Part shown: positions 1 to 64,000 of the stretch, one piece after another | Numbering within the stretch: the first letter of the stretch is position 1 | Layout of the letters: every line of letters begins with the position of its first letter | Virus record (IMG/VR): IMGVR_UViG_3300044451_000434 | Coordinates: 62,001-126,000 of that record | Reading direction: 5' to 3' (one strand) | Origin: a virus | Length of the DNA stretch: 64,000 bases | Notes under the pieces: model-generated | The model's input: only the letters and a program-made list of their open reading frames with translations | The model's database searches: none | What the model was told of the DNA's origin: nothing | Position numbers and translations under genes: made by a program

Positions 1-2793
1 TTCGGCAGCTATGTTGAGAAAATATTCGTCTGAGTCTGGACGCAAACCAGCACGTATCCTGTCAAAATTAATTGTACTGTTGCAAACTAACCAATAATCT
101 CCAGCATCCTCAGCAGATACAGGATGGTACACTGAATTTAGGTAGGTGAAATCACCCACAAACAACCTAAGACCATTGAGTGTGTAATTTGCGGCAAGCA
201 GACTAGAATTAGTATACGATGTTCTACCAACTACAGAAGGTTCCAATCTGCAGAAAATTTGCAAACCTGCGTCTCTTCCCTGGGTGGCAAGGAGCACTTT
301 GTCGGTGGACAATTTTATCTGAAACACATTAGGTGGTCTACCATCAGTTATCACCTCATCAAGAGCATTTCCTTTAACCGAGGTTGATCCAATCACAAGT
401 GTGAACTTACTCTTGTCTGCATTTGCTGCAAAAATTACATCGTCAGAAAAAACCATTTGTAAAATTCTAGTGAAGGGATTCAGAACAGCACACAATGGAA
501 CAAACTGGCCTCCAGTTGGAAGAGGCTCTGCATTGCCGACGCCCCTAACGAATTTTGCGTCTCTAGATATCTGAAGAACTCTGTTATTGTATGTATCAGA
601 AACTAAATAACTCTTATCTGAAACTCGTGATATTGAACTGACTTGGTCGAATCCAATAGTAGGCAATCCATTTGCAGACAAGACGCTAGATGGTCTTGAA
701 GACTGAGAAGGAGATATGGGAAGATCAGCACCCATATATCCAAATTCTGAGAAAAGACTATCATCAAGTTGCTGTATAGAGTCGTTTGAAGCATAAAAAA
801 TCTTTTTAATTTCTAGCGGAGGCTTAATTCGCACGCTAGCAAGACCAGAATTGGAATCAACAATTTCTGCATTACTCAATGTGCATAAAGACCATTGATC
901 TCTGCGAGAAAAAACAAATCCAGATTCATTCCCAGTAGTTTTGATCAATATAGAAAAATCTTTGAATAATGGGGCTTCAGATCGATCACTATTTGCCCTC
1001 AAAGACACCTCAATATCCACTATCGTTGCAGAAACATTCAATAATTCTCCCGTTGGCGGAAGAGGCCCTTCGAAAAGCGCAGCATCCACATCTGCAAATG
1101 AATTCCCGTATCTGTATCGCAATTCAATAGCAGAAGTTGGGGGTATATTACTAGAATTCCATTCTATTGCCTGAATAATAAATGGGGAGTTTGCCACATA
1201 TCTGTAGCGTGCAAAGCCTGCTGCTTTAAAAATAACCTCAGTAGCACTCGCAGTGGATGTTCGCACATCGTCTATGTTGAAAGAAAAATCAACCGATCCA
1301 TCTTCTACCTCAAATACCATGGAAGTTATTGATTCGCGCTCAAATGGCGTGAGATTGTATTCAATCAACTTGAAGTTATCCATAGCGGGGTCTGAATTGG
1401 TGGTGATCTCATTTGCAGTGAGAACTATTGCTTTTGCAGTAGTGGTAGCAGTGGTATCTGTCGTGCCTTGGTTGATCAGGTAAAAAGAAACTACAGGGTG
1501 AACATCTGCTATGCACCTGATGTACATGAACAACTTGTTAAAATTACTCCAGTTGCTATTGCTTGATATTATTTTACGGAATATGACTTTGTTTTTCACC
1601 CCAGATCGCAATTTAACTGACTTAACTCCATCGGTTTGCACAGAAACATCACCACTGATACCAACAGTGCTTCCGATATTATCAACCGCAAAAGAAAAAC
1701 CAGGAACTCCAGAATCAGCGCCATTTTCAAAACTATCAGCAAACAAAACAGTCTCTTCATTTATTGTTGATGCAAGCGTGATCCCCGTATTTTCGCCAGA
1801 TAGGACAAATATGTTTTGGTGGGCGTAGTGAGACTTCAATTCATCTTCAGTGTCAAATCTGATGATGCTTATGGTACCTGCGGTCTGCTTTTTGCCTGCT
1901 ATACATCCGCTATTAGGTGAATAAACTGCGGTTGTGGCTCCGAAATCCACAATACTGTCAGTGGATGTGCCAGGAACATAAGTTATCGTGTTGACATGGT
2001 AATCAGCATGATTGGGATGAGATTTTCTGAAAGCAATATTCTGATGGAGTTGATTGACAGCAGTGACCTCACCAAGCAACACTCTGTCTGAAGTTTGTAG
2101 AGACCTAGCCAGAGATTCAAGCCCAGCATGACTGAGTGTTCCTGCATTCTTTAATTCAGAATGTTTCATCCTTGGCATGCGCTCATATGCTATCTGACCA
2201 GACGCTATCTGCTCAGCATCTAAGTCACCCACCCTAGCCCCTGGAAGAAAATTCTTAACCTCTCTGAGGAGATCTATTCTTGAAGGTGAGCCGCGATGCT
2301 TATGCTTGGCTATTTCAGAAAGCACGAGAGATCGAAATGATATTTGCTGCTTGACGGAATTATCAATCTGATTGATGACGCCTGCCCCAGATGTGACCTT
2401 AGCAAGCCTGATGGCATTTGGCAGACTGTATATGGGAGACCAAAATATTGAACCATTGCTTGGACCAAAGCCTGGAACAACTCGGAGGAAAACATAAACA
2501 GTGTCATCTGAAGGCAATCCAGAAAGTTGGGCAGGGCTGTCTATGTATAAGGCTCTACCTTGGGCAAAAGCCACACCAGGAGACACATACACATTCGTAC
2601 CACCCTGAGAACTGATTGCTGTGGTAACAGACATTCCTGAAACCACACCGTTCCCAAAAAGGGAGTACATGCCAAAGATTTGTCTATCAATCGTTAGGAA
2701 TCTTTCCTGCTCCAAACGCACGCTTACAGCCGCGTCTAGCCTGTCGCGGAAGTCAAAGTATCCCAAACCGTAATAGGGCGTCCGACCTGCCAC
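1..2793 (-). CDS. Large virion tail-tip/fibre-like protein, C-terminus cut by window edge
   Basis: The frame is open from a GTG start at 2793 to the window edge (931 codons, no stop). GTG is chosen because GAGGT sits just upstream and the start lies two bases after the previous gene's stop; the N-terminus begins VAGRTPYYGLGYFDFRDRL. Residues 20-110 resemble N-terminal domains of phage structural proteins (RFLTIDRQIFGMYSLFGNG). Around residues 165-260 is a His-rich stretch (AKHKHRGSP). Near residue 720, DTYNNRVLQISRD looks like an NHL/six-bladed-propeller repeat. No enzyme motif was seen. It is the last visible gene of a leftward tail operon, downstream of tape-measure and baseplate-like genes, so a distal tail, baseplate or fibre role is inferred. 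The family is not recognised with certainty. Confidence 0.8.
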   Translation of the reverse strand, partial: MAGRTPYYGLGYFDFRDRLDAAVSVRLEQERFLTIDRQIFGMYSLFGNGVVSGMSVTTAISSQGGTNVYVSPGVAFAQGRALYIDSPAQLSGLPSDDTVYVFLRVVPGFGPSNGSIFWSPIYSLPNAIRLAKVTSGAGVINQIDNSVKQQISFRSLVLSEIAKHKHRGSPSRIDLLREVKNFLPGARVGDLDAEQIASGQIAYERMPRMKHSELKNAGTLSHAGLESLARSLQTSDRVLLGEVTAVNQLHQNIAFRKSHPNHADYHVNTITYVPGTSTDSIVDFGATTAVYSPNSGCIAGKKQTAGTISIIRFDTEDELKSHYAHQNIFVLSGENTGITLASTINEETVLFADSFENGADSGVPGFSFAVDNIGSTVGISGDVSVQTDGVKSVKLRSGVKNKVIFRKIISSNSNWSNFNKLFMYIRCIADVHPVVSFYLINQGTTDTTATTTAKAIVLTANEITTNSDPAMDNFKLIEYNLTPFERESITSMVFEVEDGSVDFSFNIDDVRTSTASATEVIFKAAGFARYRYVANSPFIIQAIEWNSSNIPPTSAIELRYRYGNSFADVDAALFEGPLPPTGELLNVSATIVDIEVSLRANSDRSEAPLFKDFSILIKTTGNESGFVFSRRDQWSLCTLSNAEIVDSNSGLASVRIKPPLEIKKIFYASNDSIQQLDDSLFSEFGYMGADLPISPSQSSRPSSVLSANGLPTIGFDQVSSISRVSDKSYLVSDTYNNRVLQISRDAKFVRGVGNAEPLPTGGQFVPLCAVLNPFTRILQMVFSDDVIFAANADKSKFTLVIGSTSVKGNALDEVITDGRPPNVFQIKLSTDKVLLATQGRDAGLQIFCRLEPSVVGRTSYTNSSLLAANYTLNGLRLFVGDFTYLNSVYHPVSAEDAGDYWLVCNSTINFDRIRAGLRPDSDEYFLNIAAE

Positions 2794-2795
2794 TT

Positions 2796-3002
2796 TTACC
2801 TCGACACGGTGCCGTTTCTAACTCCAATCCTTGCCTCGCCTGCCGAATTTATGGAAGACAGCGGAGTCAGGCTAGTTCCTAGCGTTCCTTCTAACTCTCT
2901 CTGAGCAGCATCATTTCCTTGAGTCTTCCCCAATTCTTCTAGAATTACAGCACGTATAGTCTGCATCATATACCTGCCTGCGTCATTAATTTTTTCATTC
3001 AT
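2796..3002 (-). CDS. Small hypothetical protein in tail operon (68 aa)
   Basis: This ORF starts at an ATG preceded by GAGGAGA at good spacing and ends two bases before the GTG of the next large structural gene. The product is 68 residues, begins MNEKINDAGRYMMQTIRAV, and is mostly helical and polar. It has no signal peptide, membrane segment or cysteine motif. Position between two giant tail proteins and the tight junctions suggest a small tail accessory or assembly factor. I do not recognise a family, and function is unknown. Confidence 0.7.
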   Translation of the reverse strand: MNEKINDAGRYMMQTIRAVILEELGKTQGNDAAQRELEGTLGTSLTPLSSINSAGEARIGVRNGTVSR

Positions 3003-3053
3003 GATTGTCTCCTCGATTGTTTCACTTTTTTTAGACTATAACCTACAAAGTTT

Positions 3054-6000
3054 TTAAGTTGTAGTACCACCAACTTGGTTACCTGTCGAATTACTAACAG
3101 ATCCGTCAGTATTAACCGTCCAAAGGGCAGAGCCATTCAATTTGACTGTCTCTCCAGGTATGAAGTAGAGGCCGGTTACCGTTGTTTCCCACTTGTTATC
3201 AGCAGCAACAATATCATTTTTAATCTCACCAATTAATAATTTGGTTGGCCCAGCGGAACCGAACCCATTGAATTCGATTATCTGCATAGGACGCAGCCCA
3301 GTCCTTCCTGGAACAGTAAATGTAATCTCTACTGGAGCATTAAACATCTTTGAATATCTTGATAACTGTCCTTCCAGGGTATCTTTGGAACCAAAAACAG
3401 CTTGAGCTTGGAAGAACATCTTTTTATAACCTATGAAGCTTGGACTAGCTGGATCAACTATAGAACTTTTATTTAGATGACCAGCAATCATCTTAGACAT
3501 ATTGGGAGTAGAAGATATCAAGCGTATTTCATTAACAACATCCTTGGTCATGCGCTTGAAAGAATAACTGCCCCCACTGACAACATTCCACCATTTATAA
3601 TTAGATCCGGCAATCGGAGAATTAGCATTTGCGGTCGATTCACCGCTTGCTCCAGAAATATCTGACGGAGTCTCTGCAGACGCTTGAGCAGGGGAACCCG
3701 AGCCCCCCGATGCTCCCAATCTCAACCTTGAGTCACGAGGAGACCAACTAAAGTAGTCAACTGGCTTCAACTGTGGAAACCCCTGAGTTTGTTGAGTAGA
3801 TCTGTCAATCTGCTGCATCTCAGCCTCATCAACAGGTATGTCAAAGTGAAATACGCCGTTGGCATCAAAAAACATTGTTTTTCCCATCATTTTTGCCCAA
3901 GTTTCTAATATACCTATATAGGCGTCTGACACCTTGGGTTTAAACATCGGAGAATTGAGAGTTGCATATTTACCTGGAAGGACATTATCGTTCCATATTA
4001 TTTGCTCATCTCCAAACTGCACAACCAAATAATCACTTTGTGGCTTGATGGATGCCAACTCTTTTATTAGCCTTCCTGGGTCTGTTAGAGATGCACTAGA
4101 CCCAGCGCGTGAGCCACCACTTGCGCTATCGTTACCGTTTTCAGATGAAGAATTACCTCCACCAAGTTTAAATCCCGCTTGGCATATTACATCAAGAACT
4201 GCGTTGTAATCTCGCATAGCATCATAGTATGGAGCATTCAACCACCGCATGTGCTCAAGAACCATGAAGTAATCTCGCAAATTACAGGTCATTATAATCT
4301 TGGTTGCCTCAGTCTGAAAACTTACATCATTACATATACCTGTAAACATGGCTCTTCTTGACTTTTTACCTGCACTAGATGCAAGAGTGGTGTACATTGA
4401 TCCATCAAAATACCCCGCCCCTTCACGCCACGCATAAACAGTGATGTAGAAATAGCGATCTTGCAAAGAAGCCAAGTAATCACTCTTGTCTGCTTGGCTG
4501 CTGTTTGTGTCCTGTCCTCCAACGCTACTATCAACAGGATACTGCTCACCAGTGACAGAAACTGGCTTTATTGTTTCGAAGTTGCCCTGAGCCTCACCCT
4601 TTGTAAGATACAGCTTCATGGTTCCTTGGTGGTTAATGCGATATCGTTCATTTCGTGTCCAATTCTCTTGAAAATCGATAACATGATTTGTTATATCAAC
4701 AGGCTCTGAAATCCACCTGTCTGATTCATCTTCTTTAATGAATACAGTAAAACTTGTACACAATGGTCTGAAACAGTTTTCTAAAATATATGGCTCGGAG
4801 CCACCTAACAATGCCAAAGATCCAGCATTTAATGTTATTGACGGCGTGATGTTTATTGAACTTGGATTATTTGGGTTTGCAGAATCTTTATAGCTAGCTT
4901 TTATGACTGAAGGTCTATCAACCTTAAAGCCTGCGTATGAAGATGCGTCAGAGGATGCTGCTCCATAGGTGTCTCCGGAAATGGTCTTGCGAACATCTAA
5001 AGAAAACTTGTCAGAAGAAAACTTTTGGGAATTACCACCTATAATCTCTTCGATTTCTAAACAGGACTGAAACCAATAAGCGGGCTCCTCTCCAGAGAAT
5101 CCCACAGCAGTACCATTCTCAATATCTTCAGCGTTCTTTGTGGCGTCTCGAGAACCCTTTGCCCTAAGCAGGATGCTCAAAGCCAGCTTGTCATATTGCG
5201 GATTTAACAATGCAACTGACGATGACTGCGCGCTAGGCTTTTCACGTGGCGGGATGGCTATGTCAAGAACAGTTACGGGAAACTGGGTAGTCACGCTTAC
5301 AGAAGGTACATACTGCAGTGGGCTAAAGTTGAATGCACCACGGTAATTTCCCATATGAACCCTAATCTTGCCAGACAACTTGATGGGAGAAAAATACTGA
5401 TTGTTTCCAGACTTGTTTTCTGAATCTAGAGCTTGAAGCTGACTCTCTGTTAACATTTGCTTTCTTGCCATTTCTCGTATGCTTTCTGGCCATCTGTTTC
5501 TTTCTATTACTAGAGGCTCACTGCCATCGATTGATATCTGTAAACGACCAAAATAATGCTGCACACTTATTTCGAATGCATCCATTTTGAGAATAGACGC
5601 ACCGCTTTTTTTCATAGTTGCAAGCAATCGAGAATGATTTCTATCTCCACGTAAAACCGTAGTTTGCTGAGCGCTGTTTCCAGTCAGAGCAGAAACCCAT
5701 TCAGGATCTCTAGTCACCTCATATACAGAAACGTCTGATTCATTAGTTATGCATATAAAAAATCTGTTTTCTTCGCCACCGTCTACTTCAATAATAATGT
5801 ACGGCTGTTCAGCAAGATAGTTTTTTTCTGCATCAGACGGTATAACGAAACCCGGAGTAGTATTCTCTCCATTTTCCACAGCAGTCCTGCAGACAGGACG
5901 AGCCACTCCGAAATTTTTCTCAACTCTAGCAGCATCAGATATTGTGTTGTCTGGAACAACACTAGGAGACGAAGATGCGCTATATACGATATTCCCATCT

Positions 6001-7106
6001 GTGTCATCAGAGTCTATATAAAGAGGATCAAGGTAGCAATAATCATCTCTCATTAAAAAAGCGGCTGTAGCCACCTTTCTGCCATCTTCAGGAGCTTGAG
6101 AATTTACCTTGTCCAAGTTGACCTTCGGAAATTGCCCAGTCGTGTTGTGAAACCTGAAAGAAAAATCTAGACCAGCGAAAAGATCAGTGACCTTTTCATA
6201 ACTCACATGCATGCCAGGGTTCAAATTTTTATATGAATTTTTTCTAGGCACTGTAGTTCCTATGGGCTCTCCAATTGTCTGCGCACGACCGCCATTAAAA
6301 AGTTGAGAATCTGATATCTCTTCGCCTAGTTTCTCAAATAAATTACCTACAAAACTTGTCGTAAGTTGGACATATGGCAATTCAGAACCAAATTGCTGAT
6401 CTGCACTGACAGTAACCTCTTGACCGGGCATGCGTTTTTGACCCTTTTTTTTGGGCTCAGATATATTTCTCGTTCTGCTCACAGGCACCAAGTCTTCCAA
6501 GGGAGATTTTGCGTTTTCTCTTTGCTGACCAGATGAATTGACTAGTCCTTTTATCTTGTCCCTATCAATAAGATCAGTGAATAACCCAGGAACATGTCTA
6601 AACAATTGATGTATGAAAAAACTCTCATTTTCTGATCTTACACTATCTGCTATTTCATCAATGCCCTCGACATCTATACCAAGAGATGTTTGATTCGAAT
6701 TTGAAGTAAACTCTAGTGGGCTATTAGAAACCACTTCAGAAGTGGCTGTATCAAAAAGTGATGCACCCGATCGAGAAACAAACACCTTCTCAGCAAAACA
6801 AGTTGGCAAGCGACCATATTGAGCTCTTTTCAATGTAATGCCGACAGACGAACCCACATCTATAGCTTCAACATCATCTTTCTTGCTAGCGTTTAAGAAC
6901 TGAAGGTTGTTTTTTGTAAATAAAAATTCGTGTACTTGCCTGACGCGCTTTGAAAATGGACATCTGCCAGCCTCAAATAGCACCACCTGCATTTTGACAG
7001 TACCCAAGACCCCTATAGAGCCATGGCCACTACCATGCGCGCCATCAGCAAATGTAGCGCTTTTTAGAGTTGTGTCTTCGCCAAGATTACTGCGAAAGTT
7101 GGGCAT
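3054..7106 (-). CDS. Giant tail/baseplate hub-like structural protein
   Basis: About 1,350 residues. The frame stays open to a TTG at 7127, but the ATG at 7106 (MPNFRSNLG) is the more ordinary start; either way the 5' end overlaps the end of the preceding gene. The first two thirds is beta-rich with no recognisable motif. The C-terminal third (about residues 900-1340) alternates short strands with phrases such as FTGICNDVSFQTEATKIIMT, NLRDYFMVLEH, MMGKTMFFDANGVFHFDIP and LLIGEIKNDIVAADNKWETT. These resemble hub proteins of the gp27/gpD type, where a domain evaluates an integrated tail bore. A Gly/Ser-rich linker lies near residues 990-1020. No lysozyme or peptidase motif was noticed. Tail-tip hub is an inference from position after the tape measure and from these patterns. 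Confidence 0.75.
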   Translation of the reverse strand: MPNFRSNLGEDTTLKSATFADGAHGSGHGSIGVLGTVKMQVVLFEAGRCPFSKRVRQVHEFLFTKNNLQFLNASKKDDVEAIDVGSSVGITLKRAQYGRLPTCFAEKVFVSRSGASLFDTATSEVVSNSPLEFTSNSNQTSLGIDVEGIDEIADSVRSENESFFIHQLFRHVPGLFTDLIDRDKIKGLVNSSGQQRENAKSPLEDLVPVSRTRNISEPKKKGQKRMPGQEVTVSADQQFGSELPYVQLTTSFVGNLFEKLGEEISDSQLFNGGRAQTIGEPIGTTVPRKNSYKNLNPGMHVSYEKVTDLFAGLDFSFRFHNTTGQFPKVNLDKVNSQAPEDGRKVATAAFLMRDDYCYLDPLYIDSDDTDGNIVYSASSSPSVVPDNTISDAARVEKNFGVARPVCRTAVENGENTTPGFVIPSDAEKNYLAEQPYIIIEVDGGEENRFFICITNESDVSVYEVTRDPEWVSALTGNSAQQTTVLRGDRNHSRLLATMKKSGASILKMDAFEISVQHYFGRLQISIDGSEPLVIERNRWPESIREMARKQMLTESQLQALDSENKSGNNQYFSPIKLSGKIRVHMGNYRGAFNFSPLQYVPSVSVTTQFPVTVLDIAIPPREKPSAQSSSVALLNPQYDKLALSILLRAKGSRDATKNAEDIENGTAVGFSGEEPAYWFQSCLEIEEIIGGNSQKFSSDKFSLDVRKTISGDTYGAASSDASSYAGFKVDRPSVIKASYKDSANPNNPSSINITPSITLNAGSLALLGGSEPYILENCFRPLCTSFTVFIKEDESDRWISEPVDITNHVIDFQENWTRNERYRINHQGTMKLYLTKGEAQGNFETIKPVSVTGEQYPVDSSVGGQDTNSSQADKSDYLASLQDRYFYITVYAWREGAGYFDGSMYTTLASSAGKKSRRAMFTGICNDVSFQTEATKIIMTCNLRDYFMVLEHMRWLNAPYYDAMRDYNAVLDVICQAGFKLGGGNSSSENGNDSASGGSRAGSSASLTDPGRLIKELASIKPQSDYLVVQFGDEQIIWNDNVLPGKYATLNSPMFKPKVSDAYIGILETWAKMMGKTMFFDANGVFHFDIPVDEAEMQQIDRSTQQTQGFPQLKPVDYFSWSPRDSRLRLGASGGSGSPAQASAETPSDISGASGESTANANSPIAGSNYKWWNVVSGGSYSFKRMTKDVVNEIRLISSTPNMSKMIAGHLNKSSIVDPASPSFIGYKKMFFQAQAVFGSKDTLEGQLSRYSKMFNAPVEITFTVPGRTGLRPMQIIEFNGFGSAGPTKLLIGEIKNDIVAADNKWETTVTGLYFIPGETVKLNGSALWTVNTDGSVSNSTGNQVGGTTT

Positions 7107-10100
7107 CGAGGATAAACCTATCTCCAATTAGGAATCCAGCACGCACAGATTCTTTAGCAGAATAGTATAGTCTAAATATACCATTTTGAAGGGGAACGAT
7201 TGTTGGCATAGATCCACCAAGGTCAACACCTAAATTCTGTTCAAGTTTACTTGGATCTCCCAAATATGTTTTGTCCAATCTTACAAACGACCTCTCCGTG
7301 AGAAGTTCTTCTGATATTTCAGATGGCAAAGGCCCTAAAATGTAAAATGGTCTCATGAATCTATGGTCTTCTGCGGAAAGCCAAGCAGTTGTGAATATTT
7401 TTGATGCCTCAGCAGACCTGTTCATTATGGAAACACAAGGAACACGTTGACCAAAAATACATCCTTCGATATTGTATGCTATCAAAACAAATTCTCCAAA
7501 TTTGTCCACGCACATCGTCAGATTGTCTAAGGGGAGTGTATCTCCCAAACTCGCAGAAACATTCTCAAAATTGTAAATGCTATCTGCGTCAGAGATTTTA
7601 TACTTTATTGGCCTGATTGGAAATGAATAGTCTCTGAAGGCCGGATTCCATGTTTTTCCACAATCAGAACTTACGAATGCATATGCAGAACCCTCATGTG
7701 TCATCATGCAGAAAAGACTTCCGTTGGGCATAACCTCAAACGCGTATGGTCCCATTGGATCAAAATCAAATCTACCCGATGTGCCAACACAAAGTTTGGG
7801 GTTTTCTACGAACGATGTGGATATTCTTGGATAGAAAGTTTTTTTGGACAATTCGCTCGACGAAATGCCAGAAGAACTTGTGAATTTCCTGCTTGTCAAG
7901 ATTCTAAAATTGGCTGCCTCTTCCTTGTATGCCGGGTTTTCTGCAAAATCAGCATAAACCACATGGCAAGGTGCTAGTCTAACTTTCATCATTCCAAGAT
8001 TTATATTAACATTATTTTGATTCTGAGAAAATCCATTAGTCTTGTATGGCTCTTCTGAAATTGAGTAAACATCTAAGCCGTCTGCATATCCAACCCTAAA
8101 CTTTTCTTTAGGCATCGACTTCGGCAATCGGCATAAATCAGTACTCATATCAGAGTCATCTATTCTCTTACACAGTAGCATGCCGTCTTTTTTAAACATA
8201 CAGTATGTGCAGGATAAATTATGATCTGATTTTACTACAATGTCGCTGAATGATTCGCCACTAAAGCCCTGCATCACATGCGTCATTAGATTCCAACGCA
8301 AATCGCCATCACAAGACATATAGCAACTCAATCCCATATCTTCATTCTGCGATGCGAAATACATACCATAACAGCCATATGAGTCTATGAATGGGGATGC
8401 ACTCGTCATTTCGGGATACCAAATGTCGGCCTTAGACTTTTCTATCCATCTCACCTTTACATTTGCAGTAATTGATCCAGAAATGGGAGACGAAGAAGAT
8501 ATGATTAAATTCATAGATGATCCGTAATGCGGACCACGTATTTTTACTGTACCTAAATCGTCAACCTTATACCAAAGCATCATCTTGCTGCCGCTTGGCG
8601 GATAGAAAGAAACCGAATCTGACAAAAATGAACCATCTATGCATGCAGAAATGAACATTTTCTTCAATTGTTCTTTAGATTGATTTTTTAAATAAATATC
8701 AATCCCGGCTATATAATAATTTGGGTTGGACGGAATTGATGCTGATGCTCCATCGCCACTGACTGAAAATAATATATTATAATCATTTTCAACAAAATTT
8801 GGCAAATTACTCGGCTGCTCACGGAATGCATCGGCTTCATTGACAACTGCCTTGAAGCCTGGATAAACGACTGGCACCATGTCAAAAGGAAAACCGAAAG
8901 CGGCTTTCGATCTTATTGGGTTGGCAAGGTCAGTGATTTTTTTATCTCGCCATATGACAGATTCATCATCAATACGCTCATTGATAAATGAACATGCCGA
9001 AGTAATCTTTTGAGTTTGTATCGAGTTGATGGGCATAAGCGCAAAGTTCTGATCATCCCTAACGGTCAAAACACCGAAACTGTTATTATAATTCATCGCA
9101 GAACGCATGCCTTCAAATAATGTTCCCGTTGTAAATACAAAAACCGCACCATTTGTCTCTTGTTGGCTGTTTAGATTCTCTATGGTTATCCTACTAGTCC
9201 TAGAAAGATTAATGTTTTTAATACTTCCAGCAGATCTGAGAAAATTTATTGATGCATTACCAGTTGTTATATCAATAGCAGCACTTCCCTGATTCACGTT
9301 TGGCATTGTTAAGATTATCCGAGTGTCAAACTCTGCTAGCGACAAATCTGGAAAGTCCGCATCTCCATATGAAGGAATCGTCCCACCAACTCTTATCTGC
9401 GTGCTAGAGTATGGCTCAAAAAAATCAAGCCTAGGTATGCCAATGCCGCCCCTTATGCCATTTGATTCGTATTTTGATGACTTCTGTATTGCTAGCGCAA
9501 GATCTTTGTGGTACGGTATCTTGAGGTCGTCTGGAAGACAACTGTTGCATGCTTCAGATATGTCAAAATACATGTCTCCTAAATACATTTCATCAATCAC
9601 AAATTCACTTATGTTTGCAAGATTTTTACTGTACCAATCAGTATTCAAAGAGCCTGGGGAAAAAAGTTTAAATGGCTCATCCCACGGAGACATAATATAT
9701 ATACCAGTCTTATCTCCAAAAAAAAAGCCTTTTGGAAAATTAAATTTTCTTAGTGTTGGTAGTCTTGTATATATCCGTGATATACGCGGCAATTCAACAG
9801 ATATTGGAGATCCCACAATGTCAATGTTAAGGTCTGCTGAATCAGTTGAACCACCGGGGGGGTCAAGCGGATTTCCAAAGTTAGGACGACCTATGCCAAT
9901 ATTTATCGATTGTCTCACCCTGTCGCAAATCTCTTTAAATTTTTCATCTGATGAAATATAAGATTCATATGAACTTGATCCAATTTCAACACACTTAAGA
10001 TAAGCAAGATAAGAAAAAGACCTCAATTCAACTCCGGCGCTAGATAAACTAGGCAGCCTGCCATAATAATTGGAAGTAAAATCTCCTTGTAAAGATCTCC

Positions 10101-11634
10101 ATGAGCACAATTCTCCAAATGCTTCCGCTTCGCGAACAATTGTTTTACATGGAGAGAAATGATATACTCCACTTTTCGTAGAACCTATCAATAGAGCCCC
10201 AGGTAATTGCAGTATCATTGATCTGTCCAAATTAATCCTTCTTGCAAGAACTTTTTCCGCAGCTTGATAGGTGATATATATTGAGTTATAGTACTTATCA
10301 GTTGATATGAATGTTCTAGTCGGTGTGTTTTCATCTCCGCCACCAGTTGAACTCATAGATGCTGTTATTGCAGGGAAGAAAACAACAAGATAACGCTTGG
10401 TTGGATCTACATCCTCATTTACTGAAAAAACAGGTGTATGACCAGAATCAAAACTGGTTCCCGTCATTGAGATACCTGGAGTCTGCGCATTACCACCAGC
10501 CATGATATATTTTTTTAATTTTGCTCCGGATATATAAGCAAAATTTAGAGGTATCGCTTCTTCAACTACTGAAGAAGGAACTCCGTTTCTCGGGTCTTCA
10601 GCATTAACACCATCAACTATGCCCTTGCCAAGGTATTGAATTGAAGCTCCAAAGTTTACCGGTTTCCATGTTACACACAGCACAGAAGCATAGCCATCTG
10701 GAACTTTGATTATGAGTGCCCTTCCTTGTCCTTGCGGGAAAATGGGCCAGTTGGCACTTCCATCAGCAAATTCTTCTTCTCCCCTGCGTATTGCGTTACC
10801 ACGACTTATATCACTTTCTAGTGAAGCAAAATCAAAAATAGTATTTATGCCAACTTTTCTATTAACCTCAGTTTTGCCATCGTGTATAAAATATCCGTAT
10901 TTATACGAAAGTAATTTCATTGCCGTGTTTTGTTGAGAGCTTGCGGAATCTAAAGCAGAAAGAGCGGATAGCACATTTGACCCGATTGACTGAAGTGAAT
11001 CTAACAAACTAAGACTCTGTAAAGTCAATTTTACGAACGACTGTATTTCTATACTTATCGAACTTGATGGAAGCATTCTGATACGGGCACCAACAAAATA
11101 TGGGACATCATATGCAGGACCAAATAGAGAATTAATCGTCAAATCATCAGACGGCCCACCATATTCTGGAATAATATAAAAAACTACAGTACTCCCTCTT
11201 TGCACTGCTTTGCTAGTTGAAAATTGTGAGCCTTCTTCTTCCTCTGTCGGTGCTTCACTCATAATTTTCACTGAAAGACCAACTCTGCGCAAAGTGCCCT
11301 GAAGAAGATCTAGAACTCCATTTCTATTATAATACCATCCATATTCTAAATAAATTTTTATAACACGAGATTCAGTTCCGCCAGAGATCATGGCATCCGT
11401 GAGATCTTCTACACTCGTCTGCAATTTGATTTTAAAACCATCGAATGTACGCTCTGCTCCAGATGAAGATACCACTTTTTTAGATGCCTCTGAAGAAATT
11501 TCAATCGATGGCGAAAATGCAGGCATCTCTGAAGGTCTAAGCGGACGCGTGACCACCGTGGGGATGCTGCCCTTGGCCAAAACTTGAGAGTTGTCAAGAG
11601 CGAGTATGCCATTAGGCAAGCCGCCAGTACTCAT
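7087..11634 (-). CDS. Giant tail protein with an Asp-box (BNR-like) motif
   Basis: 1,515 residues from an ATG at 11634 (MSTGGLPNGILALDNSQVL), with a GGTGGG stretch upstream. The sequence is strand-rich throughout. Near residue 1320 is SSDCGKTWNPAF, matching the Asp-box S-x-D-x-G-x-T-W of BNR/sialidase-type beta-propellers; the flanking PNGSLFCMMTHEGSAYAFV fits a propeller blade. Only one clear Asp-box was found, and no sialidase catalytic set (Arg triad, Tyr/Glu) was identified, so it is more likely a binding or structural propeller than an enzyme. It sits directly after the tape-measure-like gene and before the hub-like gene, the usual place for distal tail proteins. Confidence 0.8.
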   Translation of the reverse strand: MSTGGLPNGILALDNSQVLAKGSIPTVVTRPLRPSEMPAFSPSIEISSEASKKVVSSSGAERTFDGFKIKLQTSVEDLTDAMISGGTESRVIKIYLEYGWYYNRNGVLDLLQGTLRRVGLSVKIMSEAPTEEEEGSQFSTSKAVQRGSTVVFYIIPEYGGPSDDLTINSLFGPAYDVPYFVGARIRMLPSSSISIEIQSFVKLTLQSLSLLDSLQSIGSNVLSALSALDSASSQQNTAMKLLSYKYGYFIHDGKTEVNRKVGINTIFDFASLESDISRGNAIRRGEEEFADGSANWPIFPQGQGRALIIKVPDGYASVLCVTWKPVNFGASIQYLGKGIVDGVNAEDPRNGVPSSVVEEAIPLNFAYISGAKLKKYIMAGGNAQTPGISMTGTSFDSGHTPVFSVNEDVDPTKRYLVVFFPAITASMSSTGGGDENTPTRTFISTDKYYNSIYITYQAAEKVLARRINLDRSMILQLPGALLIGSTKSGVYHFSPCKTIVREAEAFGELCSWRSLQGDFTSNYYGRLPSLSSAGVELRSFSYLAYLKCVEIGSSSYESYISSDEKFKEICDRVRQSINIGIGRPNFGNPLDPPGGSTDSADLNIDIVGSPISVELPRISRIYTRLPTLRKFNFPKGFFFGDKTGIYIMSPWDEPFKLFSPGSLNTDWYSKNLANISEFVIDEMYLGDMYFDISEACNSCLPDDLKIPYHKDLALAIQKSSKYESNGIRGGIGIPRLDFFEPYSSTQIRVGGTIPSYGDADFPDLSLAEFDTRIILTMPNVNQGSAAIDITTGNASINFLRSAGSIKNINLSRTSRITIENLNSQQETNGAVFVFTTGTLFEGMRSAMNYNNSFGVLTVRDDQNFALMPINSIQTQKITSACSFINERIDDESVIWRDKKITDLANPIRSKAAFGFPFDMVPVVYPGFKAVVNEADAFREQPSNLPNFVENDYNILFSVSGDGASASIPSNPNYYIAGIDIYLKNQSKEQLKKMFISACIDGSFLSDSVSFYPPSGSKMMLWYKVDDLGTVKIRGPHYGSSMNLIISSSSPISGSITANVKVRWIEKSKADIWYPEMTSASPFIDSYGCYGMYFASQNEDMGLSCYMSCDGDLRWNLMTHVMQGFSGESFSDIVVKSDHNLSCTYCMFKKDGMLLCKRIDDSDMSTDLCRLPKSMPKEKFRVGYADGLDVYSISEEPYKTNGFSQNQNNVNINLGMMKVRLAPCHVVYADFAENPAYKEEAANFRILTSRKFTSSSGISSSELSKKTFYPRISTSFVENPKLCVGTSGRFDFDPMGPYAFEVMPNGSLFCMMTHEGSAYAFVSSDCGKTWNPAFRDYSFPIRPIKYKISDADSIYNFENVSASLGDTLPLDNLTMCVDKFGEFVLIAYNIEGCIFGQRVPCVSIMNRSAEASKIFTTAWLSAEDHRFMRPFYILGPLPSEISEELLTERSFVRLDKTYLGDPSKLEQNLGVDLGGSMPTIVPLQNGIFRLYYSAKESVRAGFLIGDRFILDAQLSQ

Positions 11635-11659
11635 GCACCCACCGCAGCCTTCATGTCAA

Positions 11660-14600
11660 CTATGCCCTTGCCAAGGTCCTAATGGCCATGGCAAATCCGT
11701 CAATTATGGCTGGAACCACCTGGTCCTTAGCCATGGCGGCAACTTGGCTAGATATGCTGCCAAAAACACTATCATCAAGACGAAGTTGACCAGTCGATGC
11801 AGATGCACCAGCCGTAGACGATGTCGCTGCAGCAGCAGGAGTTGCCGCAGGAGGCGTGCCCACCACAGACCCTGCAGCACCCCCCGCTGCAGCGGCTGCG
11901 ATTGCAGTCTGATCCATTCTGTATTCTATGCTTGCAACACCGTCAGTAGACATTTCAGTGTCCCTGTCAAGCCAAATGTGATGTTCCCGCGCCTGTCTTC
12001 TGTCAATTGTCAAAATGGCTGGAACCAACTGTTTGAGATAATCAGTGATAGCTATCTGTTCCTTAGCTATGGCGGCAACTTGGCTAGATATGCTGTCAAC
12101 AATCGAGTCAGAAACTATGCCTGCTGCTGTTGCAGCTTCTGCACTATTATCAAGACGAAGTTGACCAGTCGATGCAGATGCACCAGCCGTAGACGATGTC
12201 GCTGCAGCAGCAGGAGTTGCCGCAGAAGGCGTGCCCACCACAGACCCTGCAGCACCCCCCGCTGCTGCAGTCTGATCCATAGCGGCTCCCATTCTGTCTG
12301 CATTTAGGCTTGCAACATCGCCAGTTGCCCTGCCAGCTATCTGTTTGAGATAATCAGTGATTTCAGGCATTTGACTGCTAACCAACTCGTTGGTGTAACT
12401 AGCCATGTCCCTAGACCACTCGCCAGCCTGTATCCCACCAACTCCAAATGTGGACATCTCTGCCCCCCGTCCGTCGGCTGCGCCTGTTCGCAAACTGGTG
12501 GGCATGTCTTTTGCAGTCCTGAGAAGAGTCCCTAGGTTTTTCTCTTGGTCAACAACGATTTCCGCAAATACTCCAGCTCCTTCCATCATGGAGCTCAGGG
12601 CATCGAGATAGCCCTCCCTGATCTGCTTTGTCATCTCAAGTTGCTGCTTGATCAGACCGAGACGCGTGGTGTCAGCTTCGTTAAGCTTCTTTTGAGCATC
12701 AGCAGCTGCTTCCTTGAATGCCATAATCTCCCTATTTGCAGCTTCTATTTCTCCCGATTTACCATCGGCTTGAGCCTTGACAAGCTTCTGCTCGGCCTCT
12801 GCGGCTTTGTTGAGAAAATCTTGCTGGGTTTTAGTGAGTGCTGCCATTTCATTTTCAGTAGTTGATATCTGCTCACCAATCGTCTGAACGGCAGCGGCGC
12901 GCATCTCAGCACTGGCCCCAATTCCACTCGCCACACTGTCCATCAGGGATAGTTGAGCCTCAATCTGAGAAACTTCTGACTTCCTGTATTCGGATTCTTT
13001 ATTAAACCTAGCAACGCTAGCATCCAAGATTGTTTTGTTATTGTCTCTAATAGTCTTGGTGACATCATTAGATGCGCTTATTGCCTTTTGACGCTGCTTC
13101 TCAAGCATTGTCAAAACCTGATCAGCATTACCTTTTTTGACGGCCTCTACAACCGCTTCGGCGTCAAGTATTGCCTTTTTTAACTCTTGCTGTGCTGCTT
13201 CCTTTTTTTTCGGGTCTTGCTCAGCGTCAATCAGCTCTTGGGCTTGCTTGACCGTTTCTTTAAACCCGTACTGAAGTTCTTGTGCGGCATTCATTCGATC
13301 TTCAGGATTCTGGAGGGCAATTTGCCCTCTCTGAATAAATCCTAGTCTGGTTGCTTCTATTTCAGCGATCGCCGCCTTTGCCTTCACCTGCCTTTCCATG
13401 CTTTCTTTCATTTGCGAGGAGTACTCAGAATCATTAGCGGACTGATCTCCTATGTATCCACCTATTCCACTAATTTTTCCGAGCATCTCTGCCTGTATGG
13501 TGTACGCTTCGTTGATAGCCGTCACAACATCGCCGTGCACCTTTGCTTGGTCCGTAAGTTGCTCCTGCGCAAGCCTCAGACGATCCAGGGTCTGAAGCCG
13601 TAATGAACCAGTAACCATGCTAGCCAATTCGGCTGTAACGCCAGCTTTCATCGCCTTGTTAATTGCATTCTCCATTTTTTGTTGAGCTAGTTTAGTATTT
13701 ATTCTGCCCCTTTCCATTTTATCGAGGGCATCAGTCACATCTTTTTGATCAAGCATGTATTCCAACATAGCCTTAGCATCTTCCCCGCCTTCCGATGCAG
13801 CCTTCATCATTTCAGACTTAGCCTGAGATAGATCCATACCCTTGGCAAACAATTGTTCAAAAGAAGCAATCGTATCAGCGCTCAATTCTTTCTTCAATGC
13901 GGATGCACCTTCGGTGTCGACGTCCAAGTCTGAAACACCCTTATACCCTCCAGACGTCATCTTTTTCATCATTTCAGCAGTGGCCGCACCAGGGGCTAGG
14001 GTAAGACCCTTTACAAACTCTTGAACAGCAGGAATATTCCCTATCATAGAATACATGATCTTGCTCTCATTTGCAAGAACATTACTAGCCATTGTCGCAG
14101 TTTCCGCAAGACCAAGACGCTTCTTGGCCTGCTCGCTCAATCCTTCAGTGGTTCTCATTATGCTGGCAAGTTGATCTCTGTTGATCTCATTCATCGCATA
14201 CATCATTTCGGCATTTGCTTTTGTGATTTGACCTTGCCTCATGAGCGAATCACTAAGTTTGTCAACATCGGCAGCACCAGCACGTTGAGCAGCCTTAAGC
14301 TTGTCAGCAGCATCAATCATCAACAACTGATCTTCGTATGCTAAGCGCGTTTTCTGACTAAAATCCTCAAGCCTAGTCATATATGCCTTAATCGCCTCTG
14401 AAGTCATGCCAAAGCGATCACCAGCAAACTGCACCACAGCAGCTATCTTTTCCTGCCCAGTGATTGCCACAGGCATATTCATGGCAAGATCCTGCTGTAT
14501 CTTCAACAGGTCTTCGTATGGAAGAGAGAATTGACGAGAAAGATTGGCAGTACTCGCGGCAATTCCGTCGGCAGTTTTACCATACAGTGCAAGAGTGCGC

Positions 14601-14761
14601 TCAGCTCCCACAAGGCTAACATTTATCTTGTTGCCGAACTCCAATAAATTAGACATGGAAAGCCCGAGACCCCCCATGCTTTGAATGGCATTATTTGCTG
14701 CCACGCCCATGTTGGCTAAAGTGCCAGAAATTGCTTCGATTTTGCCTGCAATATCAGTCAA
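11660..14761 (-). CDS. Tape-measure-like tail protein with duplicated Ala/Thr-rich C-terminus
   Basis: 1,033 residues. The predicted start is TTG at 14761 (MTDIAGKIEAISGTLANMG) with AGGCGGA upstream; no better start lies nearby. The protein is strongly helical with long coiled-coil-like segments rich in Ala, Glu, Gln and Lys (residues 100-750), typical of tape-measure proteins that span the tail lumen and set its length. The C-terminal 200 residues are Ala/Gly/Thr/Ser-rich and contain an approximate duplication: AAGGAAGSVVGTP followed by SSTAGASASTGQLRLD occurs twice, 125 codons apart. No predicted membrane segment is strong and no peptidase domain was seen. It follows the chaperone genes, as expected. 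1,033 residues would suit a moderately long tail. Confidence 0.8.
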   Translation of the reverse strand: MTDIAGKIEAISGTLANMGVAANNAIQSMGGLGLSMSNLLEFGNKINVSLVGAERTLALYGKTADGIAASTANLSRQFSLPYEDLLKIQQDLAMNMPVAITGQEKIAAVVQFAGDRFGMTSEAIKAYMTRLEDFSQKTRLAYEDQLLMIDAADKLKAAQRAGAADVDKLSDSLMRQGQITKANAEMMYAMNEINRDQLASIMRTTEGLSEQAKKRLGLAETATMASNVLANESKIMYSMIGNIPAVQEFVKGLTLAPGAATAEMMKKMTSGGYKGVSDLDVDTEGASALKKELSADTIASFEQLFAKGMDLSQAKSEMMKAASEGGEDAKAMLEYMLDQKDVTDALDKMERGRINTKLAQQKMENAINKAMKAGVTAELASMVTGSLRLQTLDRLRLAQEQLTDQAKVHGDVVTAINEAYTIQAEMLGKISGIGGYIGDQSANDSEYSSQMKESMERQVKAKAAIAEIEATRLGFIQRGQIALQNPEDRMNAAQELQYGFKETVKQAQELIDAEQDPKKKEAAQQELKKAILDAEAVVEAVKKGNADQVLTMLEKQRQKAISASNDVTKTIRDNNKTILDASVARFNKESEYRKSEVSQIEAQLSLMDSVASGIGASAEMRAAAVQTIGEQISTTENEMAALTKTQQDFLNKAAEAEQKLVKAQADGKSGEIEAANREIMAFKEAAADAQKKLNEADTTRLGLIKQQLEMTKQIREGYLDALSSMMEGAGVFAEIVVDQEKNLGTLLRTAKDMPTSLRTGAADGRGAEMSTFGVGGIQAGEWSRDMASYTNELVSSQMPEITDYLKQIAGRATGDVASLNADRMGAAMDQTAAAGGAAGSVVGTPSAATPAAAATSSTAGASASTGQLRLDNSAEAATAAGIVSDSIVDSISSQVAAIAKEQIAITDYLKQLVPAILTIDRRQAREHHIWLDRDTEMSTDGVASIEYRMDQTAIAAAAAGGAAGSVVGTPPAATPAAAATSSTAGASASTGQLRLDDSVFGSISSQVAAMAKDQVVPAIIDGFAMAIRTLARA
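11768..11890 (-). repeat. Direct repeat copy 1 in the tape-measure-like gene
   Basis: About 123 bases nearly identical to 12143-12265, exactly 375 bases (125 codons) apart, so the duplication keeps the frame. It encodes the Ala/Thr/Ser-rich peptide around SSTAGASASTGQLRLD. Shorter matches flank it at different offsets (for example the stretch coding QVAAMAK at 11731-11760 against 12065-12095), so the duplication has since been rearranged or eroded. Confidence 0.9.
12143..12265 (-). repeat. Direct repeat copy 2 in the tape-measure-like gene
   Basis: Partner of the copy at 11768-11890, with only a few base differences. Both copies lie in the 3' end of the same gene and code for the same low-complexity peptide. 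Confidence 0.9.
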
Positions 14762-14803
14762 GACAGAGTCCGCCTCTCTGTCTATTTTCTAACACAATGC
14801 ATA

Positions 14804-14831
14804 CTCACCTCTCCGAGACGAGAGAGGTGAG
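14804..14831 (-). other. Hairpin over the stop codon of the 126-aa tail gene
   Basis: CTCACCTCTC and GAGAGGTGAG form a perfect 10-bp stem with an 8-base loop, overlapping the stop codon at 14805-14807. There is no following T-run on the minus strand, so it is not a standard intrinsic terminator. It could slow decay of, or partly separate, the chaperone and tape-measure parts of the message. Confidence 0.5.
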
Positions 14832-15185
14832 GAATATGGCGGCGTCTTCGGAAAGGCTGCCTATCTTTTCCTCGTTGCAGGGTATTGCGTTACCCTCTGA
14901 GTCTGTGAACGACCAGCCTATCATCATCTTTTTGAACCTAGCCGATCGGAATGTGATGGGATCAAAAACAAGCCTTGATCCATCGTTTCTCATAGAGGAC
15001 TCCTGAATCTTCAGAGAAGCGGCGTATGAAATTGGTCGACACATGACGTGGTGCTGCTGAAAATTACCTTCGCCCAAGGCTGCCAATGCCTCTTCCTTGG
15101 TTTTGAAGAACACTGCTTTACCTGCCTGGAAACCAACCCAGAAATCAATCTTGAACTCGTCCGATTTTGAGATGAATATCGACAT
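14805..15185 (-). CDS. Small protein next to tail-assembly chaperones (126 aa)
   Basis: This ATG ORF has AAGGAT six bases upstream and starts one base after the stop of the frameshift product. It begins MSIFISKSDEFKIDFWVGF. The C-terminal half includes PITFRSARFKKMMIGWSFTD. No known catalytic motif is present. Position between the gpG/gpGT-like chaperone pair and the tape-measure gene suggests a role in tail assembly, either as a third chaperone component or as a minor tail protein. Family not recognised; the tail-assembly role is inferred only from context. Confidence 0.75.
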   Translation of the reverse strand: MSIFISKSDEFKIDFWVGFQAGKAVFFKTKEEALAALGEGNFQQHHVMCRPISYAASLKIQESSMRNDGSRLVFDPITFRSARFKKMMIGWSFTDSEGNAIPCNEEKIGSLSEDAAIFLTSLVSER

Positions 15186-15186
15186 G

Positions 15187-15824
15187 TTAGATCCTTGCTC
15201 CCATCATCATACTGAACACTTTTACTATATCGGCATTTTTTAATCTTGACCCCAACATTGCCATGTTGGAAAAGGCATAAAAATCTGAAACCCTCAGATT
15301 TCTTATGTCTTCTATTGTCCATCCGTAGTGGTGGGCCATTATGTATTCTCTCAGGCGATCAGTCACGAGCGGGATGTCTTCGTCCCGCCACAGGTGACCG
15401 ACCGCCTCTATGGTTTTCCCGGGTCGGGGTCCTCATCTGTAAACATTAATTTTTCGTATGCAGACACCAAGGAATCGAATACATCAGAATCCATCTTTGT
15501 AATGTCGCCATTGTCAAATGACCCTGACTTTTCCCCTTCGTGCCAAGAGCCACAAACCAAGCCAGTCTGTGCCATGAGAGACCTGTAAGCCATAGGGTCA
15601 ATAACATAGTCCCCCTGTATTGGATCGAAGCGCCTGGCGCCCGAAACAACCTGAGCACGCTGACCCCAAGTTACGGTTTTCCATTTACAAGTCACATACA
15701 TGTGCACAAGCGCTCCTGGAGCCTGTCCGTTCCAAGAGCCGACAAGCGACCACCGCCTGCCCTGCTTTTCACTGCGGACAAAACCAGTACATGTGGTGAA
15801 TTCTGCGCCAAAGGGTCCAGTCAT
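15187..15824 (-). CDS. Tail-assembly chaperone, long form made by -1 frameshift (gpGT-like)
   Basis: The upstream 138-residue frame meets a slippery heptamer GGGAAAA at 15420-15414 in phase (G GGA AAA). After a one-base slip the reading continues as ACC ATA GAG through 75 open codons to TAA at 15189-15187. The fused product is 212 residues: 137 from frame 0, then TIEAVGHLWRDEDIPLVTD and onward, ending MMMGARI. The extension is coding-like (REYIMAHHYGWTIEDIRNL) and resembles the T parts of lambda-type G/GT chaperones, which bind the tape measure and recruit tail tube subunits. Its stop is one base from the next ATG. An alternative is a separate 50-residue gene starting at the internal ATG, but the frame is open all the way back to the slip site. 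Confidence 0.8.
15354..15420 (-). promoter_or_regulatory. Programmed -1 ribosomal frameshift signal
   Basis: All three expected parts are present on the minus strand: the heptamer GGGAAAA (15420-15414), a 7-base spacer CCATAGA containing the frame-0 stop (15413-15407), and a strong structure. The outer stem pairs GGCGGTCGGTCAC (15406-15394) with GTGACTGATCGCC (15366-15354): 13 bp including two G-U pairs. Inside it GCGGGA (15388-15383) pairs with TCCCGC (15374-15369). Lambda uses the related heptamer GGGAAAG for its G/GT chaperones. Confidence 0.85.
15408..15824 (-). CDS. Tail-assembly chaperone, short form (gpG-like, 138 aa)
   Basis: Frame-0 product, ATG at 15824 (MTGPFGAEFTTCTGFVRSE), ending DPDPGKP at a TAG seven bases after the slip heptamer begins to be read. 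It lies immediately downstream of the tail tube gene and upstream of the tape measure, the classical position of the G-type chaperone. The C-terminal part is acidic (SFDNGDITKMDSDVFDSL), as is common in these proteins. The ribosome site is weak (AGGTTC), so translation may depend on coupling to the tube gene 20 bases upstream. Family assignment rests on context plus the frameshift signal rather than on a diagnostic motif. Confidence 0.8.
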   Translation of the reverse strand: MTGPFGAEFTTCTGFVRSEKQGRRWSLVGSWNGQAPGALVHMYVTCKWKTVTWGQRAQVVSGARRFDPIQGDYVIDPMAYRSLMAQTGLVCGSWHEGEKSGSFDNGDITKMDSDVFDSLVSAYEKLMFTDEDPDPGKP

Positions 15825-15844
15825 GAACCTATTTTATCGGATGA

Positions 15845-16849
15845 TTATAGAGGGAATGGGTGTGGCTGATCTCCCATACTCCACGGTTCACCACCATAAT
15901 CAGATATCGCAAGATACCTGCCGGCGTCGGTACCTAAAGAAACAAATGCCATGGGTGTCTCGATGATTCCGTTGGTGAGTTCTGTGCTGTCCAACTGGAA
16001 GACGCAGCCGAAGAACTTCACAAGAGTTGTCGGGGTTGGTCCGATTTTGGCCTGCAACATAAGATTGACATGCGGGATATTTTCGCCCGGATCATCTTCC
16101 CGATTTTTTGCCTGATCGGCCAAGGTTGATGGGCGACCAAAAAATGTTATACTACCAGTTATCTTACGCTTCTTTGGCAGGATGTCGTATGGAGCCAACT
16201 GCCCCGCGATGACATACACCTCTTCCGACTGGTTGTCAATTGTTACATTGAATTGCTTAATTAATTTGAACTCATTTTGATTGACACCACCATTGTTCAT
16301 GTTCTCCATGCCGATGGTTACATCGTTGTAAGAGATAACACGGAGAGGAGATTCCGCATCTGCAGTTGTTAAGTTGGGAAGAGCATCCGCTGCTGTTGCT
16401 GCCCGACGACCCCTGCCTCGGAATTCAGCAGTGCAATCCAAGGTACCATTGGCAGATATATCCAGTGTTATTTTGTCAACGACCATGTCTTCGTATACAA
16501 ATGTGAAACCAGAGTGGTAATGAACCACCACATCAACAGTTTTCGCGAATTTGCCATCTGCCGTTCTCCTGCCTGCAGCAGTCCACAACTCCGCGAAGGT
16601 GTCGAGGTTTCCGCCATCCTGTGCCTTATCTAGGGTGAACTTTACTTGGCCTGATGCCTTAAAATTGCCCATCTTGTATCTGGTCATGTCAATGCTGCCG
16701 TCGATATCCTCAACTGGTTCAATTGACTGTTCACCCTTGATGTTGCAAGTCGTTACACGCAGGATACTCCCGTTGATGGCCACCACGCCAGGGAATCCAG
16801 CACGCACGGGAAAATTTTGGTTACTAATAGGTTCCTCAAATGATGGCAT
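15845..16849 (-). CDS. Major tail tube protein (probable)
   Basis: 334 residues, ATG at 16849 with AGGT eight bases upstream. The pattern is that of tail tube subunits: ITGSITFFGRP and ASGQVKFTLDKAQDGG strands, a VRVISYNDVTIG segment and a region (residues 60-160) alternating long strands with short loops such as TVDVVVHYHSGFTFVYEDM. Tube proteins stack as hexameric rings around the tape measure. The gene precedes the frameshifted chaperones and follows the connector genes, exactly as in siphovirus maps. No tail sheath gene precedes it. Assignment is from fold-like pattern and order; no strict signature residue exists for the family. Confidence 0.75.
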   Translation of the reverse strand: MPSFEEPISNQNFPVRAGFPGVVAINGSILRVTTCNIKGEQSIEPVEDIDGSIDMTRYKMGNFKASGQVKFTLDKAQDGGNLDTFAELWTAAGRRTADGKFAKTVDVVVHYHSGFTFVYEDMVVDKITLDISANGTLDCTAEFRGRGRRAATAADALPNLTTADAESPLRVISYNDVTIGMENMNNGGVNQNEFKLIKQFNVTIDNQSEEVYVIAGQLAPYDILPKKRKITGSITFFGRPSTLADQAKNREDDPGENIPHVNLMLQAKIGPTPTTLVKFFGCVFQLDSTELTNGIIETPMAFVSLGTDAGRYLAISDYGGEPWSMGDQPHPFPL

Positions 16850-16890
16850 TATTTTACCTCATCTCGTCGATGATCGTGAGAACAGACTCA

Positions 16891-17259
16891 TCAGGATTCA
16901 ATGTTGTCTGCACTGATGGTGAAGCCTAAATTTGAACTCAACTCCGCAAAAACTGGGTCAACTTGAATGTCGCCTGCCTGCAAGAAACTGTCAAGAGAAG
17001 CATTTGTCCTGCGCAACACATGGTTGTTTAGGGCTGCCACGGCAGAATTCAGGGTCGTGGTTGCCTGTGTGTTCGCGGTCACTGCTTCATAACTGCTGAA
17101 AAAAGGTGACAAGAGGTCAATTGAAGGCTGGACCGTGTCAAATAGCGCAATTTCGTACACAGCGCTATACACAGAATCCTTAGCCAGCAACAAGGTCGCC
17201 TTACACTCTGCAATATAATCCGAAAGATTCTTGTATTCTGCTGCTGAAATTACTGCCAT
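16891..17259 (-). CDS. Hypothetical protein upstream of tail tube (122 aa)
   Basis: ATG at 17259 with GGAGGAG at ideal spacing; 122 residues starting MAVISAAEYKNLSDYIAEC. Almost entirely helical and Ala-rich, with no cysteine motif, membrane segment or signal peptide. It lies between a glycosyltransferase-like gene and the tail tube gene; small helical proteins here can be tail completion or tube-initiation factors, but nothing in the sequence proves that. I do not recognise the family. Confidence 0.8.
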   Translation of the reverse strand: MAVISAAEYKNLSDYIAECKATLLLAKDSVYSAVYEIALFDTVQPSIDLLSPFFSSYEAVTANTQATTTLNSAVAALNNHVLRRTNASLDSFLQAGDIQVDPVFAELSSNLGFTISADNIES

Positions 17260-17275
17260 TTGCTCCTCCGATGGT

Positions 17276-18361
17276 TCATAATGATGTTACACTTTCTACA
17301 TCAAGTTTCCCTGCTTCCCTTCTTGAGATTAATGGCAGCAATTTGATAAAAATATCAAGATGGTTGGGAATAGCCGAAAGATCGCAAGGTCGCGAGGGTT
17401 CTGATAGGGACGATAAGGCCACCAATGTCTCTGAAAGAGCCCCTGGAATCGGTATATGCAGCAACTTGCCTGGCGCAGACATGAACGGGACAGATGGAAG
17501 GAGATGGCTGCATCCAAGGGCCCGGAAGACTGGGCAGTCGGTCACCACCGAATCAACCCCAAATTTGGCGGCTTCAACCACAGAAACCGCAGAAGACGGG
17601 CATAGGACAGGGAAAATCGCCGCCCAAGCGCCAGCAAGCGTCTGCGCGTACAGGAGGTCGTCCACCCCGTACTCCACAGAAGAGGCCGCCCAAGCCTGCC
17701 TAGAGCCTGCTGGTAGTCTCCCACGACCAAGGTCAAAATCTCCAGGATCAGCCCCATTTGTTCCGATCACAAGCTCCCATCCACCGCTAGACAGACCAGA
17801 CTTCTCCCATTCCGACAGAAGGTATGAAAAATTATTAGACTCAAAGTTTCTCATGGGTGCAAAAAAATACTTCCCCCTCTTGATCCCGTGCACATCCTGC
17901 GAAAGCATGGCGGTTGACGGTATAGAAACTTGAACATTTTTTGCACCAGATCTGGTAGCTTGGTTTGCTGCCATCCTGCTGCAGGCTATGACCGCATCAG
18001 CTAGAGGACATGAATCGTAGGGTCTGTCAACATGTCTTTCGCAGTCGTTCAATATGTGCAACCATCCAAAATCGCCAATCCCGACCACCCTACAGGCTGC
18101 GACATGGGCGGCATCTGCGTCATCCCCAAAAGATATCACCAGATCTGGTTTCGCTGATTCGCAAAATGCGCCAAAGTTGACCGCTGCCGCAACCCCTCTT
18201 GGCAACGGCAAGCACCTTGGGATGTCTAAATCAGCAGATAGATCAAAAAACACCCCAACATGTTCGGGAAAAGATTTTTGAACATGTCGCCATATGACAT
18301 CGCCAATTCTTGAGTTGGCGGTCAACAGATGAGGGCTGCAACCTGTCACGGCAACAATCAT
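17276..18361 (-). CDS. GT-B-like glycosyltransferase within the tail operon
   Basis: I place the start at the ATG at 18361 (MIVAVTGCSPHLLTANSRIG, 361 aa), because it overlaps the previous stop as TGATG and has GGAGG upstream; the frame is open further to 18430. A Rossmann-like N-terminal half (VISFGDDADAAHVAACRVV, GWLHILNDCERHVDRPYDS) is followed by ADAVIACSRMAANQA, typical of the GT-B linker region. A C-terminal half ends in SSAVSVVEAAKFGVDSVVTD, resembling the GT4 donor-site motif without its first Glu. It probably transfers a sugar to a virion protein, DNA or host surface component; substrate unknown. The presence of such a gene between tail genes is unusual. Confidence 0.65.
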   Translation of the reverse strand: MIVAVTGCSPHLLTANSRIGDVIWRHVQKSFPEHVGVFFDLSADLDIPRCLPLPRGVAAAVNFGAFCESAKPDLVISFGDDADAAHVAACRVVGIGDFGWLHILNDCERHVDRPYDSCPLADAVIACSRMAANQATRSGAKNVQVSIPSTAMLSQDVHGIKRGKYFFAPMRNFESNNFSYLLSEWEKSGLSSGGWELVIGTNGADPGDFDLGRGRLPAGSRQAWAASSVEYGVDDLLYAQTLAGAWAAIFPVLCPSSAVSVVEAAKFGVDSVVTDCPVFRALGCSHLLPSVPFMSAPGKLLHIPIPGALSETLVALSSLSEPSRPCDLSAIPNHLDIFIKLLPLISRREAGKLDVESVTSL

Positions 18362-19269
18362 CACGGAGGCTGCCTCCAAGAATCGCCAAATCCGTATGGA
18401 GGGTGCATCTGGGCTTCGGTTGCACTCCAACTTATTTTAGCAGCCTTCAGCAATGTGTCCTTATGGACGAATCCATACTCAATATTTCTTGGCCAACATT
18501 TGTACAAAAATCTTTCAACAAGTATGGCCTTGGGGTCATTTACTACAAGATACTCGTTTTTTGCAGGCTCAGACAGCCTGATCACCTGACCGTCGACGAT
18601 CTCAGCCACATGGCAATCTTCAGATATGAATACACTGTCCAACAAAATGAACTGACCTGCAGTAATGCCGTCTGTATCTGCAAGCCTCACAAAAACATCA
18701 CCCTGCTCAATATCAGCTATGATTGACACATATCCCTTATCGCCAGCAATAGCAACAGGATTTTTCTTTAGACCTGTTTCTATAATGTTGGTAAGATGTA
18801 AAAGATACTCATAGCCCTCCTCTTGGGCGGCATCCGCAACATAGCAGACGATGTCAACCTCGTATGTTTCGTTGCTTACCTCCAAACCAATCCATTCAGA
18901 GTTCTTGCTCTTGCCATTTATCGTTATTGCAGGGTATTTTATGATAGTGTTTGGATCCCCAAGATATATACCCTGAATAAATTGCCCCTTCACAGCCTTG
19001 CGCAAATTGCAGCTCCCAACATTCCAATCAGAAAATCTGACACCATCTTGAAGAACTACATGCGTATCATCAGGAATCTCAACAACAATATGAGGATATT
19101 CAAATTCTTCACCATCGGTGATCAGCACATCATCGCCAACCTTGAAGCGATGAGAAGTTCTCAGCGTCAAAACATTGTCACCAACAGCTATGGGCTCCGT
19201 TATGGGAGATTGAAAGTTAACCCATCTGTGTATAATCTGTCGGAGACTAGTGAGAACCTTATACATCAA
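18361..19269 (-). CDS. Tail-completion or terminator-like protein (302 aa)
   Basis: Starts ATGATG at 19269, overlapping the previous stop, and ends in a TGATG junction with the glycosyltransferase gene. Residues 25-90 form a strand-rich domain (VGDDVLITDGEEFEYPHIVVE). Residues 125-165 contain YEVDIVCYVADAAQEEGYEY followed by LLHLTNIIETGLKKN, the strand-then-helix arrangement seen in small tail terminator/completion proteins. A second similar beta domain follows (AGQFILLDSVFISEDCHV). It sits between connector-type genes and the tail tube, consistent with a head-tail joining role. Assignment is tentative. Confidence 0.6.
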   Translation of the reverse strand: MMYKVLTSLRQIIHRWVNFQSPITEPIAVGDNVLTLRTSHRFKVGDDVLITDGEEFEYPHIVVEIPDDTHVVLQDGVRFSDWNVGSCNLRKAVKGQFIQGIYLGDPNTIIKYPAITINGKSKNSEWIGLEVSNETYEVDIVCYVADAAQEEGYEYLLHLTNIIETGLKKNPVAIAGDKGYVSIIADIEQGDVFVRLADTDGITAGQFILLDSVFISEDCHVAEIVDGQVIRLSEPAKNEYLVVNDPKAILVERFLYKCWPRNIEYGFVHKDTLLKAAKISWSATEAQMHPPYGFGDSWRQPP

Positions 19270-19523
19270 AGTGGGTATTTCATTATTTTTTCAACAACCC
19301 TATCAAGCATATCTTCCACAATCGCATTTATCTTGTCCATCTTGGCAGCATCTTCGGGCGAAGCGCTTCTTACTGCAGCGTCTTGAGTTGCCTCTTCTCT
19401 AGAGGAAAATATTCTTGTGCTAGCATATATGCGAGATGGAGCACTAGAAGACTCGGCAGACCCATCTTTTATGGCATTGATCTGCGCTAGAGCCGAGCTG
19501 ACAATATCTCTCATTTCTGCCAT
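19266..19523 (-). CDS. Small helical hypothetical protein (85 aa)
   Basis: The ATG at 19523 (MAEMRDIVSSALAQINAI) is preferred; a GTG at 19529 in the same frame overlaps the previous stop as GTGA and could be the real coupled start (87 aa). The product is polar and helical with a C-terminal amphipathic helix (AIVEDMLDRVVEKIMKYPL). Its stop overlaps the next ATG. The family is not recognised; position among connector genes suggests a head-tail joining or assembly role. Confidence 0.7.
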   Translation of the reverse strand: MAEMRDIVSSALAQINAIKDGSAESSSAPSRIYASTRIFSSREEATQDAAVRSASPEDAAKMDKINAIVEDMLDRVVEKIMKYPL

Positions 19524-19525
19524 GA

Positions 19526-20251
19526 TCACATCTCAGGAATGTCTCTAGTCGAATCCTGATCAGTATTGGGTAGTGCATATCTACTCAGAAGCGTGGGGTT
19601 GGCAAATCTGCTTGAGATTCTATTCTGACCATGAAGAACAGTTCTCCCATTCAATATATTGCTCAACATGATGCGTGCCTGATTTCTCAACCCTTTGCCA
19701 TATTCGCTGTTTCCAGTCGCGCTCATGTAAGAGAAGTACCTGTCAAATAGACTGGCGACACAGAGACGTGCTGATGTCCCCGGGACAGGATCGGGGAATT
19801 TCACGCGCAGCAATCGTGATTCTGCGGCTGAAAAATCCACCAAGAAAGGTTCATTGACGATGAGGTTTGTTCCGTTCGCAACATCAGCGACTGTTCTTCT
19901 CTCATTAATAAATCCATTTGTCAACACAATCACATCACCAGGAACGAATACATTTGCATTTGGACTCATGATGACAACATCTGTGTTGTAGGGATCAATG
20001 TCTACCACAAGTTCAAATTCCACATCACTTATCTCTCTCAGTGGAGTGCTGTACATGGAGCTCAAAATAGAGTTTATGTACTGGTCGGCGAGAACAATGT
20101 GCTGATCAAGAATCTCGTCGGTTATCACATTCCCCTTGAGCATGTTACCAAAGTTGACGAGATCGCCTTTCTGAGTGAGCGTTGGATCTGTTGCAGTCGT
20201 AAAAGACTGGGCAAAAACACGCTTGCAAAGGTCTCGCGTTGCATATCCCAT
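19526..20251 (-). CDS. Head-tail connector-like protein (241 aa)
   Basis: ATG at 20251 shares its A with the stop of the actin-like gene (TGATG). It begins MGYATRDLCKRVFAQSFTT. Residues 45-75 (DEILDQHIVLADQYINSIL) resemble the helical core of DUF1320/gp6-like head-tail adaptors, which form a ring under the portal. A middle beta insertion follows (VVIMSPNANVFVPGDVIVLT), then helices (ARLCVASLFDRYFSYMSAT). The order in the operon (before tail completion and tube genes) supports an adaptor. The Cys and Arg residues show no obvious metal site. Moderate confidence. Confidence 0.6.
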   Translation of the reverse strand: MGYATRDLCKRVFAQSFTTATDPTLTQKGDLVNFGNMLKGNVITDEILDQHIVLADQYINSILSSMYSTPLREISDVEFELVVDIDPYNTDVVIMSPNANVFVPGDVIVLTNGFINERRTVADVANGTNLIVNEPFLVDFSAAESRLLRVKFPDPVPGTSARLCVASLFDRYFSYMSATGNSEYGKGLRNQARIMLSNILNGRTVLHGQNRISSRFANPTLLSRYALPNTDQDSTRDIPEM

Positions 20252-21423
20252 CAGACCTGATCCCTAGTTATAATTCCCTTGACAAGTCTATTCTTCACAA
20301 TCTGAGCAGATGTTAAAAGCCCAGAGCAAACCGCGTTTCGCGGGTCTGCAGCCTTGCGAACATCGCCAATTTTGAACGGCAAATTTATTGAAGACATGAT
20401 TCTTTCCAATTTCTTATCGAAACCGTTTGGCATAGAAGTGCCTCCGGCGATCACCACATCAAGAGGCTTATCAAACTGACTCTTAACTTCTGTAAACTTC
20501 TTAGCAAACAAACCCACGACATGACGGAGCATAGCATCGTAATATGCGTCAAGGGCAAAAGCTGTGTCATTGTCTTCGTCTATATTTTTAAAATCAAGAA
20601 CTCGCTCTTTGAAGTCAATCACCTGAGACATAGGTACTGCAGTCTGCTCTGAAACCTGTTTATCTACCCAATCTCCGCTCCTGCTGACAGACATACCAAG
20701 AACCTGCATGCCCTTGTATGCCAAAACGCAGTTTGCCCTACCAGCACCAAATGACATTCCTATTCCACTGAACGGCACTTCTGTACCGTCATCAAGAACA
20801 ACAGACGGCCTCTCGCTGAGGATGACAGCAAGACCTTCTTCTATGACCTTTACATTCCAGCCAAGGCGGGTAAACATGGCCTTGAGGCGAGCTGCATGGA
20901 AAGTACTGTCCTGCCCACCGTCAGCGCACGGACTCGACACGCATGTGCAAACAACGGAATTTTCGTCAGGGGCCTTACCAAGAGAAGATTCTATAATGCC
21001 AGAAAGAACCAAACTCTTCTTTGGTTCATCTCTATTGAGCACTCCATCTTGAAGAGGACGACGAATCTCCACCGAACCAGGAAATAACTTGGCAACCTGC
21101 ATGGAGTCATCTCCAACGACAAAATACTGCATTCCGTCGTTTACATATCTCCAGCCATTTCTAGTCAAGATCTCTTCCAATTCTGATGAATATGGGATTT
21201 CTACAAATGCGTTCCTGACCGCAGAGACGCTTATCTTGTCATCAATGAGCTCTGCTGTCTGAAAAAACATAGTTCCCACATCAACTCCCACTGCTCGGGC
21301 GTGTGACTCTTGCGCCTGTACCGATTCAGCCTTGTTGGCAGTTTGCACAGGGGTATTCGGATTCACTGACGACCGAAGCTTTAGGGAGGCAAAATTCTGC
21401 ATGGCTTTTTCCTTGGCACTCAT
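20251..21423 (-). CDS. Actin/MreB-fold (ASKHA) ATPase
   Basis: 390 residues with the marks of the actin/Hsp70 superfamily: a phosphate-1 loop VGVDVGTMFFQTAEL (residues 45-59), a connect-like helix VIEEGLAVILSE (193-204), a phosphate-2 loop GIGMSFGAGRANCVLAY (220-236) and an adenosine loop DVVIAGGTSMPNGF (322-335). The first 40 residues look like a flexible extension (Gln/Ala/Ser-rich). It is flanked by TGATG overlaps on both sides: with a 175-aa unknown gene before it and a connector-like gene after it. Related proteins polymerise for plasmid segregation (ParM, AlfA), cell shape (MreB) or phage positioning. Its role here is unknown; being embedded in morphogenesis genes is unusual. Confidence 0.85.
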   Translation of the reverse strand: MSAKEKAMQNFASLKLRSSVNPNTPVQTANKAESVQAQESHARAVGVDVGTMFFQTAELIDDKISVSAVRNAFVEIPYSSELEEILTRNGWRYVNDGMQYFVVGDDSMQVAKLFPGSVEIRRPLQDGVLNRDEPKKSLVLSGIIESSLGKAPDENSVVCTCVSSPCADGGQDSTFHAARLKAMFTRLGWNVKVIEEGLAVILSERPSVVLDDGTEVPFSGIGMSFGAGRANCVLAYKGMQVLGMSVSRSGDWVDKQVSEQTAVPMSQVIDFKERVLDFKNIDEDNDTAFALDAYYDAMLRHVVGLFAKKFTEVKSQFDKPLDVVIAGGTSMPNGFDKKLERIMSSINLPFKIGDVRKAADPRNAVCSGLLTSAQIVKNRLVKGIITRDQV

Positions 21424-21950
21424 CAGAGAAGACCCTCCAATTCATCTAATTTTTTCTTCATATCGGACGCGTCCTTAGATTTGCCTTTTTGAGGTTCCAT
21501 ATTGGTGGAAAGATTAGACGCCATTCGTGAAACAACTTTTTCATGTATAGCTATAAGGTTTTCGGCTTGCGGCTCAGATATTGATTCTACAACATCAATC
21601 TTTTCAACCCGAGATGAAACATGAACAACTTGAGGGGCAGGCATGGAAGATAACATATTTTTTAGCTCTGCTAATGATTCTGCTATGGCAGATATGGCCT
21701 TGCCGTCATTTTCTTCTCTGACTATTTTTCTCAATACGTCCATGTCTATGGTATTCTGGCGCCCACGGCTAGAATCTTTTGCCACCACTCTCAGATACCC
21801 GGCGACCACGGCTTTCTTGACTGAAGGACTTGCCTCGACAATTCTCCTGTCAGCAACAATGTCAAGATCTATAGACTGACTTGGAGACAAAATGACCTTT
21901 AGGTCTCCAAGCGACAAATGCTGCCTAGTTGTATTTACTACCAAAAACAT
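21423..21950 (-). CDS. Hypothetical partner gene of the actin-like ATPase (175 aa)
   Basis: I start this gene at the ATG at 21950 (MFLVVNTTRQHLSLGDLKVI), which overlaps the zinc-ribbon stop as TGATG; the frame is open to 22037 but that would overlap by 88 bases. Residues 1-65 form a small beta domain resembling domains that read VVNTT...LGDL...ILSPSQSIDLD, also seen at the N-terminus of the glycosyltransferase gene at 29739-31085. A helical, charged tail follows. It is translationally coupled to the actin-like gene, so a filament adaptor or regulator is a reasonable guess, without direct proof. Confidence 0.7.
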   Translation of the reverse strand: MFLVVNTTRQHLSLGDLKVILSPSQSIDLDIVADRRIVEASPSVKKAVVAGYLRVVAKDSSRGRQNTIDMDVLRKIVREENDGKAISAIAESLAELKNMLSSMPAPQVVHVSSRVEKIDVVESISEPQAENLIAIHEKVVSRMASNLSTNMEPQKGKSKDASDMKKKLDELEGLL

Positions 21951-22165
21951 CAGCCCTGCAATCTGGTTCGCGGTAAAGGTTTGAAATTTTTTGATGGATC
22001 TACAATCATCGTCGAACTCTTTTTGCACGATGGACAAACCATGTGAATCGTGCCCTGTGAGAAGTTGATCTCCACGTTGCCACGAGCCGCCGTACTAGAG
22101 AAACACGCAGGACACACCACCCTGAACTCCTCAGACTCATGGACCACCTCCTCTGGTTTAGGCAA
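21950..22165 (-). CDS. Small zinc-ribbon protein (71 aa)
   Basis: ATG at 22165 overlaps the end of the preceding gene by 8 bases. Two CxxC pairs, CPAC near residue 18 and CPSC near residue 44, frame a compact beta ribbon (FSQGTIHMVCPSCKKSSTM), so zinc binding is likely. It is otherwise basic and short. Such ribbons bind nucleic acid or proteins. It is the first member of the coupled trio zinc ribbon, 175-aa protein, actin-like ATPase. Confidence 0.75.
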   Translation of the reverse strand: MPKPEEVVHESEEFRVVCPACFSSTAARGNVEINFSQGTIHMVCPSCKKSSTMIVDPSKNFKPLPRTRLQG

Positions 22166-24416
22166 GGAACAAACTCCTTGCCAATTTTAACATGCAACCC
22201 CTTACATCTTCGTGATTGCATTCTGCCTCTTTGACTAAGAACTCTTCATCTATAAATGCCATTCGGTCTCGAGCTCGATTTGCACTGCCTAGACCAGATA
22301 GCCGCCAAGCCTTGCTGTCTGGCTCTTCCCCAATGAAATTTATCAGTGCGACAGTTTCTGCATCACTAATGAAATGCGGTCTTAAGCTAAAAGCCAAGCT
22401 AGCAATCACTCTTGCAGCATCTCGGCTATCATTGTTTCTGCTAGTCGCCTTATTGAATGCTTCCACAAGAGCATTATCTAACTTATTCTGCTCTTGAGGA
22501 TCAGCATTTGTCAACGATTCTCGCCATGCCTCAATACTGAATGCATTAACAACCTGCTGCAGTTTTTCGTATATCAAATTATAGGCATTCGGCCCACTTT
22601 TTGGAATGCGCTCAACGGTTCTGTTCGTGTTGTCTTTCAACAACTGCGCCATACACTCAGCCATTTCTTTACTGCTGATGGCATCTTTGATCTGCTGCAC
22701 CTTCTCCTCAAAAGGAAGACTAGAAATTCTTGGAGCCAATTCGTGCACCAGTAATTGTTTGCAACGACGCTTAGCCTGTTCTTTTTTGGAAGGAGTTTTC
22801 GGTCGACTCTGCTGAAGACTGTGAAGGTCAGATTTGTCGTAATTATCAGGTGCGAATTTCATCCAATCTCTCGGAGGATCAGCCCTATTTACCCTAACAA
22901 TGGCATTCAAAACCTTAATGCCCCCATTAACATCACCACTTTGTGTGGTGATTACAATTTGACCGTGATTGTGGTTGACATACGCTGTCTTCTTTTTGTC
23001 AAACAGCGACTTTAGCATGGTCAGTGCAGGAATTGAATAGCCACGATTAGCAACATTCATAAGCGTATCAAACCTTCCGATGAGCCTGTCACGTGCTATC
23101 TTTGCATCTCCGAGAGACTCCTTAAAAATATTTTTCATAGGATTTACGGCCGCCTGCCTATCCTTCATCTGTTCAGCACCAATCGTATCAACGGAAAGTC
23201 TATCAAGTATGCCCTTCAAAGAGCTAATATGGGTGTCAAGTTTGATGGCGAGTTGATTTTTAAATTCTTCAAGAATTTTGATAGCTTTATCGTTGTATTC
23301 AGAAAGAGGCTGACGCTCAAGATTTTGAATTTCACTCTGAATGTAGACATCAAGATCTCTATCTCCGCCTTGCCTGTCCGCGATCATGTCAAGACCTCGC
23401 TGCTCATTTGCGTCTACTCCCATTGCAAGAGTAGAGTCGTACTCATCCCGCTCGAATCGATTGACTCCAATTTCACTCCGACGCTTGTCAATCACATATG
23501 CGAACATATGTGCAACCACATCTTCGTCGCCACCCTGCAGGAGATTTACAAGCCTGCATAGAAGCGTGATGCCAACAACATCAAAACTAGTTGATATTCC
23601 TTGCATCTGATCAATAGTTTTATTAGATATTGCATGAACATTTTTCTTTTTAGAACGATTTAATTCATCTTGGACACGCCGAGGCATCTTTTCACGATGC
23701 CCATCAAAAAAACTATATACAAAGTTTCCCTTAGATCTATGAAAATCAGAAACATCTATGACTGCTCTCCCTCTTTCAATATCATTTAAATATTCAAGAT
23801 ATTGAGGATCTGATCTTCTTTTAAACCAGTCAGTTCCCAAGCCATTCCTAACACATACTGCACGAGCAGCGCTTTGATGGTTGGCAAGAGCTTGCCTGCC
23901 GAATTCTGGCAAATCGCCTTTAGATACCACATCATTCAGATGTGCGATGATGCTTTGCAGGTCATCTTGTCCTTCAGGAAATGTTGAACATGGAGACTCG
24001 TCGTGATTTACATTCGGCACCTCTCTCATGTGCCTTAAGGGCGCGGCTCCGCCCCGAATAGGTTGGGAACCACGATCACCCTGTATGGACACCTCGGGGG
24101 TCTGCAACAACTCTTTTAAACATGTAAGATTGTCAGTTAAAACATCTCGTGCCGCTTCGAGAACATGTTCCTGATTCTCGAGACCATGAATTCTTTCAAA
24201 AGCATCCTCAATCAGGCTATTCAACTCCTGACTCCGAACATCAACATGCTTAGTATGATCATCGGAAGCCCGCTGCATGGCGTCGACCACTTCAGTCAGG
24301 TATTTGTACAATTTATCGTTGCGATTCTTGATCAAATTAAGCTTCTGGGTCACCGATTCGCAAGCACCAAATGCGGTTTTTTGCAATTTCTGTGAAAACA
24401 TGATATACTTTTCCAT
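22158..24416 (-). CDS. Large helical protein of unknown function (752 aa)
   Basis: The frame extends to 24488, but the first 24 codons run through a strong hairpin and an atypical basic peptide, so I prefer the ATG at 24416 (MEKYIMFSQKLQKTAFGAC); the ATG at 24401 is also possible. The protein is mostly helical, with coiled-coil-like stretches (residues 30-100 and about 330-430) and a strand-rich patch HNHGQIVITTQSGDVNGGIK near residue 495. No Walker box, nuclease or peptidase motif was seen. It lies between phoH and the zinc-ribbon/actin set. Possibly an internal virion or assembly protein; not recognised. Confidence 0.7.
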   Translation of the reverse strand: MEKYIMFSQKLQKTAFGACESVTQKLNLIKNRNDKLYKYLTEVVDAMQRASDDHTKHVDVRSQELNSLIEDAFERIHGLENQEHVLEAARDVLTDNLTCLKELLQTPEVSIQGDRGSQPIRGGAAPLRHMREVPNVNHDESPCSTFPEGQDDLQSIIAHLNDVVSKGDLPEFGRQALANHQSAARAVCVRNGLGTDWFKRRSDPQYLEYLNDIERGRAVIDVSDFHRSKGNFVYSFFDGHREKMPRRVQDELNRSKKKNVHAISNKTIDQMQGISTSFDVVGITLLCRLVNLLQGGDEDVVAHMFAYVIDKRRSEIGVNRFERDEYDSTLAMGVDANEQRGLDMIADRQGGDRDLDVYIQSEIQNLERQPLSEYNDKAIKILEEFKNQLAIKLDTHISSLKGILDRLSVDTIGAEQMKDRQAAVNPMKNIFKESLGDAKIARDRLIGRFDTLMNVANRGYSIPALTMLKSLFDKKKTAYVNHNHGQIVITTQSGDVNGGIKVLNAIVRVNRADPPRDWMKFAPDNYDKSDLHSLQQSRPKTPSKKEQAKRRCKQLLVHELAPRISSLPFEEKVQQIKDAISSKEMAECMAQLLKDNTNRTVERIPKSGPNAYNLIYEKLQQVVNAFSIEAWRESLTNADPQEQNKLDNALVEAFNKATSRNNDSRDAARVIASLAFSLRPHFISDAETVALINFIGEEPDSKAWRLSGLGSANRARDRMAFIDEEFLVKEAECNHEDVRGCMLKLARSLFLA

Positions 24417-24457
24417 AAATAGTATTTCTGACTTGTTGCGACCTATCCTTGTGCGGA

Positions 24458-24491
24458 GGTGTGGGGCAGAAAACGAACCCCGCCCCACACC
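24458..24491 (-). other. Strong hairpin between phoH and the 752-aa gene
   Basis: GGTGTGGGGC and GCCCCACACC make a perfect 10-bp stem with a 14-base loop. Neither strand has a T-run directly after it, so it is not a canonical intrinsic terminator. On the leftward message it lies about 40-75 bases before the preferred ATG at 24416, so it may stabilise the leader or reduce read-through. Confidence 0.55.
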
Positions 24492-24503
24492 GCCGCAGTG
24501 ATG

Positions 24504-25193
24504 TCAGTTTTTTTCCTTGTATTTGAGGTCTATCTTAGAAACAAGACCATGTCGCTGGCAAGATTCTGGGGGGAATTGGAAACGACTAATCCCATCCACG
24601 CTCTTGAGCCTTCTAAGAGCATCTGTCAAGCCATTCCTAGACGACCTGCAATCTAGATCGCACTGGAATTCGTCACCTGCGACAACTGCTTTAGATGATT
24701 TACCAAGCCTAGTGAGGAAAAGGTGCATCTGCTCAGGAGTGCTGTTTTGCGCCTCGTCCATGATCATGAAAGTGTTTTCAAAAGTGACGCCACGCATGAA
24801 GGCAAGAGGGAGTATTTGAATTTCATCAGATGCCATCATTCTGCTAGCCGTGCTCTTCCCAAGAATTTTCTCCATAATCATCCTGATTGGAGCAACAAAA
24901 GGATCGAACTTTTGCTCAAGAGATCCAGGAAGGTATCCTAGTCTTTCGCCAGCGCTCACGTAAGGACGTGTAAGAATAATTTTGCTTATTCGTTTTTCAC
25001 TCAACATCCGCAAAGCCATGCCAGTGGCAATTGTTGTTTTTCCTGTACCCGCCATTCCATATAACATGGTCACTGCGCTGTCCTCAATTATTTTCACAGC
25101 TTGCCTCTGATGTTCATCAAGTGGCTTGAATGCTATATGGGACCCAGGACGACTGCTCTCAATCAACTGCTTGCGCTTGGACTTGTTGCTCAT
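24504..25193 (-). CDS. phoH: PhoH-family ATPase
   Basis: 229 residues with the full PhoH pattern: DEHQRQAVKIIED before a Walker A GMAGTGKTT (46-54), the PhoH phrase LTRPYVSAGERLGYLPG (74-90), DPFVAPI, and a Walker B FMIMDEAQN (142-150) followed by the QMHLFLTRLG helix and a VAGDEFQCD segment. PhoH proteins are cytoplasmic RNA/nucleotide-binding ATPases common in large phages; their phage role is not settled. The protein is close to the usual phage PhoH length and lacks an added PIN domain. It overlaps the previous gene by 4 bases (ATGA). Confidence 0.95.
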   Translation of the reverse strand: MSNKSKRKQLIESSRPGSHIAFKPLDEHQRQAVKIIEDSAVTMLYGMAGTGKTTIATGMALRMLSEKRISKIILTRPYVSAGERLGYLPGSLEQKFDPFVAPIRMIMEKILGKSTASRMMASDEIQILPLAFMRGVTFENTFMIMDEAQNSTPEQMHLFLTRLGKSSKAVVAGDEFQCDLDCRSSRNGLTDALRRLKSVDGISRFQFPPESCQRHGLVSKIDLKYKEKN

Positions 25194-25615
25194 GTCGCTT
25201 TTCCTCCCAATGTTAAGATGACAAAATCAGACGAACGAGAATCACGGCGGCACACAACACCATCCGTGAGCATCGCAACATATAAAGAGTCCACATCCTC
25301 CATACGCGATACGATTTCGTCCCAAACGGGCGAAGGGAGGCGGATACGCCTCCCTTCAAGCAACTGTAGTCTTATTTTTATTGGATTGAAGTTTGTCAAA
25401 GACTCAACCTGCACCAAAAAGTTGTCAAATTCATTAGCCAATTCCAACTGCCAAAAACCAGATTCGTCTCTTGATCGTCTCAACTGGTTTATCTGCTCGT
25501 CTCCCATACACTCTCGTAGATAGGCCAACTGATCTGCATTAAGCAGACGAGTCAATCTGCAAAATTCTGGATATGATTCAAAAATAGGTTCGTCTTTAGC
25601 TTTTTTTCTTTTCAT
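25190..25615 (-). CDS. Hypothetical protein upstream of phoH (141 aa)
   Basis: ATG at 25615 (MKRKKAKDEPIFESYPEFC) overlaps the previous stop as ATGA, so I prefer it to the longer frame open to 25654. The product is mixed alpha/beta with LNADQLAYLRECMGDEQIN near residue 25 and a C-terminal strand region (MLTDGVVCRRDSRSSDFVI). A perfect inverted repeat lies inside the gene. It is coupled to phoH by an ATGA overlap. Family not recognised. Confidence 0.75.
   Translation of the reverse strand: MKRKKAKDEPIFESYPEFCRLTRLLNADQLAYLRECMGDEQINQLRRSRDESGFWQLELANEFDNFLVQVESLTNFNPIKIRLQLLEGRRIRLPSPVWDEIVSRMEDVDSLYVAMLTDGVVCRRDSRSSDFVILTLGGKAT
25332..25357 (-). other. Perfect 11-bp inverted repeat inside a coding region
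   Basis: GAAGGGAGGCG and CGCCTCCCTTC are separated by 4 bases, giving a very stable hairpin within the 141-aa gene before phoH; it codes EGRRIRLPS. No T-run follows. It may be chance from the codons used, or a pause or processing element ahead of phoH. Confidence 0.6.
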
Positions 25616-25908
25616 GCTTGGATGTTTATGGGAGCGTTGAGCATGATATGGCACATGTTCAACACATGGGTGGTATCCGCGTCTGCTTCACCAGCAGCGA
25701 ACTTAACCAACAACCCGTTTTCAAGAGCAATACCCCTCCCTGAAAGCAAAGTGTTTCTGAAATTTTTGGGCATCCTATTCACTGCAGGATCATCACCATT
25801 GATGATATAATTCTTCATCTCTTCAGTAGCAAGGGCGTAGAAGAAACAATCACCATCCCCTGCAACCTTGTCAAGCAACTCTCGCAAAACTTTCTTGTTT
25901 ACGATCAT
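25612..25908 (-). CDS. Small hypothetical protein (98 aa)
   Basis: ATG at 25908 (MIVNKKVLRELLDKVAGDG) overlaps the previous stop as ATGA. The phrase GDGDCFFYALA near residue 17 resembles the cysteine loop of OTU-type proteases, but the protein is too short and I see no matching catalytic His motif at the C-terminus, so I do not call it a protease. The rest is mixed, with an Ala/Asp stretch (FAAGEADADTTHVL). Its stop overlaps the next start. Function unknown. Confidence 0.7.
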   Translation of the reverse strand: MIVNKKVLRELLDKVAGDGDCFFYALATEEMKNYIINGDDPAVNRMPKNFRNTLLSGRGIALENGLLVKFAAGEADADTTHVLNMCHIMLNAPINIQA

Positions 25909-26903
25909 ACACCACCACCTGTAAATATGTATCTGAACCATCTGCTCCTGCCGCCAGGTAGAGCGTATTCAGGAGTGACAATATTTCTAGTCTTGGGATA
26001 TGGACCAAGTTTCTTGCCATCCAAGAAGCCTTTAACGCTCTCTTCATAATTCTTTTTCAAAGTGTCTAGGCTGCTCGAAAGATTTGAAGCACGCTCAGCA
26101 CTACCAAAAACAAGTTGCGGCTCCTGAAAAGTTAAAGACAGCATAATTTCTCTCATTGCATCTGCTGCAGCGCCGTAAAGAACAGCCGGGACAATCTCGC
26201 ATGGCACTGAAGCAAGACTGTAATTGCTTCTAGGCGGGTAAAAATTAAACCTGCCAAGAGCATTCGCCAAAAATCTGTACAGTTGATCATCGGAAAACCA
26301 TCTGAAATTGTAGTCGGCATTCACAATGTCATATGATGTAAATGGCGTGTTAAAAGTAACTGTACCACGAAAATAATTCGTAGAAAAGCCATCGTCTACG
26401 ATGTTGTTGTTCCTATAGATTCTGACGCCTGCTGACTGATTCCACCTCGGAAAAGAAAACGCAAAAGTGGCGTTGTCTTTTGACGGACGACCCTGCTCAA
26501 AATACACAGGTATGTTCATGGTTGGTCTTATGTGATATTCAAGAGCAACTATAAGATCCCTAATCTGCCCAAAATAAACACTTTCTGGATCGGGCCTCTC
26601 ATTTATGACAACCTCTTGAGTAATCGTGTTTATTCCAACACCATCATCATATGACCAGGTTAAATCCCATCGACCCACTTCTGCATCAGATGCAACCGAC
26701 CATATGTATGCATAATAACCATCAGATATGGTGATTGCAACATCTCCATCGACATCAACCTCTCCAGACGGACTGGTCAGAGTGACAGACACATCGGTGG
26801 CTGCGACAGGCTGAGAATTGAGAGATGTCAATCTCAGAAACAAACTGTTTGAAGTGCCTTGGGTAAATGTTCCTTGAGACTCTGTCGATTGACTTAGTGC
26901 CAT
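25905..26903 (-). CDS. Virion structural protein with Ig-like N-terminal domain (332 aa)
   Basis: Residues 15-100 look like an immunoglobulin-type beta sandwich: LFLRLTSLNSQPVAATDVS, VTLTSPSGEVDVDGD and GYYAYIWSVASDAEVGRWDL are typical strand spacings of such phage domains. A second half (residues 115-330) has aromatic-rich strands (YFRGTVTFNTPFTSYDIVN) and helical segments (VPAVLYGAAADAMREIMLS). It is joined to the previous gene by a 1-base overlap and to the next by ATGA. A neck or minor capsid role is inferred from position. Confidence 0.65.
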   Translation of the reverse strand: MALSQSTESQGTFTQGTSNSLFLRLTSLNSQPVAATDVSVTLTSPSGEVDVDGDVAITISDGYYAYIWSVASDAEVGRWDLTWSYDDGVGINTITQEVVINERPDPESVYFGQIRDLIVALEYHIRPTMNIPVYFEQGRPSKDNATFAFSFPRWNQSAGVRIYRNNNIVDDGFSTNYFRGTVTFNTPFTSYDIVNADYNFRWFSDDQLYRFLANALGRFNFYPPRSNYSLASVPCEIVPAVLYGAAADAMREIMLSLTFQEPQLVFGSAERASNLSSSLDTLKKNYEESVKGFLDGKKLGPYPKTRNIVTPEYALPGGRSRWFRYIFTGGGV

Positions 26904-27676
26904 CAGAATTTCCTCAAGTCTTGCGAGGTTCTGCCTGTTGATGTTACTTCAATACGGCCAGGAATACCTGCCCGAGAAACCTGAACACCCGGCATCGGAG
27001 AGCCAAACCCAACAACTGCTCCAGAGGGAGCTTCAAAACACAAGGCATACATTCCGGATTTTACTGCCACCGCCATAGCATCATTCAATTCATTAAACCT
27101 CAAAGATCCGTATGGAGGATTGTAGGAAACCCGCTTGAGTTCTTGAGTAGTTCTGAGAGCCGCATCTACCATACGCAATGACACCCTGCTAACCTGTGCA
27201 GTTGATGCTCCTGCAGAAACCTTTGCGTATACAACTTTTTCATTGAAAGGATAGAACACAGATGCAGATCCGACCCTAGCTCCAGACATGAAAAAGTTGT
27301 CAAGCCTACTGCTCTCTTCAGATAGAAAGGCTCGCAAAGCAACCTGCGAAGGATCATCACCGCGAAGAGCCACGCCAAGAATTGGATCCCACAACAACTC
27401 TTCGTGAGACAAAAGCAGATCATCAACTGCTGGCGAAACTCCCATCCTTTCATAGATGCAAACATTTACCCTGTCATTTTTAATTCCGTCAGCCTTTATT
27501 GAAGCACCGTACATCGGGAAACGAAGCAATTCTAAAGAGATAACTGCAGAAGCATGCGTTATGGTAGATGAAAAAATACCTGAAGATGGATTGAGCTTTA
27601 GACCATCTTCTGATGTGCAGATACAGTAAAAAACAGATTGTCTTGGTGCAATAAATCTCACCGGAAATGATGGCAT
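26903..27676 (-). CDS. Hypothetical virion-region protein (257 aa)
   Basis: ATG at 27676 (MPSFPVRFIAPRQSVFYCI), three bases after the stop of the subtilase-like gene. The protein is strand-rich at both ends with a helical centre (ALRAFLSEESSRLDNFFMS). PGVQVSRAGIPGRIEVTSTG at the C-terminus looks like a flexible tail. No motif is recognised. Its place between a subtilase-like protease and an Ig-like structural protein suggests a virion protein. Confidence 0.7.
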   Translation of the reverse strand: MPSFPVRFIAPRQSVFYCICTSEDGLKLNPSSGIFSSTITHASAVISLELLRFPMYGASIKADGIKNDRVNVCIYERMGVSPAVDDLLLSHEELLWDPILGVALRGDDPSQVALRAFLSEESSRLDNFFMSGARVGSASVFYPFNEKVVYAKVSAGASTAQVSRVSLRMVDAALRTTQELKRVSYNPPYGSLRFNELNDAMAVAVKSGMYALCFEAPSGAVVGFGSPMPGVQVSRAGIPGRIEVTSTGRTSQDLRKF

Positions 27677-27679
27677 GAC

Positions 27680-28441
27680 TTATATTTCCATCATTTTATT
27701 GACTATGCCTCTTGAATCCATATCGGAACTAGCAGCAATAATATTTGCAGCAACACCAGCAACAAAAGCATTGGCAAAACTAGAGCCTATAGAATCCATA
27801 AATCTGTCTCCAACGGTCATGGTATCATATGTCCAATTAGGCATGGTTATCTTGATCCCGTCAGCAGATGGGGATTTAACTTCGCCTACTGCGACTGAAA
27901 TAACTCCAGAAGCCGAAGACGGGAAGGCATAAGAACGCGTATCAGAAACCGCAGAAAATATCAATATTTCTTTTGCAAGCAATTTTTTAATCACTTCTGA
28001 AGCGAGATGCTCTTCTTCAGAAGATGTTAGGCTGCAAACCACAATATCGCACCTTGAAGCCATGCACCACAAAAGTCCTCCGACAAGAGCAGATATATCT
28101 CCCGACCTGTCAGACTTTGCACACTTGGCGTGAAAGAAAGTGGCTTCATGACAAAGACCAGGAATACCTGAGGCATGAGATGAAGATAAAATGCCCGATA
28201 CAGAAGTGCCGTGACCATCTCGGTCATATGGCTCTTCGCCATTAACCATACTAACCTGCCTACTCTGATTGTTTAACTTGATATCTCTATGTGTGGGAGC
28301 ACCCGTGTCTACTATTCCGATTTTGAGACCTGAACAGTCAGTTCTTTCCACCCTAAATCCTCCATGTGCTGGCAGCACAACCTGTCTGACTCTAGGTGAT
28401 ATCCTAAGTCTTCCATCTGGAGGGGAATCACCCAACACCAT
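27680..28441 (-). CDS. Subtilisin-like serine protease (S8 family)
   Basis: Start chosen at the ATG at 28441 (MVLGDSPPDG) with GAGGAG ten bases upstream; a TTG at 28462 is in frame. In 253 residues the S8 triad is visible: Asp45 in GIVDTGAPTHRDI, His77 in DRDGHGTSVSGI and Ser221 in SIGSSFANAFVAGVAA. The normal oxyanion-hole Asn phrase (AAGN) reads FSAVSD at residues 162-167, so that Asn is replaced. No signal peptide or long propeptide is seen, so it should act in the cytoplasm or in the virion. It might process virion proteins or attack host proteins. The family is sure; activity is less so because of the oxyanion change. Confidence 0.9.
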   Translation of the reverse strand: MVLGDSPPDGRLRISPRVRQVVLPAHGGFRVERTDCSGLKIGIVDTGAPTHRDIKLNNQSRQVSMVNGEEPYDRDGHGTSVSGILSSSHASGIPGLCHEATFFHAKCAKSDRSGDISALVGGLLWCMASRCDIVVCSLTSSEEEHLASEVIKKLLAKEILIFSAVSDTRSYAFPSSASGVISVAVGEVKSPSADGIKITMPNWTYDTMTVGDRFMDSIGSSFANAFVAGVAANIIAASSDMDSRGIVNKMMEI

Positions 28442-29153
28442 CGGACACAATCTCCTCTTCAACCATTTCTACAAAACTAAAAACAGGGCTACAAGATCTT
28501 GAAGACCTGAGCAGAAGGGCTCTTCCACCACCCGAAGCACAGCCCCATGCACACACAGGATCATCTGTAACCAAAGCAGAGACGGTTCTGCTCTCTTCAA
28601 TTCTCTTCACTAAACTCTTGCGAACAGGCACATGCCAAAGTCTGCCTGTCTCAAAAAATTTTGACTTTACAGCCATGCGAAGGGAGTCATTGGAGATTGA
28701 AACACCCTGCCTGTCATGCATTTTTGTAGAAAACTTGGTGTGGAAACTTGGCAGGACAACATCATCAATATGAAATGCCTTAGACAAAGAATACAGAATA
28801 GGTTGCCCCTCAAGATATGCAGAAAGTATATGAGAAAACCTTGCCTCTGTTGCCACTATAGATGCACCATCAAGAACCAAGCCATAGGCGCCAAGACTTA
28901 ACGCATGACGACAGTCAACCACGGAGTCAGAAACGCACACAATCTCATCAAACTGATCCCTAGAAATAGTGTGCAGATGAGCAAAATATGGCTTACCGGG
29001 AAGAATTTTTTGAAGTCCGTCCTCCCATCCAGCTGAGGATGAAATTGTGAATTCACACTGTCCACCATAGATGCGCTTCATGATTTGAAGCAATGAAGAA
29101 GTTACAAGTATCCCCCATTCAGATGGAGATGGAATCAGGCATATTTTTTTCAT
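28428..29153 (-). CDS. Hypothetical protein between glycosyltransferase and protease genes (241 aa)
   Basis: ATG at 29153 (MKKICLIPSPSEWGILVTS); ends 14 bases inside the subtilase gene. The alternating strand-helix pattern at the N-terminus (EIVCVSDSVVDCRHALSLGA, YGLVLDGASIVATEARF) suggests a Rossmann-like fold, perhaps a glycosyltransferase or a related half-domain, but no donor-site motif is found. The C-terminus CAWGCASGGGRALLLRSSRS is Gly/Arg-rich. Function unknown; it could work with the adjacent glycosyltransferase. Confidence 0.65.
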   Translation of the reverse strand: MKKICLIPSPSEWGILVTSSLLQIMKRIYGGQCEFTISSSAGWEDGLQKILPGKPYFAHLHTISRDQFDEIVCVSDSVVDCRHALSLGAYGLVLDGASIVATEARFSHILSAYLEGQPILYSLSKAFHIDDVVLPSFHTKFSTKMHDRQGVSISNDSLRMAVKSKFFETGRLWHVPVRKSLVKRIEESRTVSALVTDDPVCAWGCASGGGRALLLRSSRSCSPVFSFVEMVEEEIVSDGVG

Positions 29154-29154
29154 G

Positions 29155-29742
29155 TCATAGCCTTATTTCGGCTGCGTTTCTGATCCCGCTAGGTAAAATA
29201 TCATCATCTGTTCCTGTGTCAACATCATCTTTCCTTCGTATGGAGCCTCGAGATTTCCTACTTGCTTTTTGAGCCTCTTTCTTGAGTTTTAATTGCTCAC
29301 TGTGCGCCTGACGCATAACTGACAATTCTTGCCCAGACAACCTAACGAGATGACCCGAAGATATCAGAGACAGAATCTGAGCAGGAATATCACCATATTC
29401 TTTTTTGATGAATGATGCAGATTTTCCGTCTATTTTGCCATCAAACTTTAAAGGAGGCTGCAACTTGCTCAATATCAAACATCCATCTTTGGCAGGAGCT
29501 ATAAAGTCTTTTTCTTGCGACACCTGAGTATCAAGAGAGACAACTCTAGAAATAGCAGGATTAGACTGCGGGACAGATACGGTTCCAAGAACTAACTCTT
29601 TGAGAGTAATCAGGCCGCCATCAACTACGGCAGGCACGTTCATCAACTCTGGATGAACCATTACCCTATCGATTGGGAGAGAATAGACTTTTTCTCCCAT
29701 AAACACAACCCTGCCAAAATCTCTGTCGTAAAATGCTTTCAT
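29155..29742 (-). CDS. Hypothetical protein after the GT4 gene (195 aa)
   Basis: ATG at 29742 (MKAFYDRDFGRVVFMGEKV) overlaps the glycosyltransferase stop as ATGA, which favours it over the longer frame to 29793. The N-terminal half is strand-rich (YSLPIDRVMVHPELMNVPA). The C-terminal 60 residues are strongly basic and helical (KLKKEAQKASRKSRGSIRR), then acidic. No family recognised. Tight coupling implies joint expression with the glycosyltransferase. Confidence 0.7.
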   Translation of the reverse strand: MKAFYDRDFGRVVFMGEKVYSLPIDRVMVHPELMNVPAVVDGGLITLKELVLGTVSVPQSNPAISRVVSLDTQVSQEKDFIAPAKDGCLILSKLQPPLKFDGKIDGKSASFIKKEYGDIPAQILSLISSGHLVRLSGQELSVMRQAHSEQLKLKKEAQKASRKSRGSIRRKDDVDTGTDDDILPSGIRNAAEIRL

Positions 29743-31085
29743 AATTTTGTTACCAAGCCTTTGAATTGCGAAACAACGGCGTCCGCAGAGCACATGTCAG
29801 CCAATTTTGACGCTGCTCTTGAAGCCATCAAGTTTCTCTTTTTAGGGGATGTAGACCAACATATTCTCATGGACGCACCAAGTCTTTGAATAAATTCTAC
29901 ACTCACCGTATCCGCCATGACGGTGCCATCCCATAAAATTGTACCAGTTGTACCATTTTTAATAGTTGTCCTGTCAACATCGACCAAAAATGCTGAAGAA
30001 TCATCAAGGAAATCAAGTTGACCACCAAACCTTGGAGCAACTGAAGGTATCCCGCACATGGCTGCTTCTGCATACGGAAGACAAAATCCTTCTCCCCTTG
30101 CAGCTAGAACGCATGCATCTACAGACCTGTACAACTTGGCAAGATCTGCTTCAGTAATGTTTTTAGACATTCTGACCACGAGTGGAGGATGCTTTTTGCC
30201 ACAACTTGACACCAAATCAGAAACCACATCTGCGAATTTTTTTTGAGCTTCTTCTCCGCGCTTGTCTCTATGCGCCACGATGAGACATACATCATCTGAT
30301 GGATCAAATTCCTTAAGAAATGACTCAATTACATTGGTGCCAACCTTTCTAGAGCTAATTCCAAATATAGTTAAAAACTTGAAACTTGGCAATGGAGATG
30401 AGAATTGATATTCTGCTCCTTTTGCACAAAAAATGTCATTATTAATGTGTGGACTCAAAACTCCCGCGTCAATATCATACTTCCCAAAAGTGTCACAGCA
30501 GAATCTACTTACACACCAAACCATTTCATATTTCTTTGCAGAAGCTGCAACAGCAACAGGCAGAGTTTCTGACTCGATAGTAGTGTAGAGCACCCTCATG
30601 CCAGATGGACCTGGAGAGCCAAATGTGGGTACCACACTATTTATATCAAGCATGCCTTGGCATCTTGGCCTTATGGGCAGTCCGCATCTTGCATCTTCGT
30701 ACAAAAGCTGTGGTTTCCCAAGGTCTACTGGGTCAACACTTACTGAAATGTTTTTTGTAGTAAGTGCTTTGACCAAACCTCTATTGACCTTTCCATATCC
30801 TGAATAGTCTAAAAACTGGCCTCTGATTACGACATCATCAAGCATGGCATCACCAGATGGCTTCTTTGCTTTCGCTGACATTTTTGCCAATGCTGCCTGT
30901 ATCCCATCGGCTTGGTCATGATCCAACACAACCACATAACCCTTTGCAACAGCCGAACGAAGAGATGGCGCTGATCTAACACGATCTGATGATATCTCAA
31001 ATTTATCACCACTATCACCAGCAGGGATGCGATCATCCCATTCGGGAACATATACAGGTATGCCAAGGACATTTCTTACTATCAT
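29739..31085 (-). CDS. GT4-type glycosyltransferase with N-terminal accessory domain
   Basis: I start at the ATG at 31085 (MIVRNVLGIPVYVPEWDDR, 448 aa). The first 75 residues form a small beta domain (VRSAPSLRSAVAKGYVVVL) similar in pattern to the 175-aa gene beside the actin-like ATPase. A GT-B core follows: acceptor-side motif GQFLDYSGYGKVNRGLVKAL, a linker WCVSRFCCDTFGKY, FLTIFGISSRKVGTNVIES, and the donor-site motif ARGEGFCLPYAEAAMCGIP with the E-x7-E spacing of retaining GT4 enzymes. It likely uses a nucleotide sugar; acceptor unknown. This is the first gene of a long leftward operon. Confidence 0.88.
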   Translation of the reverse strand: MIVRNVLGIPVYVPEWDDRIPAGDSGDKFEISSDRVRSAPSLRSAVAKGYVVVLDHDQADGIQAALAKMSAKAKKPSGDAMLDDVVIRGQFLDYSGYGKVNRGLVKALTTKNISVSVDPVDLGKPQLLYEDARCGLPIRPRCQGMLDINSVVPTFGSPGPSGMRVLYTTIESETLPVAVAASAKKYEMVWCVSRFCCDTFGKYDIDAGVLSPHINNDIFCAKGAEYQFSSPLPSFKFLTIFGISSRKVGTNVIESFLKEFDPSDDVCLIVAHRDKRGEEAQKKFADVVSDLVSSCGKKHPPLVVRMSKNITEADLAKLYRSVDACVLAARGEGFCLPYAEAAMCGIPSVAPRFGGQLDFLDDSSAFLVDVDRTTIKNGTTGTILWDGTVMADTVSVEFIQRLGASMRICWSTSPKKRNLMASRAASKLADMCSADAVVSQFKGLVTKL

Positions 31086-31109
31086 GGTATATTTATCGGA
31101 AAATAAATT

Positions 31110-31706
31110 ATGCCTATTGATCAATCAGGATATTCAGACGAGAATATAATATTTGGCGGATTTGGAAATGTAAAATTAAGTGTCGGATTTTCAAAAACAT
31201 GTAGACTTGAGCCAATATGCACTGATGCTATAGCTGACGGATATTCTTACATATCTTTGGGGGGGTTCAGAATAGGAACATCAACCTACGGGCAGGGAAG
31301 AGCATTGTGGGTGTACCGTCCTGCAAATATGACTCTAGATGATGTATATGTAACAATATGGAAAGGTGTAGAATTTGAGGTTGCAGCAGACACTAATCAT
31401 AAATCTTTCTGCTCATACAATATCGTCTACAACTCAGAGATCCCAAATTCTAACAATATGATCAGACTAGGAGGAGGCAGTATATCTCTTGATGTATCGG
31501 GAAAAATTTTGTGTGTAGATAAAGGATTTCCAGAAGATGAAAAAGAAGCCATCATAGGCTCTAGGCTAATAACACTCGGAAGATTTGACAACATGTGGGC
31601 GATATCGCTCTATTCTGTTTTTCCGCAAAGTTCATCTTCTAGCAGCGGTCATGACTCGGATCCGCCTGACGCTAATCCGGAAGATCCTCCTTTTAAGGAG
31701 GGTTGA
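31110..31706 (+). CDS. Lone plus-strand gene, hypothetical (198 aa)
   Basis: ATG at 31110 (MPIDQSGYSDENIIFGGFG), 24 bases from the divergent glycosyltransferase start, with GGAAAA upstream. The product is strand-rich (YSYISLGGFRIGTSTYGQG, NMTLDDVYVTIWKGVEFEV) with a Ser/Asp/Pro-rich tail (SSSSSSGHDSDPP). No signal peptide or membrane segment. It is the one convincing plus-strand gene inside the leftward region and sits between the head and tail transcription units. A surface or decoration protein, or a small transferred (moron-type) gene, are both possible. Confidence 0.75.
   Translation: MPIDQSGYSDENIIFGGFGNVKLSVGFSKTCRLEPICTDAIADGYSYISLGGFRIGTSTYGQGRALWVYRPANMTLDDVYVTIWKGVEFEVAADTNHKSFCSYNIVYNSEIPNSNNMIRLGGGSISLDVSGKILCVDKGFPEDEKEAIIGSRLITLGRFDNMWAISLYSVFPQSSSSSSGHDSDPPDANPEDPPFKEG
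31686..31702 (+). terminator. Short hairpin at the end of the plus-strand gene
   Basis: CCTCCTT and AAGGAGG can form a 7-bp stem over the last codons of the plus-strand gene. An AT-rich stretch follows, but no compact T-run. A weak terminator at best. Confidence 0.3.
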
Positions 31707-31802
31707 TGGGGAAACAGGAATTATTTATATTTTACTTGATTAACTTGCCATATTCAACAACAAAAAAATAAACAACTTTCATATCAAAAATCGTGAAAAA
31801 TA

Positions 31803-31830
31803 ACTACCCACCCCTTTCGGGGTGGGTAGT
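31803..31830 (-). terminator. Intrinsic terminator of the head-gene operon
   Basis: ACTACCCACCCC and GGGGTGGGTAGT form a perfect 12-bp stem with a 4-base loop. On the minus strand it is followed immediately by TATTTTTCACG, a T-rich tail. It lies 26 bases after the capsid gene stop, so it ends leftward transcription of the head genes and shields the opposing plus-strand gene. Confidence 0.9.
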
Positions 31831-31856
31831 CGTGCTTCAAGATTCACCCAAACTTA

Positions 31857-32726
31857 TCAGGTGGTGGTGGGATCCACGGTGATGACGGACACGGCATAGT
31901 CGTTCATGACCACGATGCCGACCTCCTCATAGATCACCCAGCCAAGACGCAGCTTCTTTGGATCATCGGCGGGAAGGACAGTGATGTCCTGGCGGATGGG
32001 GAATGCGCCAACGGTGTCTGGGCTAGCAGTGACGATAATCTTGGTGTCATCGAGCTGGCTTGACACATGGATGTCAGCCGTCCACAGGTGACCGTAAAGA
32101 CCAGTGGTGAGGATCTCACGGGTGGTGGCCTCATCATAGAAGTCCTTTCCAAAGCTGCGGACTGCTGAGTAAGACTCAGGATGCATGACCACCTTTGAGG
32201 CCACCAGATCGTGGGTCTCAATATACTTGTAGGCAGTGTTCAAAGACGCAGTCTCCAAAGTGCCCACATTGGTGATCTCCTGAGCTGCTGGAGCAGCAGC
32301 AATCAGAGCGTTGAAGATGTTGCGATCCTCTTCCTTCTGGATTGCCTCCTTTGCCTTGATCTGTGCACGGTCAACGATGTAGAAGCGACGTGCTTTGATC
32401 TCGGACAGACGGATGGTGGGGTGTGCTGCAATCTCGAAGGTGGGGACAAGAACTTCCTCTCCCTCGGTGATCTGATCAGGCACTGCACCCTGACGGGCAA
32501 CGATTGTGGCCACGGAGGCAACATCGCGCTCGTAGCGGGGAAGAGCGCCTTGGGGGAGCTCGTCCACCATCAGGAGCTTGCGACCGACGGCCTGGTACTC
32601 CAGGGAACGCCGAATCGGCTCCACCATCGCTTGAGCAAGGGCAACACGCCCCTCCTCGGTCGACAAGGCCTGTGCAATCACGGCCTCTTTCTCGTCGTAA
32701 GTCAAACCATCTTTGTTGATGCTCAT
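31857..32726 (-). CDS. Major capsid protein (HK97-like fold, probable)
   Basis: ATG at 32726 (MSINKDGLTYDEKEAVIAQ, 289 aa) with AAAGGA upstream; the longer frame to 32765 is not needed. The pattern of small HK97-type capsid subunits is clear: an N-terminal arm, a strand region HPTIRLSEIKARRFYIVDR, a long spine helix (AQIKAKEAIQKEEDRNIFN), an A-domain with VASKVVMHPESYSAVRSFG, and LYGHLWTADIHVSSQLDD near the C-terminus. Third codon positions are richer in C and G than in neighbouring genes, as expected for a highly expressed gene. It lies just before a strong terminator and next to decoration, protease and portal genes. Confidence 0.88.
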   Translation of the reverse strand: MSINKDGLTYDEKEAVIAQALSTEEGRVALAQAMVEPIRRSLEYQAVGRKLLMVDELPQGALPRYERDVASVATIVARQGAVPDQITEGEEVLVPTFEIAAHPTIRLSEIKARRFYIVDRAQIKAKEAIQKEEDRNIFNALIAAAPAAQEITNVGTLETASLNTAYKYIETHDLVASKVVMHPESYSAVRSFGKDFYDEATTREILTTGLYGHLWTADIHVSSQLDDTKIIVTASPDTVGAFPIRQDITVLPADDPKKLRLGWVIYEEVGIVVMNDYAVSVITVDPTTT

Positions 32727-32750
32727 TGTGTTTTTCCTTTCTCCGACACC

Positions 32751-32770
32751 CCCTGATTCACGCATCAGGG
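32751..32770 (-). other. Hairpin in the capsid gene leader
   Basis: CCCTGAT and ATCAGGG form a 7-bp stem with a 6-base loop, about 25 bases before the capsid start codon and after the preceding gene. It may stabilise the abundant capsid message or set a processing point. Confidence 0.4.
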
Positions 32771-32789
32771 TGGTAGGTCGGAAGATTCA

Positions 32790-33374
32790 TTAGGCGGATT
32801 GAATGTTCAGGGCAATTCGAATGAAATTGCCCAGCGAGGTAGCTCCGTCAATATCGGTGCCAGGAACGCCACTTGGATAGGAGTTCTGTGCAGCGATGAG
32901 ATAGCCAACCTTGTTACCGTTGTTTGTGGCAATTTTGGTGAATTTGCCAGCATTCGTGCTGCTCTGAACAATATAGAGCGCACTTCCTGCATCATTGTCA
33001 GTATGTGCGTCAAAATCGGCGGTTACATACTGGTCAGTCAAGAACTCACCCACGCCCATGTAGACGGTGATCTTGCCAGAAGCAAGGGTCTCGTCGAACA
33101 TGTCGCTCGCGCGATTGGTGGTGGTGCGGGTGCTGCCAGAGCCATTGACAACAACAGACGCAGAGTATGCGCTGCCGCTGGAACTGGAGAGTTTGCTGTC
33201 GCCGGCCAAACCGATGGTGAAACCATCGTTGGTGTCGGGCAGCTTGACATAGGGCCTCAAGTCAGTTGCGGTGTCGGCTGCAAGTGCCACACCCATGCCC
33301 TCTGTGATGTTGCCGCTGCCACTAGCGACGGCAAACTGGGTTGCGATTGTGTGATGAACTGGAATCAGTGCCAT
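32790..33374 (-). CDS. Capsid decoration-like protein (194 aa)
   Basis: The ATG at 33374 (MALIPVHHTIATQFAVASG) has AAAGGA upstream; the frame is open to 33545, but the extra N-terminus is an unlikely Arg/Cys-rich peptide. Strands such as GMGVALAADTATDLRPYVK and GFTIGLAGDSKLSSSSGSAY recall DUF2190-type and other beta-rich proteins that coat the capsid. The position directly beside the capsid gene and C/G-rich codon use point to an abundant virion component. Decoration role is inferred. Confidence 0.72.
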   Translation of the reverse strand: MALIPVHHTIATQFAVASGSGNITEGMGVALAADTATDLRPYVKLPDTNDGFTIGLAGDSKLSSSSGSAYSASVVVNGSGSTRTTTNRASDMFDETLASGKITVYMGVGEFLTDQYVTADFDAHTDNDAGSALYIVQSSTNAGKFTKIATNNGNKVGYLIAAQNSYPSGVPGTDIDGATSLGNFIRIALNIQSA

Positions 33375-33421
33375 GTTGGGTTCCTTTACCCTTTTTTGGT
33401 GAAAAATACTCTCAAACCGTC

Positions 33422-33439
33422 GGTCTTCACTTGAAGACC
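33422..33439 (-). other. Hairpin over the stop of the protease/scaffold gene
   Basis: TGAAGACC and GGTCTTCA can pair with a 2-base loop around the stop codon at 33427-33429. A T-run lies about 15 bases beyond on the minus strand, too far for a standard terminator. A partial terminator or mRNA end signal is possible. Confidence 0.35.
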
Positions 33440-36400
33440 CGACGCAGTACGTTGCTCTCAGTCTGATCCGCCAACTCCACCTGCTGCTGCAGGCGGAACA
33501 TGGACGCGATCTTGGACTTGAGATCTCCATACGCATTACGCTCACTCTTCTGCTCGGGGATCACAAAAGCCGTTTCTGACCCTGCCGAAGCCGTCTTCAG
33601 GCCCTTGGCGACGACACCCTCTGCGAACATTGCCTTCTCAAGGTCCATGAGCTGAGCCACCTTGTAGCCCATCAACTCCTTGGCTTTTGCAGGAAGATTG
33701 TCTGCAGAGATCATCCCCGCAGCCACCATCTTGCCAGCAACCTTGAGAGCCAACTCGCTGGAATCTTCACCAGCCTTCTTTTTTGCATAGCCGCCAACTG
33801 GACCGGATTTGCCGGAGCCAACTTGGCCGCCTGTCATGAGATTCTGCTTCTCTGCACCGTTCTGACCGCCAACCGGAATGGAAGGCAGGCTCAGACCTGC
33901 AGACTCGTTGCCCTCTGGAACTTCAAGTTCTTCCATGCCCTCAAGACCCTCAGAGGTGCCCACGTCGCCAAGATCTGCCTGGTTCTGCACCAGTTCAGTC
34001 TTGAGACCAAGTTCAGATGCGAGTTTGGCCAAGGAGTCGGAGAATGCTGCCTTCCGATTATCAAGTTTGCTAGAGGCAGACTTTCCTGATCCCTGAACGC
34101 CGCCTGTGGCCATGTTGCCCTTCTCACCCTTGATCTTGTCACCCTTGAAGCTAGGGCCGTCAACGGGAACCTTGGGCATGTCTGCATCGAAGCCGTCGCC
34201 GTGCTCGCTGCTGAGCGGCTTGCCGCCATTCTCAACGACCTTTAGCGACTTCAGACCAGCCTTGCCAGTCATGACGGTGCCAAGTTCTGGCTGCTTCTGT
34301 GCATGACCTATCTCCACAGCCTTCTCTCCCGCCTCCTTGGTAAGGGCAGATGCAAGGCGGGATATGTCAAGTTCCAACTTGCCTACGCCAACGACCCTGC
34401 CACGACGTAGAGCCATAGCCTCCTTCTCAATCTCATAGGATTTGTCTGACTTCGAACTAGCCTCATTTGGAGCAGTCTTTTTCATGACTGCCTCTTTCTC
34501 TTCTTTTTCTCCATCAGAATAATCACGGCCTTCGGCTCCAACCATGTGTGAAACCTCGGCAGGCTCTTCTGCATCCATGTCTTCAGTGTCTTCGGTGTCT
34601 TCAGTGTCTTCAGTGTCTTCAGTGTCTTCGGTGTCTTCAGTGTCTTCAGTGTCTTCAGTGTCTTCAGTGTCTTCAGTGTCTTCAGTGTCTTCAGTGTCTT
34701 CAGTGTCTTCAGTGTCTTCAGACCCATCCATGTCAAAATCATCAGACATCTCTGGCTCCATATCGACTTCCGTGTCCATGTCGACATCGTCTTCACCATG
34801 AGCCTTAGCTAGAGCCTTCTGTATCTGCTCTTCAATCTGCTCAAGAACATCTGGGGTCACGTCGAGGCTGATGGAAACTGTCTTTTGATTGTCATTCTCA
34901 AAACCATCCTCGCCATCGAATGGATCTGATTCTTCCATTTCGTCATCTCCGTGTGATTCTGTTTCGCCATCTTCTTCTGTCAGATCTTCAGCGAGGTATT
35001 CCTCATCCTCAGCATAGGCAGCCTTGATCATCTCACAGGCGCTAGAAGCCTGCTTAATACCCATGCCTTCGCGAACGAGATCCTCAACACATTCGCACAT
35101 GGGATCGGGCTGCGCCCAAGATGAAGCAACTTTGTCAGCCACAGTCGTGCTGTATATGTTTGCACTAGCGAGCTTGCTGCACACGCAATCAGGCAGTGTG
35201 TTTCCACGACAGGGGCCGCTGAGCGCCACAGAATCAGCGCCGTATCTCCTAGCGAGTTTTTCCATGCACTCATTCATTGGGAACTCACCATGCATGGTGA
35301 ATGCCTTCTTGAATGATCCGATGGCGGTGTCTTCTTTAGAGGCTATCTTGACATGTTTTACAGCACCCATGCTCAATGCCTTGTTCAGAACTTCAGCCTT
35401 CTTTACAACAGACATGCTGTCGAATTTTGCACGATCAATTCCCACAGAAGTGAGAGCGTAATTGATCGATGCACGCTTGCGGGCGCAACTGCTGCATGAT
35501 GCCTTCTTGAACTCTGGCACCCACTCCCACTGGGCATACGCGTCCTTGGGAGAAGTGGCTGATGCAGCAAGACGAACCTTGTACATCTGCCCAGAGTCCA
35601 AACACATCCATGTTTCATTGTCGAGCTTAACTGTATTTCTATTTCCAGTGATTGGACTCACAGATCCTAGAGGACCTTTGCTAGCGATCTTCCTGAGTGT
35701 TTCTGGAGTGAGGCGCGTGGATGCAGCAACAGGTGGTAGTCCGGGCGCACCTGCAGGAGGCATGCCGGGCGGCATTTCGGCGCCAATCCCGCCAAGACCC
35801 TTGTCTGGCTCTGCAGGGTTGTCGCCGCTAACATCATCTTGGTCAACATCTCCGTCAGTAATTTTGTCAAGAAGAGATGCGTCTGGAATAACCTTGATTG
35901 TGAATCCACTGCCACAACCTGGACCCTTGCACTGGCTCTTACCGCCAGAAACATCAACATCTTGGTTGCCGCACACGACGCAAACCGCAGCAGGCGGCTT
36001 GGCTTTGCCGGGTTGGTCATACCCAGCATCAAGACCGAGAGGATCCTGAGGAGCTGGAGCAGGAGCTGCTGGCATACCAGCGGGAGCTGCTGGTGCTGGA
36101 GGGGCGCCTGTCAGCGCCTCTGCGCCAGGAATCCCTGGAGGCATAGCGCCAGGAACTGCTGCGCTAGCACCCATGCCTGCCGGGTTGAGAGCGCTAGGCA
36201 TGGCACCTCCAACCTGAGCCTTCTTCTCAAGCCGCTCAATCTCTTCAAGCAATTTCGCACGGCGAGATATCCTTTCCTCGCGGGAATCAAATGAATCAAC
36301 AGAAGTAGTTGCGACATTCGTCTTCAATGACTTATTTTTCATGTTCTCCTCATCGGATGTAAACTTGTGGTATGCATCCTCCTCTTCGGGTGTCAGCATG

Positions 36401-39141
36401 CTTGCCTCTTTGACCACTGCCTCAACGATCCCATTAGCTTCATCAAAATCTATTGACATCGGAACAATATCAACACCAGGGAAACGGTCGGATATCATCC
36501 CTTGGGCAAACTTGGTGACCTCTGCTATGAAGTTGATGCGGTCTGCAGGATCTGAAGAAATGTCCTCGCCAACGGTGCAGCAGACCTTATACATACCATC
36601 TTCAGGACGGAATGCCTGACGCACAGCGTCCTCAAACGAAGCTTCTTTGGCCATAACTTCAGTAGCATCAGAAGCCATCTTTATGGCCTGCTCAACAGCC
36701 AAATCGTTGCTAGCGCAGTGAACAAATGCCCGAATCGCATCTTCGGCGGAAACATTTTTTGCATTATCTGCGATGGAGGCCAAAACGAGGTCGATTGGCT
36801 CAGCCATGAGACCTGCGGAAGCTCCCTTGGTCATCTCGGAGTTTCTTTCGGCAACTTCACGACGCTGAGACACAGTCCAAGGGGCTGCATTTATGGAAAC
36901 CATGAATGCAGCCTTGGCAGATCTTGATGGCTTGCCCGATATGTACTGCGCGACCTTTGAGATGTCAAAAGGATCCAAACCGTATATCGCTATGCCATCG
37001 GCAAGCGCACGAGTTGCGATCTTAACAAGATCAACTGCGCTTGCCTTCTTAGACATCGATCCGAGTTGAGCCTCTGTGGTTGCGGTTGGCTCGATCCACT
37101 TATGATCTTTGCGGAGCATATCGAGCTGGGCAGACTGCACATGGTCTGTCCACTCTGCTGGTATCTTGGCAAAAATCTCGCGGGCTGCATCCTCCCACTG
37201 ACCCTCTGTGATGGTTTCTGGGAAAGAATTCCAGCGGGCCATGAATCCGTTGGATCCGCTAGCAAGCTGCATCTCTGTGGTGCCATCAGGCGATCCAGAC
37301 CTCACCTGCGGTGATGCACTAGAGACATCTGCGAACGCAGGCTTTGATGCGCCAAGACGACTATCTGACTCGATGATCTCAGTGTATTCCGCACCAGTGC
37401 GTGCGCCTATGCCTTTGCCATCAACAAATTGCCCTTCAGTGGTGGTCGGGGGAGAGTTGTCGGTGCGATTTGAAGCTGTTTTAACGGTGCGGTTGTTGGT
37501 ATTCAATTCAGGCTCCTTACTAGAGTTAATGTTTTCTTGTGTTTCGAGGGATGCGAGAATGATGCGAGCTGCGCCTTCGGGATCTTCGGCAATTGCTCTC
37601 CTCAAGTTATGAGGAAATGCATCTGCAGATGATGCTCTGACGACACGCCCGTCAACCACTTCTGTTACGAATGATTCGCCGTCAGAGTCGGCGGATATCA
37701 CAACAGAGCAGTTGGCTGATGCAATTTTTGCAATGATTTGATTCTGTGCCAAAAGATCCTCCGAAGGAAAGTGCTCGCCATCCTCCACGCGGATGGCAAG
37801 TCCTTTGCCTCTATTATTATTTTTTTTCCAAACTTCCTCCCCAAAAGCTGCTCTTGGAATAAAAGTTGGTTTAGTAACCCTACCTATGTCATCACCCACA
37901 TCTTGGAGAGACGGAGTTCCCAAAGAAATCGGCCTTGTGGGGGATTGCTGAGGCACAGACATGGGGGCGACTGCAGTGGGCGCCATTGAAGATGGCGTGG
38001 TTTGTGATATTTTTCCACCATCGACGGGTGATGCGGGGGCAGATGTGCCTTTAGCCATTTGTTCAGAAGATGGAGATGGCAGTTGTGCATAGCCCATTTC
38101 TATAAGTTCGTCTGTGGTTTTTTGCACATTAGACATGACCTTTACAAGATCGCTGACATACTCCATAGAAACTGCCTGTTTTTGTGCCATCATGGACCTA
38201 GCAACACGTTCAAGCAGATTCATTGCCTCATTCAATTCCCCAATCTCTTGTCGACCAGCCACCTTTTCCATTCCACAAACCCCGTCCTTGCAGAATGTTT
38301 CCTCTGCCACCTTGCTGAAACCCTCATTTACGGCTCTAACTTTCTCAACAAGGCTAGCAATCTTTTTGCGAACACCTTCTGGATTCAATATTTCATGAAC
38401 TAGACAATCGTGACATGCTGGGTTGACCACAAAACTGTCTTCTATAAATTTGACTCCGAAATTATGTTCAAAAATCTGTTGATCTTTGTGGATGTGAACT
38501 TTCTTTTCATCCTTTTTGCATCCGCAAACTGGACAGGGTTCTTCACTAGCGTTAGGAGATTCATGATACTTGCAGAGATGTTCGCCATTGAATCGCTTCT
38601 TCTTACGTTCTTTGATGTGTGAGCAAAATTCTTTTGCTGTCGCGGCTCTGTGATGGCATATACTGCAGCATGAATACTGCACCTGACAACCCATCGATGT
38701 GCCATTCACATATCCCTGTTCTATTCCTCTAGCAAGCCTAGGAAAAGCAACGCGATCAACCATATTGATGGTATATATGCCGCCTGCGGCATCGTCGTAC
38801 CATGCATGGACAACCTTGCCCCTTGCCTTCTCAATATCGTCATTTTGGTGGTTGACAAAAACTGGAACCCCGATGAATGTTTTGGCAGCATGTTTCAGTT
38901 CAGTCTCGCTAAACCAGTCACCATTGTCATTAACCTCATCCTTCTTTATAGCAAATACTTTGACAAATAGATGATCAGGGTGCTCCTTAACGGCTGCAGT
39001 TATGTCGAATCCATTCAGATCAACACCAACCTTAGCCGCCTGCTTCTGCAATACATTAGTGTTGAATTCCTCCCAATCCTCAGGTACATTAAGAGCAGTA
39101 ACCTGCCTGACTCCGGAAATGGCAAACTTGTTGGGAATCAT
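33427..39141 (-). CDS. Giant prohead protease fused to scaffold-like polyprotein (1,904 aa)
   Basis: Starts in an ATGA overlap with the preceding gene. Residues 50-165 read as a phage prohead protease: GDWFSETELKHAAKTFIGV, FVNHQNDDIEKARGKVVHAW with His98, and IEQGYVNGTSMGCQVQY with Ser149, the usual His/Ser pair. Cysteine clusters follow (CCSICHH at 158-164, CPVCGC near 203), then long helical, acidic and Ala/Pro-rich regions to residue 1904. There is a second CxxC set near 1050 (CVVCGNQDV) and about 16 Glu-Asp-Thr repeats near 1474-1521. Such proteases are normally 200-300 residues; this length suggests a protease-scaffold fusion that cuts itself up during head maturation. Motifs of type K-x-A-S recur over 20 times. 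Confidence 0.85.
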   Translation of the reverse strand: MIPNKFAISGVRQVTALNVPEDWEEFNTNVLQKQAAKVGVDLNGFDITAAVKEHPDHLFVKVFAIKKDEVNDNGDWFSETELKHAAKTFIGVPVFVNHQNDDIEKARGKVVHAWYDDAAGGIYTINMVDRVAFPRLARGIEQGYVNGTSMGCQVQYSCCSICHHRAATAKEFCSHIKERKKKRFNGEHLCKYHESPNASEEPCPVCGCKKDEKKVHIHKDQQIFEHNFGVKFIEDSFVVNPACHDCLVHEILNPEGVRKKIASLVEKVRAVNEGFSKVAEETFCKDGVCGMEKVAGRQEIGELNEAMNLLERVARSMMAQKQAVSMEYVSDLVKVMSNVQKTTDELIEMGYAQLPSPSSEQMAKGTSAPASPVDGGKISQTTPSSMAPTAVAPMSVPQQSPTRPISLGTPSLQDVGDDIGRVTKPTFIPRAAFGEEVWKKNNNRGKGLAIRVEDGEHFPSEDLLAQNQIIAKIASANCSVVISADSDGESFVTEVVDGRVVRASSADAFPHNLRRAIAEDPEGAARIILASLETQENINSSKEPELNTNNRTVKTASNRTDNSPPTTTEGQFVDGKGIGARTGAEYTEIIESDSRLGASKPAFADVSSASPQVRSGSPDGTTEMQLASGSNGFMARWNSFPETITEGQWEDAAREIFAKIPAEWTDHVQSAQLDMLRKDHKWIEPTATTEAQLGSMSKKASAVDLVKIATRALADGIAIYGLDPFDISKVAQYISGKPSRSAKAAFMVSINAAPWTVSQRREVAERNSEMTKGASAGLMAEPIDLVLASIADNAKNVSAEDAIRAFVHCASNDLAVEQAIKMASDATEVMAKEASFEDAVRQAFRPEDGMYKVCCTVGEDISSDPADRINFIAEVTKFAQGMISDRFPGVDIVPMSIDFDEANGIVEAVVKEASMLTPEEEDAYHKFTSDEENMKNKSLKTNVATTSVDSFDSREERISRRAKLLEEIERLEKKAQVGGAMPSALNPAGMGASAAVPGAMPPGIPGAEALTGAPPAPAAPAGMPAAPAPAPQDPLGLDAGYDQPGKAKPPAAVCVVCGNQDVDVSGGKSQCKGPGCGSGFTIKVIPDASLLDKITDGDVDQDDVSGDNPAEPDKGLGGIGAEMPPGMPPAGAPGLPPVAASTRLTPETLRKIASKGPLGSVSPITGNRNTVKLDNETWMCLDSGQMYKVRLAASATSPKDAYAQWEWVPEFKKASCSSCARKRASINYALTSVGIDRAKFDSMSVVKKAEVLNKALSMGAVKHVKIASKEDTAIGSFKKAFTMHGEFPMNECMEKLARRYGADSVALSGPCRGNTLPDCVCSKLASANIYSTTVADKVASSWAQPDPMCECVEDLVREGMGIKQASSACEMIKAAYAEDEEYLAEDLTEEDGETESHGDDEMEESDPFDGEDGFENDNQKTVSISLDVTPDVLEQIEEQIQKALAKAHGEDDVDMDTEVDMEPEMSDDFDMDGSEDTEDTEDTEDTEDTEDTEDTEDTEDTEDTEDTEDTEDTEDTEDTEDMDAEEPAEVSHMVGAEGRDYSDGEKEEKEAVMKKTAPNEASSKSDKSYEIEKEAMALRRGRVVGVGKLELDISRLASALTKEAGEKAVEIGHAQKQPELGTVMTGKAGLKSLKVVENGGKPLSSEHGDGFDADMPKVPVDGPSFKGDKIKGEKGNMATGGVQGSGKSASSKLDNRKAAFSDSLAKLASELGLKTELVQNQADLGDVGTSEGLEGMEELEVPEGNESAGLSLPSIPVGGQNGAEKQNLMTGGQVGSGKSGPVGGYAKKKAGEDSSELALKVAGKMVAAGMISADNLPAKAKELMGYKVAQLMDLEKAMFAEGVVAKGLKTASAGSETAFVIPEQKSERNAYGDLKSKIASMFRLQQQVELADQTESNVLRRVFK
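34579..34722 (-). repeat. Tandem 9-base repeats coding Glu-Asp-Thr
   Basis: Sixteen consecutive 9-base units (GTCTTCAGT on the plus strand, a few with G for A) inside the protease/scaffold gene. They code an acidic (EDT)n run flanked by other acidic sequence. The near-perfect identity implies recent slippage expansion, and the length should vary among relatives. Confidence 0.97.
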
Positions 39142-39551
39142 GCCTTCAATGTTCTCGGAATTTTCACATCGAACAAATGGTTCAATGTGTAGTTGAATTG
39201 ATTCTTAGGATATGGTATTCTGTATTTTTCTGAAAGAAAAGACAGAGCAGAATATATATTGCTAAAATATTTGCCATACGGACTGTATACTTTCGACTCA
39301 AATTTTTGCCAATCGAATGGCAATTTTTTGATGCCTGCGAAAAATGACTTCTTGAGATCTCTAGTTCTTGCTGGCGAGCAGACAACATAATAATCTGAGT
39401 TGGTGGTATAGTCGTGTCCCTCCCACCTATGGTACGCCCCAGGACCAATATCCCTCTCGTATCTCTTCTTGAGAGGCTCCGTGCGCTGCGTGTATGCCTC
39501 TTCCCAAGTGATGTTGCGGTCACGTATCCTGCGTGCTGAAATCTTCAGCAT
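39138..39551 (-). CDS. Hypothetical protein between portal and protease (137 aa)
   Basis: The ATG at 39551 (MLKISARRIRDRNITWEEA) has AGGTGA six bases upstream and overlaps the portal gene end by 32 bases; the frame runs to 39614. The product is basic and aromatic-rich, with HRWEGHDYTTNSDYYVVCS and a C-terminal FNYTLNHLFDVKIPRTLKA. No catalytic motif is recognised. Its stop overlaps the protease/scaffold ATG. Probably a minor head protein or assembly factor. Confidence 0.75.
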   Translation of the reverse strand: MLKISARRIRDRNITWEEAYTQRTEPLKKRYERDIGPGAYHRWEGHDYTTNSDYYVVCSPARTRDLKKSFFAGIKKLPFDWQKFESKVYSPYGKYFSNIYSALSFLSEKYRIPYPKNQFNYTLNHLFDVKIPRTLKA

Positions 39552-41730
39552 GGGATTCACCTGCTGGCAAGAAAATTTCTGCCACATCTGTGGAAATGAC
39601 ACGGGGCTCTCCATTATATAAAGATGCAGCAGTTTTGCTCAAAATCCTCCGCTCTTCTATCGCTTCTCTTATATTTGACATGACAACTTGAGAAACTTCA
39701 TCCGCTCGACTGTTGAGAGCGTTCTCTTTTATCCTTATAACCCTCCACCCGAGTTGCGCGAGCTTAATGTCCCTTGCTCGGTCACGCTCGATGGCTTCTG
39801 GGTCTGAATGCCACATTTCTCCATCTGCTTCCAAATCGACCCCTATTTGGGGATATGCAAAATCTAGAAGGAAAGGTTGTCTCTGACCGGGCATGTACTG
39901 CTTAAATTGTGCAAAAAGTGGATAAGGAACCGCAAGTTGGTTGAGAATAGATGCCAATTTCTGCTCAGGCTTTGTCAAAAATATCTGCGTGGGTTGTGAA
40001 TGCTTAGGCATATCTTTTGTCTTGTAACCCTTGCCCTTTTTGAATATCTTTCCAGGCAAAACAGATGCGACTGACGCCATAGGCGGAACTCCAAAGTCGC
40101 CACCAGGAGCAGGGGCTGCGGGCGGAACGCCACCAGGAGGAGAAATCCCCAAATCCATTGGCGGTGCTCCTGACCCAATGGGCGCAGGAGCGGATGGCAT
40201 GCCTCCGCCCATGCCTCCCAACCCTCCAAGATCTCCAATTCCTCCCCCGCCAATGCCACCAGAGCCGCCACCTGAAGTGGCACCAAGAACTTGGCCTCCA
40301 GCACCAGCCATAACCTGTTCTTCCCTCATGCGTGAAATCTCAACGTCGAAGTCTATGTCAAACATATCAAGTAACTTTTGTCTGCTGATAACCGTCTTGT
40401 CATACAACTGCAGGATCTTGTTCAAATATTCAGAGTTGTCACGTAGGCGAAGATCGTTCCACTTTATTTTTGGATACAACCACACGGTTTCATTCAACTG
40501 CTTCGACTTTGCCGTATCAACAAAACCCTGCATTTGAGCAACAGGCAAGAATATGTTTCTCTCGGCCCAATGCGCCAATTCCATTCGCCAAGTTTCAAGT
40601 CTTCTGATGAGAGTCTCCACGCCGACAGCAGCACCAGAATAAGCCTGCATCTCTCCGTTGAGCAAGGTTTGATTGAGCATCAAACCGTCAAGCATCTCCT
40701 TGCCAATATATTCCATCTGATTGCTTATGTCATGGATTTTCCCAGTTGCACCCTCCCAAGTCATCTCGAATGCGTTGTGAGTAACAATGGTCAAATTTGG
40801 ATCATTTGCGACTGCAGCTAGTTGAGCCTGCACATCTGCAATATCCGTCTCATTTGCAGGGCGCTCGGCAGTTCCCACCTTAACTATTCTTATTGGCAAT
40901 ATATGGCGCTCTGCCACGATCCAGTTCGCTGTCATCAACTTGGTTTTGTATGCAATCGTCATGAAGAGTCGACGCAGCAATGACTCTCCATAAGTTCCAT
41001 AAGGACTCCCCTTGTGTCGCAAATGACTCACGCAGCGCGGACTGAGAGGTATGGCCTGCCCAGCAGCAACAAGATCACGAATCTGCGGAGATATCTTGTC
41101 ATAGACATCCTTCGGCTTCTTCTGCTGAACCACTCTACGCAAATCATCATCTGGCAGCATGGCAATTGTTGGGTGGTCAGCAAGTTGCGTGTTTTGAACC
41201 TCAACGAAATCTGGATTGAGAATCATCAGTCTTTTGAATGTTCCACCAGGATGATTGCACACCCTTCCATCGGGAAGTGTTGCTTTGCCTCCACACACTG
41301 GGCAGTCTATTTCCAAAAACACAAAAACATCACCAAGTAAAAAATATTCGTGTGATATCTTTCTGAACCAGTAATCAAGGTTGAGTTTTTCGATCATGTG
41401 CTCAAAATAGTTTAAGACCTTTCGATCTCTGCATTCTAATTTGAATCCATTCATAGGAAATGTTGCATAAAAATCTATGCCACCAGCAGCCTTAGGCTCG
41501 TTTTCATAATAAAAACGTGCCCACTGGTAAACTTCTTTACGCCTGCTTGCAATCTGCCAACTCTGTGGCGTATGCAGGGGAGAGAAAAACATCGGTTGGG
41601 TGAATATGGTGGATACATTCCCGCCCACATACTGAGCCGCTTTGGTCAGCGGCAACGGAACTATTGTTCCGTTTGCATACATCTTGTTGTCCGCAACGAA
41701 TTCACTACTTGTTTTTTTCTTGTTTGCCAT
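39520..41730 (-). CDS. Portal protein fused to a DUF559/Vsr-like nuclease domain
   Basis: 736 residues. Residues 1-470 look like a portal: EVYQWARFYYENEPKAAGG, LLRRLFMTIAYKTKLMTAN, DISNQMEYIGKEMLDGLML, and the wing/clip-like end DRLLDMFDIDFDVEISRMRE region; a Cys set C143, C146, C158 (CPVCGG) may bind metal. A Gly/Pro-rich linker spans about 473-557. Residues 586-690 match the DUF559 pattern of very-short-patch-repair-type endonucleases: KPEQKLASILNQ, GQRQPFLLDFAYPQIGVDLE, ADGEMWHSD, RDIKLAQLGWRVIRIKE, with the expected D, E and H residues. The portal is the DNA gate of the capsid; a nuclease attached to it is unusual. The tail carries a KTAAS motif. Confidence 0.85.
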   Translation of the reverse strand: MANKKKTSSEFVADNKMYANGTIVPLPLTKAAQYVGGNVSTIFTQPMFFSPLHTPQSWQIASRRKEVYQWARFYYENEPKAAGGIDFYATFPMNGFKLECRDRKVLNYFEHMIEKLNLDYWFRKISHEYFLLGDVFVFLEIDCPVCGGKATLPDGRVCNHPGGTFKRLMILNPDFVEVQNTQLADHPTIAMLPDDDLRRVVQQKKPKDVYDKISPQIRDLVAAGQAIPLSPRCVSHLRHKGSPYGTYGESLLRRLFMTIAYKTKLMTANWIVAERHILPIRIVKVGTAERPANETDIADVQAQLAAVANDPNLTIVTHNAFEMTWEGATGKIHDISNQMEYIGKEMLDGLMLNQTLLNGEMQAYSGAAVGVETLIRRLETWRMELAHWAERNIFLPVAQMQGFVDTAKSKQLNETVWLYPKIKWNDLRLRDNSEYLNKILQLYDKTVISRQKLLDMFDIDFDVEISRMREEQVMAGAGGQVLGATSGGGSGGIGGGGIGDLGGLGGMGGGMPSAPAPIGSGAPPMDLGISPPGGVPPAAPAPGGDFGVPPMASVASVLPGKIFKKGKGYKTKDMPKHSQPTQIFLTKPEQKLASILNQLAVPYPLFAQFKQYMPGQRQPFLLDFAYPQIGVDLEADGEMWHSDPEAIERDRARDIKLAQLGWRVIRIKENALNSRADEVSQVVMSNIREAIEERRILSKTAASLYNGEPRVISTDVAEIFLPAGESHAEDFSTQDT

Positions 41731-41757
41731 GAGATAATACCCTGTAGTGGTTTTTCG

Positions 41758-41946
41758 TCATGATGCCTGCACAGCAACAATCTTGGCTATAGATGCACCA
41801 CAGTTAATACAATTGGACGCTGTTGGGTTGTTGCAACCATTACAAACCGGACAATTTTTCTTCCAGCCTGCCATTGGCTTTTTTTTCTTGCCATCACTAA
41901 AAGGGGTCGAAAAGGGGTCAAATGCGGCGGTTTTAGATGCTGTCAA
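41758..41946 (-). CDS. Small zinc-ribbon protein before the portal (62 aa)
   Basis: ATG at 41946 overlaps the preceding stop as ATGA. The middle holds CPVCNGCNNPTASNCINCG, that is CxxCxxC and CxxC pairs, the pattern of a small zinc ribbon. A basic stretch GKKKKPM precedes it. It is 62 residues, encoded directly upstream of the portal. Function unknown; it could bind DNA or another head protein. Confidence 0.7.
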   Translation of the reverse strand: MTASKTAAFDPFSTPFSDGKKKKPMAGWKKNCPVCNGCNNPTASNCINCGASIAKIVAVQAS

Positions 41947-42914
41947 CCCTTTTTTTTTGATGCAGAAAAATTAAATGGGGCGAAAGTAACGCGACCATCG
42001 TTGCCCTTCAAATCTCCGCGTGCTGCAGACATCCTGGCTTCAAAAGAACGAAACTCAGGAATAAATGGACGTGAACTGCCATCAGCTGGCACACGCAGAT
42101 CATTACCGACTGGTATAACCTTATTTACCTCAAAACGATCCTCGATGTAACCGCCGCCCGAAAGACCATGATCTCCATCGAAAGGACGATAATACTTGTC
42201 CATCACATTGCCACGCCACAATGTTTCAAAATCTATGTCGTAAATACCACCGAAGAAAAACTGATTGCTTTTGTTACGCTCGAGAGCAGAGAGATTGCTC
42301 TCCACATCTCTTATGATCGGACTTGGTCGAACCTGTGTTGGACCAAAAATAACAGTTTTGTCCATATCACCATGTGAGGCCTGCTTGGTCAAGTTGAAAA
42401 CATTTTCCTTGGAAGCAGTCTTGACTGTTTTAATACTCTTCGCAACCCGCTCCGCAAGGATAGCAATCTGCTCATCTGAAGCTTCCACTACCCTGTCAAC
42501 GGCAGTTGCTGCTTTTTCAATTGCATCCACTGGAACCACAGATGGAGAAATCATATCAGAATATATTAGGAATGCCCTGTCAACAACATCAGCAGAACTT
42601 TCTGAATTTTCATCCTGCTGATAAAAATCTTTAAGAGCCTCTTCAAACATGGAGGCGTTAGGTGATGCGCCGAGACGAGGGGCGAAAAAACCATTCCACA
42701 CCTCATTGTAACCAGATCCAGGCTCGTTTTCCCTTCTGAAACTATTCAGGAAATCAAACATTTCCGTGTGATTTGAGAATGACGGCAACTCCACTTGTTC
42801 CAAGCCCGCAGTCTGTGGGGCAACCGGATTCGTGGCAAGTGGGTATTCAGGTATGAGCGGCTGCTCTACCTCCGTCGTTCTTGTCTGCGCAAATTTGGAA
42901 AGATTGAATTTCAA
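41943..42914 (-). CDS. Head-region hypothetical protein (323 aa)
   Basis: ATG at 42914 (MKFNLSKFAQTRTTEVEQP), ATGA-coupled at both ends. The N-terminal 130 residues are Pro/Glu-rich; a helical middle (AIEKAATAVDRVVEASDEQ) leads to VKTASKENVFNLTKQAS. The last 120 residues are Gly/Asp/Phe-rich (GGGYIEDRFEVNKVIPVG). SKFAQ and VKTAS fit the K-x-A-(S/Q) motif repeated in this gene block. Likely an internal head or scaffold-associated protein. No family recognised. Confidence 0.72.
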   Translation of the reverse strand: MKFNLSKFAQTRTTEVEQPLIPEYPLATNPVAPQTAGLEQVELPSFSNHTEMFDFLNSFRRENEPGSGYNEVWNGFFAPRLGASPNASMFEEALKDFYQQDENSESSADVVDRAFLIYSDMISPSVVPVDAIEKAATAVDRVVEASDEQIAILAERVAKSIKTVKTASKENVFNLTKQASHGDMDKTVIFGPTQVRPSPIIRDVESNLSALERNKSNQFFFGGIYDIDFETLWRGNVMDKYYRPFDGDHGLSGGGYIEDRFEVNKVIPVGNDLRVPADGSSRPFIPEFRSFEARMSAARGDLKGNDGRVTFAPFNFSASKKKG

Positions 42915-43552
42915 TTGGATTTCTTGCCTTTTAGCGCTTCAAACATTCTTGTTACGGCACCAGCATCAGAAGACGAATATCTTCTTGACGCATGCCTCGA
43001 TGCCAAAGAGTCAAACATGGAAGCAGCCATATCTTTGCTGTTGACTGGAGACTGTGGCTGGGCTTCTTGACGTTCGGCGACAGGCAGAGCAACCACGGGA
43101 GCATCTTTGATGTGGGAGAATGCCTCCTTGTCAAAGATGCTGACAGAGTCTTTGCGAATGAGACCTCTGCCGCCAGATTTGCTAGAAAGAGATGAGACAT
43201 GAGCGGCCATCCGCTCCGCAGAGGTAGGCAAGGGCTCTTCCTCTTTGAAAGCATGCTCCTCAACGCTATCCGCAGCAACCCGTGGAGCAGGTGGATCCTT
43301 GAACCCAAAAAGTGTGTCTGATGCAGCTTTTACTCTAAGACTCCCAATATGACCACCTGCATCAATGGTGTGTGAACCTAAAAGTTTATTGCGAATTAAT
43401 CCGCCCCTAGAAACCTCTGCCTCATGAGTGCCAGCCACCTTGCGGGCAAAACCTTCAAGCCAAGAGGGCCTGTAAGGCTCGTCGGCCAATTTTTCAACCT
43501 TGTCTCCAAAAAGCTCAGACCGACCTTCATTTTGATTCTTGAAAATTCTCAT
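42911..43552 (-). CDS. Head-region hypothetical protein (213 aa)
   Basis: ATG at 43552 (MRIFKNQNEGRSELFGDKV), ATGA overlap with the neighbours. Low-complexity, polar, with FARKVAGTH, LRVKAASDTLFG and VEKLADEP, again the K-x-A-(S/G/D) pattern. A repeated phrase RGGLIRNK and GRGLIRKD occurs near residues 49 and 127. No globular fold is evident. It may be cut by the prohead protease and be internal to the capsid. Confidence 0.7.
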   Translation of the reverse strand: MRIFKNQNEGRSELFGDKVEKLADEPYRPSWLEGFARKVAGTHEAEVSRGGLIRNKLLGSHTIDAGGHIGSLRVKAASDTLFGFKDPPAPRVAADSVEEHAFKEEEPLPTSAERMAAHVSSLSSKSGGRGLIRKDSVSIFDKEAFSHIKDAPVVALPVAERQEAQPQSPVNSKDMAASMFDSLASRHASRRYSSSDAGAVTRMFEALKGKKSN

Positions 43553-44157
43553 ATTCGGAAACCTGCTTTCTTCAGAGCATCTGCTATGGCAGATTTTCTC
43601 ATCACGAAGGCATCATGATGTGCCGAAGCAGCCTTTGTTGGGGCATCTCCTGCAAGATCTGCAAACGAATCATTTTCAGTCGAAGGCTTGATGGCTTCGG
43701 GCTTTTTGCTGCGGAAATTAACTAAATAGTTCCGCCCCTCATGGCTCATTTCTCCATCCAATCCAAACATTGCACAGATCTGACGGCCAATTTCTGAAGC
43801 CCTAGACTCTGTGATGCGAGACTTTTCAGTCGCCGAAGGTATCATGAAAGACCCACTCAACTGACCTGATCCAATCGAAGATCTCTGCTGAAATATTTTT
43901 CTAGAGATCTTCGGGTCTGTCAAATGCCTTGGCTGAACACCAAGATCTTCTAAGACTGAAAAAACATGCTCCCTCAAAGACATATCCATTCCCCCGTTCG
44001 ATGCAGGCGCCTGATCCTGTGACGGGGCGGATAGAGGAGCTGAACTGCCCGTATCCATATAGACAGACCCTATGTCAGGCTGGGGTATCTGTTCATCTGC
44101 CAACTTGAAAAGTTGGCTCTGCATATGCCTGCGTCGACCTACCGGCAGGAAAGACAT
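43549..44157 (-). CDS. Head-region hypothetical protein (202 aa)
   Basis: Start at ATG 44157 (MSFLPVGRRRHMQSQLFKL); a GTG at 44160 is adjacent and may be used. Helical C-terminus (DAFVMRKSAIADALKKAGF), a central REHVFSVLEDLGVQPRHL helix pair, and K-x-A sites (FKLADEQ, TKAASAHH). The stop overlaps the next ATG. No family recognised; part of the packed head-gene block. Confidence 0.7.
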   Translation of the reverse strand: MSFLPVGRRRHMQSQLFKLADEQIPQPDIGSVYMDTGSSAPLSAPSQDQAPASNGGMDMSLREHVFSVLEDLGVQPRHLTDPKISRKIFQQRSSIGSGQLSGSFMIPSATEKSRITESRASEIGRQICAMFGLDGEMSHEGRNYLVNFRSKKPEAIKPSTENDSFADLAGDAPTKAASAHHDAFVMRKSAIADALKKAGFRI

Positions 44158-44160
44158 CAC

Positions 44161-44844
44161 TCAGTTCTCCGTGTCAAGAACAGCGTCTATAAATTCCTTG
44201 GGCCAAACATTGGACCAATATGAACGGAACTTGCCCTTCTGCTTTTCAGTGAGATTGGCTATCTTTACAAACTTCGGAGACCTAGACGCAGCCTTCGCTG
44301 ACCAACCGGCCTCCTCGGTCATACCGCTAACTTCTTCAGCATCGTCGGCAGCATAAGATGTGCCGCATGCCTCGCATGAGCCTGACTCCTTTGAGTCATA
44401 GCCACACCCAGTGGCAGAAACAGCACCCATAGCCTCTGCGATTGCCTCGTCAGTAGAGTCGTCTTCAATTTCCACATCGGTATCGCAATCCTCCGCCAAA
44501 ACGAGCAAGACTTCATCGTCATTAACCTTGATCACATCGGCAACCTTGACGGTGTGATACGATTCTGCTTCCTTCTTCTTCTTCTTCTTATATTTGGCGA
44601 GTTGCGGAGAAACCGCGCCCTTCACAGTCTCCTTGCCAACAGATTTTTTTTCCTCATTACCCTCACGCTCCTCGATCTTCTCCCTGATGAAGGCGGGCAA
44701 TTCTTTCTTAGCCTCTTTCTTAAATACTTGGTGCGCATCGACTGCAGATGCCTGCTTTTTCATCCCTCCTGCGACATCCTGTATGATGTCATTAAAACTG
44801 CGGGACGGACCACTAACTGAAATTTTGTTGCTGAAGAACTTCAT
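44161..44844 (-). CDS. Head-region hypothetical protein with a CxxC pair (227 aa)
   Basis: ATG at 44844 (MKFFSNKISVSGPSRSFND). A basic, Lys-rich segment (KYKKKKKKEAES) near residue 85 is followed by an acidic region (LAEDCDTDVEIEDDSTDEA) and SCEACGTSYAADDAEEV, a CxxC pair. K-x-A motifs occur (VKVADVIK, AKAASRS, VKIANLT). The C-terminus NVWPKEFIDAVLDTEN is helical. Possibly an internal capsid or scaffold-type protein; not recognised. Confidence 0.7.
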   Translation of the reverse strand: MKFFSNKISVSGPSRSFNDIIQDVAGGMKKQASAVDAHQVFKKEAKKELPAFIREKIEEREGNEEKKSVGKETVKGAVSPQLAKYKKKKKKEAESYHTVKVADVIKVNDDEVLLVLAEDCDTDVEIEDDSTDEAIAEAMGAVSATGCGYDSKESGSCEACGTSYAADDAEEVSGMTEEAGWSAKAASRSPKFVKIANLTEKQKGKFRSYWSNVWPKEFIDAVLDTEN

Positions 44845-44881
44845 AATTGCTCCTTTGTTGCTCTTTTCTCTCGAACCTTGA

Positions 44882-45472
44882 TCACATCCCGTCAGGGAGT
44901 GATGTTTTAGTGATTTCCCATGCCTCGTCTCTCAAGCAGGAAGCTGCCACACGCAGCCTGCCTGCAGTCGAAGGATCTTTCGACTGTATATAAGAGGCTA
45001 CTCTGCCCATTTCGTTTGAACATCGAACCATTCTGTCAGGAATAGCCATTGAATGCTCTGCTACAGCTTCAGGAATGGCAATCCCCTTCGGAGTACCAGA
45101 TGCCACCTTCGTCTCAATTATGGTCTGAAGGTTAAAATCTCCACCCATAGGTTCCTTTTCCCATGATTCACCCGAAGACGCATACTTATTCCAAGTCTTA
45201 ACATCACCAGAAATAGCAGACACGTATTCGCTATGACACTCACTCCATGCCTCCTGAGGGCGCATGCCTTGGGCACGCTTGTGTCTAAAACATCCCTGCC
45301 AGCATCTGCTGTTGCGTACAGCAACCCCCTGTATGCCCATATACTGAGCAGTCTTGACCATACATAGATCAGATGCAACCTTGTCAAGCACGACCGCCTG
45401 CGGTTTACTGCCCTTGGCGTCAAGTCCGTTGGCGATGAGAACGATGTCCTTGATGATATCTGATATTTCCAT
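44882..45472 (-). CDS. Head-region hypothetical protein (196 aa)
   Basis: ATG at 45472 (MEISDIIKDIVLIANGLDA), four bases after the preceding stop. A Cys/His-containing stretch RCWQGCFRHKRAQGMRPQE near residue 57 could bind metal. K-x-A motifs: DKVASDL, VKTAQYM, TKVASGT. The C-terminus is helical (RLRVAASCLRDEAWEITKT). No family recognised. Confidence 0.7.
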   Translation of the reverse strand: MEISDIIKDIVLIANGLDAKGSKPQAVVLDKVASDLCMVKTAQYMGIQGVAVRNSRCWQGCFRHKRAQGMRPQEAWSECHSEYVSAISGDVKTWNKYASSGESWEKEPMGGDFNLQTIIETKVASGTPKGIAIPEAVAEHSMAIPDRMVRCSNEMGRVASYIQSKDPSTAGRLRVAASCLRDEAWEITKTSLPDGM

Positions 45473-45476
45473 GACT

Positions 45477-46319
45477 TTAGGTAACTACAAATTTACGAGT
45501 AAATGTCCTGCTTGGGAAAGAAAATCTAACGATTCTATTCAACAAATAATTTCTCGGCTCGCCAACGGTAGTGTCCCACGAAACAACCACCTGCCTGCGA
45601 CTGGCTTGAGAAAAATGCATATCATGTGGTTCAATCTCTCTTGAAATCATTTTGCCACCCTCTGTCAAGTATTCCACAAGCATTGACTGTCTGTTTACTA
45701 CAGACCACCTGACTGCATCGCCAACTCCTGAAAAATTGGGAATTGGAATAGACGTAGAAATCGCAGAATCTGCTCCAGATCTAGCTGGATCTGTGGTTAT
45801 TTCGACCCTATCTACGGGAACCTTGTCTGCCTGAGGCGGCGGGATTGAGGCAGCGATCTCCCCTTCAAAAGGCTGGAAAACCTTTTCTGGATCTACGATT
45901 TCGGGCTTCAAAGATGTTAGGGGCATTTTTTGGGCAATCTTATAACTTCTACTAAATATGCAACAGGGCGGATTTTCCTCTCTGCTGAGATAACACTCAT
46001 CTCCAACCCTAAAACCATTTTTGGAAAGCCAGCCATCAGGCAGTTCAACAGCCAAGTTGCATGGCTCAGAGGCCGCAACAGATGTCAAGTCGTGGGGCTT
46101 TATCCTGCCAACCGTCACAATTTTACCTGAAGGATTTACAAAGACCACGTCCAATGGCAAAAATGTATTCATGCCCCAAAAACTATGTCGATCTGGTCGG
46201 TCAAACACAAAAGCCATACCATGACCGTCTTCCAATTCATGTCTGAACATCAAACCCCTCTCTCTCAGGTGTGGTTTGTCTGCCAACTCAACCACAACTC
46301 TAGAAAACGGGCTATGCAT
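45477..46319 (-). CDS. DUF192 domain protein with extended C-terminus
   Basis: I start at ATG 46319 (MHSPFSRVVVELADKPHLRE, 280 aa), which overlaps the preceding small gene by only 8 bases; the frame is open to 46481. Residues 6-111 match DUF192: RERGLMFRHELEDGHGMAFV, FDRPDRHSFWGMNTFLPLDV and VFVNPSGKIVTVG, then NLAVELPDGWLSKNGFRVGD. Typical members are 110-160 residues, secreted or cytoplasmic, with no settled activity. The extra 170-residue C-terminus has KIAQKMPL and two beta-rich segments. Position in the head block suggests a virion-associated job. The domain call is confident, the role unknown. Confidence 0.85.
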   Translation of the reverse strand: MHSPFSRVVVELADKPHLRERGLMFRHELEDGHGMAFVFDRPDRHSFWGMNTFLPLDVVFVNPSGKIVTVGRIKPHDLTSVAASEPCNLAVELPDGWLSKNGFRVGDECYLSREENPPCCIFSRSYKIAQKMPLTSLKPEIVDPEKVFQPFEGEIAASIPPPQADKVPVDRVEITTDPARSGADSAISTSIPIPNFSGVGDAVRWSVVNRQSMLVEYLTEGGKMISREIEPHDMHFSQASRRQVVVSWDTTVGEPRNYLLNRIVRFSFPSRTFTRKFVVT

Positions 46320-46530
46320 ATTCGGAGACAAAGAAGCCCCCACGAACAAGTCGATCAGCGAAGTCCTCGCACTCATTTTCATCATCAAATTCGAGACGAT
46401 ATCCAGATCCATGACGAAAAACATCGGCTCCGGCACCGCGAGCCTGCCTAACCGCTTTATCCAAGTTCCAAGCACGCTCAAAAGATCCTGAGAGTCTAGA
46501 TGGTCTGTCTTTCAGTATTAAAATTCTCAT
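46312..46530 (-). CDS. Small hypothetical protein (72 aa)
   Basis: ATG at 46530 (MRILILKDRPSRLSGSFER) overlaps the previous stop as ATGA; its stop lies 8 bases inside the DUF192 gene. A compact alpha/beta pattern ends in YRLEFDDENECEDFADRLV. No family recognised. The coupling on both sides supports it being real, against the competing longer start of the DUF192 gene. Confidence 0.65.
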   Translation of the reverse strand: MRILILKDRPSRLSGSFERAWNLDKAVRQARGAGADVFRHGSGYRLEFDDENECEDFADRLVRGGFFVSEYA

Positions 46531-46874
46531 CGACGTGATATTCCTGTTTTAGCTGTGTTCTTGATGGCAAAAACACAATCGTCATCGTTAAGAATAACCG
46601 CTTCTAGGAGCCGCTTGCCACTTGCGGTAATCTTTATCATTTCACCTTGCCATTCTGCAAATCCCAAACTCTCTAGATTGATCAACTCGTCAGTTCTCAA
46701 GCCAAAAGGTCTTTTGAATGTGAGAGGCTCCAATCCAGCTTCGCCAGACTTGAAAAGTGAATATAAGACCTTTGCTGCCTTGCCTTTAGGATCACCGAAT
46801 CCAGATATTGCAGACCCCGATCTCTCACGCATAATGAAATCAAGGATAGAACTGTTTGCTACTTTTGGATTCAT
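46527..46874 (-). CDS. Winged-helix-like small protein (115 aa)
   Basis: ATG at 46874 (MNPKVANSSILDFIMRERS) overlaps the preceding stop as ATGA. The second half, LRTDELINLESLGFAEWQG then EMIKITASGKRLLEAVILN, has the helix, wing and T-x-x-G-x-x-L spacing of winged-helix proteins. It could bind DNA or be a fold reused in the virion. No partner or target site is seen. Confidence 0.6.
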   Translation of the reverse strand: MNPKVANSSILDFIMRERSGSAISGFGDPKGKAAKVLYSLFKSGEAGLEPLTFKRPFGLRTDELINLESLGFAEWQGEMIKITASGKRLLEAVILNDDDCVFAIKNTAKTGISRR

Positions 46875-47626
46875 CCCAAATGCCTCCACAGGTATTCCCT
46901 GTACTTGTACGGACTTTCATTTTTCGCGTTATCTATAAGATATGGCTCTGTTGCCAACTCTCTCCAATAAAACCCAGGTCTGAAACGAGGTTCATTGTAT
47001 GCTTCAGTCCAAGAGCGATATCTGTATTGACTCTTGCGAGCGGTCGAATCACCCTCAATGCTCTCCTCTATATCCCTCCATGGAATCACGCGATCACCCA
47101 TAGGAAGATCTAGACGACCGTATGGACCATCCATAACAGAAGCAGTTTTTTGGGGGGATGAAGCACCGAACAACCCGTGCTTATATGAAAGGCGTGCAAT
47201 CATGTACTCATGAAGAGATATTTTGGAAAGCAGCGCAGATATTTCTGAACAAGTAGGAGTTGGCAGTTTTGCCACATCGAATGAAGCCATAAAGTTTATT
47301 ATAATTTCATGCTTCATCTGATCATTTAGCCGATCCTTGGCTGACATGGTGCACAACCCTTCAAGAGCACACACAGCCATTCTTGAACCAACTACAGAGC
47401 ATGAACCCGCAGAGGGAATAGATTCAAGAATGCTGCAAAGTGCTGTCCACAGGTCTTCAAGCACAAGAGCCAATTCATCGGCCCTTTTGGAGAGTGCTGA
47501 TGGGTAATCTGAAGCAAGAACCTGAATCTGAATCTGTGGATCAAAAACAACATCAACGCCAATCTCAACGCCGAGTCGTGCGAGTTCGATCTTAGCCTGA
47601 TCAGGACTTATCTTTGGAGTTGCCAT
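46871..47626 (-). CDS. Hypothetical protein of the head operon (251 aa)
   Basis: ATG at 47626 (MATPKISPDQAKIELARLG) with AGGAGCAAAG upstream. Mostly helical (RADELALVLEDLWTALCSI, DQMKHEIIINFMASFDVAK); KTASVMDG is a K-x-A-S site at residue 160, followed by an Arg/Tyr-rich end (ARKSQYRYRSWTEAYNEPR). No motif recognised; virion or assembly role inferred from neighbours. Confidence 0.72.
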   Translation of the reverse strand: MATPKISPDQAKIELARLGVEIGVDVVFDPQIQIQVLASDYPSALSKRADELALVLEDLWTALCSILESIPSAGSCSVVGSRMAVCALEGLCTMSAKDRLNDQMKHEIIINFMASFDVAKLPTPTCSEISALLSKISLHEYMIARLSYKHGLFGASSPQKTASVMDGPYGRLDLPMGDRVIPWRDIEESIEGDSTARKSQYRYRSWTEAYNEPRFRPGFYWRELATEPYLIDNAKNESPYKYREYLWRHLG

Positions 47627-47762
47627 CGCACTTTGCTCCTACCAAAGAACTAGAATAATCCTTGTCGTAGATAAGGGTGAAATAACGGCACAAATTCTTG
47701 TGGTTTTTTATTCGCAGATTCTTCAGCACACGAGTTAATTTGTCCGTTGCGATTCTGACCAT
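47601..47762 (-). CDS. Very small basic protein (53 aa), possible
   Basis: ATG at 47762 follows the stop of the upstream gene directly (TGAATG) and the frame is open to TGA at 47603-47601, overlapping the next gene by 26 bases. The peptide is Lys/Arg-rich (TDKLTRVLKNLRIKNHKNL). It fills an otherwise empty gap in a gene-dense operon. No similarity is recognised; it may be an accident. Confidence 0.4.
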   Translation of the reverse strand: MVRIATDKLTRVLKNLRIKNHKNLCRYFTLIYDKDYSSSLVGAKCDGNSKDKS

Positions 47763-48284
47763 TCAACCTATCTCCGTGTTCATCATCCCAAAAATGGAAT
47801 CATCAACAATTGCTGCTTTAGATTTTTTAGTTCGGAACGATTTACGTGTAACCTTCTTTTCGGATTGTGGTTGTTTGTCTTTATTTACACACTCATGCTC
47901 GCTAGCAGCATCGGAAGAAACCGAAGCCAAGGGAGAGGAGCATGACAGATATCCGACACTCACTAGTTTCATAGCAGTCTCCATATTTGGATCAGACTTT
48001 TTCAGTATGAAACGCTGGTTGGGGGCCAATGTTCTCTTCAAAAAAGCGACCATGATACCACCCCCCTTAACATTCAAAAACTCTATTTCATCCTCGGATG
48101 TCTTGCTAGACACCCCCTCATCCGCAGAATCAAATGATATGTAGCCTTTCTTCTTAGCCCACAACACATCCTCGTGAGATGCCAATTCGTCTGGCAAATC
48201 AACAACAACACCAGGCTTGAACTTCTTTTTTATCGAAGATAAAATCAATTCACCCTTTAGTGTTTTAGAAACTATTACTTTCAT
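47763..48284 (-). CDS. Head-region hypothetical protein (173 aa)
   Basis: ATG at 48284 (MKVIVSKTLKGELILSSIK) overlaps the previous stop as ATGA. The N-terminal 110 residues contain FKPGVVVDLPDELASHEDV then LWAKKKGYISFD, a small beta domain like those that read a Phi-PG-x-x-V-D-L-P pattern in phage head proteins. The C-terminal half is Ser/Lys-rich and likely disordered. No family name can be given. Confidence 0.7.
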   Translation of the reverse strand: MKVIVSKTLKGELILSSIKKKFKPGVVVDLPDELASHEDVLWAKKKGYISFDSADEGVSSKTSEDEIEFLNVKGGGIMVAFLKRTLAPNQRFILKKSDPNMETAMKLVSVGYLSCSSPLASVSSDAASEHECVNKDKQPQSEKKVTRKSFRTKKSKAAIVDDSIFGMMNTEIG

Positions 48285-48727
48285 ATCTTTCTCCTCCTGT
48301 GTAACATTTTTTCCATGCTGCCCGAATTAGGAGCAGCCTCAAATATGGCTCTTCCACGAGAAATTGGAGACGACGGGTCTGCCCATGTTCCATCAGCAGT
48401 TCCCTCTCCATATTCAGTCTCGCCTTCAAGTCTTTCTCGACCCGAGAACGGACTCTCTGGATCACCATAGTCAAAATTGTGATGATATTCTTCCTTATGC
48501 TCGCTAGGGCCCTGTTCCCAAAGCATGAAGTCAGCAGCCATGTCAGGTGGGTCTTCGGCAACACCCTGAGACATGGGCGTTGTAATTTTATTACCCTCTC
48601 CGCTGTTGGGGCCCCGATACAATTTGTATGGATCAACCCTATCAAAGGGGTGAAGAAATGTATTTGGCACAGTTGTACCAAGGTTGGCAACCTTGACACG
48701 CCAACTGTAGCTCTCAAGGTTAAGCAT
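48281..48727 (-). CDS. Hypothetical protein (148 aa)
   Basis: ATG at 48727 (MLNLESYSWRVKVANLGTT); the stop overlaps the next ATG as ATGA. It is chosen over a competing frame at 48265-48717 because of this coupling and a less skewed composition. Asp/Glu/Gly-rich with few hydrophobic segments (DPESPFSGRERLEGETEYG), so largely disordered. VKVANLG matches the K-x-A pattern. No family recognised. Confidence 0.68.
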   Translation of the reverse strand: MLNLESYSWRVKVANLGTTVPNTFLHPFDRVDPYKLYRGPNSGEGNKITTPMSQGVAEDPPDMAADFMLWEQGPSEHKEEYHHNFDYGDPESPFSGRERLEGETEYGEGTADGTWADPSSPISRGRAIFEAAPNSGSMEKMLHRRRKI

Positions 48728-48730
48728 CAG

Positions 48731-49423
48731 TCACCCAATATCCATATAGGAAGACAATATGTTTTTCTTACGACTGTTCAACTTCAATATTTCAGATGCT
48801 TCATCCTTGTGCAACTGCCTTTCCTCTGAAGCAGCAGCAAGCCTGATTTCAAAAAGTCTTCTGTCAATCGAAAGTAGATTTGACTGAGCTTCCTTTATAA
48901 CGACATCTTTACCTATATTCTTGAGATTTGATGGCGCATCTTCAATAGGAAGATAGCCAGTGTTACTTATACGCCCTGCTCTGTTAGCAACAAGCGAATC
49001 TTCTATATCCACAGGATCAACATCAGGACTACCAGTATTGAAGTGCAGCGAAAACAGATCTCTCTCGCCCTTCTTTGCCTCTGCGTATGCATTCCTGAAT
49101 TTCTGGTCGAAAGCTTCACTTGTCATGTTTATATCAGAAACAGGAGAAGAATCGCGAGATTTACGGGAAACAAGATCGCTATCCTCGCCTGAAGAATACT
49201 CATCGAGGCGTGCCTCAACAACCCTTGTGGCATATTTTTCATCCCGCTCTGCCAACATCTGAGCAACCGACTTGTCAGCTTCGTCGCCATGAGATTCATC
49301 TATTGCCCGAGGAAGACTCGTGTCATTTATGAACGATGTCTCGTTGTCTTTCCTGTTCTGCTCCAAAAGTTGTTCTCTTGATGCAGATTTAATCAAACCC
49401 ATACGTCTCAAAAAGTTAAACAT
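48731..49423 (-). CDS. Head-region hypothetical protein after terminase (230 aa)
   Basis: ATG at 49423 (MFNFLRRMGLIKSASREQL) with GAGGAG upstream, two bases after the terminase stop. Charged and helical overall (DEKYATRVVEARLDEYSSG, LLSIDRRLFEIRLAAASEE). It contains IKSASRE, a K-x-A-S site, at residue 13. It could be an internal head protein; no family recognised. Confidence 0.72.
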   Translation of the reverse strand: MFNFLRRMGLIKSASREQLLEQNRKDNETSFINDTSLPRAIDESHGDEADKSVAQMLAERDEKYATRVVEARLDEYSSGEDSDLVSRKSRDSSPVSDINMTSEAFDQKFRNAYAEAKKGERDLFSLHFNTGSPDVDPVDIEDSLVANRAGRISNTGYLPIEDAPSNLKNIGKDVVIKEAQSNLLSIDRRLFEIRLAAASEERQLHKDEASEILKLNSRKKNILSSYMDIG

Positions 49424-49425
49424 TT

Positions 49426-51309
49426 TCAGCTCCTCATGTCCTTTGCCACCCTTTGACCTAAACCAACACCATACGGAACACCCTGCATAGATCTCCACAC
49501 GGTTTGATCCGCACCCATAGTTACTGACAATCTAGCCAGTCTACCTTGCGGCAAACGAGATTGATCCTGATCGGACGTGACAAAACAGGCTCCGGCAAGG
49601 GCGTCGACAAGATCATCTGTTCTGACCATTCCGTCCCTCTTTGCAAAAACTCTATATCCTGTAGGCATGTATTTTCTTTGCAAATATAACATTTCATTCT
49701 TCAAAAGATCGTGGTGTGGTATCAATAATTTCCCGCTAGAAGCCAAATCATAAAGATAATCATAAATAATTACTTTGTAGCGTTTAGTAAAGCGCGTCAA
49801 TTTGGCAGGGATTCCCTTCGCTTGCAAACTTTTTATACTCGCTGCTGAGTTCCATTGGTCAAATGACACCTGGGAAAAATAAAATCTTCTGCTCAATTTA
49901 ATTATATATGACTCTATCTCTTCATTTACTATGGGTTTGTCTTTAGAAGGTTGCCAAAACTTTATGTGGTCAATAACTATCTTAAAATCCATCTTACCAG
50001 TATCTTTCTTTATAAATTGTTCTCTATGACAGACCACAAGGGCATAATTATGACTTGAAGTGGCTGGATCAAGATGACAAAAATACATTTGACCAGGCTC
50101 TCCATACTCTTTTAGTTGCAGAGATGGCTTAAAACAGGCCTCGACTATATCCCTTGAAAAAAAAGACTGCCCAGCTGTACCTGCAAATTCGGCGCCAAAT
50201 TCCATGCCAAACTCTTCTTCCTGCATTTGGGAAAACATAGTTCGCAGCCCATCTCGACTCTGATTTATATTGACGACCCATGTTGGTAACCGCAAAGACA
50301 TTCTCTGTGGAACATTTGGCGAAGTTTTGAACAATTCGTAAAAAACACCCTCTTTTCCACGAGGGCTAGAGATGCATACGATCTTGCCGTCGTAAATAAA
50401 TTTTTCTTGCTCTATTCCCTCTTTATCGATGTACTTCTCTCTACGAACATATGTCGCAGTGGCAGGTGCCAAAGTTCTATATATCGCCTCTCCACCGCTT
50501 GATCCAGGTGTCTGCTTGTAAAGACCAATCTCATCGAGCATGAGGCAGTAGCAACCTATACCTGCAAGAGAATCAGAATTTGAGTGACCTGACCTGATGA
50601 CCACAGAGCCAGGAGAAATCGGAAGATCCCTTGATCTCATCTCTTCGTTTCTTTTTCTGTCTGCAGGAGTCATAAGGTATATGGTGTCCTGAAGAATCCC
50701 ATCTTGACTGATCTTGTCAGAAAAATACACGCTCTTAAAAACTTTATCCCTAATTTCTTGAAAAAGTATTTCTGCCTGCTTGGAAGAGTTCGCGATAGTG
50801 ATGATGGTAAATGGAGCACCAGTGCTTAACCCGTACAGCGCGTGAGGATCTCCGTTTGGGGACTCAATTAACCTGAGAGCCTCATAAAGCGCCAAAATAG
50901 ATATGACAAAATCCTTTCCAGAACGACGCCCCCACACAAGCACCAATTCCTGAAAAAGATTTCCGCTTTCATATTTTTTTAGAAGATCACCCTGTTCAAA
51001 GTCAGGGTCATCAAGACCATGCTGTTTGCACAACTCAATCTCTTCATCAGTCAATTTTAGGTCTTCGTTGCCCTTCGTGCCCCTATAGAAAGCTTTAAGT
51101 GCAATTTTCTGGAATGGAAACAACTCAATCGGAGTTGGCTCATAATGGCTCATGCCCAAATATTCACGACTCTCAATAAATTCAACTATTGAAGGTATTT
51201 TCCCCGATGAAGATATTTGACCGCCTGTCTCGTTTTCAAGAGATTGACGAAAAGCCGTCAACTCAGCGATAAGTGGATTGTTTTTGGAAGGACGACCGCG
51301 CTTAGCCAT
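49426..51309 (-). CDS. terL: Terminase large subunit
   Basis: 627 residues. The ATPase half has an adenine-side LFPFQKIALKAFYRG, Walker A LVWGRRSGKDF (residues 125-134), Walker B YCLMLDEIG (254-262) and a coupling phrase CISSPRGKEG. The RNase-H-like nuclease half shows FCHLDPATSSHNYALVV, FDQWNSAASIKSLQ and MVRTDDLVDALAGA, which supply the metal-binding Asp residues. Together these package concatemeric DNA through the portal. A small terminase subunit is not recognised next to it; the preceding gene is a cysteine-containing unknown. Length is slightly above average for the family because of an N-terminal region of about 60 residues. The 8-base overlap with the upstream gene implies coupled translation. 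Confidence 0.95.
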   Translation of the reverse strand: MAKRGRPSKNNPLIAELTAFRQSLENETGGQISSSGKIPSIVEFIESREYLGMSHYEPTPIELFPFQKIALKAFYRGTKGNEDLKLTDEEIELCKQHGLDDPDFEQGDLLKKYESGNLFQELVLVWGRRSGKDFVISILALYEALRLIESPNGDPHALYGLSTGAPFTIITIANSSKQAEILFQEIRDKVFKSVYFSDKISQDGILQDTIYLMTPADRKRNEEMRSRDLPISPGSVVIRSGHSNSDSLAGIGCYCLMLDEIGLYKQTPGSSGGEAIYRTLAPATATYVRREKYIDKEGIEQEKFIYDGKIVCISSPRGKEGVFYELFKTSPNVPQRMSLRLPTWVVNINQSRDGLRTMFSQMQEEEFGMEFGAEFAGTAGQSFFSRDIVEACFKPSLQLKEYGEPGQMYFCHLDPATSSHNYALVVCHREQFIKKDTGKMDFKIVIDHIKFWQPSKDKPIVNEEIESYIIKLSRRFYFSQVSFDQWNSAASIKSLQAKGIPAKLTRFTKRYKVIIYDYLYDLASSGKLLIPHHDLLKNEMLYLQRKYMPTGYRVFAKRDGMVRTDDLVDALAGACFVTSDQDQSRLPQGRLARLSVTMGADQTVWRSMQGVPYGVGLGQRVAKDMRS

Positions 51310-51964
51310 TAAATTTCCTCAACCTGTAACCAATAGATGAAATACAATCCTTAAAATCAACCTCTTGTCCGATGTTTTTTATTGAGGCTGCTGCATTGGT
51401 CTCCAAAAGAATTCCTGTTTCCCCATCAACCCTCCAAAAAAAGAATCTGTCTAAACGCTCAGGATCCATCATATAAACATATTTCATCAAATTTTCTGGT
51501 ATAGATGAACAGGCTACACATGTCGGTTCTGCATTTGAAACTGCAACACAAGACCAACAAAATATGTCATTTCTATCAAGCATTTTGGTAGAGATAGCGG
51601 CCTTCACAATCTCTGCCTGCTTTAGAGGCATCACCACATGGAAGACATCCATGAGACCACCACCTCTCCCAAAAACATCTACCCAAAAACGCCAGAAATA
51701 CCTCCACAAAAACAATATGTACTTGATGCTCCTTGGGTAGACTTTGAGATTATGGCTATCTTGGAGACTGCTCATGCGGCACATCTTTCTCAGCATACAA
51801 GCGCCAATAGAACACAACTCCGATACACTATCGGTCGCAACTATTATCGCCAATATGCAATCGACCTCGTAGAGAGATATTGAAGTTGGCGTATGCGTCT
51901 CGGTCATTGTTGTGGTTGCAACTTTGACATACGAAGCGCCTGTCGCGTGACTGAGTATATTCAC
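51302..51964 (-). CDS. Hypothetical protein upstream of terminase, start uncertain (up to 220 aa)
   Basis: The C-terminal 116 residues (from an ATG at 51652, MDVFHVVMPLKQAEIVKAA) look firmly coding and hold CWSCVAV and CVACSS, a two-CxxC zinc-site pattern, followed by a RFFFWRVDGETGILL domain. The frame is open to 51970, and a GTG at 51964 overlaps the stop of a 33-residue ORF as GTGA. The extra 104 residues are Cys/Trp/Phe-rich and lie opposite a plausible plus-strand ORF, so the shorter version may be correct. Position before the large terminase is where small terminase genes often sit, but no HTH is evident. Confidence 0.6.
   Translation of the reverse strand: MNILSHATGASYVKVATTTMTETHTPTSISLYEVDCILAIIVATDSVSELCSIGACMLRKMCRMSSLQDSHNLKVYPRSIKYILFLWRYFWRFWVDVFGRGGGLMDVFHVVMPLKQAEIVKAAISTKMLDRNDIFCWSCVAVSNAEPTCVACSSIPENLMKYVYMMDPERLDRFFFWRVDGETGILLETNAAASIKNIGQEVDFKDCISSIGYRLRKFNG
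51638..51883 (+). CDS. Possible plus-strand small gene (81 aa)
   Basis: ATG at 51638 with AGAGG about ten bases before. The peptide has an ordinary protein composition: NIYPKTPEIPPQKQYVLDA, then a helical DFEIMAILETAHAAHLSQH and YTIGRNYYRQYAIDLVERY. It is antisense to the N-terminal extension of the minus-strand gene at 51302-51964; if that gene starts at 51652 the two are divergent with a 15-base overlap. No family recognised; not certain to be real. Confidence 0.35.
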   Translation: MEDIHETTTSPKNIYPKTPEIPPQKQYVLDAPWVDFEIMAILETAHAAHLSQHTSANRTQLRYTIGRNYYRQYAIDLVERY

Positions 51965-52062
51965 AGGCAATTTAAACTTTGTTCATGTTCTACTGAGGTG
52001 GCTGCCTGTGTCAAATATTCCGAATCAGCACTTGAAGATTGAATGTGAAGTTTTGTCAACAT
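51961..52062 (-). CDS. Very small ORF (33 aa), possible
   Basis: ATG at 52062 (MLTKLHIQSSSADSEYLTQ), stop TGA overlapping a downstream GTG start. Its only support is the GTGA junction typical of this operon. Composition is unremarkable and the ribosome site is weak. Confidence 0.3.
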   Translation of the reverse strand: MLTKLHIQSSSADSEYLTQAATSVEHEQSLNCL

Positions 52063-52084
52063 GATGCGAATATGTGCGGAATTT

Positions 52085-52258
52085 CTAGCGATTGCTTTTT
52101 TTTGAGTTCAGTTGCATTGGCGCATTTTCTTCTATGAGAAAAGAACCGTTAGTTAGAGTTTTAATTGTATTGACGCTGTGCTGCAAAGCACTCAAGTCTT
52201 TTTCAGTTTGTTCCGCAGAAACTTCATCTGATACAGGAAAAATTCTAGGATTTGGCAT
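52085..52258 (-). CDS. Small hypothetical protein (57 aa)
   Basis: ATG at 52258 (MPNPRIFPVSDEVSAEQTE) 17 bases after the stop of the tail-fibre-associated gene, running to TAG at 52085. GAAAG lies upstream. The peptide is polar with one likely helix (KDLSALQHSVNTIKTLTNG). It fills a gap otherwise empty on both strands. No family recognised. Confidence 0.55.
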   Translation of the reverse strand: MPNPRIFPVSDEVSAEQTEKDLSALQHSVNTIKTLTNGSFLIEENAPMQLNSKKSNR

Positions 52259-52275
52259 TTAGTTTACTTTCGTGT

Positions 52276-52704
52276 TTAGTTCGCAAACATTTCAAATGTA
52301 TCAAACTGAACACCACCAAGTGATACGATAACTGTATCAGGATCACTGTCCGAGGCAAAAGTGATCCATTGCCCATTGGAAACTGTTATTTCAAAACCAT
52401 CGGGTGGAATTGTATCCATGGAAGGTAGAATAAATGTTGGTTCTGATGGGCCCACACCTAGTATCCCGAAATCTTGTGTGCCCGCAGGTTGAGAGTTTGT
52501 TACTTTGTAGTACAGTTGCGATCTAGAATTGTCGTAGTAGACCGTGAAAGTTACTGGCTGATTTATGCCCTTAATCTGCCTGGAAGAACCGTTGTACTGA
52601 GTACCAAATCCCGTATCGGTAGTTCCAACATCTGCCCATTGAACAGCATTGGGAGTCACATCCCTAACATTGGCGTGGCCTCGTAAACCCACAATGTGTC
52701 TCAT
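52276..52704 (-). CDS. Small tail-fibre-associated protein (142 aa)
   Basis: ATG at 52704 overlaps the fibre gene stop as ATGA. Entirely beta-rich: KGINQPVTFTVYYDNSRSQ, LYYKVTNSQPAGTQDFGIL, PPDGFEITVSNGQWITFAS. This looks like a small sandwich domain as used in fibre tips, fibre chaperones or capsid decorations. Translational coupling to the fibre gene suggests a partner protein. No enzyme motif. Confidence 0.7.
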   Translation of the reverse strand: MRHIVGLRGHANVRDVTPNAVQWADVGTTDTGFGTQYNGSSRQIKGINQPVTFTVYYDNSRSQLYYKVTNSQPAGTQDFGILGVGPSEPTFILPSMDTIPPDGFEITVSNGQWITFASDSDPDTVIVSLGGVQFDTFEMFAN

Positions 52705-54368
52705 GTTCCTAGTGCTCCTGCAAGATTAAATGTGTTGGCAACATAGGCAACAAGAGAGGCGGATGCGTGTTGGCCTGCGGTTTTGGTGTAAGATCCAAAC
52801 GAGTTAATTGTGGTTCCTGATGCAGAGAAAGTTACTTGACCTGCTCCCAATTGAATTACGGTAACACTGTAACCGGCACCAAGTCCACTAGGAACAGTAA
52901 CCGTGATTGAACTCGCGTTGTTCATTGTGATTACTTTACCGTTATCTGATGCAGCAAGTGTGTATGTTGTGCCTGTTTGAGCATTTATTCCACTAGAAGA
53001 AAGTGCGTAAGCAGAGGCATTTACTCCACCTGGCGCGGTCACAGTTCCGTAAATAGTGGCAGATGTTTGTGAGGTGGCACCAATCACGGCGGTGTTGCTG
53101 CCTAGACCCACAGCCTCAGAACCAATCACAATTTCAGAACTTGGAGCATCACCGCTTGCCCGCGAGTTATAACCAATGTAGATGTTATTTGTGCCGCCAG
53201 AGGTATGATTGGTGTTGCTGCTTGTTTTATAACGAGCAGCACCACCACCGATTGCGGTGACGCCCGTTCCGCTTGTAGCGTTTCTTAAAGCAGAATTACC
53301 AATCGCGGAGTTGTCTGAGCCATTTATAGAAAAGAGTGCTTCTGCGCCCACCGCAGTGTTTTGTTGGCCTGTGGTGAGCGTGTAGAGGGCATTAATGCCG
53401 ATTGCTGCGTTGTACGATCCAGATGTGTTGCTTAGCATTGAGTTGTAGCCGATGCTCACATTGCCAATGGAAGTCACAGAGGCACTTCCAAACAACGCTT
53501 GATATCCGATGGCAGTATTCGTTCGTGCCGTGGTGGCTCGATACATGGCGCTCGTACCAACGGCTAGATTGCCGTAGGCAGTAGTGGTGCCGTCGCCGTT
53601 GAGATTCAACAATGCTTGGGAACCAATCGCCACATTGTCAACGCCTGCGGTGTTAGCAGCCAAACTTGAAGAGCCGACACCAACATTGCGAGCACCCGTC
53701 GTATTGGCGTTGACGGCAGAAGAACCGATGGCAACATTCGTGCTGACATCTCCTGCACCGCGACCGACTCGCAATCCGTTTACGAAACAATCCTTTGCCA
53801 CGCCAATACCGCCCGAGACAACAAGTGCGCCCGTGGTACTGTTACTGCTCGCCGTTGTCGCCGCAGCCGTAAGCACGCCCGCGAAGTTGCCCGTGCCGCC
53901 CACGAACAGCGCACCCGACACACCGATGCCACCTGTCACAAGAAGCGCACCCGTTGTGGTGCTCGTGCTCGCCGTGCCGCTTGTCGCTCGCAGTTGACCA
54001 CCTGCGGCAACAGTGCTAGAGCCCGTGATGGCACCGTCTGCGTCGATATTGCCTGTTGAGGTAACGCTCGAAAACTCTGCGAAAGTAGCGAAGATATCTC
54101 CAATGACCGTTAATGTATTATTTGCCGTAACTGCACCGTCAAATATTTTTTCTCCAACAATAGTTTGCGTTGTTGCTATGGTGACTAGATTTTCCGTCAG
54201 GTCAGTTGTTGCTGACAGCTTTTTGACTGTACCGCTAGTGTTTTTGATGAAGAGCGCCTCGTCTGCAACGTTGATTGCAATTTCTCCAAGTTCTAGTGTG
54301 GCATCTGGCTGCGAAGAAGCATAAGTGGAGTACAGGTGCTGAATTATACTTTCTCTAGTTACTGGCAT
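52701..54368 (-). CDS. Tail fibre protein with YadA-head-like repeats (555 aa)
   Basis: ATG at 54368 (MPVTRESIIQHLYSTYASS). The N-terminal 60 residues share a pattern with the next fibre gene (MPTSRESLITVLYGS), a likely virion anchor. Residues 60-200 are Thr/Ser/Ala/Gly-rich. From about 205 to 400 come repeated units such as NVAIGSSAVNANTTGARNVG, NTAIGYQALFGS and NTAVGAEALFSIN, the left-handed parallel beta-roll signature of trimeric autotransporter (YadA-type) heads. The C-terminus (YTLAASDNGKVITMNNASS) resembles a fibre-tip beta domain. Trimeric fibre for host attachment is a good inference. Confidence 0.85.
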   Translation of the reverse strand: MPVTRESIIQHLYSTYASSQPDATLELGEIAINVADEALFIKNTSGTVKKLSATTDLTENLVTIATTQTIVGEKIFDGAVTANNTLTVIGDIFATFAEFSSVTSTGNIDADGAITGSSTVAAGGQLRATSGTASTSTTTGALLVTGGIGVSGALFVGGTGNFAGVLTAAATTASSNSTTGALVVSGGIGVAKDCFVNGLRVGRGAGDVSTNVAIGSSAVNANTTGARNVGVGSSSLAANTAGVDNVAIGSQALLNLNGDGTTTAYGNLAVGTSAMYRATTARTNTAIGYQALFGSASVTSIGNVSIGYNSMLSNTSGSYNAAIGINALYTLTTGQQNTAVGAEALFSINGSDNSAIGNSALRNATSGTGVTAIGGGAARYKTSSNTNHTSGGTNNIYIGYNSRASGDAPSSEIVIGSEAVGLGSNTAVIGATSQTSATIYGTVTAPGGVNASAYALSSSGINAQTGTTYTLAASDNGKVITMNNASSITVTVPSGLGAGYSVTVIQLGAGQVTFSASGTTINSFGSYTKTAGQHASASLVAYVANTFNLAGALGT

Positions 54369-54407
54369 GCATAACCCTCAATTGTACCACAAAATTATAC
54401 GATCAGA

Positions 54408-56564
54408 TCAGGTGAAGATTCCACCCCTGATGTTGGCAATAAGTGTTCCAACCGTGTATCCGGTTGCGCTAGTGTTGACGGTGGTGCTAGGTTCCGATTG
54501 AGAATCCACAAAAAGCCTGAACTTGCCGTCCGAAGCGTCTCGGAAAAGACCGCAATATAGGTCTAGCGAGCCACTTGTGTCATAGAGACCGTAGAAACCG
54601 ATATCAACACTGTCAGCGGTACTGTTGCCATTAGCGAGTTTTATGAGTGGGTCCTCAACCGACAAGATCGAGGTATTAACTGTGACGGCGGTTCCGTTGA
54701 CAGTTAGATCACCAGTCACGGTCAAGTTGTTTCCAACTGTAGCATTGTAGCCAAATGCAACAGTGCCGCCTGCAGCAGATCCTATGTTCACATTTGTGGT
54801 TGACCCAGATGCTCCGTTTGCACCCATATTTATTGTATTGGTGAATCCATTTCCGGTAGCACCGTTGGAAATTCCAGTGGTCGCGCTAGATGCCCCATTA
54901 TACCCAAAACCAAGTGTGGTGGCTGCACCGAAGGCATTCACCGTTGTTGCAGTAGTATTAAAGACATTCTGGGTCGTTGCGTTCCCAACAAGTGTACCAC
55001 CGCGAAGGTTGATTGTTGCTGTTGTGGAATCACCCATGGTGATGGCGGTGGCTGCGCCACCGATGTTCAGAGTTGTTGCTGTACCGTTAAGCAGATTGAA
55101 TGTTGCGGCTGATGTTGTGAGGCCTCCGCCATTGACGGCGAGGTCACCAGTGATCGTGAGGGTGTCCGTCGTCTTGTTATAGGTTAGACCAGAGTCTCCA
55201 CCTAGGGCGGAACCTCCGTCATTGAACATCACTTGGGTGTCGGAACCAGCTACAAGAGCAACTGTGCCAGTGGCATCGGGCAGGGTGATCGTGCGGTCGG
55301 CGGTTGGGTCGGCAACAGTGAGGGTGGTCTCAAAACCATTAGATGTTACGCCCTCCCATATGATGTTCACGGGGGTTACAACAGGAGTTAGATCATCTGT
55401 TTGTTTTGTACCCAAATATATGTCACCACCCAAAAAATCTGTAGTTGATCCATTTCCAGAATTTACTTTTATAAGTGGAACGCTTCCTTCAAAAAAAACG
55501 GAACTAGTAGTGCTCAACGCGAGTGTACCCGTGGGCGCAATCGTAATATAATTAGAACCACTGTTTGTCGTTACATACGCGTTTGTATTGCCAAGCTTGA
55601 GGGTTGAATTTCTTATATGTGCTACTCCTGTGCTAGTGGAACCAATTGTAACGGCTGTGGCTGCGCCAAAGGCATTTACAGTTGTTGCAGTGTTATTAAA
55701 GACATGCTGTGTCGTTAAATTGCCAACAAGGGTGCCGCCACGGATGACGGTGGTGGCTATTGTTGAATCACCCATGGTGATGGCGGTGGCTGCGCCACCG
55801 AGATTCAGGGTGGCAACCGTACTGTCCAGCAGATTGAATGTTGCGGCTGATGTTGTGAGGCCTCCGCCGTTGACGGCGAGGTCGCCTGCAATGGTGAGGG
55901 TGTCTCCGTTGACGGCGAGGTCGCCTGCAATGGTGAGGGTGTCTGTCAACGAGTTGTAGGTCAGGCCATTACTGTCCACCCTCACTGCGGTGGCGCCAGA
56001 GGTGGCATTGGTGAATGCTATGTATGCAGTTGTGGTGGCATCATCATTTGTGACGCTCACGTTCGTGGCGGTGCCTGTGCTTGACCAGCTGAGGACACCG
56101 TTGCCGTCCGTGGTCAGAACCTCTGCCGCATCACCATCATTTACCGGCAGGGTGAATGTGTATGCTGCATTCGAAGTGGTGGCAGTAGGCGCCTGGAGGA
56201 TCACCGTTCCACCACCGTTGCCACGAGCTGTGAATACTATTTCACTCGTTGTCCCGAGGGTCAAGTCCCCGGTAAGCGATCCGCCGGAAAGCGGCAGATA
56301 ATTTCCAGCAAGGCTTTTTACGGCATACTGGGTTGCCAACTTATTGTTTTCACTGCTGACACTCGACCAGTTGATGGCTGCTTGGTCTTCGATGATCGCA
56401 CCAACCCAGTTGGAAGTGTTGTTGCCGCCGGAACCTACGAAAAGCTTCTTGTTACTACCTGACCCGTTGGCAAAAGCCAACTCGCCATCATACAGATCAG
56501 AAGGGGCTGTCGTTGCAGAAGACCCGTACAGGACGGTTATCAGTGATTCTCTTGACGTTGGCAT
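54408..56564 (-). CDS. Tail fibre protein, repeat-rich (718 aa)
   Basis: ATG at 56564 with AAGGAT upstream. It begins MPTSRESLITVLYGSSATT, like the downstream fibre gene. The body repeats ADRTITLPDATG-type strands, TITGDLAVNGGGLTTSAAT and ATAITMGDSTTAT units; two large similar blocks (about residues 215-320 and 460-550) suggest an internal duplication. Residues 620-690 (ILSVEDPLIKLANGNSTAD) look like a C-terminal domain. Beta-helical fibre or tailspike shaft without a visible enzyme motif. Confidence 0.85.
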   Translation of the reverse strand: MPTSRESLITVLYGSSATTAPSDLYDGELAFANGSGSNKKLFVGSGGNNTSNWVGAIIEDQAAINWSSVSSENNKLATQYAVKSLAGNYLPLSGGSLTGDLTLGTTSEIVFTARGNGGGTVILQAPTATTSNAAYTFTLPVNDGDAAEVLTTDGNGVLSWSSTGTATNVSVTNDDATTTAYIAFTNATSGATAVRVDSNGLTYNSLTDTLTIAGDLAVNGDTLTIAGDLAVNGGGLTTSAATFNLLDSTVATLNLGGAATAITMGDSTIATTVIRGGTLVGNLTTQHVFNNTATTVNAFGAATAVTIGSTSTGVAHIRNSTLKLGNTNAYVTTNSGSNYITIAPTGTLALSTTSSVFFEGSVPLIKVNSGNGSTTDFLGGDIYLGTKQTDDLTPVVTPVNIIWEGVTSNGFETTLTVADPTADRTITLPDATGTVALVAGSDTQVMFNDGGSALGGDSGLTYNKTTDTLTITGDLAVNGGGLTTSAATFNLLNGTATTLNIGGAATAITMGDSTTATINLRGGTLVGNATTQNVFNTTATTVNAFGAATTLGFGYNGASSATTGISNGATGNGFTNTINMGANGASGSTTNVNIGSAAGGTVAFGYNATVGNNLTVTGDLTVNGTAVTVNTSILSVEDPLIKLANGNSTADSVDIGFYGLYDTSGSLDLYCGLFRDASDGKFRLFVDSQSEPSTTVNTSATGYTVGTLIANIRGGIFT
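55867..55944 (-). repeat. 39-base tandem duplication inside the fibre gene
   Basis: Two adjacent, identical 39-base copies (55867-55905 and 55906-55944) coding DTLTIAGDLAVNG twice. The exact identity shows a recent tandem duplication in frame. Further relatives of the unit occur near 55130-55160. Confidence 0.95.
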
Positions 56565-56707
56565 GGTTTTTTATCCTTAAAGTTTAAATTATGCGTTAAT
56601 CTCTATACATTTTTTTCGACAAAATACTTCCATGTAGATTTTTTTTACCAAACATGCCTGAAAATCGCTATAATAAATTGTTTTTTAATGCTACATTCTC
56701 ACCGTAC
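56565..56707. other. AT-rich gap between fibre genes
   Basis: 143 bases without an ORF of note. It contains runs of T and A and, on the plus strand, a TATAAT at 56669-56674 without a good -35 box. Likely carries the ribosome site and leader of the 718-aa fibre gene; a leftward promoter may lie here but I cannot identify one. Confidence 0.4.
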
Positions 56708-58504
56708 TCATTCAACAGTTATGTTGCCCTGCGAACTGATCACATTCCATTCTGTGTTTGCGACGCTGCATACTAGTTCGACGCAATCTTTTGGATCGTT
56801 GCTCGCTAGATATCCCGAAACACCAACGGTTGTATCCATGTTTCCAAAATGGATGATCTGACCGTGGTTCTGTGCAATACGCCATGTGTTTTGGAGACCA
56901 CTCACCCTCACTATTTTGCCCACCGCAGAAGAAGAAGGTAGTGTGAGAACGAGCGTTCCTTCATTCTTGTTGGCAAAAACTCCGGTGTCAACCGAAAGAC
57001 CCTGATCGTCTGTGACGACGCTCCAGATAATCATGCCACCGCCTGTAACGGTCGACCAAGACAACTCGGCGACTGAGTCATCCACCGAAGCAATGGTGAG
57101 AACTTGGTTTGTCGAACCAATCGATGGGGGCATGACATATGTGGAATCAGATGGCAAGGAAGACGGAGCCCTAACCGCCACGCAGCTTGAAGAATCTGCA
57201 TCTGCAAGACGAACAGACCCGACCGCGTCGAGCTGAAGATTACCATCGGACAAAATCGCAAAAGTTCCAGATTTGTCTGGAAGTGTCAGAGTTCTGTCAA
57301 CTGTTGGTTCTTCTGTCTGGATCGTTGTTTGGTACGAGTTGATCGTGCCGCTGTCAAAAACAAGATTGCTACCGATGATGCGTATGTCACCATCGCCCAC
57401 GACACGTCCCTGATCGTCAACCTCAAATACCGTATGACCGTCAATGTCTCTCACCTGAAATGCTGTCGAGCCATCGAAGGTTGTCGCACGGATTGCGAGT
57501 GAGCCACAGAAGCTGACATGCTGACAATTGTTTGAATAGGGGTCATAATAAGGGTCTTCTGCAGGCCAAGACCAGTTATGAAACCAACCTGCCCTAGTAA
57601 TCTTCTGTCTTGTATATCCGTCGAGATAAGCGGCATCAACCCCATATATCAGTGATCCATCTGCAGATTGGTACTTGAGAAAACTTTCGAAGGTAGGAAC
57701 ATCTCCTGCTCCGTTGCCAACATCTCTAGTTGCAGCCGTACCAAGCCCGAGCGTGGTTCTCTGGGTGTAGGCATCGGGATCATCAAGCAGAGCCTTGCCT
57801 GCTACCGTGATATCTCCGCCGAGTTTGGATGTTGAAACCACTCCGAAATCAATCGTCCATGTGGATCCAAAGTTACTGACGGTAATGTCGCCCTTGTCTC
57901 CGTCTGTGATGCCTAAGCCACCAGACGGAGAAGATGCCACCCATGCAGAACCAGTCCATGTGGGAACCTGCCCAGATGTTGCACCACTCTGTGCTATTTT
58001 TGATAGCGGCACGGAAGACACGGAAACTGTTACTGCACCATCATTGGATGATGACACGGATATGGTTCCGTCTTGGTTTGACAGACCATCAAGTCTTGGG
58101 GGAGACAAAAGCCGCCAAACTGTGCCGTCCCACTGCCATTTACGTCGGCCGTGAATGATGATCTGACTGACTACCTGAGACTGGGCCAATACGAGCGGCG
58201 TGGTGGCTGCAGAAAGTTGTAAGAAGTCTCCCTCAGAACCGAACTCGACCCACGCAGACCTTCCCTGTGAATCTGTGTACCACACTGCCTCCCTGCCGGT
58301 TACTGGATTTATCCAGCGTTCTCCTGAATACGGCGATGGAGGGGGAGTGGGCGATATTTCAGTATGCTGACTACTAGCGGCGCCGGGAACCCACTTTTCT
58401 TGAGCTTGGTTCCACACCAGAGTGTTTCCATCCTGCGGCTGCTGTCTTGCTATATCAGCGAGATCTCTCAGTCTCGAAATCTGTACATTTGGAGGTATAG
58501 CCAC
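56708..58504 (-). CDS. Tail fibre-like structural protein (598 aa)
   Basis: GTG start at 58504 (GTG GCT ATA, MAIPPNVQISRLRDLADIA). The N-terminal part resembles fibre openings: DLADIARQQPQDGNTLVWN, SGERWINPVTGREAVWYTD. A strand-rich middle (GDKGDITVSNFGSTWTIDF) and SLIYGVDAAYLDGYTRQKI follow, then EPTVDRTLTLPDKSGTFAI, a unit also found in the 718-aa fibre. The C-terminal region (VGKIVRVSGLQNTWRIAQN) looks like a tip domain. No enzyme motif. First of three adjacent fibre-type genes. Confidence 0.82.
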   Translation of the reverse strand: MAIPPNVQISRLRDLADIARQQPQDGNTLVWNQAQEKWVPGAASSQHTEISPTPPPSPYSGERWINPVTGREAVWYTDSQGRSAWVEFGSEGDFLQLSAATTPLVLAQSQVVSQIIIHGRRKWQWDGTVWRLLSPPRLDGLSNQDGTISVSSSNDGAVTVSVSSVPLSKIAQSGATSGQVPTWTGSAWVASSPSGGLGITDGDKGDITVSNFGSTWTIDFGVVSTSKLGGDITVAGKALLDDPDAYTQRTTLGLGTAATRDVGNGAGDVPTFESFLKYQSADGSLIYGVDAAYLDGYTRQKITRAGWFHNWSWPAEDPYYDPYSNNCQHVSFCGSLAIRATTFDGSTAFQVRDIDGHTVFEVDDQGRVVGDGDIRIIGSNLVFDSGTINSYQTTIQTEEPTVDRTLTLPDKSGTFAILSDGNLQLDAVGSVRLADADSSSCVAVRAPSSLPSDSTYVMPPSIGSTNQVLTIASVDDSVAELSWSTVTGGGMIIWSVVTDDQGLSVDTGVFANKNEGTLVLTLPSSSAVGKIVRVSGLQNTWRIAQNHGQIIHFGNMDTTVGVSGYLASNDPKDCVELVCSVANTEWNVISSQGNITVE

Positions 58505-59036
58505 AAAGGATGTTTCATAAAAAATGAGTCTTTTCCCCCGTCAACAAACTTCTTCATATGGATAAGTTGATGAATTTTAAAGATTTTTCCGTTTTCGAAC
58601 ACCCAAAGGACGAAATAATTGGATAGGTCTCTCGCCTGTATCGGAGACCAAAATCTTGGTTTGGCGATTAGGGGGGTCGCCTGATGGGTTTTGAGCAAAC
58701 GCCCCCGACGGACGAAAGTCTGGTCCAATAGCTCAAGTATGCTCAGGAGTCGGGAGCTGTGAAGCATGATGCGTACACAAGACGCATGTGCACCGATGGG
58801 GTTTCTACAGACTGCAGGAAGTCTGCCCGCACACCATCCCAGGTGTGCTGATGAGACATGTCGACCAACCATGGTCGGATGGGATGATGCATTGTGATGG
58901 AGGATGACCTCTTGCCAGTTTTTACATGCATTAAAATATTTTTGGCAAGAGTGGCAAATACAAGGGGATATTCTATCAACCCCCAAGGGTTATGTAATAA
59001 TCTTAAACCCACATATAAATATAATTTAACTCTACA

Positions 59037-59059
59037 CCGTTGGACCTTCGGTCCAACGG
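59037..59059 (-). terminator. Perfect hairpin, possible boundary after the ATPase gene
   Basis: CCGTTGGACC and GGTCCAACGG form a 10-bp stem with a 3-base loop. The minus-strand sequence beyond is AT-rich (TGTAGAGTTAAATTATATTT) but lacks a tight T-run. It probably reduces read-through from the ATPase gene toward the fibre genes. Confidence 0.45.
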
Positions 59060-59061
59060 CT

Positions 59062-59098
59062 GTGGTGCACATCCGGCGTAGCCAGGATGGTGCACCAC
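59062..59098 (-). other. Second hairpin beside the ATPase gene
   Basis: GTGGTGCAC and GTGCACCAC pair perfectly over 9 bp around a 19-base loop, two bases from the neighbouring hairpin. The tandem arrangement suggests a structured 3' end or a binding element. Confidence 0.45.
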
Positions 59099-59187
59099 TA
59101 CTTGTTTGGATTTGTATTTTATTGAGTTATTCTCTGTGTAAAGAAGAAATGGACCATTATTTTCTGAACTATGAGTTCAGAAAACAT

Positions 59188-60060
59188 TTATTCAGAAGAT
59201 GCATCAGACCAATCTGGATGCATTTTCTGCATGTCGATCAGAGATGATTCACCCCACATACTGCGGACAGTTCTCAGTATGCTATCACTATGTGTTGTGC
59301 ACAGAAACTGTGTTTGGGGGAATTGGATGTTGAGAGCCCTGACTAGACGAGGATGTCTTCGAAAATAGACATGCATCTCAAGATTGTCAATAAGAGCCAT
59401 TCCCCTGTCATCGCTCAATTTGGTACAGATGTTACGCAACAGTGTTGCTATCTTTTTCTCTCCATCGCTCATCCTCTTGTGGTGAACCCTGGTAGATCCC
59501 TTTCTGATGCAGAAATCTTGGTAGAAATCAATCCTTTCACCCGATTCGTTTGTTGTCACAAGTTTCCCCAGTTCACAAGGCAATCCATAGACTTCATCAG
59601 CCAAATGAAGAAACTTTTCCCCCAAATTCGATGGGAGTTGAAACTTGTACATATTCATGGGGTGGTCTGCATCACAATATGCAGCCCAACCATCTGATCC
59701 CGAAGGAGCTTCTTCAAGTCCGTTTTCAACTATTTCTCCTCCCATGATGGAGACATTGAACACTCCATGTTTATGAACAAATTCTGCATGCATACTACAT
59801 GGCTCTGAAGGGGGGATGTAGGCAGCCATTGTCGGGTCATAATCAGGGTTGTATGTTAATTTTCTGAACAACATAGAATTATCACGACCCCGCAGCATCC
59901 TTGGGGTGGAAACAATCCTGATGGCGTGCATGAGAGTTGATTTACCCGTACCGTTTGGTCCGAAAAAAACAGAGAACGGTCTGTTTTCTGGATTGAAGTC
60001 AAAACTCACATCCCTCAATCCACAAAAATTCTTCAGTTTCAAACTTTTGAGCCAATACAT
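59188..60060 (-). CDS. RecF/OLD-like AAA ATPase (290 aa)
   Basis: Begins MYWLKSLKLKNFCGLRDVS, the standard start of SMC/RecF/OLD-type ATPases. Walker A FGPNGTGKST is at residues 33-42; an ABC-signature-like RMSDGEKKIATLL lies near 197; Walker B GMALIDNLEMHVYF near 220; and the H-loop LCTTHSDSIL near 255. The hinge or Toprim region of larger family members is absent, leaving only the head domain, as in small AAA_15/AAA_21-type proteins. It could be an anti-defence or DNA-repair factor. Its ATG lies head to head with the plus-strand gene at 60059, sharing the CATG bases. Confidence 0.9.
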   Translation of the reverse strand: MYWLKSLKLKNFCGLRDVSFDFNPENRPFSVFFGPNGTGKSTLMHAIRIVSTPRMLRGRDNSMLFRKLTYNPDYDPTMAAYIPPSEPCSMHAEFVHKHGVFNVSIMGGEIVENGLEEAPSGSDGWAAYCDADHPMNMYKFQLPSNLGEKFLHLADEVYGLPCELGKLVTTNESGERIDFYQDFCIRKGSTRVHHKRMSDGEKKIATLLRNICTKLSDDRGMALIDNLEMHVYFRRHPRLVRALNIQFPQTQFLCTTHSDSILRTVRSMWGESSLIDMQKMHPDWSDASSE

Positions 60061-60724
60061 GCAGATGAAAACCTTTCAACAACTTTTATCGGAAATCGAT
60101 CCACACAAAGCAGCAGAAGAAATAGTCACCTATGCTTTTGACAGAGCTATACAGCCTGATAGTATCATCGCCGAATTCGATGTGAGTGGAGGGACAATGA
60201 GTGCAAAAGGCAAGGCAAACACATGGATAAGATTTGACTGCAATCCAGGTATTATAAAAAACCTGATCCAAATCATGTCTGAAGTTGACGAGGTTTGCGA
60301 CGATGATGTGGAAGCCATGGACAAATGGAGAGGCGAGGTGTCTAAAATCCTAGAAACTGACATGCTGCACAGTATTCGCGAAGCAATAAGAGGAAGGATA
60401 TTGGGTGGAGCCCCGTCAGAAGTGATACCGCTTCACGATATAAATATAAAGGACGTCGACATAACTGACCTTCCTGAAGACGATTGTGTACTAGTGATCA
60501 AGAAGTCAGCACCCCAAGGGGAGGAAACAAGCCCTGTGGCTGATGACATATTTAGAGAGAAGGGTCGTACTGGAGAGACAGTACAGCAGGTGTTTGACCG
60601 CAGGAAACGGGAGTGTGATCCGAGGTACAGATGGGTTGTGGGCGTGGATCAGAGAAAGCACTTTTTTGAGGTGACTGTGTCAATTTCGGCTGACTACTCA
60701 TTCCGCAAAAAAGAGGATAATTAA
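60059..60724 (+). CDS. Hypothetical protein, divergent from the ATPase (221 aa)
   Basis: ATG at 60059 (MQMKTFQQLLSEIDPHKAA), or at 60065; the frame is open further left but that part is antisense to the ATPase. A helical N-terminus is followed by IIAEFDVSGGTMSAKGKAN, then acidic helices and an RYRWVVGVDQRKHFFEVTV strand pair. No family recognised. Start codons of this gene and the ATPase overlap, so the two messages must be driven from within each other's coding regions or from further away. Confidence 0.75.
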   Translation: MQMKTFQQLLSEIDPHKAAEEIVTYAFDRAIQPDSIIAEFDVSGGTMSAKGKANTWIRFDCNPGIIKNLIQIMSEVDEVCDDDVEAMDKWRGEVSKILETDMLHSIREAIRGRILGGAPSEVIPLHDINIKDVDITDLPEDDCVLVIKKSAPQGEETSPVADDIFREKGRTGETVQQVFDRRKRECDPRYRWVVGVDQRKHFFEVTVSISADYSFRKKEDN

Positions 60725-60732
60725 AACATATC

Positions 60733-60746
60733 TATAAATTTATAAT
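60733..60746 (+). promoter_or_regulatory. Candidate -10 or late-promoter-like element
   Basis: TATAAATT followed by TATAAT about 20-30 bases before the ATG at 60764, in an AT-rich gap. No convincing -35 box at 17 bases. It could serve a phage-specific sigma factor for the rightward genes. Low confidence. Confidence 0.25.
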
Positions 60747-60763
60747 ATAGAAGGCTTTTTTCC

Positions 60764-61099
60764 ATGATGAAATTGATTTCTGACCATGTTGACATAAAAA
60801 AAAATGCAGCAAAGTACCATGGCAAAGAGGTGCCGCTGAGGAAGATTCTTCCCGGAGATGTGAAGAAATTCAAGGTGTATGTCAAAGATCCATCCTCTGG
60901 AAATATCAAGAAGGTAAATTTCGGTCATGGCGGATCATCTGCGAAGGCTAGGGGTGAAAAGACCCTGTCAATAAAGAGGAACGAGGATGAAAGACAGAAG
61001 AGCTTTCTAGCACGTCACAAGTGCGATACCGCAAAAGATCCCACAACGCCAAGGCATTGGTCATGCAAGGCATGGCATCGTAAAACAAAACTACCCTGA
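60764..61099 (+). CDS. Small conserved-looking phage protein (111 aa)
   Basis: ATG at 60764 (or the second ATG three bases on), with AAGG upstream. The sequence KKVNFGHGGSSAKARGEKT, then DERQKSFLARHKCDTAKDP and TPRHWSCKAWHRKTKLP, has the R-x-S-F-x-A-R-H-x-C-D and W-S-C-K-x-W marks of a small protein family found in many T4-like and large phages (DUF5872-like). Its role is not known; it is often near structural genes. A zinc or metal role of the Cys/His pattern is possible. Confidence 0.7.
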   Translation: MMKLISDHVDIKKNAAKYHGKEVPLRKILPGDVKKFKVYVKDPSSGNIKKVNFGHGGSSAKARGEKTLSIKRNEDERQKSFLARHKCDTAKDPTTPRHWSCKAWHRKTKLP

Positions 61100-61109
61100 A
61101 AGGAAAAAT

Positions 61110-62078
61110 ATGGCTCATATTAAAACAGCAAGTGACGGAACACAGAAGATTTCAATGTCCACTGTAGAGTGGATTGATATTGGCCTGAAGCGTGGTCTGC
61201 TCTCTATTGATCCTCGGGCTCCGAGATTCGCTGCAAATCTTGCAAAAAGTGCTGGTCTCCAACCTGGTAAGGCTAGCTATACAACCATCAAGAAAGCCAT
61301 GCAGAATGAAGAGATCATGGCAAAGATAGCAAAAAACCTTGAAAGAAGTGCGCTAATTAAGACTGCTCAACAGGTAGGTGAGAACACAGGAGGCCCAGGT
61401 TGGGGCACCGCTGCCCTTGGAGCCGCAGGTCTCGCTGCTGCTGCGCCACTCGCCTTCCAGGGCGGAAGAGATATGTATAGAAATATTGGTGCAGGTCTTT
61501 CGAGTGCAGGAAATAGTTCAGCACAAACCATGTCTGGTCTTGGTTCTGCATTTGGCCAAGGATTTGGCGGTAACCCTGTCGGTGGCGCTGCCACATCATT
61601 TGGAAATATTGCAAAAGGGGTGGGCAACTTTGCAGCCCGAGCTGCCATGCCAGCTCTCGGTCTTGCTGGCGGTTTTTTGGGCAGCAAGTACCTGATTAAT
61701 CACTTTAAGGACAAATTAGCAGGCGATTCGGCCCCAAGTCCACAACTTATGGCAGACCCCCAAAAACAGAAGTCAGTTATGAGGTCGATATATCATTTCA
61801 ACCAGTTGGCTCCAACAATGAAGGGCATGTCTAGCAGCATTGACAAGCAACTTGACACCATAGCGGCAGCAGTAACCGACACTATTCAGAAAATGCAGGA
61901 GGCGCAGAACACTGTCATGACTCCCACCATTGTAACCCCTGAAGAGCAGAGGGCAAAAGAGATAGCAGATGCTCAAGCAGCTCAGAATGCTGCTCAGGCA
62001 GCATATATGAAATCTATGGCAGGTCCACAGGTTCAGGCCCCCGCTGGTTTGCCATCCGTTACTGCTCCAGCAAGTTAA
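61110..62078 (+). CDS. Ala/Gly-rich hypothetical protein with N-terminal shared motif (322 aa)
   Basis: ATG at 61110 with AAAGGAAAA upstream. N-terminus MAHIKTASDGTQKISMSTV, then EWIDIGLKRGLLSID, a motif shared with the next gene. Residues 95-185 are Ala/Gly-rich and hydrophobic (AALGAAGLAAAAPLAFQGG, AMPALGLAGGFLGSKYLIN), perhaps membrane-interacting as in ejected internal proteins. A helical, Gln/Ala-rich C-terminus follows. K-x-A motifs IKTAS and IKTAQ appear. Internal virion or ejection protein is a guess. Confidence 0.7.
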   Translation: MAHIKTASDGTQKISMSTVEWIDIGLKRGLLSIDPRAPRFAANLAKSAGLQPGKASYTTIKKAMQNEEIMAKIAKNLERSALIKTAQQVGENTGGPGWGTAALGAAGLAAAAPLAFQGGRDMYRNIGAGLSSAGNSSAQTMSGLGSAFGQGFGGNPVGGAATSFGNIAKGVGNFAARAAMPALGLAGGFLGSKYLINHFKDKLAGDSAPSPQLMADPQKQKSVMRSIYHFNQLAPTMKGMSSSIDKQLDTIAAAVTDTIQKMQEAQNTVMTPTIVTPEEQRAKEIADAQAAQNAAQAAYMKSMAGPQVQAPAGLPSVTAPAS

Positions 62079-62100
62079 TCACATTCAGAAAGAACGAAAA

Positions 62101-62736
62101 ATGAGCGACAATAAAATGATCAAAATATCAGATCGTCAGTGGATGGAGGCAGGTATCAAGAAGGGGTATCTTACAAAAGGCCCAGAAGGTATAATGCTGC
62201 GCAAAGAAGCACTAGGATTCTTGCCTGCCCTTGGTATAGGCGCTGCTATACCTGCTGCTTGGGAAGGGGGCAAGTGGCTGTGGAACAAAGCCACAGGCAA
62301 TCGCAGCTTGGGAGAACTTTTTTCCGGATATAGCGTTGATCCCCAGAAATTTCAACAGATCCAAAAAAACTACAAGTTGCTCATGAGGCACCTTGACGAG
62401 TTGTCTACGATGTCTCCGCGTGTGGCGCAAGCGGTCGCGGCAGCAAAAACCGAAATCGCTGCCAAGATGAACGACATGGCACGACAGATTGGGGTTGCAG
62501 GAGGTTCTGCCTCTTTCGGCGGTCAACAACTTGAGGACGAAACCACTGAAGCACATAAGAAACAGCTAGAGGACATAAAGAAGAAGACTCAGATGTATGG
62601 CGCTCTTGGCAAAGGCCCTGGAGGAGAACTTCCAAAAGACTTCAATCCGCAGGCCCCTAGCAAGCCCGCTAGCGGGGCACCCCTTCAATCTGCCACGGCA
62701 GCCGCACCTACTCCACCAAGCACTCCTGGAGCCTAA
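62101..62736 (+). CDS. Hypothetical protein with shared N-terminal motif (211 aa)
   Basis: ATG at 62101 (MSDNKMIKISDRQWMEAGI); the opening KISDRQWMEAGIKKGYLTK matches KISMSTVEWIDIGLKRGLL of the preceding gene. A hydrophobic stretch FLPALGIGAAIPAAWEGGK follows, then a helical middle and a Pro/Ala-rich tail. The two genes look like paralogues that arose by duplication. Function unknown; probably related virion or internal proteins. Confidence 0.7.
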   Translation: MSDNKMIKISDRQWMEAGIKKGYLTKGPEGIMLRKEALGFLPALGIGAAIPAAWEGGKWLWNKATGNRSLGELFSGYSVDPQKFQQIQKNYKLLMRHLDELSTMSPRVAQAVAAAKTEIAAKMNDMARQIGVAGGSASFGGQQLEDETTEAHKKQLEDIKKKTQMYGALGKGPGGELPKDFNPQAPSKPASGAPLQSATAAAPTPPSTPGA

Positions 62737-62741
62737 TCACT

Positions 62742-63221
62742 ATGGATAGGATTGCTCAGTCACCTGCAGCATCCGGCGCCCAGAGGATGAGGGCTCGTGA
62801 CGTTAGCTCTTCCGGCAGCGCCGCCAAGCCTGTGGTTCCCTCGGCAAGAGACATCGCAGCCCAAAATACAAACAGACCTATGGGAGGGGTATCTGTCGCA
62901 GCAGCATCCACAAAACCATCTGTCAGCACCCCGCTTGGCAACAGGGGAACCATCCCCAGCATGACTCAGCGCCAGCAGGAGCAGGTGGCTGCTGCACAAA
63001 CACCCCAGCAGCAGCAGCAGCAGTCATTATGGCAATACAATCCAAAAGCAACTCAGGTCTCCCCTCCGACTAAGGTTGGAGAGGATTTATATGAAACTTG
63101 GACTGGCCCACACCAATATTCAGGTCAGCCAGTTGATATGAAATGGGTACTTTCGCCAGACACAGGTGGACAGTGGCAGCCGACTCAGCAACTCAGATAT
63201 AGCCAATCAGATAGGAGTTAA
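62742..63221 (+). CDS. Disordered Gln/Pro/Ser-rich protein (159 aa)
   Basis: ATG at 62742, five bases after the previous stop. Ala/Ser/Pro/Arg-rich N-terminus, a poly-Gln stretch (TPQQQQQQSLWQYNPK) near residue 87, then a folded-looking tail (LYETWTGPHQYSGQPVDMK, WVLSPDTGGQWQP). No family recognised. Its stop is one base from the next ATG. Confidence 0.7.
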   Translation: MDRIAQSPAASGAQRMRARDVSSSGSAAKPVVPSARDIAAQNTNRPMGGVSVAAASTKPSVSTPLGNRGTIPSMTQRQQEQVAAAQTPQQQQQQSLWQYNPKATQVSPPTKVGEDLYETWTGPHQYSGQPVDMKWVLSPDTGGQWQPTQQLRYSQSDRS

Positions 63222-63222
63222 A

Positions 63223-64000
63223 ATGGATAAAATTTACACAGGTTTTGGCCCGCTTACCACTTTAACAAATCCCAAAGAGGCAAGCATGACCCTCAACATG
63301 TTTAAGGATATTGCACGCTCAAAGCAGGCACAGTCTATCAATCAGATTGCCACTGAACAACAGAATGAGATCACGGCCGAAGAAGCAAGGAAACGGGTTG
63401 ATAACAAAGAAATATATATGATAAATATCGCTGGATTGCACTACCGACTTCTTGATCCTGAAAGAAAGAAAAAGGTACTCAATCATTTCATAAATGAAAT
63501 ATCAACTGGTCGCTCGGCTGAGAAAAATATTGAATATGCGTTCAGAAATAGTAATATTATCCTTCCTTTGTCGATGGCAGAAAAGAAAGCGATGGCTCTC
63601 GCAATACTCAAAGGTGAGTTGGTCAATATCCAGTCTACCCCCAAACAGCCTGCAGAACAGCCTAGAGATCAGCAGCAGCCCAAGGCTCAGGAAGCTCCAT
63701 CAGCAGGTTCGGCTAACGCAGACAGTTCAAGACAATCACCAGTCGCTGTAGATAACAATGCAGGCAGTAAGGTAGACACTAAGCAGACTCAGCAGACTGC
63801 TGCAGGTGGAGAGTCAAAAAATAAAACCCCTAGTCAGGGAAGCGGTTTTGGTGCTGGACTTCTGTCTCTCGTCGGGCAGGGTCTAGTAGCCGTTATTGAT
63901 GCAATCAAAAAGTTGCCGTCTGCGCCCAAAGTTTCCGATCAGGTTCTTGCTCAAATGATTGTAGCAGATCAGCCGCAATATTGGTTCCCGAACAACGCGG
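63223..64000 (+). CDS. Hypothetical protein, C-terminus cut by window edge
   Basis: ATG at 63223 with AGGAG just upstream; open to the window edge (259 codons). It begins MDKIYTGFGPLTTLTNPKE. Residues 30-130 are helical (DPERKKKVLNHFINEISTG). A Gln/Pro/Ala-rich linker spans about 135-205, then a Gly-rich hydrophobic helix GFGAGLLSLVGQGLVAVID. Gln/Ala-rich linkers are shared with the preceding genes. Function unknown; same probable virion-protein group. Confidence 0.75.
   Translation, partial: MDKIYTGFGPLTTLTNPKEASMTLNMFKDIARSKQAQSINQIATEQQNEITAEEARKRVDNKEIYMINIAGLHYRLLDPERKKKVLNHFINEISTGRSAEKNIEYAFRNSNIILPLSMAEKKAMALAILKGELVNIQSTPKQPAEQPRDQQQPKAQEAPSAGSANADSSRQSPVAVDNNAGSKVDTKQTQQTAAGGESKNKTPSQGSGFGAGLLSLVGQGLVAVIDAIKKLPSAPKVSDQVLAQMIVADQPQYWFPNNA

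What the first reader, a model, noticed from the sequence alone, without database searches (positions are those of the whole stretch)
15354..15420. Complete -1 frameshift signal joining tail-assembly chaperone frames
The heptamer GGGAAAA is in the right phase (G GGA AAA), followed after 7 bases by a 13-bp outer stem (two G-U pairs) and an inner 6-bp stem. The -1 frame is open for 75 codons and stops one base before the next ATG. The stop of frame 0 lies inside the spacer. This is the conserved gpG/gpGT arrangement with a strong, two-tier stimulator; the pause structure looks unusually long for this gene family.
Basis: partly seen in the sequence, partly recalled or inferred. Interest (0 to 1): 0.75.

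Follow-up and report, generated by a model that had tools for sequence, protein, structure and literature searches.

The report
Frameshift signal in tail-chaperone gene pair
In a large uncultured phage, a slippery GGGAAAA sequence followed by a very strong RNA hairpin almost certainly makes some ribosomes slip back one base and fuse two tail-assembly helper proteins; this trick is classic for tailed phages, but here it recurs, with ever-changing hairpin sequences, across a whole group of large phages.

Summary
GGGAAAA (15420-15414) is in phase (CC G|GGA|AAA); a 6-nt spacer ends in the frame-0 stop TAG; then a 14-bp outer stem (two G-U) and a 7-bp inner stem follow (-41.7 kcal/mol, z -4.9). The -1 frame runs 75 codons to a TAA one base before the next ATG: a 212-aa fusion, between the tail tube gene (PF18906) and the likely tape measure. 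The closest relative (89% and 99% identical proteins) keeps 112 nt around the signal with one change, in the hairpin loop: the longest such stretch of 13.3 kb. Thirteen more, highly diverged relatives have the same gene order and an in-phase heptamer (GGGAAAA, GGGAAAC, AAAAAAA, AAAAAAC) in the short overlap; in most a stem of 7-14 bp starts 4-9 nt downstream, with different sequence but kept pairing. One relative encodes a single in-frame fusion. Verdict: programmed -1 frameshifting that makes gpG/gpGT-type tail assembly chaperones; a new member of a known kind. New side finding: the following gene is a diverged copy of the G-like protein throughout the clade.

The parts
15408..15824 (-). frame-0 ORF, G-like tail assembly chaperone, 138 aa, stop TAG at 15408-15410
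   Evidence: homologues in 14 relatives
15431..15434 (-). GAGG, possible internal Shine-Dalgarno-like element 10 nt 5' of the heptamer (same spacing as remembered for dnaX)
   Evidence: sequence; unchanged in the close relative; also simply encodes part of an acidic linker, so function is only inferred
15414..15420 (-). slippery heptamer G_GGA_AAA, in phase with frame 0
   Evidence: replaced in relatives by GGGAAAC, AAAAAAA or AAAAAAC in phase
15408..15413 (-). 6-nt spacer CCATAG, containing the frame-0 stop TAG
15394..15407 (-). outer stem, 5' arm AGGCGGTCGGTCAC (14 bp, two G-U)
15383..15389 (-). inner stem, 5' arm GGCGGGA (7 bp)
15375..15382 (-). apical loop CGAAGACA; holds the only difference to the close relative (15379) within 112 nt
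15368..15374 (-). inner stem, 3' arm TCCCGCT
15353..15366 (-). outer stem, 3' arm GTGACTGATCGCCT
15187..15420 (-). -1 frame from the slip codons (GGG AAA ACC...) to stop TAA; T-like extension, 75 codons after the slip
   Evidence: pN 0.005 against pS 0.228 to the relative; profile hits in 9 further records
14805..15185 (-). 126-aa gene, diverged paralogue of the frame-0 chaperone, present in the same place in the relatives
   Evidence: hhalign frame-0 profile against this family: probability 99%, E 6.9e-18
15845..16849 (-). major tail tube protein (PF18906 Phage_tube_2, phrog_290), upstream neighbour
11660..14761 (-). probable tape measure protein, 1033 aa, downstream neighbour
   Evidence: size, position and coiled-coil-like sequence; no profile match

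Best explanation
This is a programmed -1 ribosomal frameshift signal in the tail assembly chaperone locus of a large tailed phage with siphovirus-like tail genes. Most ribosomes read gene G in frame 0 through G_GGA_AAA and stop at the TAG one codon later, making the 138-aa G-like protein. A minority, held up when the 14-bp stem reaches the mRNA entry of the ribosome, re-pair tRNA-Gly and tRNA-Lys one base back (GGG AAA) and go on for 75 codons, making a 212-aa G-T fusion. By analogy with lambda, many G and a few GT molecules coat the tape measure protein and recruit tube subunits, then leave. Shown here: the anatomy, its phase, its conservation, protein-level selection on the -1 frame. Inferred: that slippage happens, how often, and the roles of the two products.
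For: In-phase heptamer, 6-nt spacer, 14+7 bp stem, z -4.9. Nearest relative: 112 nt with one change, in the apical loop; synonymous difference 1/19 sites over the signal against 37/84 upstream in frame 0 and 10/29 in the -1 frame after the stem. -1 frame under strong protein-level constraint, 11 synonymous against 1 nonsynonymous differences; its stop changed TAA to TGA and was kept. Thirteen diverged relatives (-1 part 11-36% identical to the window) all have a frame-0 ORF, a -1 overlapping ORF and an in-phase heptamer inside an overlap of 5-21 codons; per-codon rate of such heptamers elsewhere 0.005. Helices near the heptamer beat shuffles, Fisher p about 1e-11 over 13 loci; ten of the helices pair fully with their own partner arm over 8 bp but only 42% with other members' arms, 5' arms 29% identical. 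Gene order tube-G-T-paralogue-tape measure in all. Several relatives' -1 parts match phrog_9001 'tail assembly chaperone' (best E 3e-5). One relative (L140) encodes G and T as one uninterrupted ORF.
Against: No proteomics, ribosome profiling or reporter data. The window's own proteins match no chaperone family. In relatives L131, L133 and L139 the downstream helix is weak or not clearly better than shuffles. The Fisher p and the heptamer product treat relatives as independent, which they are only in part. Bacillus phage G and two other GenBank relatives of the capsid protein gave no match for the T-like part, so the locus could not be tied to a cultured phage.
Confidence: 0.93

Rival explanations
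1. The -1 ORF is a separate gene started inside or after the stem (GTG 15366 or ATG 15339), with no frameshift; the hairpin merely controls access to that start.
For: ATG 15339 follows GAGAG at a plausible distance, and other phages have a free-standing T-like ORF with the same LAxEYGWxIEYI motif and its own ATG, without a heptamer (L159-L178).
Against: No start with a Shine-Dalgarno sequence is conserved at the head of the -1 ORF in relatives, whose ordinary genes carry clear AAGGAG motifs; in L155/L131 and L156/L136 the first possible start lies at or after the conserved EYGW motif. Codons between slip and first start are conserved as protein across families (GKxxxA...). In-phase heptamers in every overlap would be unexplained. 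A relative has a continuous fusion.
Confidence: 0.04
2. Transcriptional slippage on the run, not ribosomal slippage, makes the fusion.
For: Several relatives have runs of 8-9 A at the site (L132, L133, L134, L138, L142), which RNA polymerase can slip on (general knowledge).
Against: The window's site has only four A and three G; the stem begins 6 nt after the heptamer as ribosomal signals need (review PMC7618472: usually 5-9 nt); GGGAAAA and GGGAAAC members share the architecture.
Confidence: 0.02
3. Assembly error or decayed gene: one continuous G-T gene broken by an indel.
For: L140 shows that a continuous version exists.
Against: Same arrangement in two further near-identical contigs and in 13 diverged relatives, with heptamer and stem, and a near-zero nonsynonymous rate.
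Confidence: 0.01

Closest known systems
Phage lambda G/GT tail assembly chaperone frameshift (G_GGA_AAG), Levin 1993; Xu 2004, 2013, 2014; reviewed in PMC5009743
   Same: Position between major tail protein and tape measure; short G, T extension in the -1 frame; G_GGA_AA heptamer near the 3' end of G, frame-0 stop soon after.
   Different: No detectable sequence similarity; heptamer ends in A; a strong stem starts 6 nt downstream; a second G-like paralogue follows T.
Mycobacteriophage Bxz1 group (Zeenon) annotated joined tail assembly chaperone
   Same: Distantly related major capsid protein (26.7%); joined chaperone before the tape measure.
   Different: Contractile-tail module (sheath annotated), different chaperone; no hit to the T-like profile.
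phrog_9001 'tail assembly chaperone'
   Same: Profile match to the -1 part of several relatives, best E 3e-5.
   Different: The window's own -1 part does not reach the threshold.
E. coli dnaX -1 frameshift signal
   Same: Heptamer plus downstream stem-loop, and a possible SD-like element about 10 nt upstream (description of dnaX signal in PMC3711429).
   Different: Different gene, heptamer and purpose.

Membership tests
gpG/gpGT-type tail assembly chaperone with frameshift | Lies between major tail protein gene and tape measure gene | tested here: met
   PF18906 tube upstream; 1033-aa probable tape measure downstream, with one gene between; same in relatives
gpG/gpGT-type tail assembly chaperone with frameshift | Short ORF overlapped near its end by an ORF in the -1 frame | tested here: met
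gpG/gpGT-type tail assembly chaperone with frameshift | Slippery heptamer in phase inside the overlap, conserved in relatives | tested here: met
gpG/gpGT-type tail assembly chaperone with frameshift | The -1 extension is a real protein segment | tested here: met
   pN/pS 0.005/0.228; homologues
gpG/gpGT-type tail assembly chaperone with frameshift | Sequence match to a known chaperone family | tested here: inconclusive
   none for the window proteins; relatives' -1 parts match phrog_9001
gpG/gpGT-type tail assembly chaperone with frameshift | Chaperone fold | not tested
gpG/gpGT-type tail assembly chaperone with frameshift | Both products made in a set ratio, needed for tails, absent from virions | not testable with these tools
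   needs experiment
-1 programmed ribosomal frameshift signal | X_XXY_YYZ heptamer in phase | tested here: met
-1 programmed ribosomal frameshift signal | Stimulatory structure 5-9 nt downstream | tested here: met
   6 nt, 14 bp, z -4.9
-1 programmed ribosomal frameshift signal | Suppressed synonymous variation over the signal | tested here: met
   rests on one divergence
-1 programmed ribosomal frameshift signal | Measured frameshifting | not testable with these tools
   needs reporter or mass spectrometry

The most novel reading that the evidence does not exclude
A clade of large phages keeps a strong-stem version of the tail chaperone frameshift whose stem sequence turns over almost completely while its position and pairing are kept, together with a duplicated G-like chaperone; in at least one member frameshifting was replaced by an in-frame fusion, perhaps because the duplicate supplies the free G. 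That would be a natural test of why two products in a ratio are needed.
Probability: 0.35. Interest if true: 0.5.

Novelty: new member of a known kind. Interest (0 to 1): 0.35.

Why it matters
It extends the tail-chaperone frameshift to an uncultured clade of large phages (records up to 548 kb) with head genes like those of Bacillus phage G, where no library model called it in the window phage. The stems, unrelated in sequence but alike in place, give good natural material on what a bacterial stimulator must keep. The paralogue of G and the single-frame relative make it possible to ask whether the G to GT ratio can be supplied in another way.

Tried and rejected
GenBank phages by DNA and protein: no match. 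Pfam, PHROGs, NCBIfam on window proteins: no chaperone match. TerL-related G005 (173 kb) shares the head module but no tube or T part was found. T-like profile in Bacillus phage G, Tunturi_5, LR745208 and Zeenon: none; phrog_290 tube there: none. Second in-phase heptamer with a long stem, in TerL at 50980: heptamer not kept in relatives, judged chance. Out-of-phase GGGAAAA at 15535: irrelevant. CCCGGGA at 15423 (overlapping, in phase) was not preferred: its shifted pairing is poor and relatives do not keep it. Genome-contig scan with the T part: nothing. Reading the GAGG element as a stimulator: left open, since the acidic linker codons alone explain it.

Full report
What is in the sequence. 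The window is bases 62001-126000 of a 164,107-base IMG/VR virus record. The feature lies on the minus strand. Read 5' to 3', a 138-aa ORF (15824-15408) ends GAC CCG GGA AAA CCA TAG. The heptamer GGGAAAA (15420-15414) is split G|GGA|AAA in that frame, as tandem -1 slippage requires. After six bases, the last three being the frame-0 stop, comes AGGCGGTCGGTCAC...GTGACTGATCGCCT, 14 bp with two G-U pairs, and inside it GGCGGGA-CGAAGACA-TCCCGCT. The -1 frame continues for 75 codons to a TAA one base before the ATG of the next gene. The MFE of 91 nt is -41.7 kcal/mol, z -4.86, with no shuffle as good. Of 181 in-phase X_XXY_YYZ heptamers in the window's ORFs of at least 100 aa none has a better stem.

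Close relatives. Two nearly identical IMG/VR contigs encode the same locus (L002, L003). Frame 0 is 89% and the -1 part 99% identical in protein. Along 13.3 kb of alignment, the stretch 15447-15334 (112 nt, one mismatch) is the longest of its kind; the next is 77. The single change is in the eight-base apical loop. Synonymous difference is 37 of 84 sites in frame 0 upstream, 1 of 19 in the -1 frame through the stem, and 10 of 29 after it; the -1 frame has one nonsynonymous difference in 183 sites. So the -1 frame is selected as protein, and the signal is selected as nucleotide sequence. This rests on one evolutionary split.

Distant relatives. A scan with the major capsid protein gave 80 contigs of a clade of large phages, whose capsid protein is 50.5% identical to that of Bacillus phage G. 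Fifteen of 40 records tested have a PF18906 tube gene, and a profile of the -1 part hits just downstream of it in nine of them. Reading those regions, and one more found by the T part (L182), gives thirteen distinct diverged members (L129-L134, L136-L139, L141, L142, L182; L135 nearly equals L134). In every one a G-like ORF of about 135-160 aa is overlapped in the -1 frame by a T-like ORF, and the overlap of 5-21 codons contains an in-phase heptamer: GGGAAAA (L129-L131), GGGAAAC (L139, L141), AAAAAAC (L182), AAAAAAA (the rest). In-phase heptamers elsewhere in these loci occur at 0.005 per codon, so each overlap would hold one by chance with probability 0.03-0.11 (the loci are not fully independent).

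The stem. The best helix near the heptamer has 7-14 bp and starts 4-9 nt downstream, most often 6; eleven of the thirteen loci then tested (the window and twelve relatives) beat dinucleotide shuffles at p of 0.04 or less, combined p about 1e-11. L131 and L133 do not. In L132, L134 and L136 the partner arm lies 63-78 nt away. In ten members, including L182, the arms are fully paired over 8 bp with their own partner but only 42% with other members' partners, and the 5' arms are 29% identical: the sequence has turned over while pairing and place stayed. The window's outer stem is the longest, but long outer stems are the rule here, so 'unusually long' applies to the clade rather than to this phage.

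Rivals. Independent start of the -1 ORF is possible in the window at ATG 15339, but no such start with a Shine-Dalgarno motif is kept in relatives, whose ordinary genes have clear ones, and codons upstream of any start are conserved as protein. Free-standing T-like ORFs do exist in other phages. A broken gene is excluded by the number of independent genomes. Transcriptional slippage is conceivable for relatives with eight or nine A, not for GGGAAAA. L140 carries G and T as one ORF without a heptamer; its T part matches the profile at E 3.8e-5, its G part only weakly at E 0.003. It shows that the two frames belong to one polypeptide and that frameshifting can be lost.

What it is. In lambda, gpG and about one thirtieth as much gpGT are made through G_GGA_AAG; G binds the tape measure and T binds the tube subunit (review PMC5009743). 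The present locus has the position and architecture of that system. By sequence the tie is weak: the window's proteins match no chaperone family, while -1 parts of relatives match phrog_9001, tail assembly chaperone, at up to E 3e-5. Assignment as chaperone is thus by architecture and by weak homology through relatives. Fold comparison could not be made, since the structure predictor was closed.

An extra feature. The gene after the T part (15185-14805, 126 aa) has counterparts in the relatives and is a diverged paralogue of the frame-0 protein: profile comparison gives probability 99% and E 6.9e-18. So the clade carries a G-like protein twice, once with a frameshift extension and once without. 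Whether the second copy also binds the tape measure is unknown.

Verdict. A programmed -1 frameshift signal of a tail assembly chaperone, well supported by comparative evidence, not yet by experiment; a new member of a known kind.

Noticed in passing
window 14805-15185 (-): Gene after the chaperone is a diverged paralogue of the frame-0 chaperone throughout the clade (hhalign E 6.9e-18): a tandem duplication of a G-like protein.
   Followed up: partly
L140 (1265-1855): A relative encodes the G-like and T-like parts as one uninterrupted 197-codon frame without a slippery heptamer: loss of frameshifting in the same gene order.
   Followed up: partly
window 20251-21423 (-): Strong match (E 1.5e-57) to Pfam Volactin, named after an archaeal (Haloferax) actin homologue, here in the structural gene cluster of a phage.
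   Followed up: no
window 27680-28462 (-): Subtilisin-like protease (PF00082, E 1.7e-13) among virion genes.
   Followed up: no
window 29739-31124 (-) and 17276-18430 (-): Glycosyltransferase-like ORFs inside the structural gene cluster (PF13692 E 2e-7 for the first; a weak, sub-threshold match for the second).
   Followed up: no
window 34578-34721: Sixteen copies of a 9-base repeat coding for (EDT)n in the 1904-aa ORF 33427-39141.
   Followed up: no
L159-L178: Other phages have a free-standing ORF with the same LAxEYGWxIEYI motif as the T part, with its own ATG and no heptamer.
   Followed up: partly
L010 / G005: A 173-kb relative shares the whole head module (capsid protein 77%) but no matching tail tube was found: head and tail modules appear to be exchanged in this clade.
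   Followed up: partly
window 50980 (-): In-phase AAAAAAA with a 16-bp G-U-rich stem inside TerL; the heptamer is not kept in relatives, so probably chance.
   Followed up: yes

What the first reader, a model, noticed from the sequence alone, without database searches (positions are those of the whole stretch)
20251..22165. Coupled trio: zinc ribbon, unknown protein and actin-fold ATPase among connector genes
An ASKHA ATPase with all nucleotide loops is translationally coupled (TGATG) to a 175-aa protein and a zinc-ribbon protein, and to a connector-like gene after it. Phage cytoskeletal proteins usually lie in early regions; one expressed with morphogenesis genes could place capsids, organise late assembly, or be a new virion factor.
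Basis: partly seen in the sequence, partly recalled or inferred. Interest (0 to 1): 0.75.

Follow-up and report, generated by a model that had tools for sequence, protein, structure and literature searches.

The report
Archaeal-type actin in phage assembly genes
A large tailed phage carries, in the middle of its head-to-tail assembly genes, an actin of the volactin type known from salt-loving archaea, next to a predicted adaptor protein also found in planctomycete bacteria, which suggests that the phage builds filaments late in infection, when new virus particles are made.

Summary
On the minus strand a Zn-ribbon protein (21950-22165), a 175-aa protein (here MID, 21423-21950), an ASKHA ATPase (20251-21423) and a Mu-gp36-like head-tail adaptor (19526-20251) join by TGATG. 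The coupling itself is ordinary and poorly conserved. The gene order is conserved: 26 of 26 assessable related viral contigs (up to 548 kb).

The ATPase belongs to the volactin family (Pfam 196 bits, cut-off 35), not to ParM, Alp or MreB. Its model (pLDDT 91) matches polymerising actins best (Mbl/MreB, BeeR, MamK, actin), not sugar kinases. Its phosphate-2 loop lacks the usual Asp, as in haloarchaeal volactin, so 'all nucleotide loops' is not exact.

New here: (i) volactins occur in at least four phage lineages; (ii) they are common in Planctomycetota (111 of 294 genomes); (iii) phage and planctomycete MIDs are full-length homologues, and the volactins they accompany are sister clades. MID has a folded N-domain, flexible linker and C-terminal helix, an actin-adaptor architecture.

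Best explanation: a late, filament-forming phage actin tethered by MID to a neck, tail or capsid component, for positioning or organised assembly. Fold, family and partnership are shown; polymerisation, tether and role are inferred.

The parts
20251..21423 (-). Volactin-family actin-like ATPase, 390 aa, with a roughly 42-aa low-confidence N-terminal extension
   Evidence: PF25216 Volactin E 1.5e-57, 195.9 bits against cut-off 35; AF2 pLDDT 91, pTM 0.86; Foldseek top hits Mbl/MreB, BeeR, MamK, actin
21423..21950 (-). MID, 175-aa predicted volactin adaptor: N-domain 1-60, flexible linker, C-terminal helix 159-174 (KKLDELEGLL)
   Evidence: Homologous to the Planctomycetota protein upstream of volactin at E 1e-11 to 2.5e-4 with Z=1e6; AF2 model
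21950..22165 (-). Zn-ribbon protein, 71 aa, TTG start; CxxC...CPxC, basic tail LPRTR
   Evidence: only weak zinc-ribbon family matches; 22 aligned homologues
19526..20251 (-). Mu gp36 / DUF1320-type head-tail adaptor, 241 aa
   Evidence: phrog_195 head-tail adaptor E 5e-5; PF07030 1.4e-3, below cut-off; family profile to DUF1320 structure 8rka E 0.03
19266..19529 (-). 87-aa small protein of the same operon
   Evidence: ORF and -4 overlap
18361..19269 (-). 302-aa probable tail completion / tail assembly protein
   Evidence: 3 of 20 family members match phrog_1082 tail assembly, best E 9e-6
15845..16849 (-). Tail tube protein
   Evidence: PF18906 Phage_tube_2 5.7e-17; phrog_290 3.2e-19
22158..24488 (-). 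776-aa protein upstream of the Zn ribbon; relatives keep a 774-1034-aa gene here by position, with little sequence similarity
24504..25193 (-). PhoH-like ATPase
   Evidence: PF02562 1.7e-66
31857..32765 (-). Probable HK97-type major capsid protein
   Evidence: PF05065 E 0.0016, below cut-off
39520..41730 (-). Portal protein with C-terminal endonuclease-like segment
   Evidence: phrog_16240 5.4e-41; Portal_Mu 9.5e-9
49426..51309 (-). Terminase large subunit
   Evidence: phrog_2 1.5e-25

Best explanation
The trio is the late cytomotive module of a large tailed phage. The ATPase is a volactin-family actin that polymerises with ATP. MID, made next to it, is its adaptor: the C-terminal helix engages the actin, probably in the hydrophobic groove used by ParR on ParM and arcadin-2 on crenactin, and the folded N-domain, on a flexible leash, holds a cargo. 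Because in this clade the pair is embedded with neck and tail genes and would be made at the same time, the cargo is most likely a head-tail connector, tail or procapsid component. The filaments would then position or concentrate assembling particles late in infection, a job PhuZ tubulin does in nucleus-forming phages. The Zn ribbon is an accessory of this phage clade. Shown: fold, family, conserved order, MID-volactin partnership across phages and planctomycetes, MID architecture. Inferred: polymerisation, direct MID-actin binding, virion cargo, late positioning role.
For: Volactin family membership far above the curated cut-off (64 of 64 relatives). 32-33% identity to haloarchaeal volactins with the same SFGAG loop; volactin forms dynamic filaments in vivo (PMC10869688). 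Foldseek and profile search give polymerising actins first. The ATPase is the most conserved protein of the module: mean pairwise identity 0.60, against 0.45 gp36, 0.37 ZnR, 0.28 MID, as expected if much of the surface makes polymer contacts. Order ZnR-MID-ATPase-gp36 in 26 of 26 assessable loci. A profile built from phage MIDs alone retrieves planctomycete MIDs upstream of volactin, with no unrelated hit better than E 1e-3 in 8,547 ORFs. Phage MID-volactins are sister to planctomycete MID-volactins (SH-aLRT 95). MID has a folded head, linker and terminal helix. The run 31124-15408 has no gap over 41 nt. No tubulin/PhuZ gene in 11 records, including 494- and 548-kb contigs. No iteron-like repeats at the locus.
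Against: No experiment. Loss of the phosphate-2 Asp (MamK D161A) abolishes dynamics in other actins (PMC5059902), so phage filaments could be static, although volactin with the same Ser loop is dynamic. The MID C-terminal similarity to other volactin-upstream proteins is only marginal (score 12.0 against a control maximum of 10.9; 2 of 150 shuffles as good). Conserved context may reflect a structural rather than a cytomotive role. In distant phage clades the neighbours could not be assigned to tail families. The records are fragments, so absence of PhuZ is weak evidence.
Confidence: 0.5

Rival explanations
1. Virion or assembly factor: the ATPase acts as a monomer or short oligomer in neck or tail assembly, or is packaged in the virion, with MID and the Zn ribbon as structural parts. 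It does not build long filaments.
For: Strict linkage to gp36 and the 302-aa tail-assembly gene, lying before the tail tube. Closterovirus Hsp70h, an ASKHA protein of the virion tail, is among the best viral structural matches, a functional precedent by analogy.
Against: Nearest homologues form filaments. The MID-volactin pair also exists in planctomycete chromosomal operons with ExbB, ExbD, TPR and two-component genes, so the pair is not intrinsically a virion module. There is no Hsp70-type substrate domain in the 390 aa.
Confidence: 0.25
2. DNA positioning or segregation module like ParMRC or AlpAC: MID or the Zn ribbon binds phage DNA and the actin moves genomes.
For: Adaptor-plus-actin operon logic; AlpAC of prophage CGP3 is the phage precedent (PMC4446434); a Zn ribbon could bind nucleic acid.
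Against: No iteron array or tandem repeats around the locus. The MID N-domain matches no DNA-binding family or fold. AlpAC is early-expressed, whereas this pair sits in the structural run.
Confidence: 0.12
3. Host-directed device: the phage volactin poisons, co-assembles with or replaces a host volactin to reshape the cell, taken from a planctomycete-like host.
For: Sister relation to planctomycete MID-volactins; volactin affects cell shape in Haloferax (PMC10869688).
Against: Host unknown; a long stem branch of 1.12 changes per column separates the phage clade; placement in the structural run rather than among takeover genes.
Confidence: 0.08

Closest known systems
Volactin (HVO_2015, Haloferax volcanii; Pfam PF25216)
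   Same: Same Pfam family well over cut-off; SFGAG phosphate-2 loop; 32-33% identity to haloarchaeal members; an upstream partner gene
   Different: Phage gene inside a capsid/tail operon; partner is soluble MID with a small folded N-domain rather than a membrane protein; clade-specific Zn ribbon
Planctomycetota MID-volactin operon (found here; no description seen in the held literature)
   Same: Full-length MID homologue immediately upstream of a sister volactin
   Different: Chromosomal, with TPR, MotA/ExbB, ExbD, histidine kinase and sigma-54 regulator genes instead of phage genes; no Zn ribbon found
Crenactin-arcadin-2 and ParM-ParR
   Same: Operon-encoded partner with a short C-terminal helix; actin fold
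   Different: No detected sequence relation of MID to arcadin-2 or ParR; groove binding not tested; no centromere repeats here
AlpC-AlpA of prophage CGP3
   Same: Phage actin with a neighbouring adaptor gene
   Different: AlpAC is early and DNA-binding; different actin family and different genomic position
PhuZ tubulin of nucleus-forming jumbo phages
   Same: Proposed role: late positioning of particles by phage filaments
   Different: Actin fold, not tubulin; no tubulin gene found in the 11 records searched

Membership tests
Volactin (PF25216) | Profile score over the curated cut-off | tested here: met
   195.9 bits against 35; 64 of 64 relatives match
Volactin (PF25216) | Actin fold with SFGAG phosphate-2 loop as in haloarchaeal members | tested here: met
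   S224, G226 and G228 invariant
Volactin (PF25216) | Dynamic filaments in cells | not testable with these tools
   Reported for Haloferax volactin (PMC10869688); needs imaging
MreB/MamK | MreB_Mbl score over the curated cut-off | tested here: not met
   17.6 bits against 27
MreB/MamK | Phosphate-2 Asp (MamK D161) | tested here: not met
   Ser at that column, invariant in the family
ParMRC / AlpAC | DNA site of repeats next to the operon | tested here: not met
   No tandem or iteron-like repeats
ParMRC / AlpAC | DNA-binding adaptor | tested here: inconclusive
   No DNA-binding family or fold found for MID; no binding assay possible
AlpAC | Early-gene location | tested here: not met
   Within the TerL-portal-capsid-tail run; expression timing itself not measured
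Sugar kinase / Hsp70 | Best structural match or accessory domain of these classes | tested here: not met
   The 50 PDB hits listed are all MreB/actin-class; no substrate-binding domain
Actin adaptor (ParR/arcadin-2-like working mode) | C-terminal helix that binds the actin groove | tested here: inconclusive
   C-terminal helix predicted and conserved; cross-clade motif marginal for phage MID; binding untested

The most novel reading that the evidence does not exclude
A previously undescribed two-part cytomotive system, volactin plus a MID-type adaptor, is shared by large tailed phages and planctomycetes. In phages it is produced with the head-tail connector and drives late particle positioning or assembly on actin filaments, a functional counterpart of PhuZ in phages without tubulin.
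Probability: 0.4. Interest if true: 0.88.

Novelty: new variant of a known kind. Interest (0 to 1): 0.7.

Why it matters
Phage cytoskeletons are known from early DNA-handling actins (AlpAC) and from PhuZ tubulin. An archaeal-type actin fixed in the connector operon of many large phages would be a third kind, linked to virion morphogenesis. The MID-volactin pair also gives volactins, whose binding factors are called as yet unknown in the Haloferax study, a concrete candidate adaptor testable in two lineages, and it extends volactin from haloarchaea to Planctomycetota and viruses.

Tried and rejected
Sugar kinase and Hsp70: no structural support. ParMRC-like centromere: no repeats. TGATG coupling as a signature: common in this run and lost in relatives. 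BIG (776 aa) as a fourth conserved partner: kept by position and size only; beyond the near-identical L021/L022 no sequence homologue was found. Naming the neighbours in distant phage clades as tail tube or sheath: my reading of the N-termini was not confirmed by PHROGs, Pfam or PDB profiles, so it is not used as evidence. A universal C-terminal volactin-binding motif: supported between planctomycete, haloarchaeal and one distant phage group against shuffles and 43 controls, but hhalign probabilities are low, phage MID is only marginal, and two other phage groups showed no mutual similarity. MID N-domain fold: only a weak match to B. subtilis YqbF (E 0.57, prob 0.63). The MID N-domain in the 29739-31124 glycosyltransferase or in 47763-48284: not significant.

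Full report
1. What is there. The window is bases 62001-126000 of a 164,107-base virus record. On the minus strand lie a 71-aa Zn-ribbon protein, a 175-aa protein (MID), a 390-aa ATPase and a 241-aa protein, joined by three TGATG junctions. They sit within a run in which every junction from 31124 to 15408 has a gap of at most 41 nt. The order 5' to 3' is: terminase (49426-51309), portal (39520-41730), a 1904-aa protein with a head-maturation-protease-like N-terminus (33427-39141, phrog_18299 2.6e-14), a probable capsid protein (31857-32765, weak PF05065), PhoH (24504-25193), a 776-aa protein, the trio, a gp36-like head-tail adaptor, an 87-aa protein, a probable tail-assembly protein, a glycosyltransferase-like protein, a 122-aa protein, the tail tube and a 1033-aa protein in the tape-measure position. 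Overlaps are common throughout the run, so the coupling adds little.

2. The ATPase is a volactin. Pfam PF25216 scores 195.9 bits against a cut-off of 35, while MreB_Mbl stays below its cut-off. AlphaFold2 on 62 window and fetched-locus sequences gives pLDDT 91 and pTM 0.86 with a low-confidence N-terminal extension. Foldseek lists Mbl/MreB, BeeR, MamK and actin first, TM-score mostly 0.55-0.70 normalised to the target; a profile search of PDB sequences gives MamK (9e-12) and MreB. Haloarchaeal volactins encoded on Haloarcula and Natrinema plasmids are 32-33% identical and share the SFGAG phosphate-2 loop. In MamK and other actins, replacing the Asp at that place abolishes ATPase activity and dynamics (PMC5059902). 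Haloferax volactin nevertheless forms dynamic filaments (PMC10869688), so the Ser loop is a family trait and not proof of inactivity.

3. It is widespread and single-copy. A scan of IMG/VR found at least 148 contigs with relatives, of which the best 80 were kept; two huge metagenomic phages of 485 and 595 kb carry one. Eleven records, up to 548 kb, each hold one copy and no tubulin gene. In the close clade (49-87% identity to the window protein) the order ZnR-MID-ATPase-gp36 holds in 26 of 26 assessable loci; L032 is cut by its contig end, and in some loci other genes are inserted between MID and the ATPase. The ATPase is the most conserved member: mean pairwise identity 0.60, against 0.45 for gp36, 0.37 for ZnR and 0.28 for MID.

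4. MID is a volactin partner beyond phages. PF25216 is over cut-off in 111 of 294 genomes of the planctomycete group. In one planctomycete volactin clade the gene directly upstream is a full-length MID: N-domain MWIVKNTLRGILRFPGLDISIPPYGEFDLD, against phage MFVVKNITKNEISIPDLRINLSPGDQVDLD. A profile from phage MIDs alone finds the planctomycete MIDs at E 1e-11 to 2.5e-4 with database size set to one million; among 8,547 ORFs only MIDs scored better than 1e-3. These planctomycete operons lie on contigs up to 828 kb, and the one scanned holds TPR, MotA/ExbB, ExbD, histidine-kinase and sigma-54-regulator genes, so they do not look like prophages. On a tree of 69 volactins the phage MID clade is sister to the planctomycete MID clade (SH-aLRT 95), and phage volactins as a whole appear as at least four separate lineages (quick method, long branches flagged, one phage origin not formally excluded). 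Gene pair and tree agree.

5. How MID could work. Its model has a confident N-domain (1-60), a low-confidence linker and a C-terminal helix at 159-174, the best conserved stretch of its C-terminal half. Partners that end in an actin-binding helix are known: arcadin-2 binds the crenactin groove with its C-terminus, as ParR binds ParM (PMC5173319). Other volactins also have an upstream partner gene: a membrane protein in haloarchaea, a protein with a conserved C-terminus in the other planctomycete clade, and short proteins in other phages. Their C-termini are partly similar (planctomycete against haloarchaeal and one distant phage group: above all 150 shuffles and all 43 controls), but phage MID itself is marginal, and two phage groups showed no similarity to each other. 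I therefore treat MID as an adaptor by architecture and genomic partnership, not by a proven motif.

6. Mechanism and rivals. The most likely reading is a late phage actin, tethered by MID to a connector, tail or procapsid component, that positions or concentrates assembling particles (0.5). A non-filament role in neck or tail assembly, or in the virion, is the main rival (0.25); closterovirus Hsp70h is an analogy. DNA segregation is less likely (0.12): there are no repeats at the locus and MID has no recognised DNA-binding fold. AlpAC, the phage precedent, is early and binds DNA (PMC4446434). PhuZ shows that phages use filaments for capsids (PMC13282480; PMC9067925).

7. Novelty. A word search of the held library for volactin gave seven papers, none of them about phages by title or abstract. 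In a 2026 review of jumbo phages the only passage found for 'actin' concerns Actinobacteria. No paper on phage volactins or on MID was found. Preprints and subscription papers outside the library may exist. I rate it a new variant of a known kind.

Noticed in passing
L144-L150, e.g. L147:2748-15123: Planctomycetota operons with MID, volactin, TPR proteins, MotA/ExbB, ExbD, histidine kinase and sigma-54 regulator: an undescribed proton-channel-plus-actin machine, perhaps for motility or envelope work.
   Followed up: partly
L107-L123 (Planctomycetota): A second planctomycete volactin clade is preceded by a protein with a strongly conserved C-terminus (NNLDQVEVKNAKAGGVAANLAKLKNL), a candidate volactin-binding tail.
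   Followed up: partly
L096:3941-4849, L097:3977-4900: Haloarchaeal volactins are preceded by a gene for a membrane protein with a long soluble tail, a candidate membrane anchor for the volactin tips seen in Haloferax.
   Followed up: partly
L037-L051, L055, L060, L063, L064: In another phage clade the volactin is preceded by a roughly 90-aa protein with a hydrophobic, transmembrane-like stretch (read by eye) ending in a near-invariant IETSFG..RIG motif.
   Followed up: no
window 39520-41730: The portal protein carries a C-terminal segment resembling restriction-type endonucleases (MTES_1575 / DUF559).
   Followed up: no
window 33427-39141: A 1904-aa protein with a head-maturation-protease-like N-terminus lies where protease and scaffold would be expected.
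   Followed up: no
L004, L005, L009, L010, L027, L030: Extra genes are inserted between MID and the ATPase (gaps of 204-2143 nt), yet the two genes stay near each other on the same strand.
   Followed up: partly
window 17276-18430 and 29739-31124: Glycosyltransferase-like genes lie inside the connector/tail run, and glycosyltransferase genes recur near volactin in distant phage clades (for example GT9 in L053).
   Followed up: no
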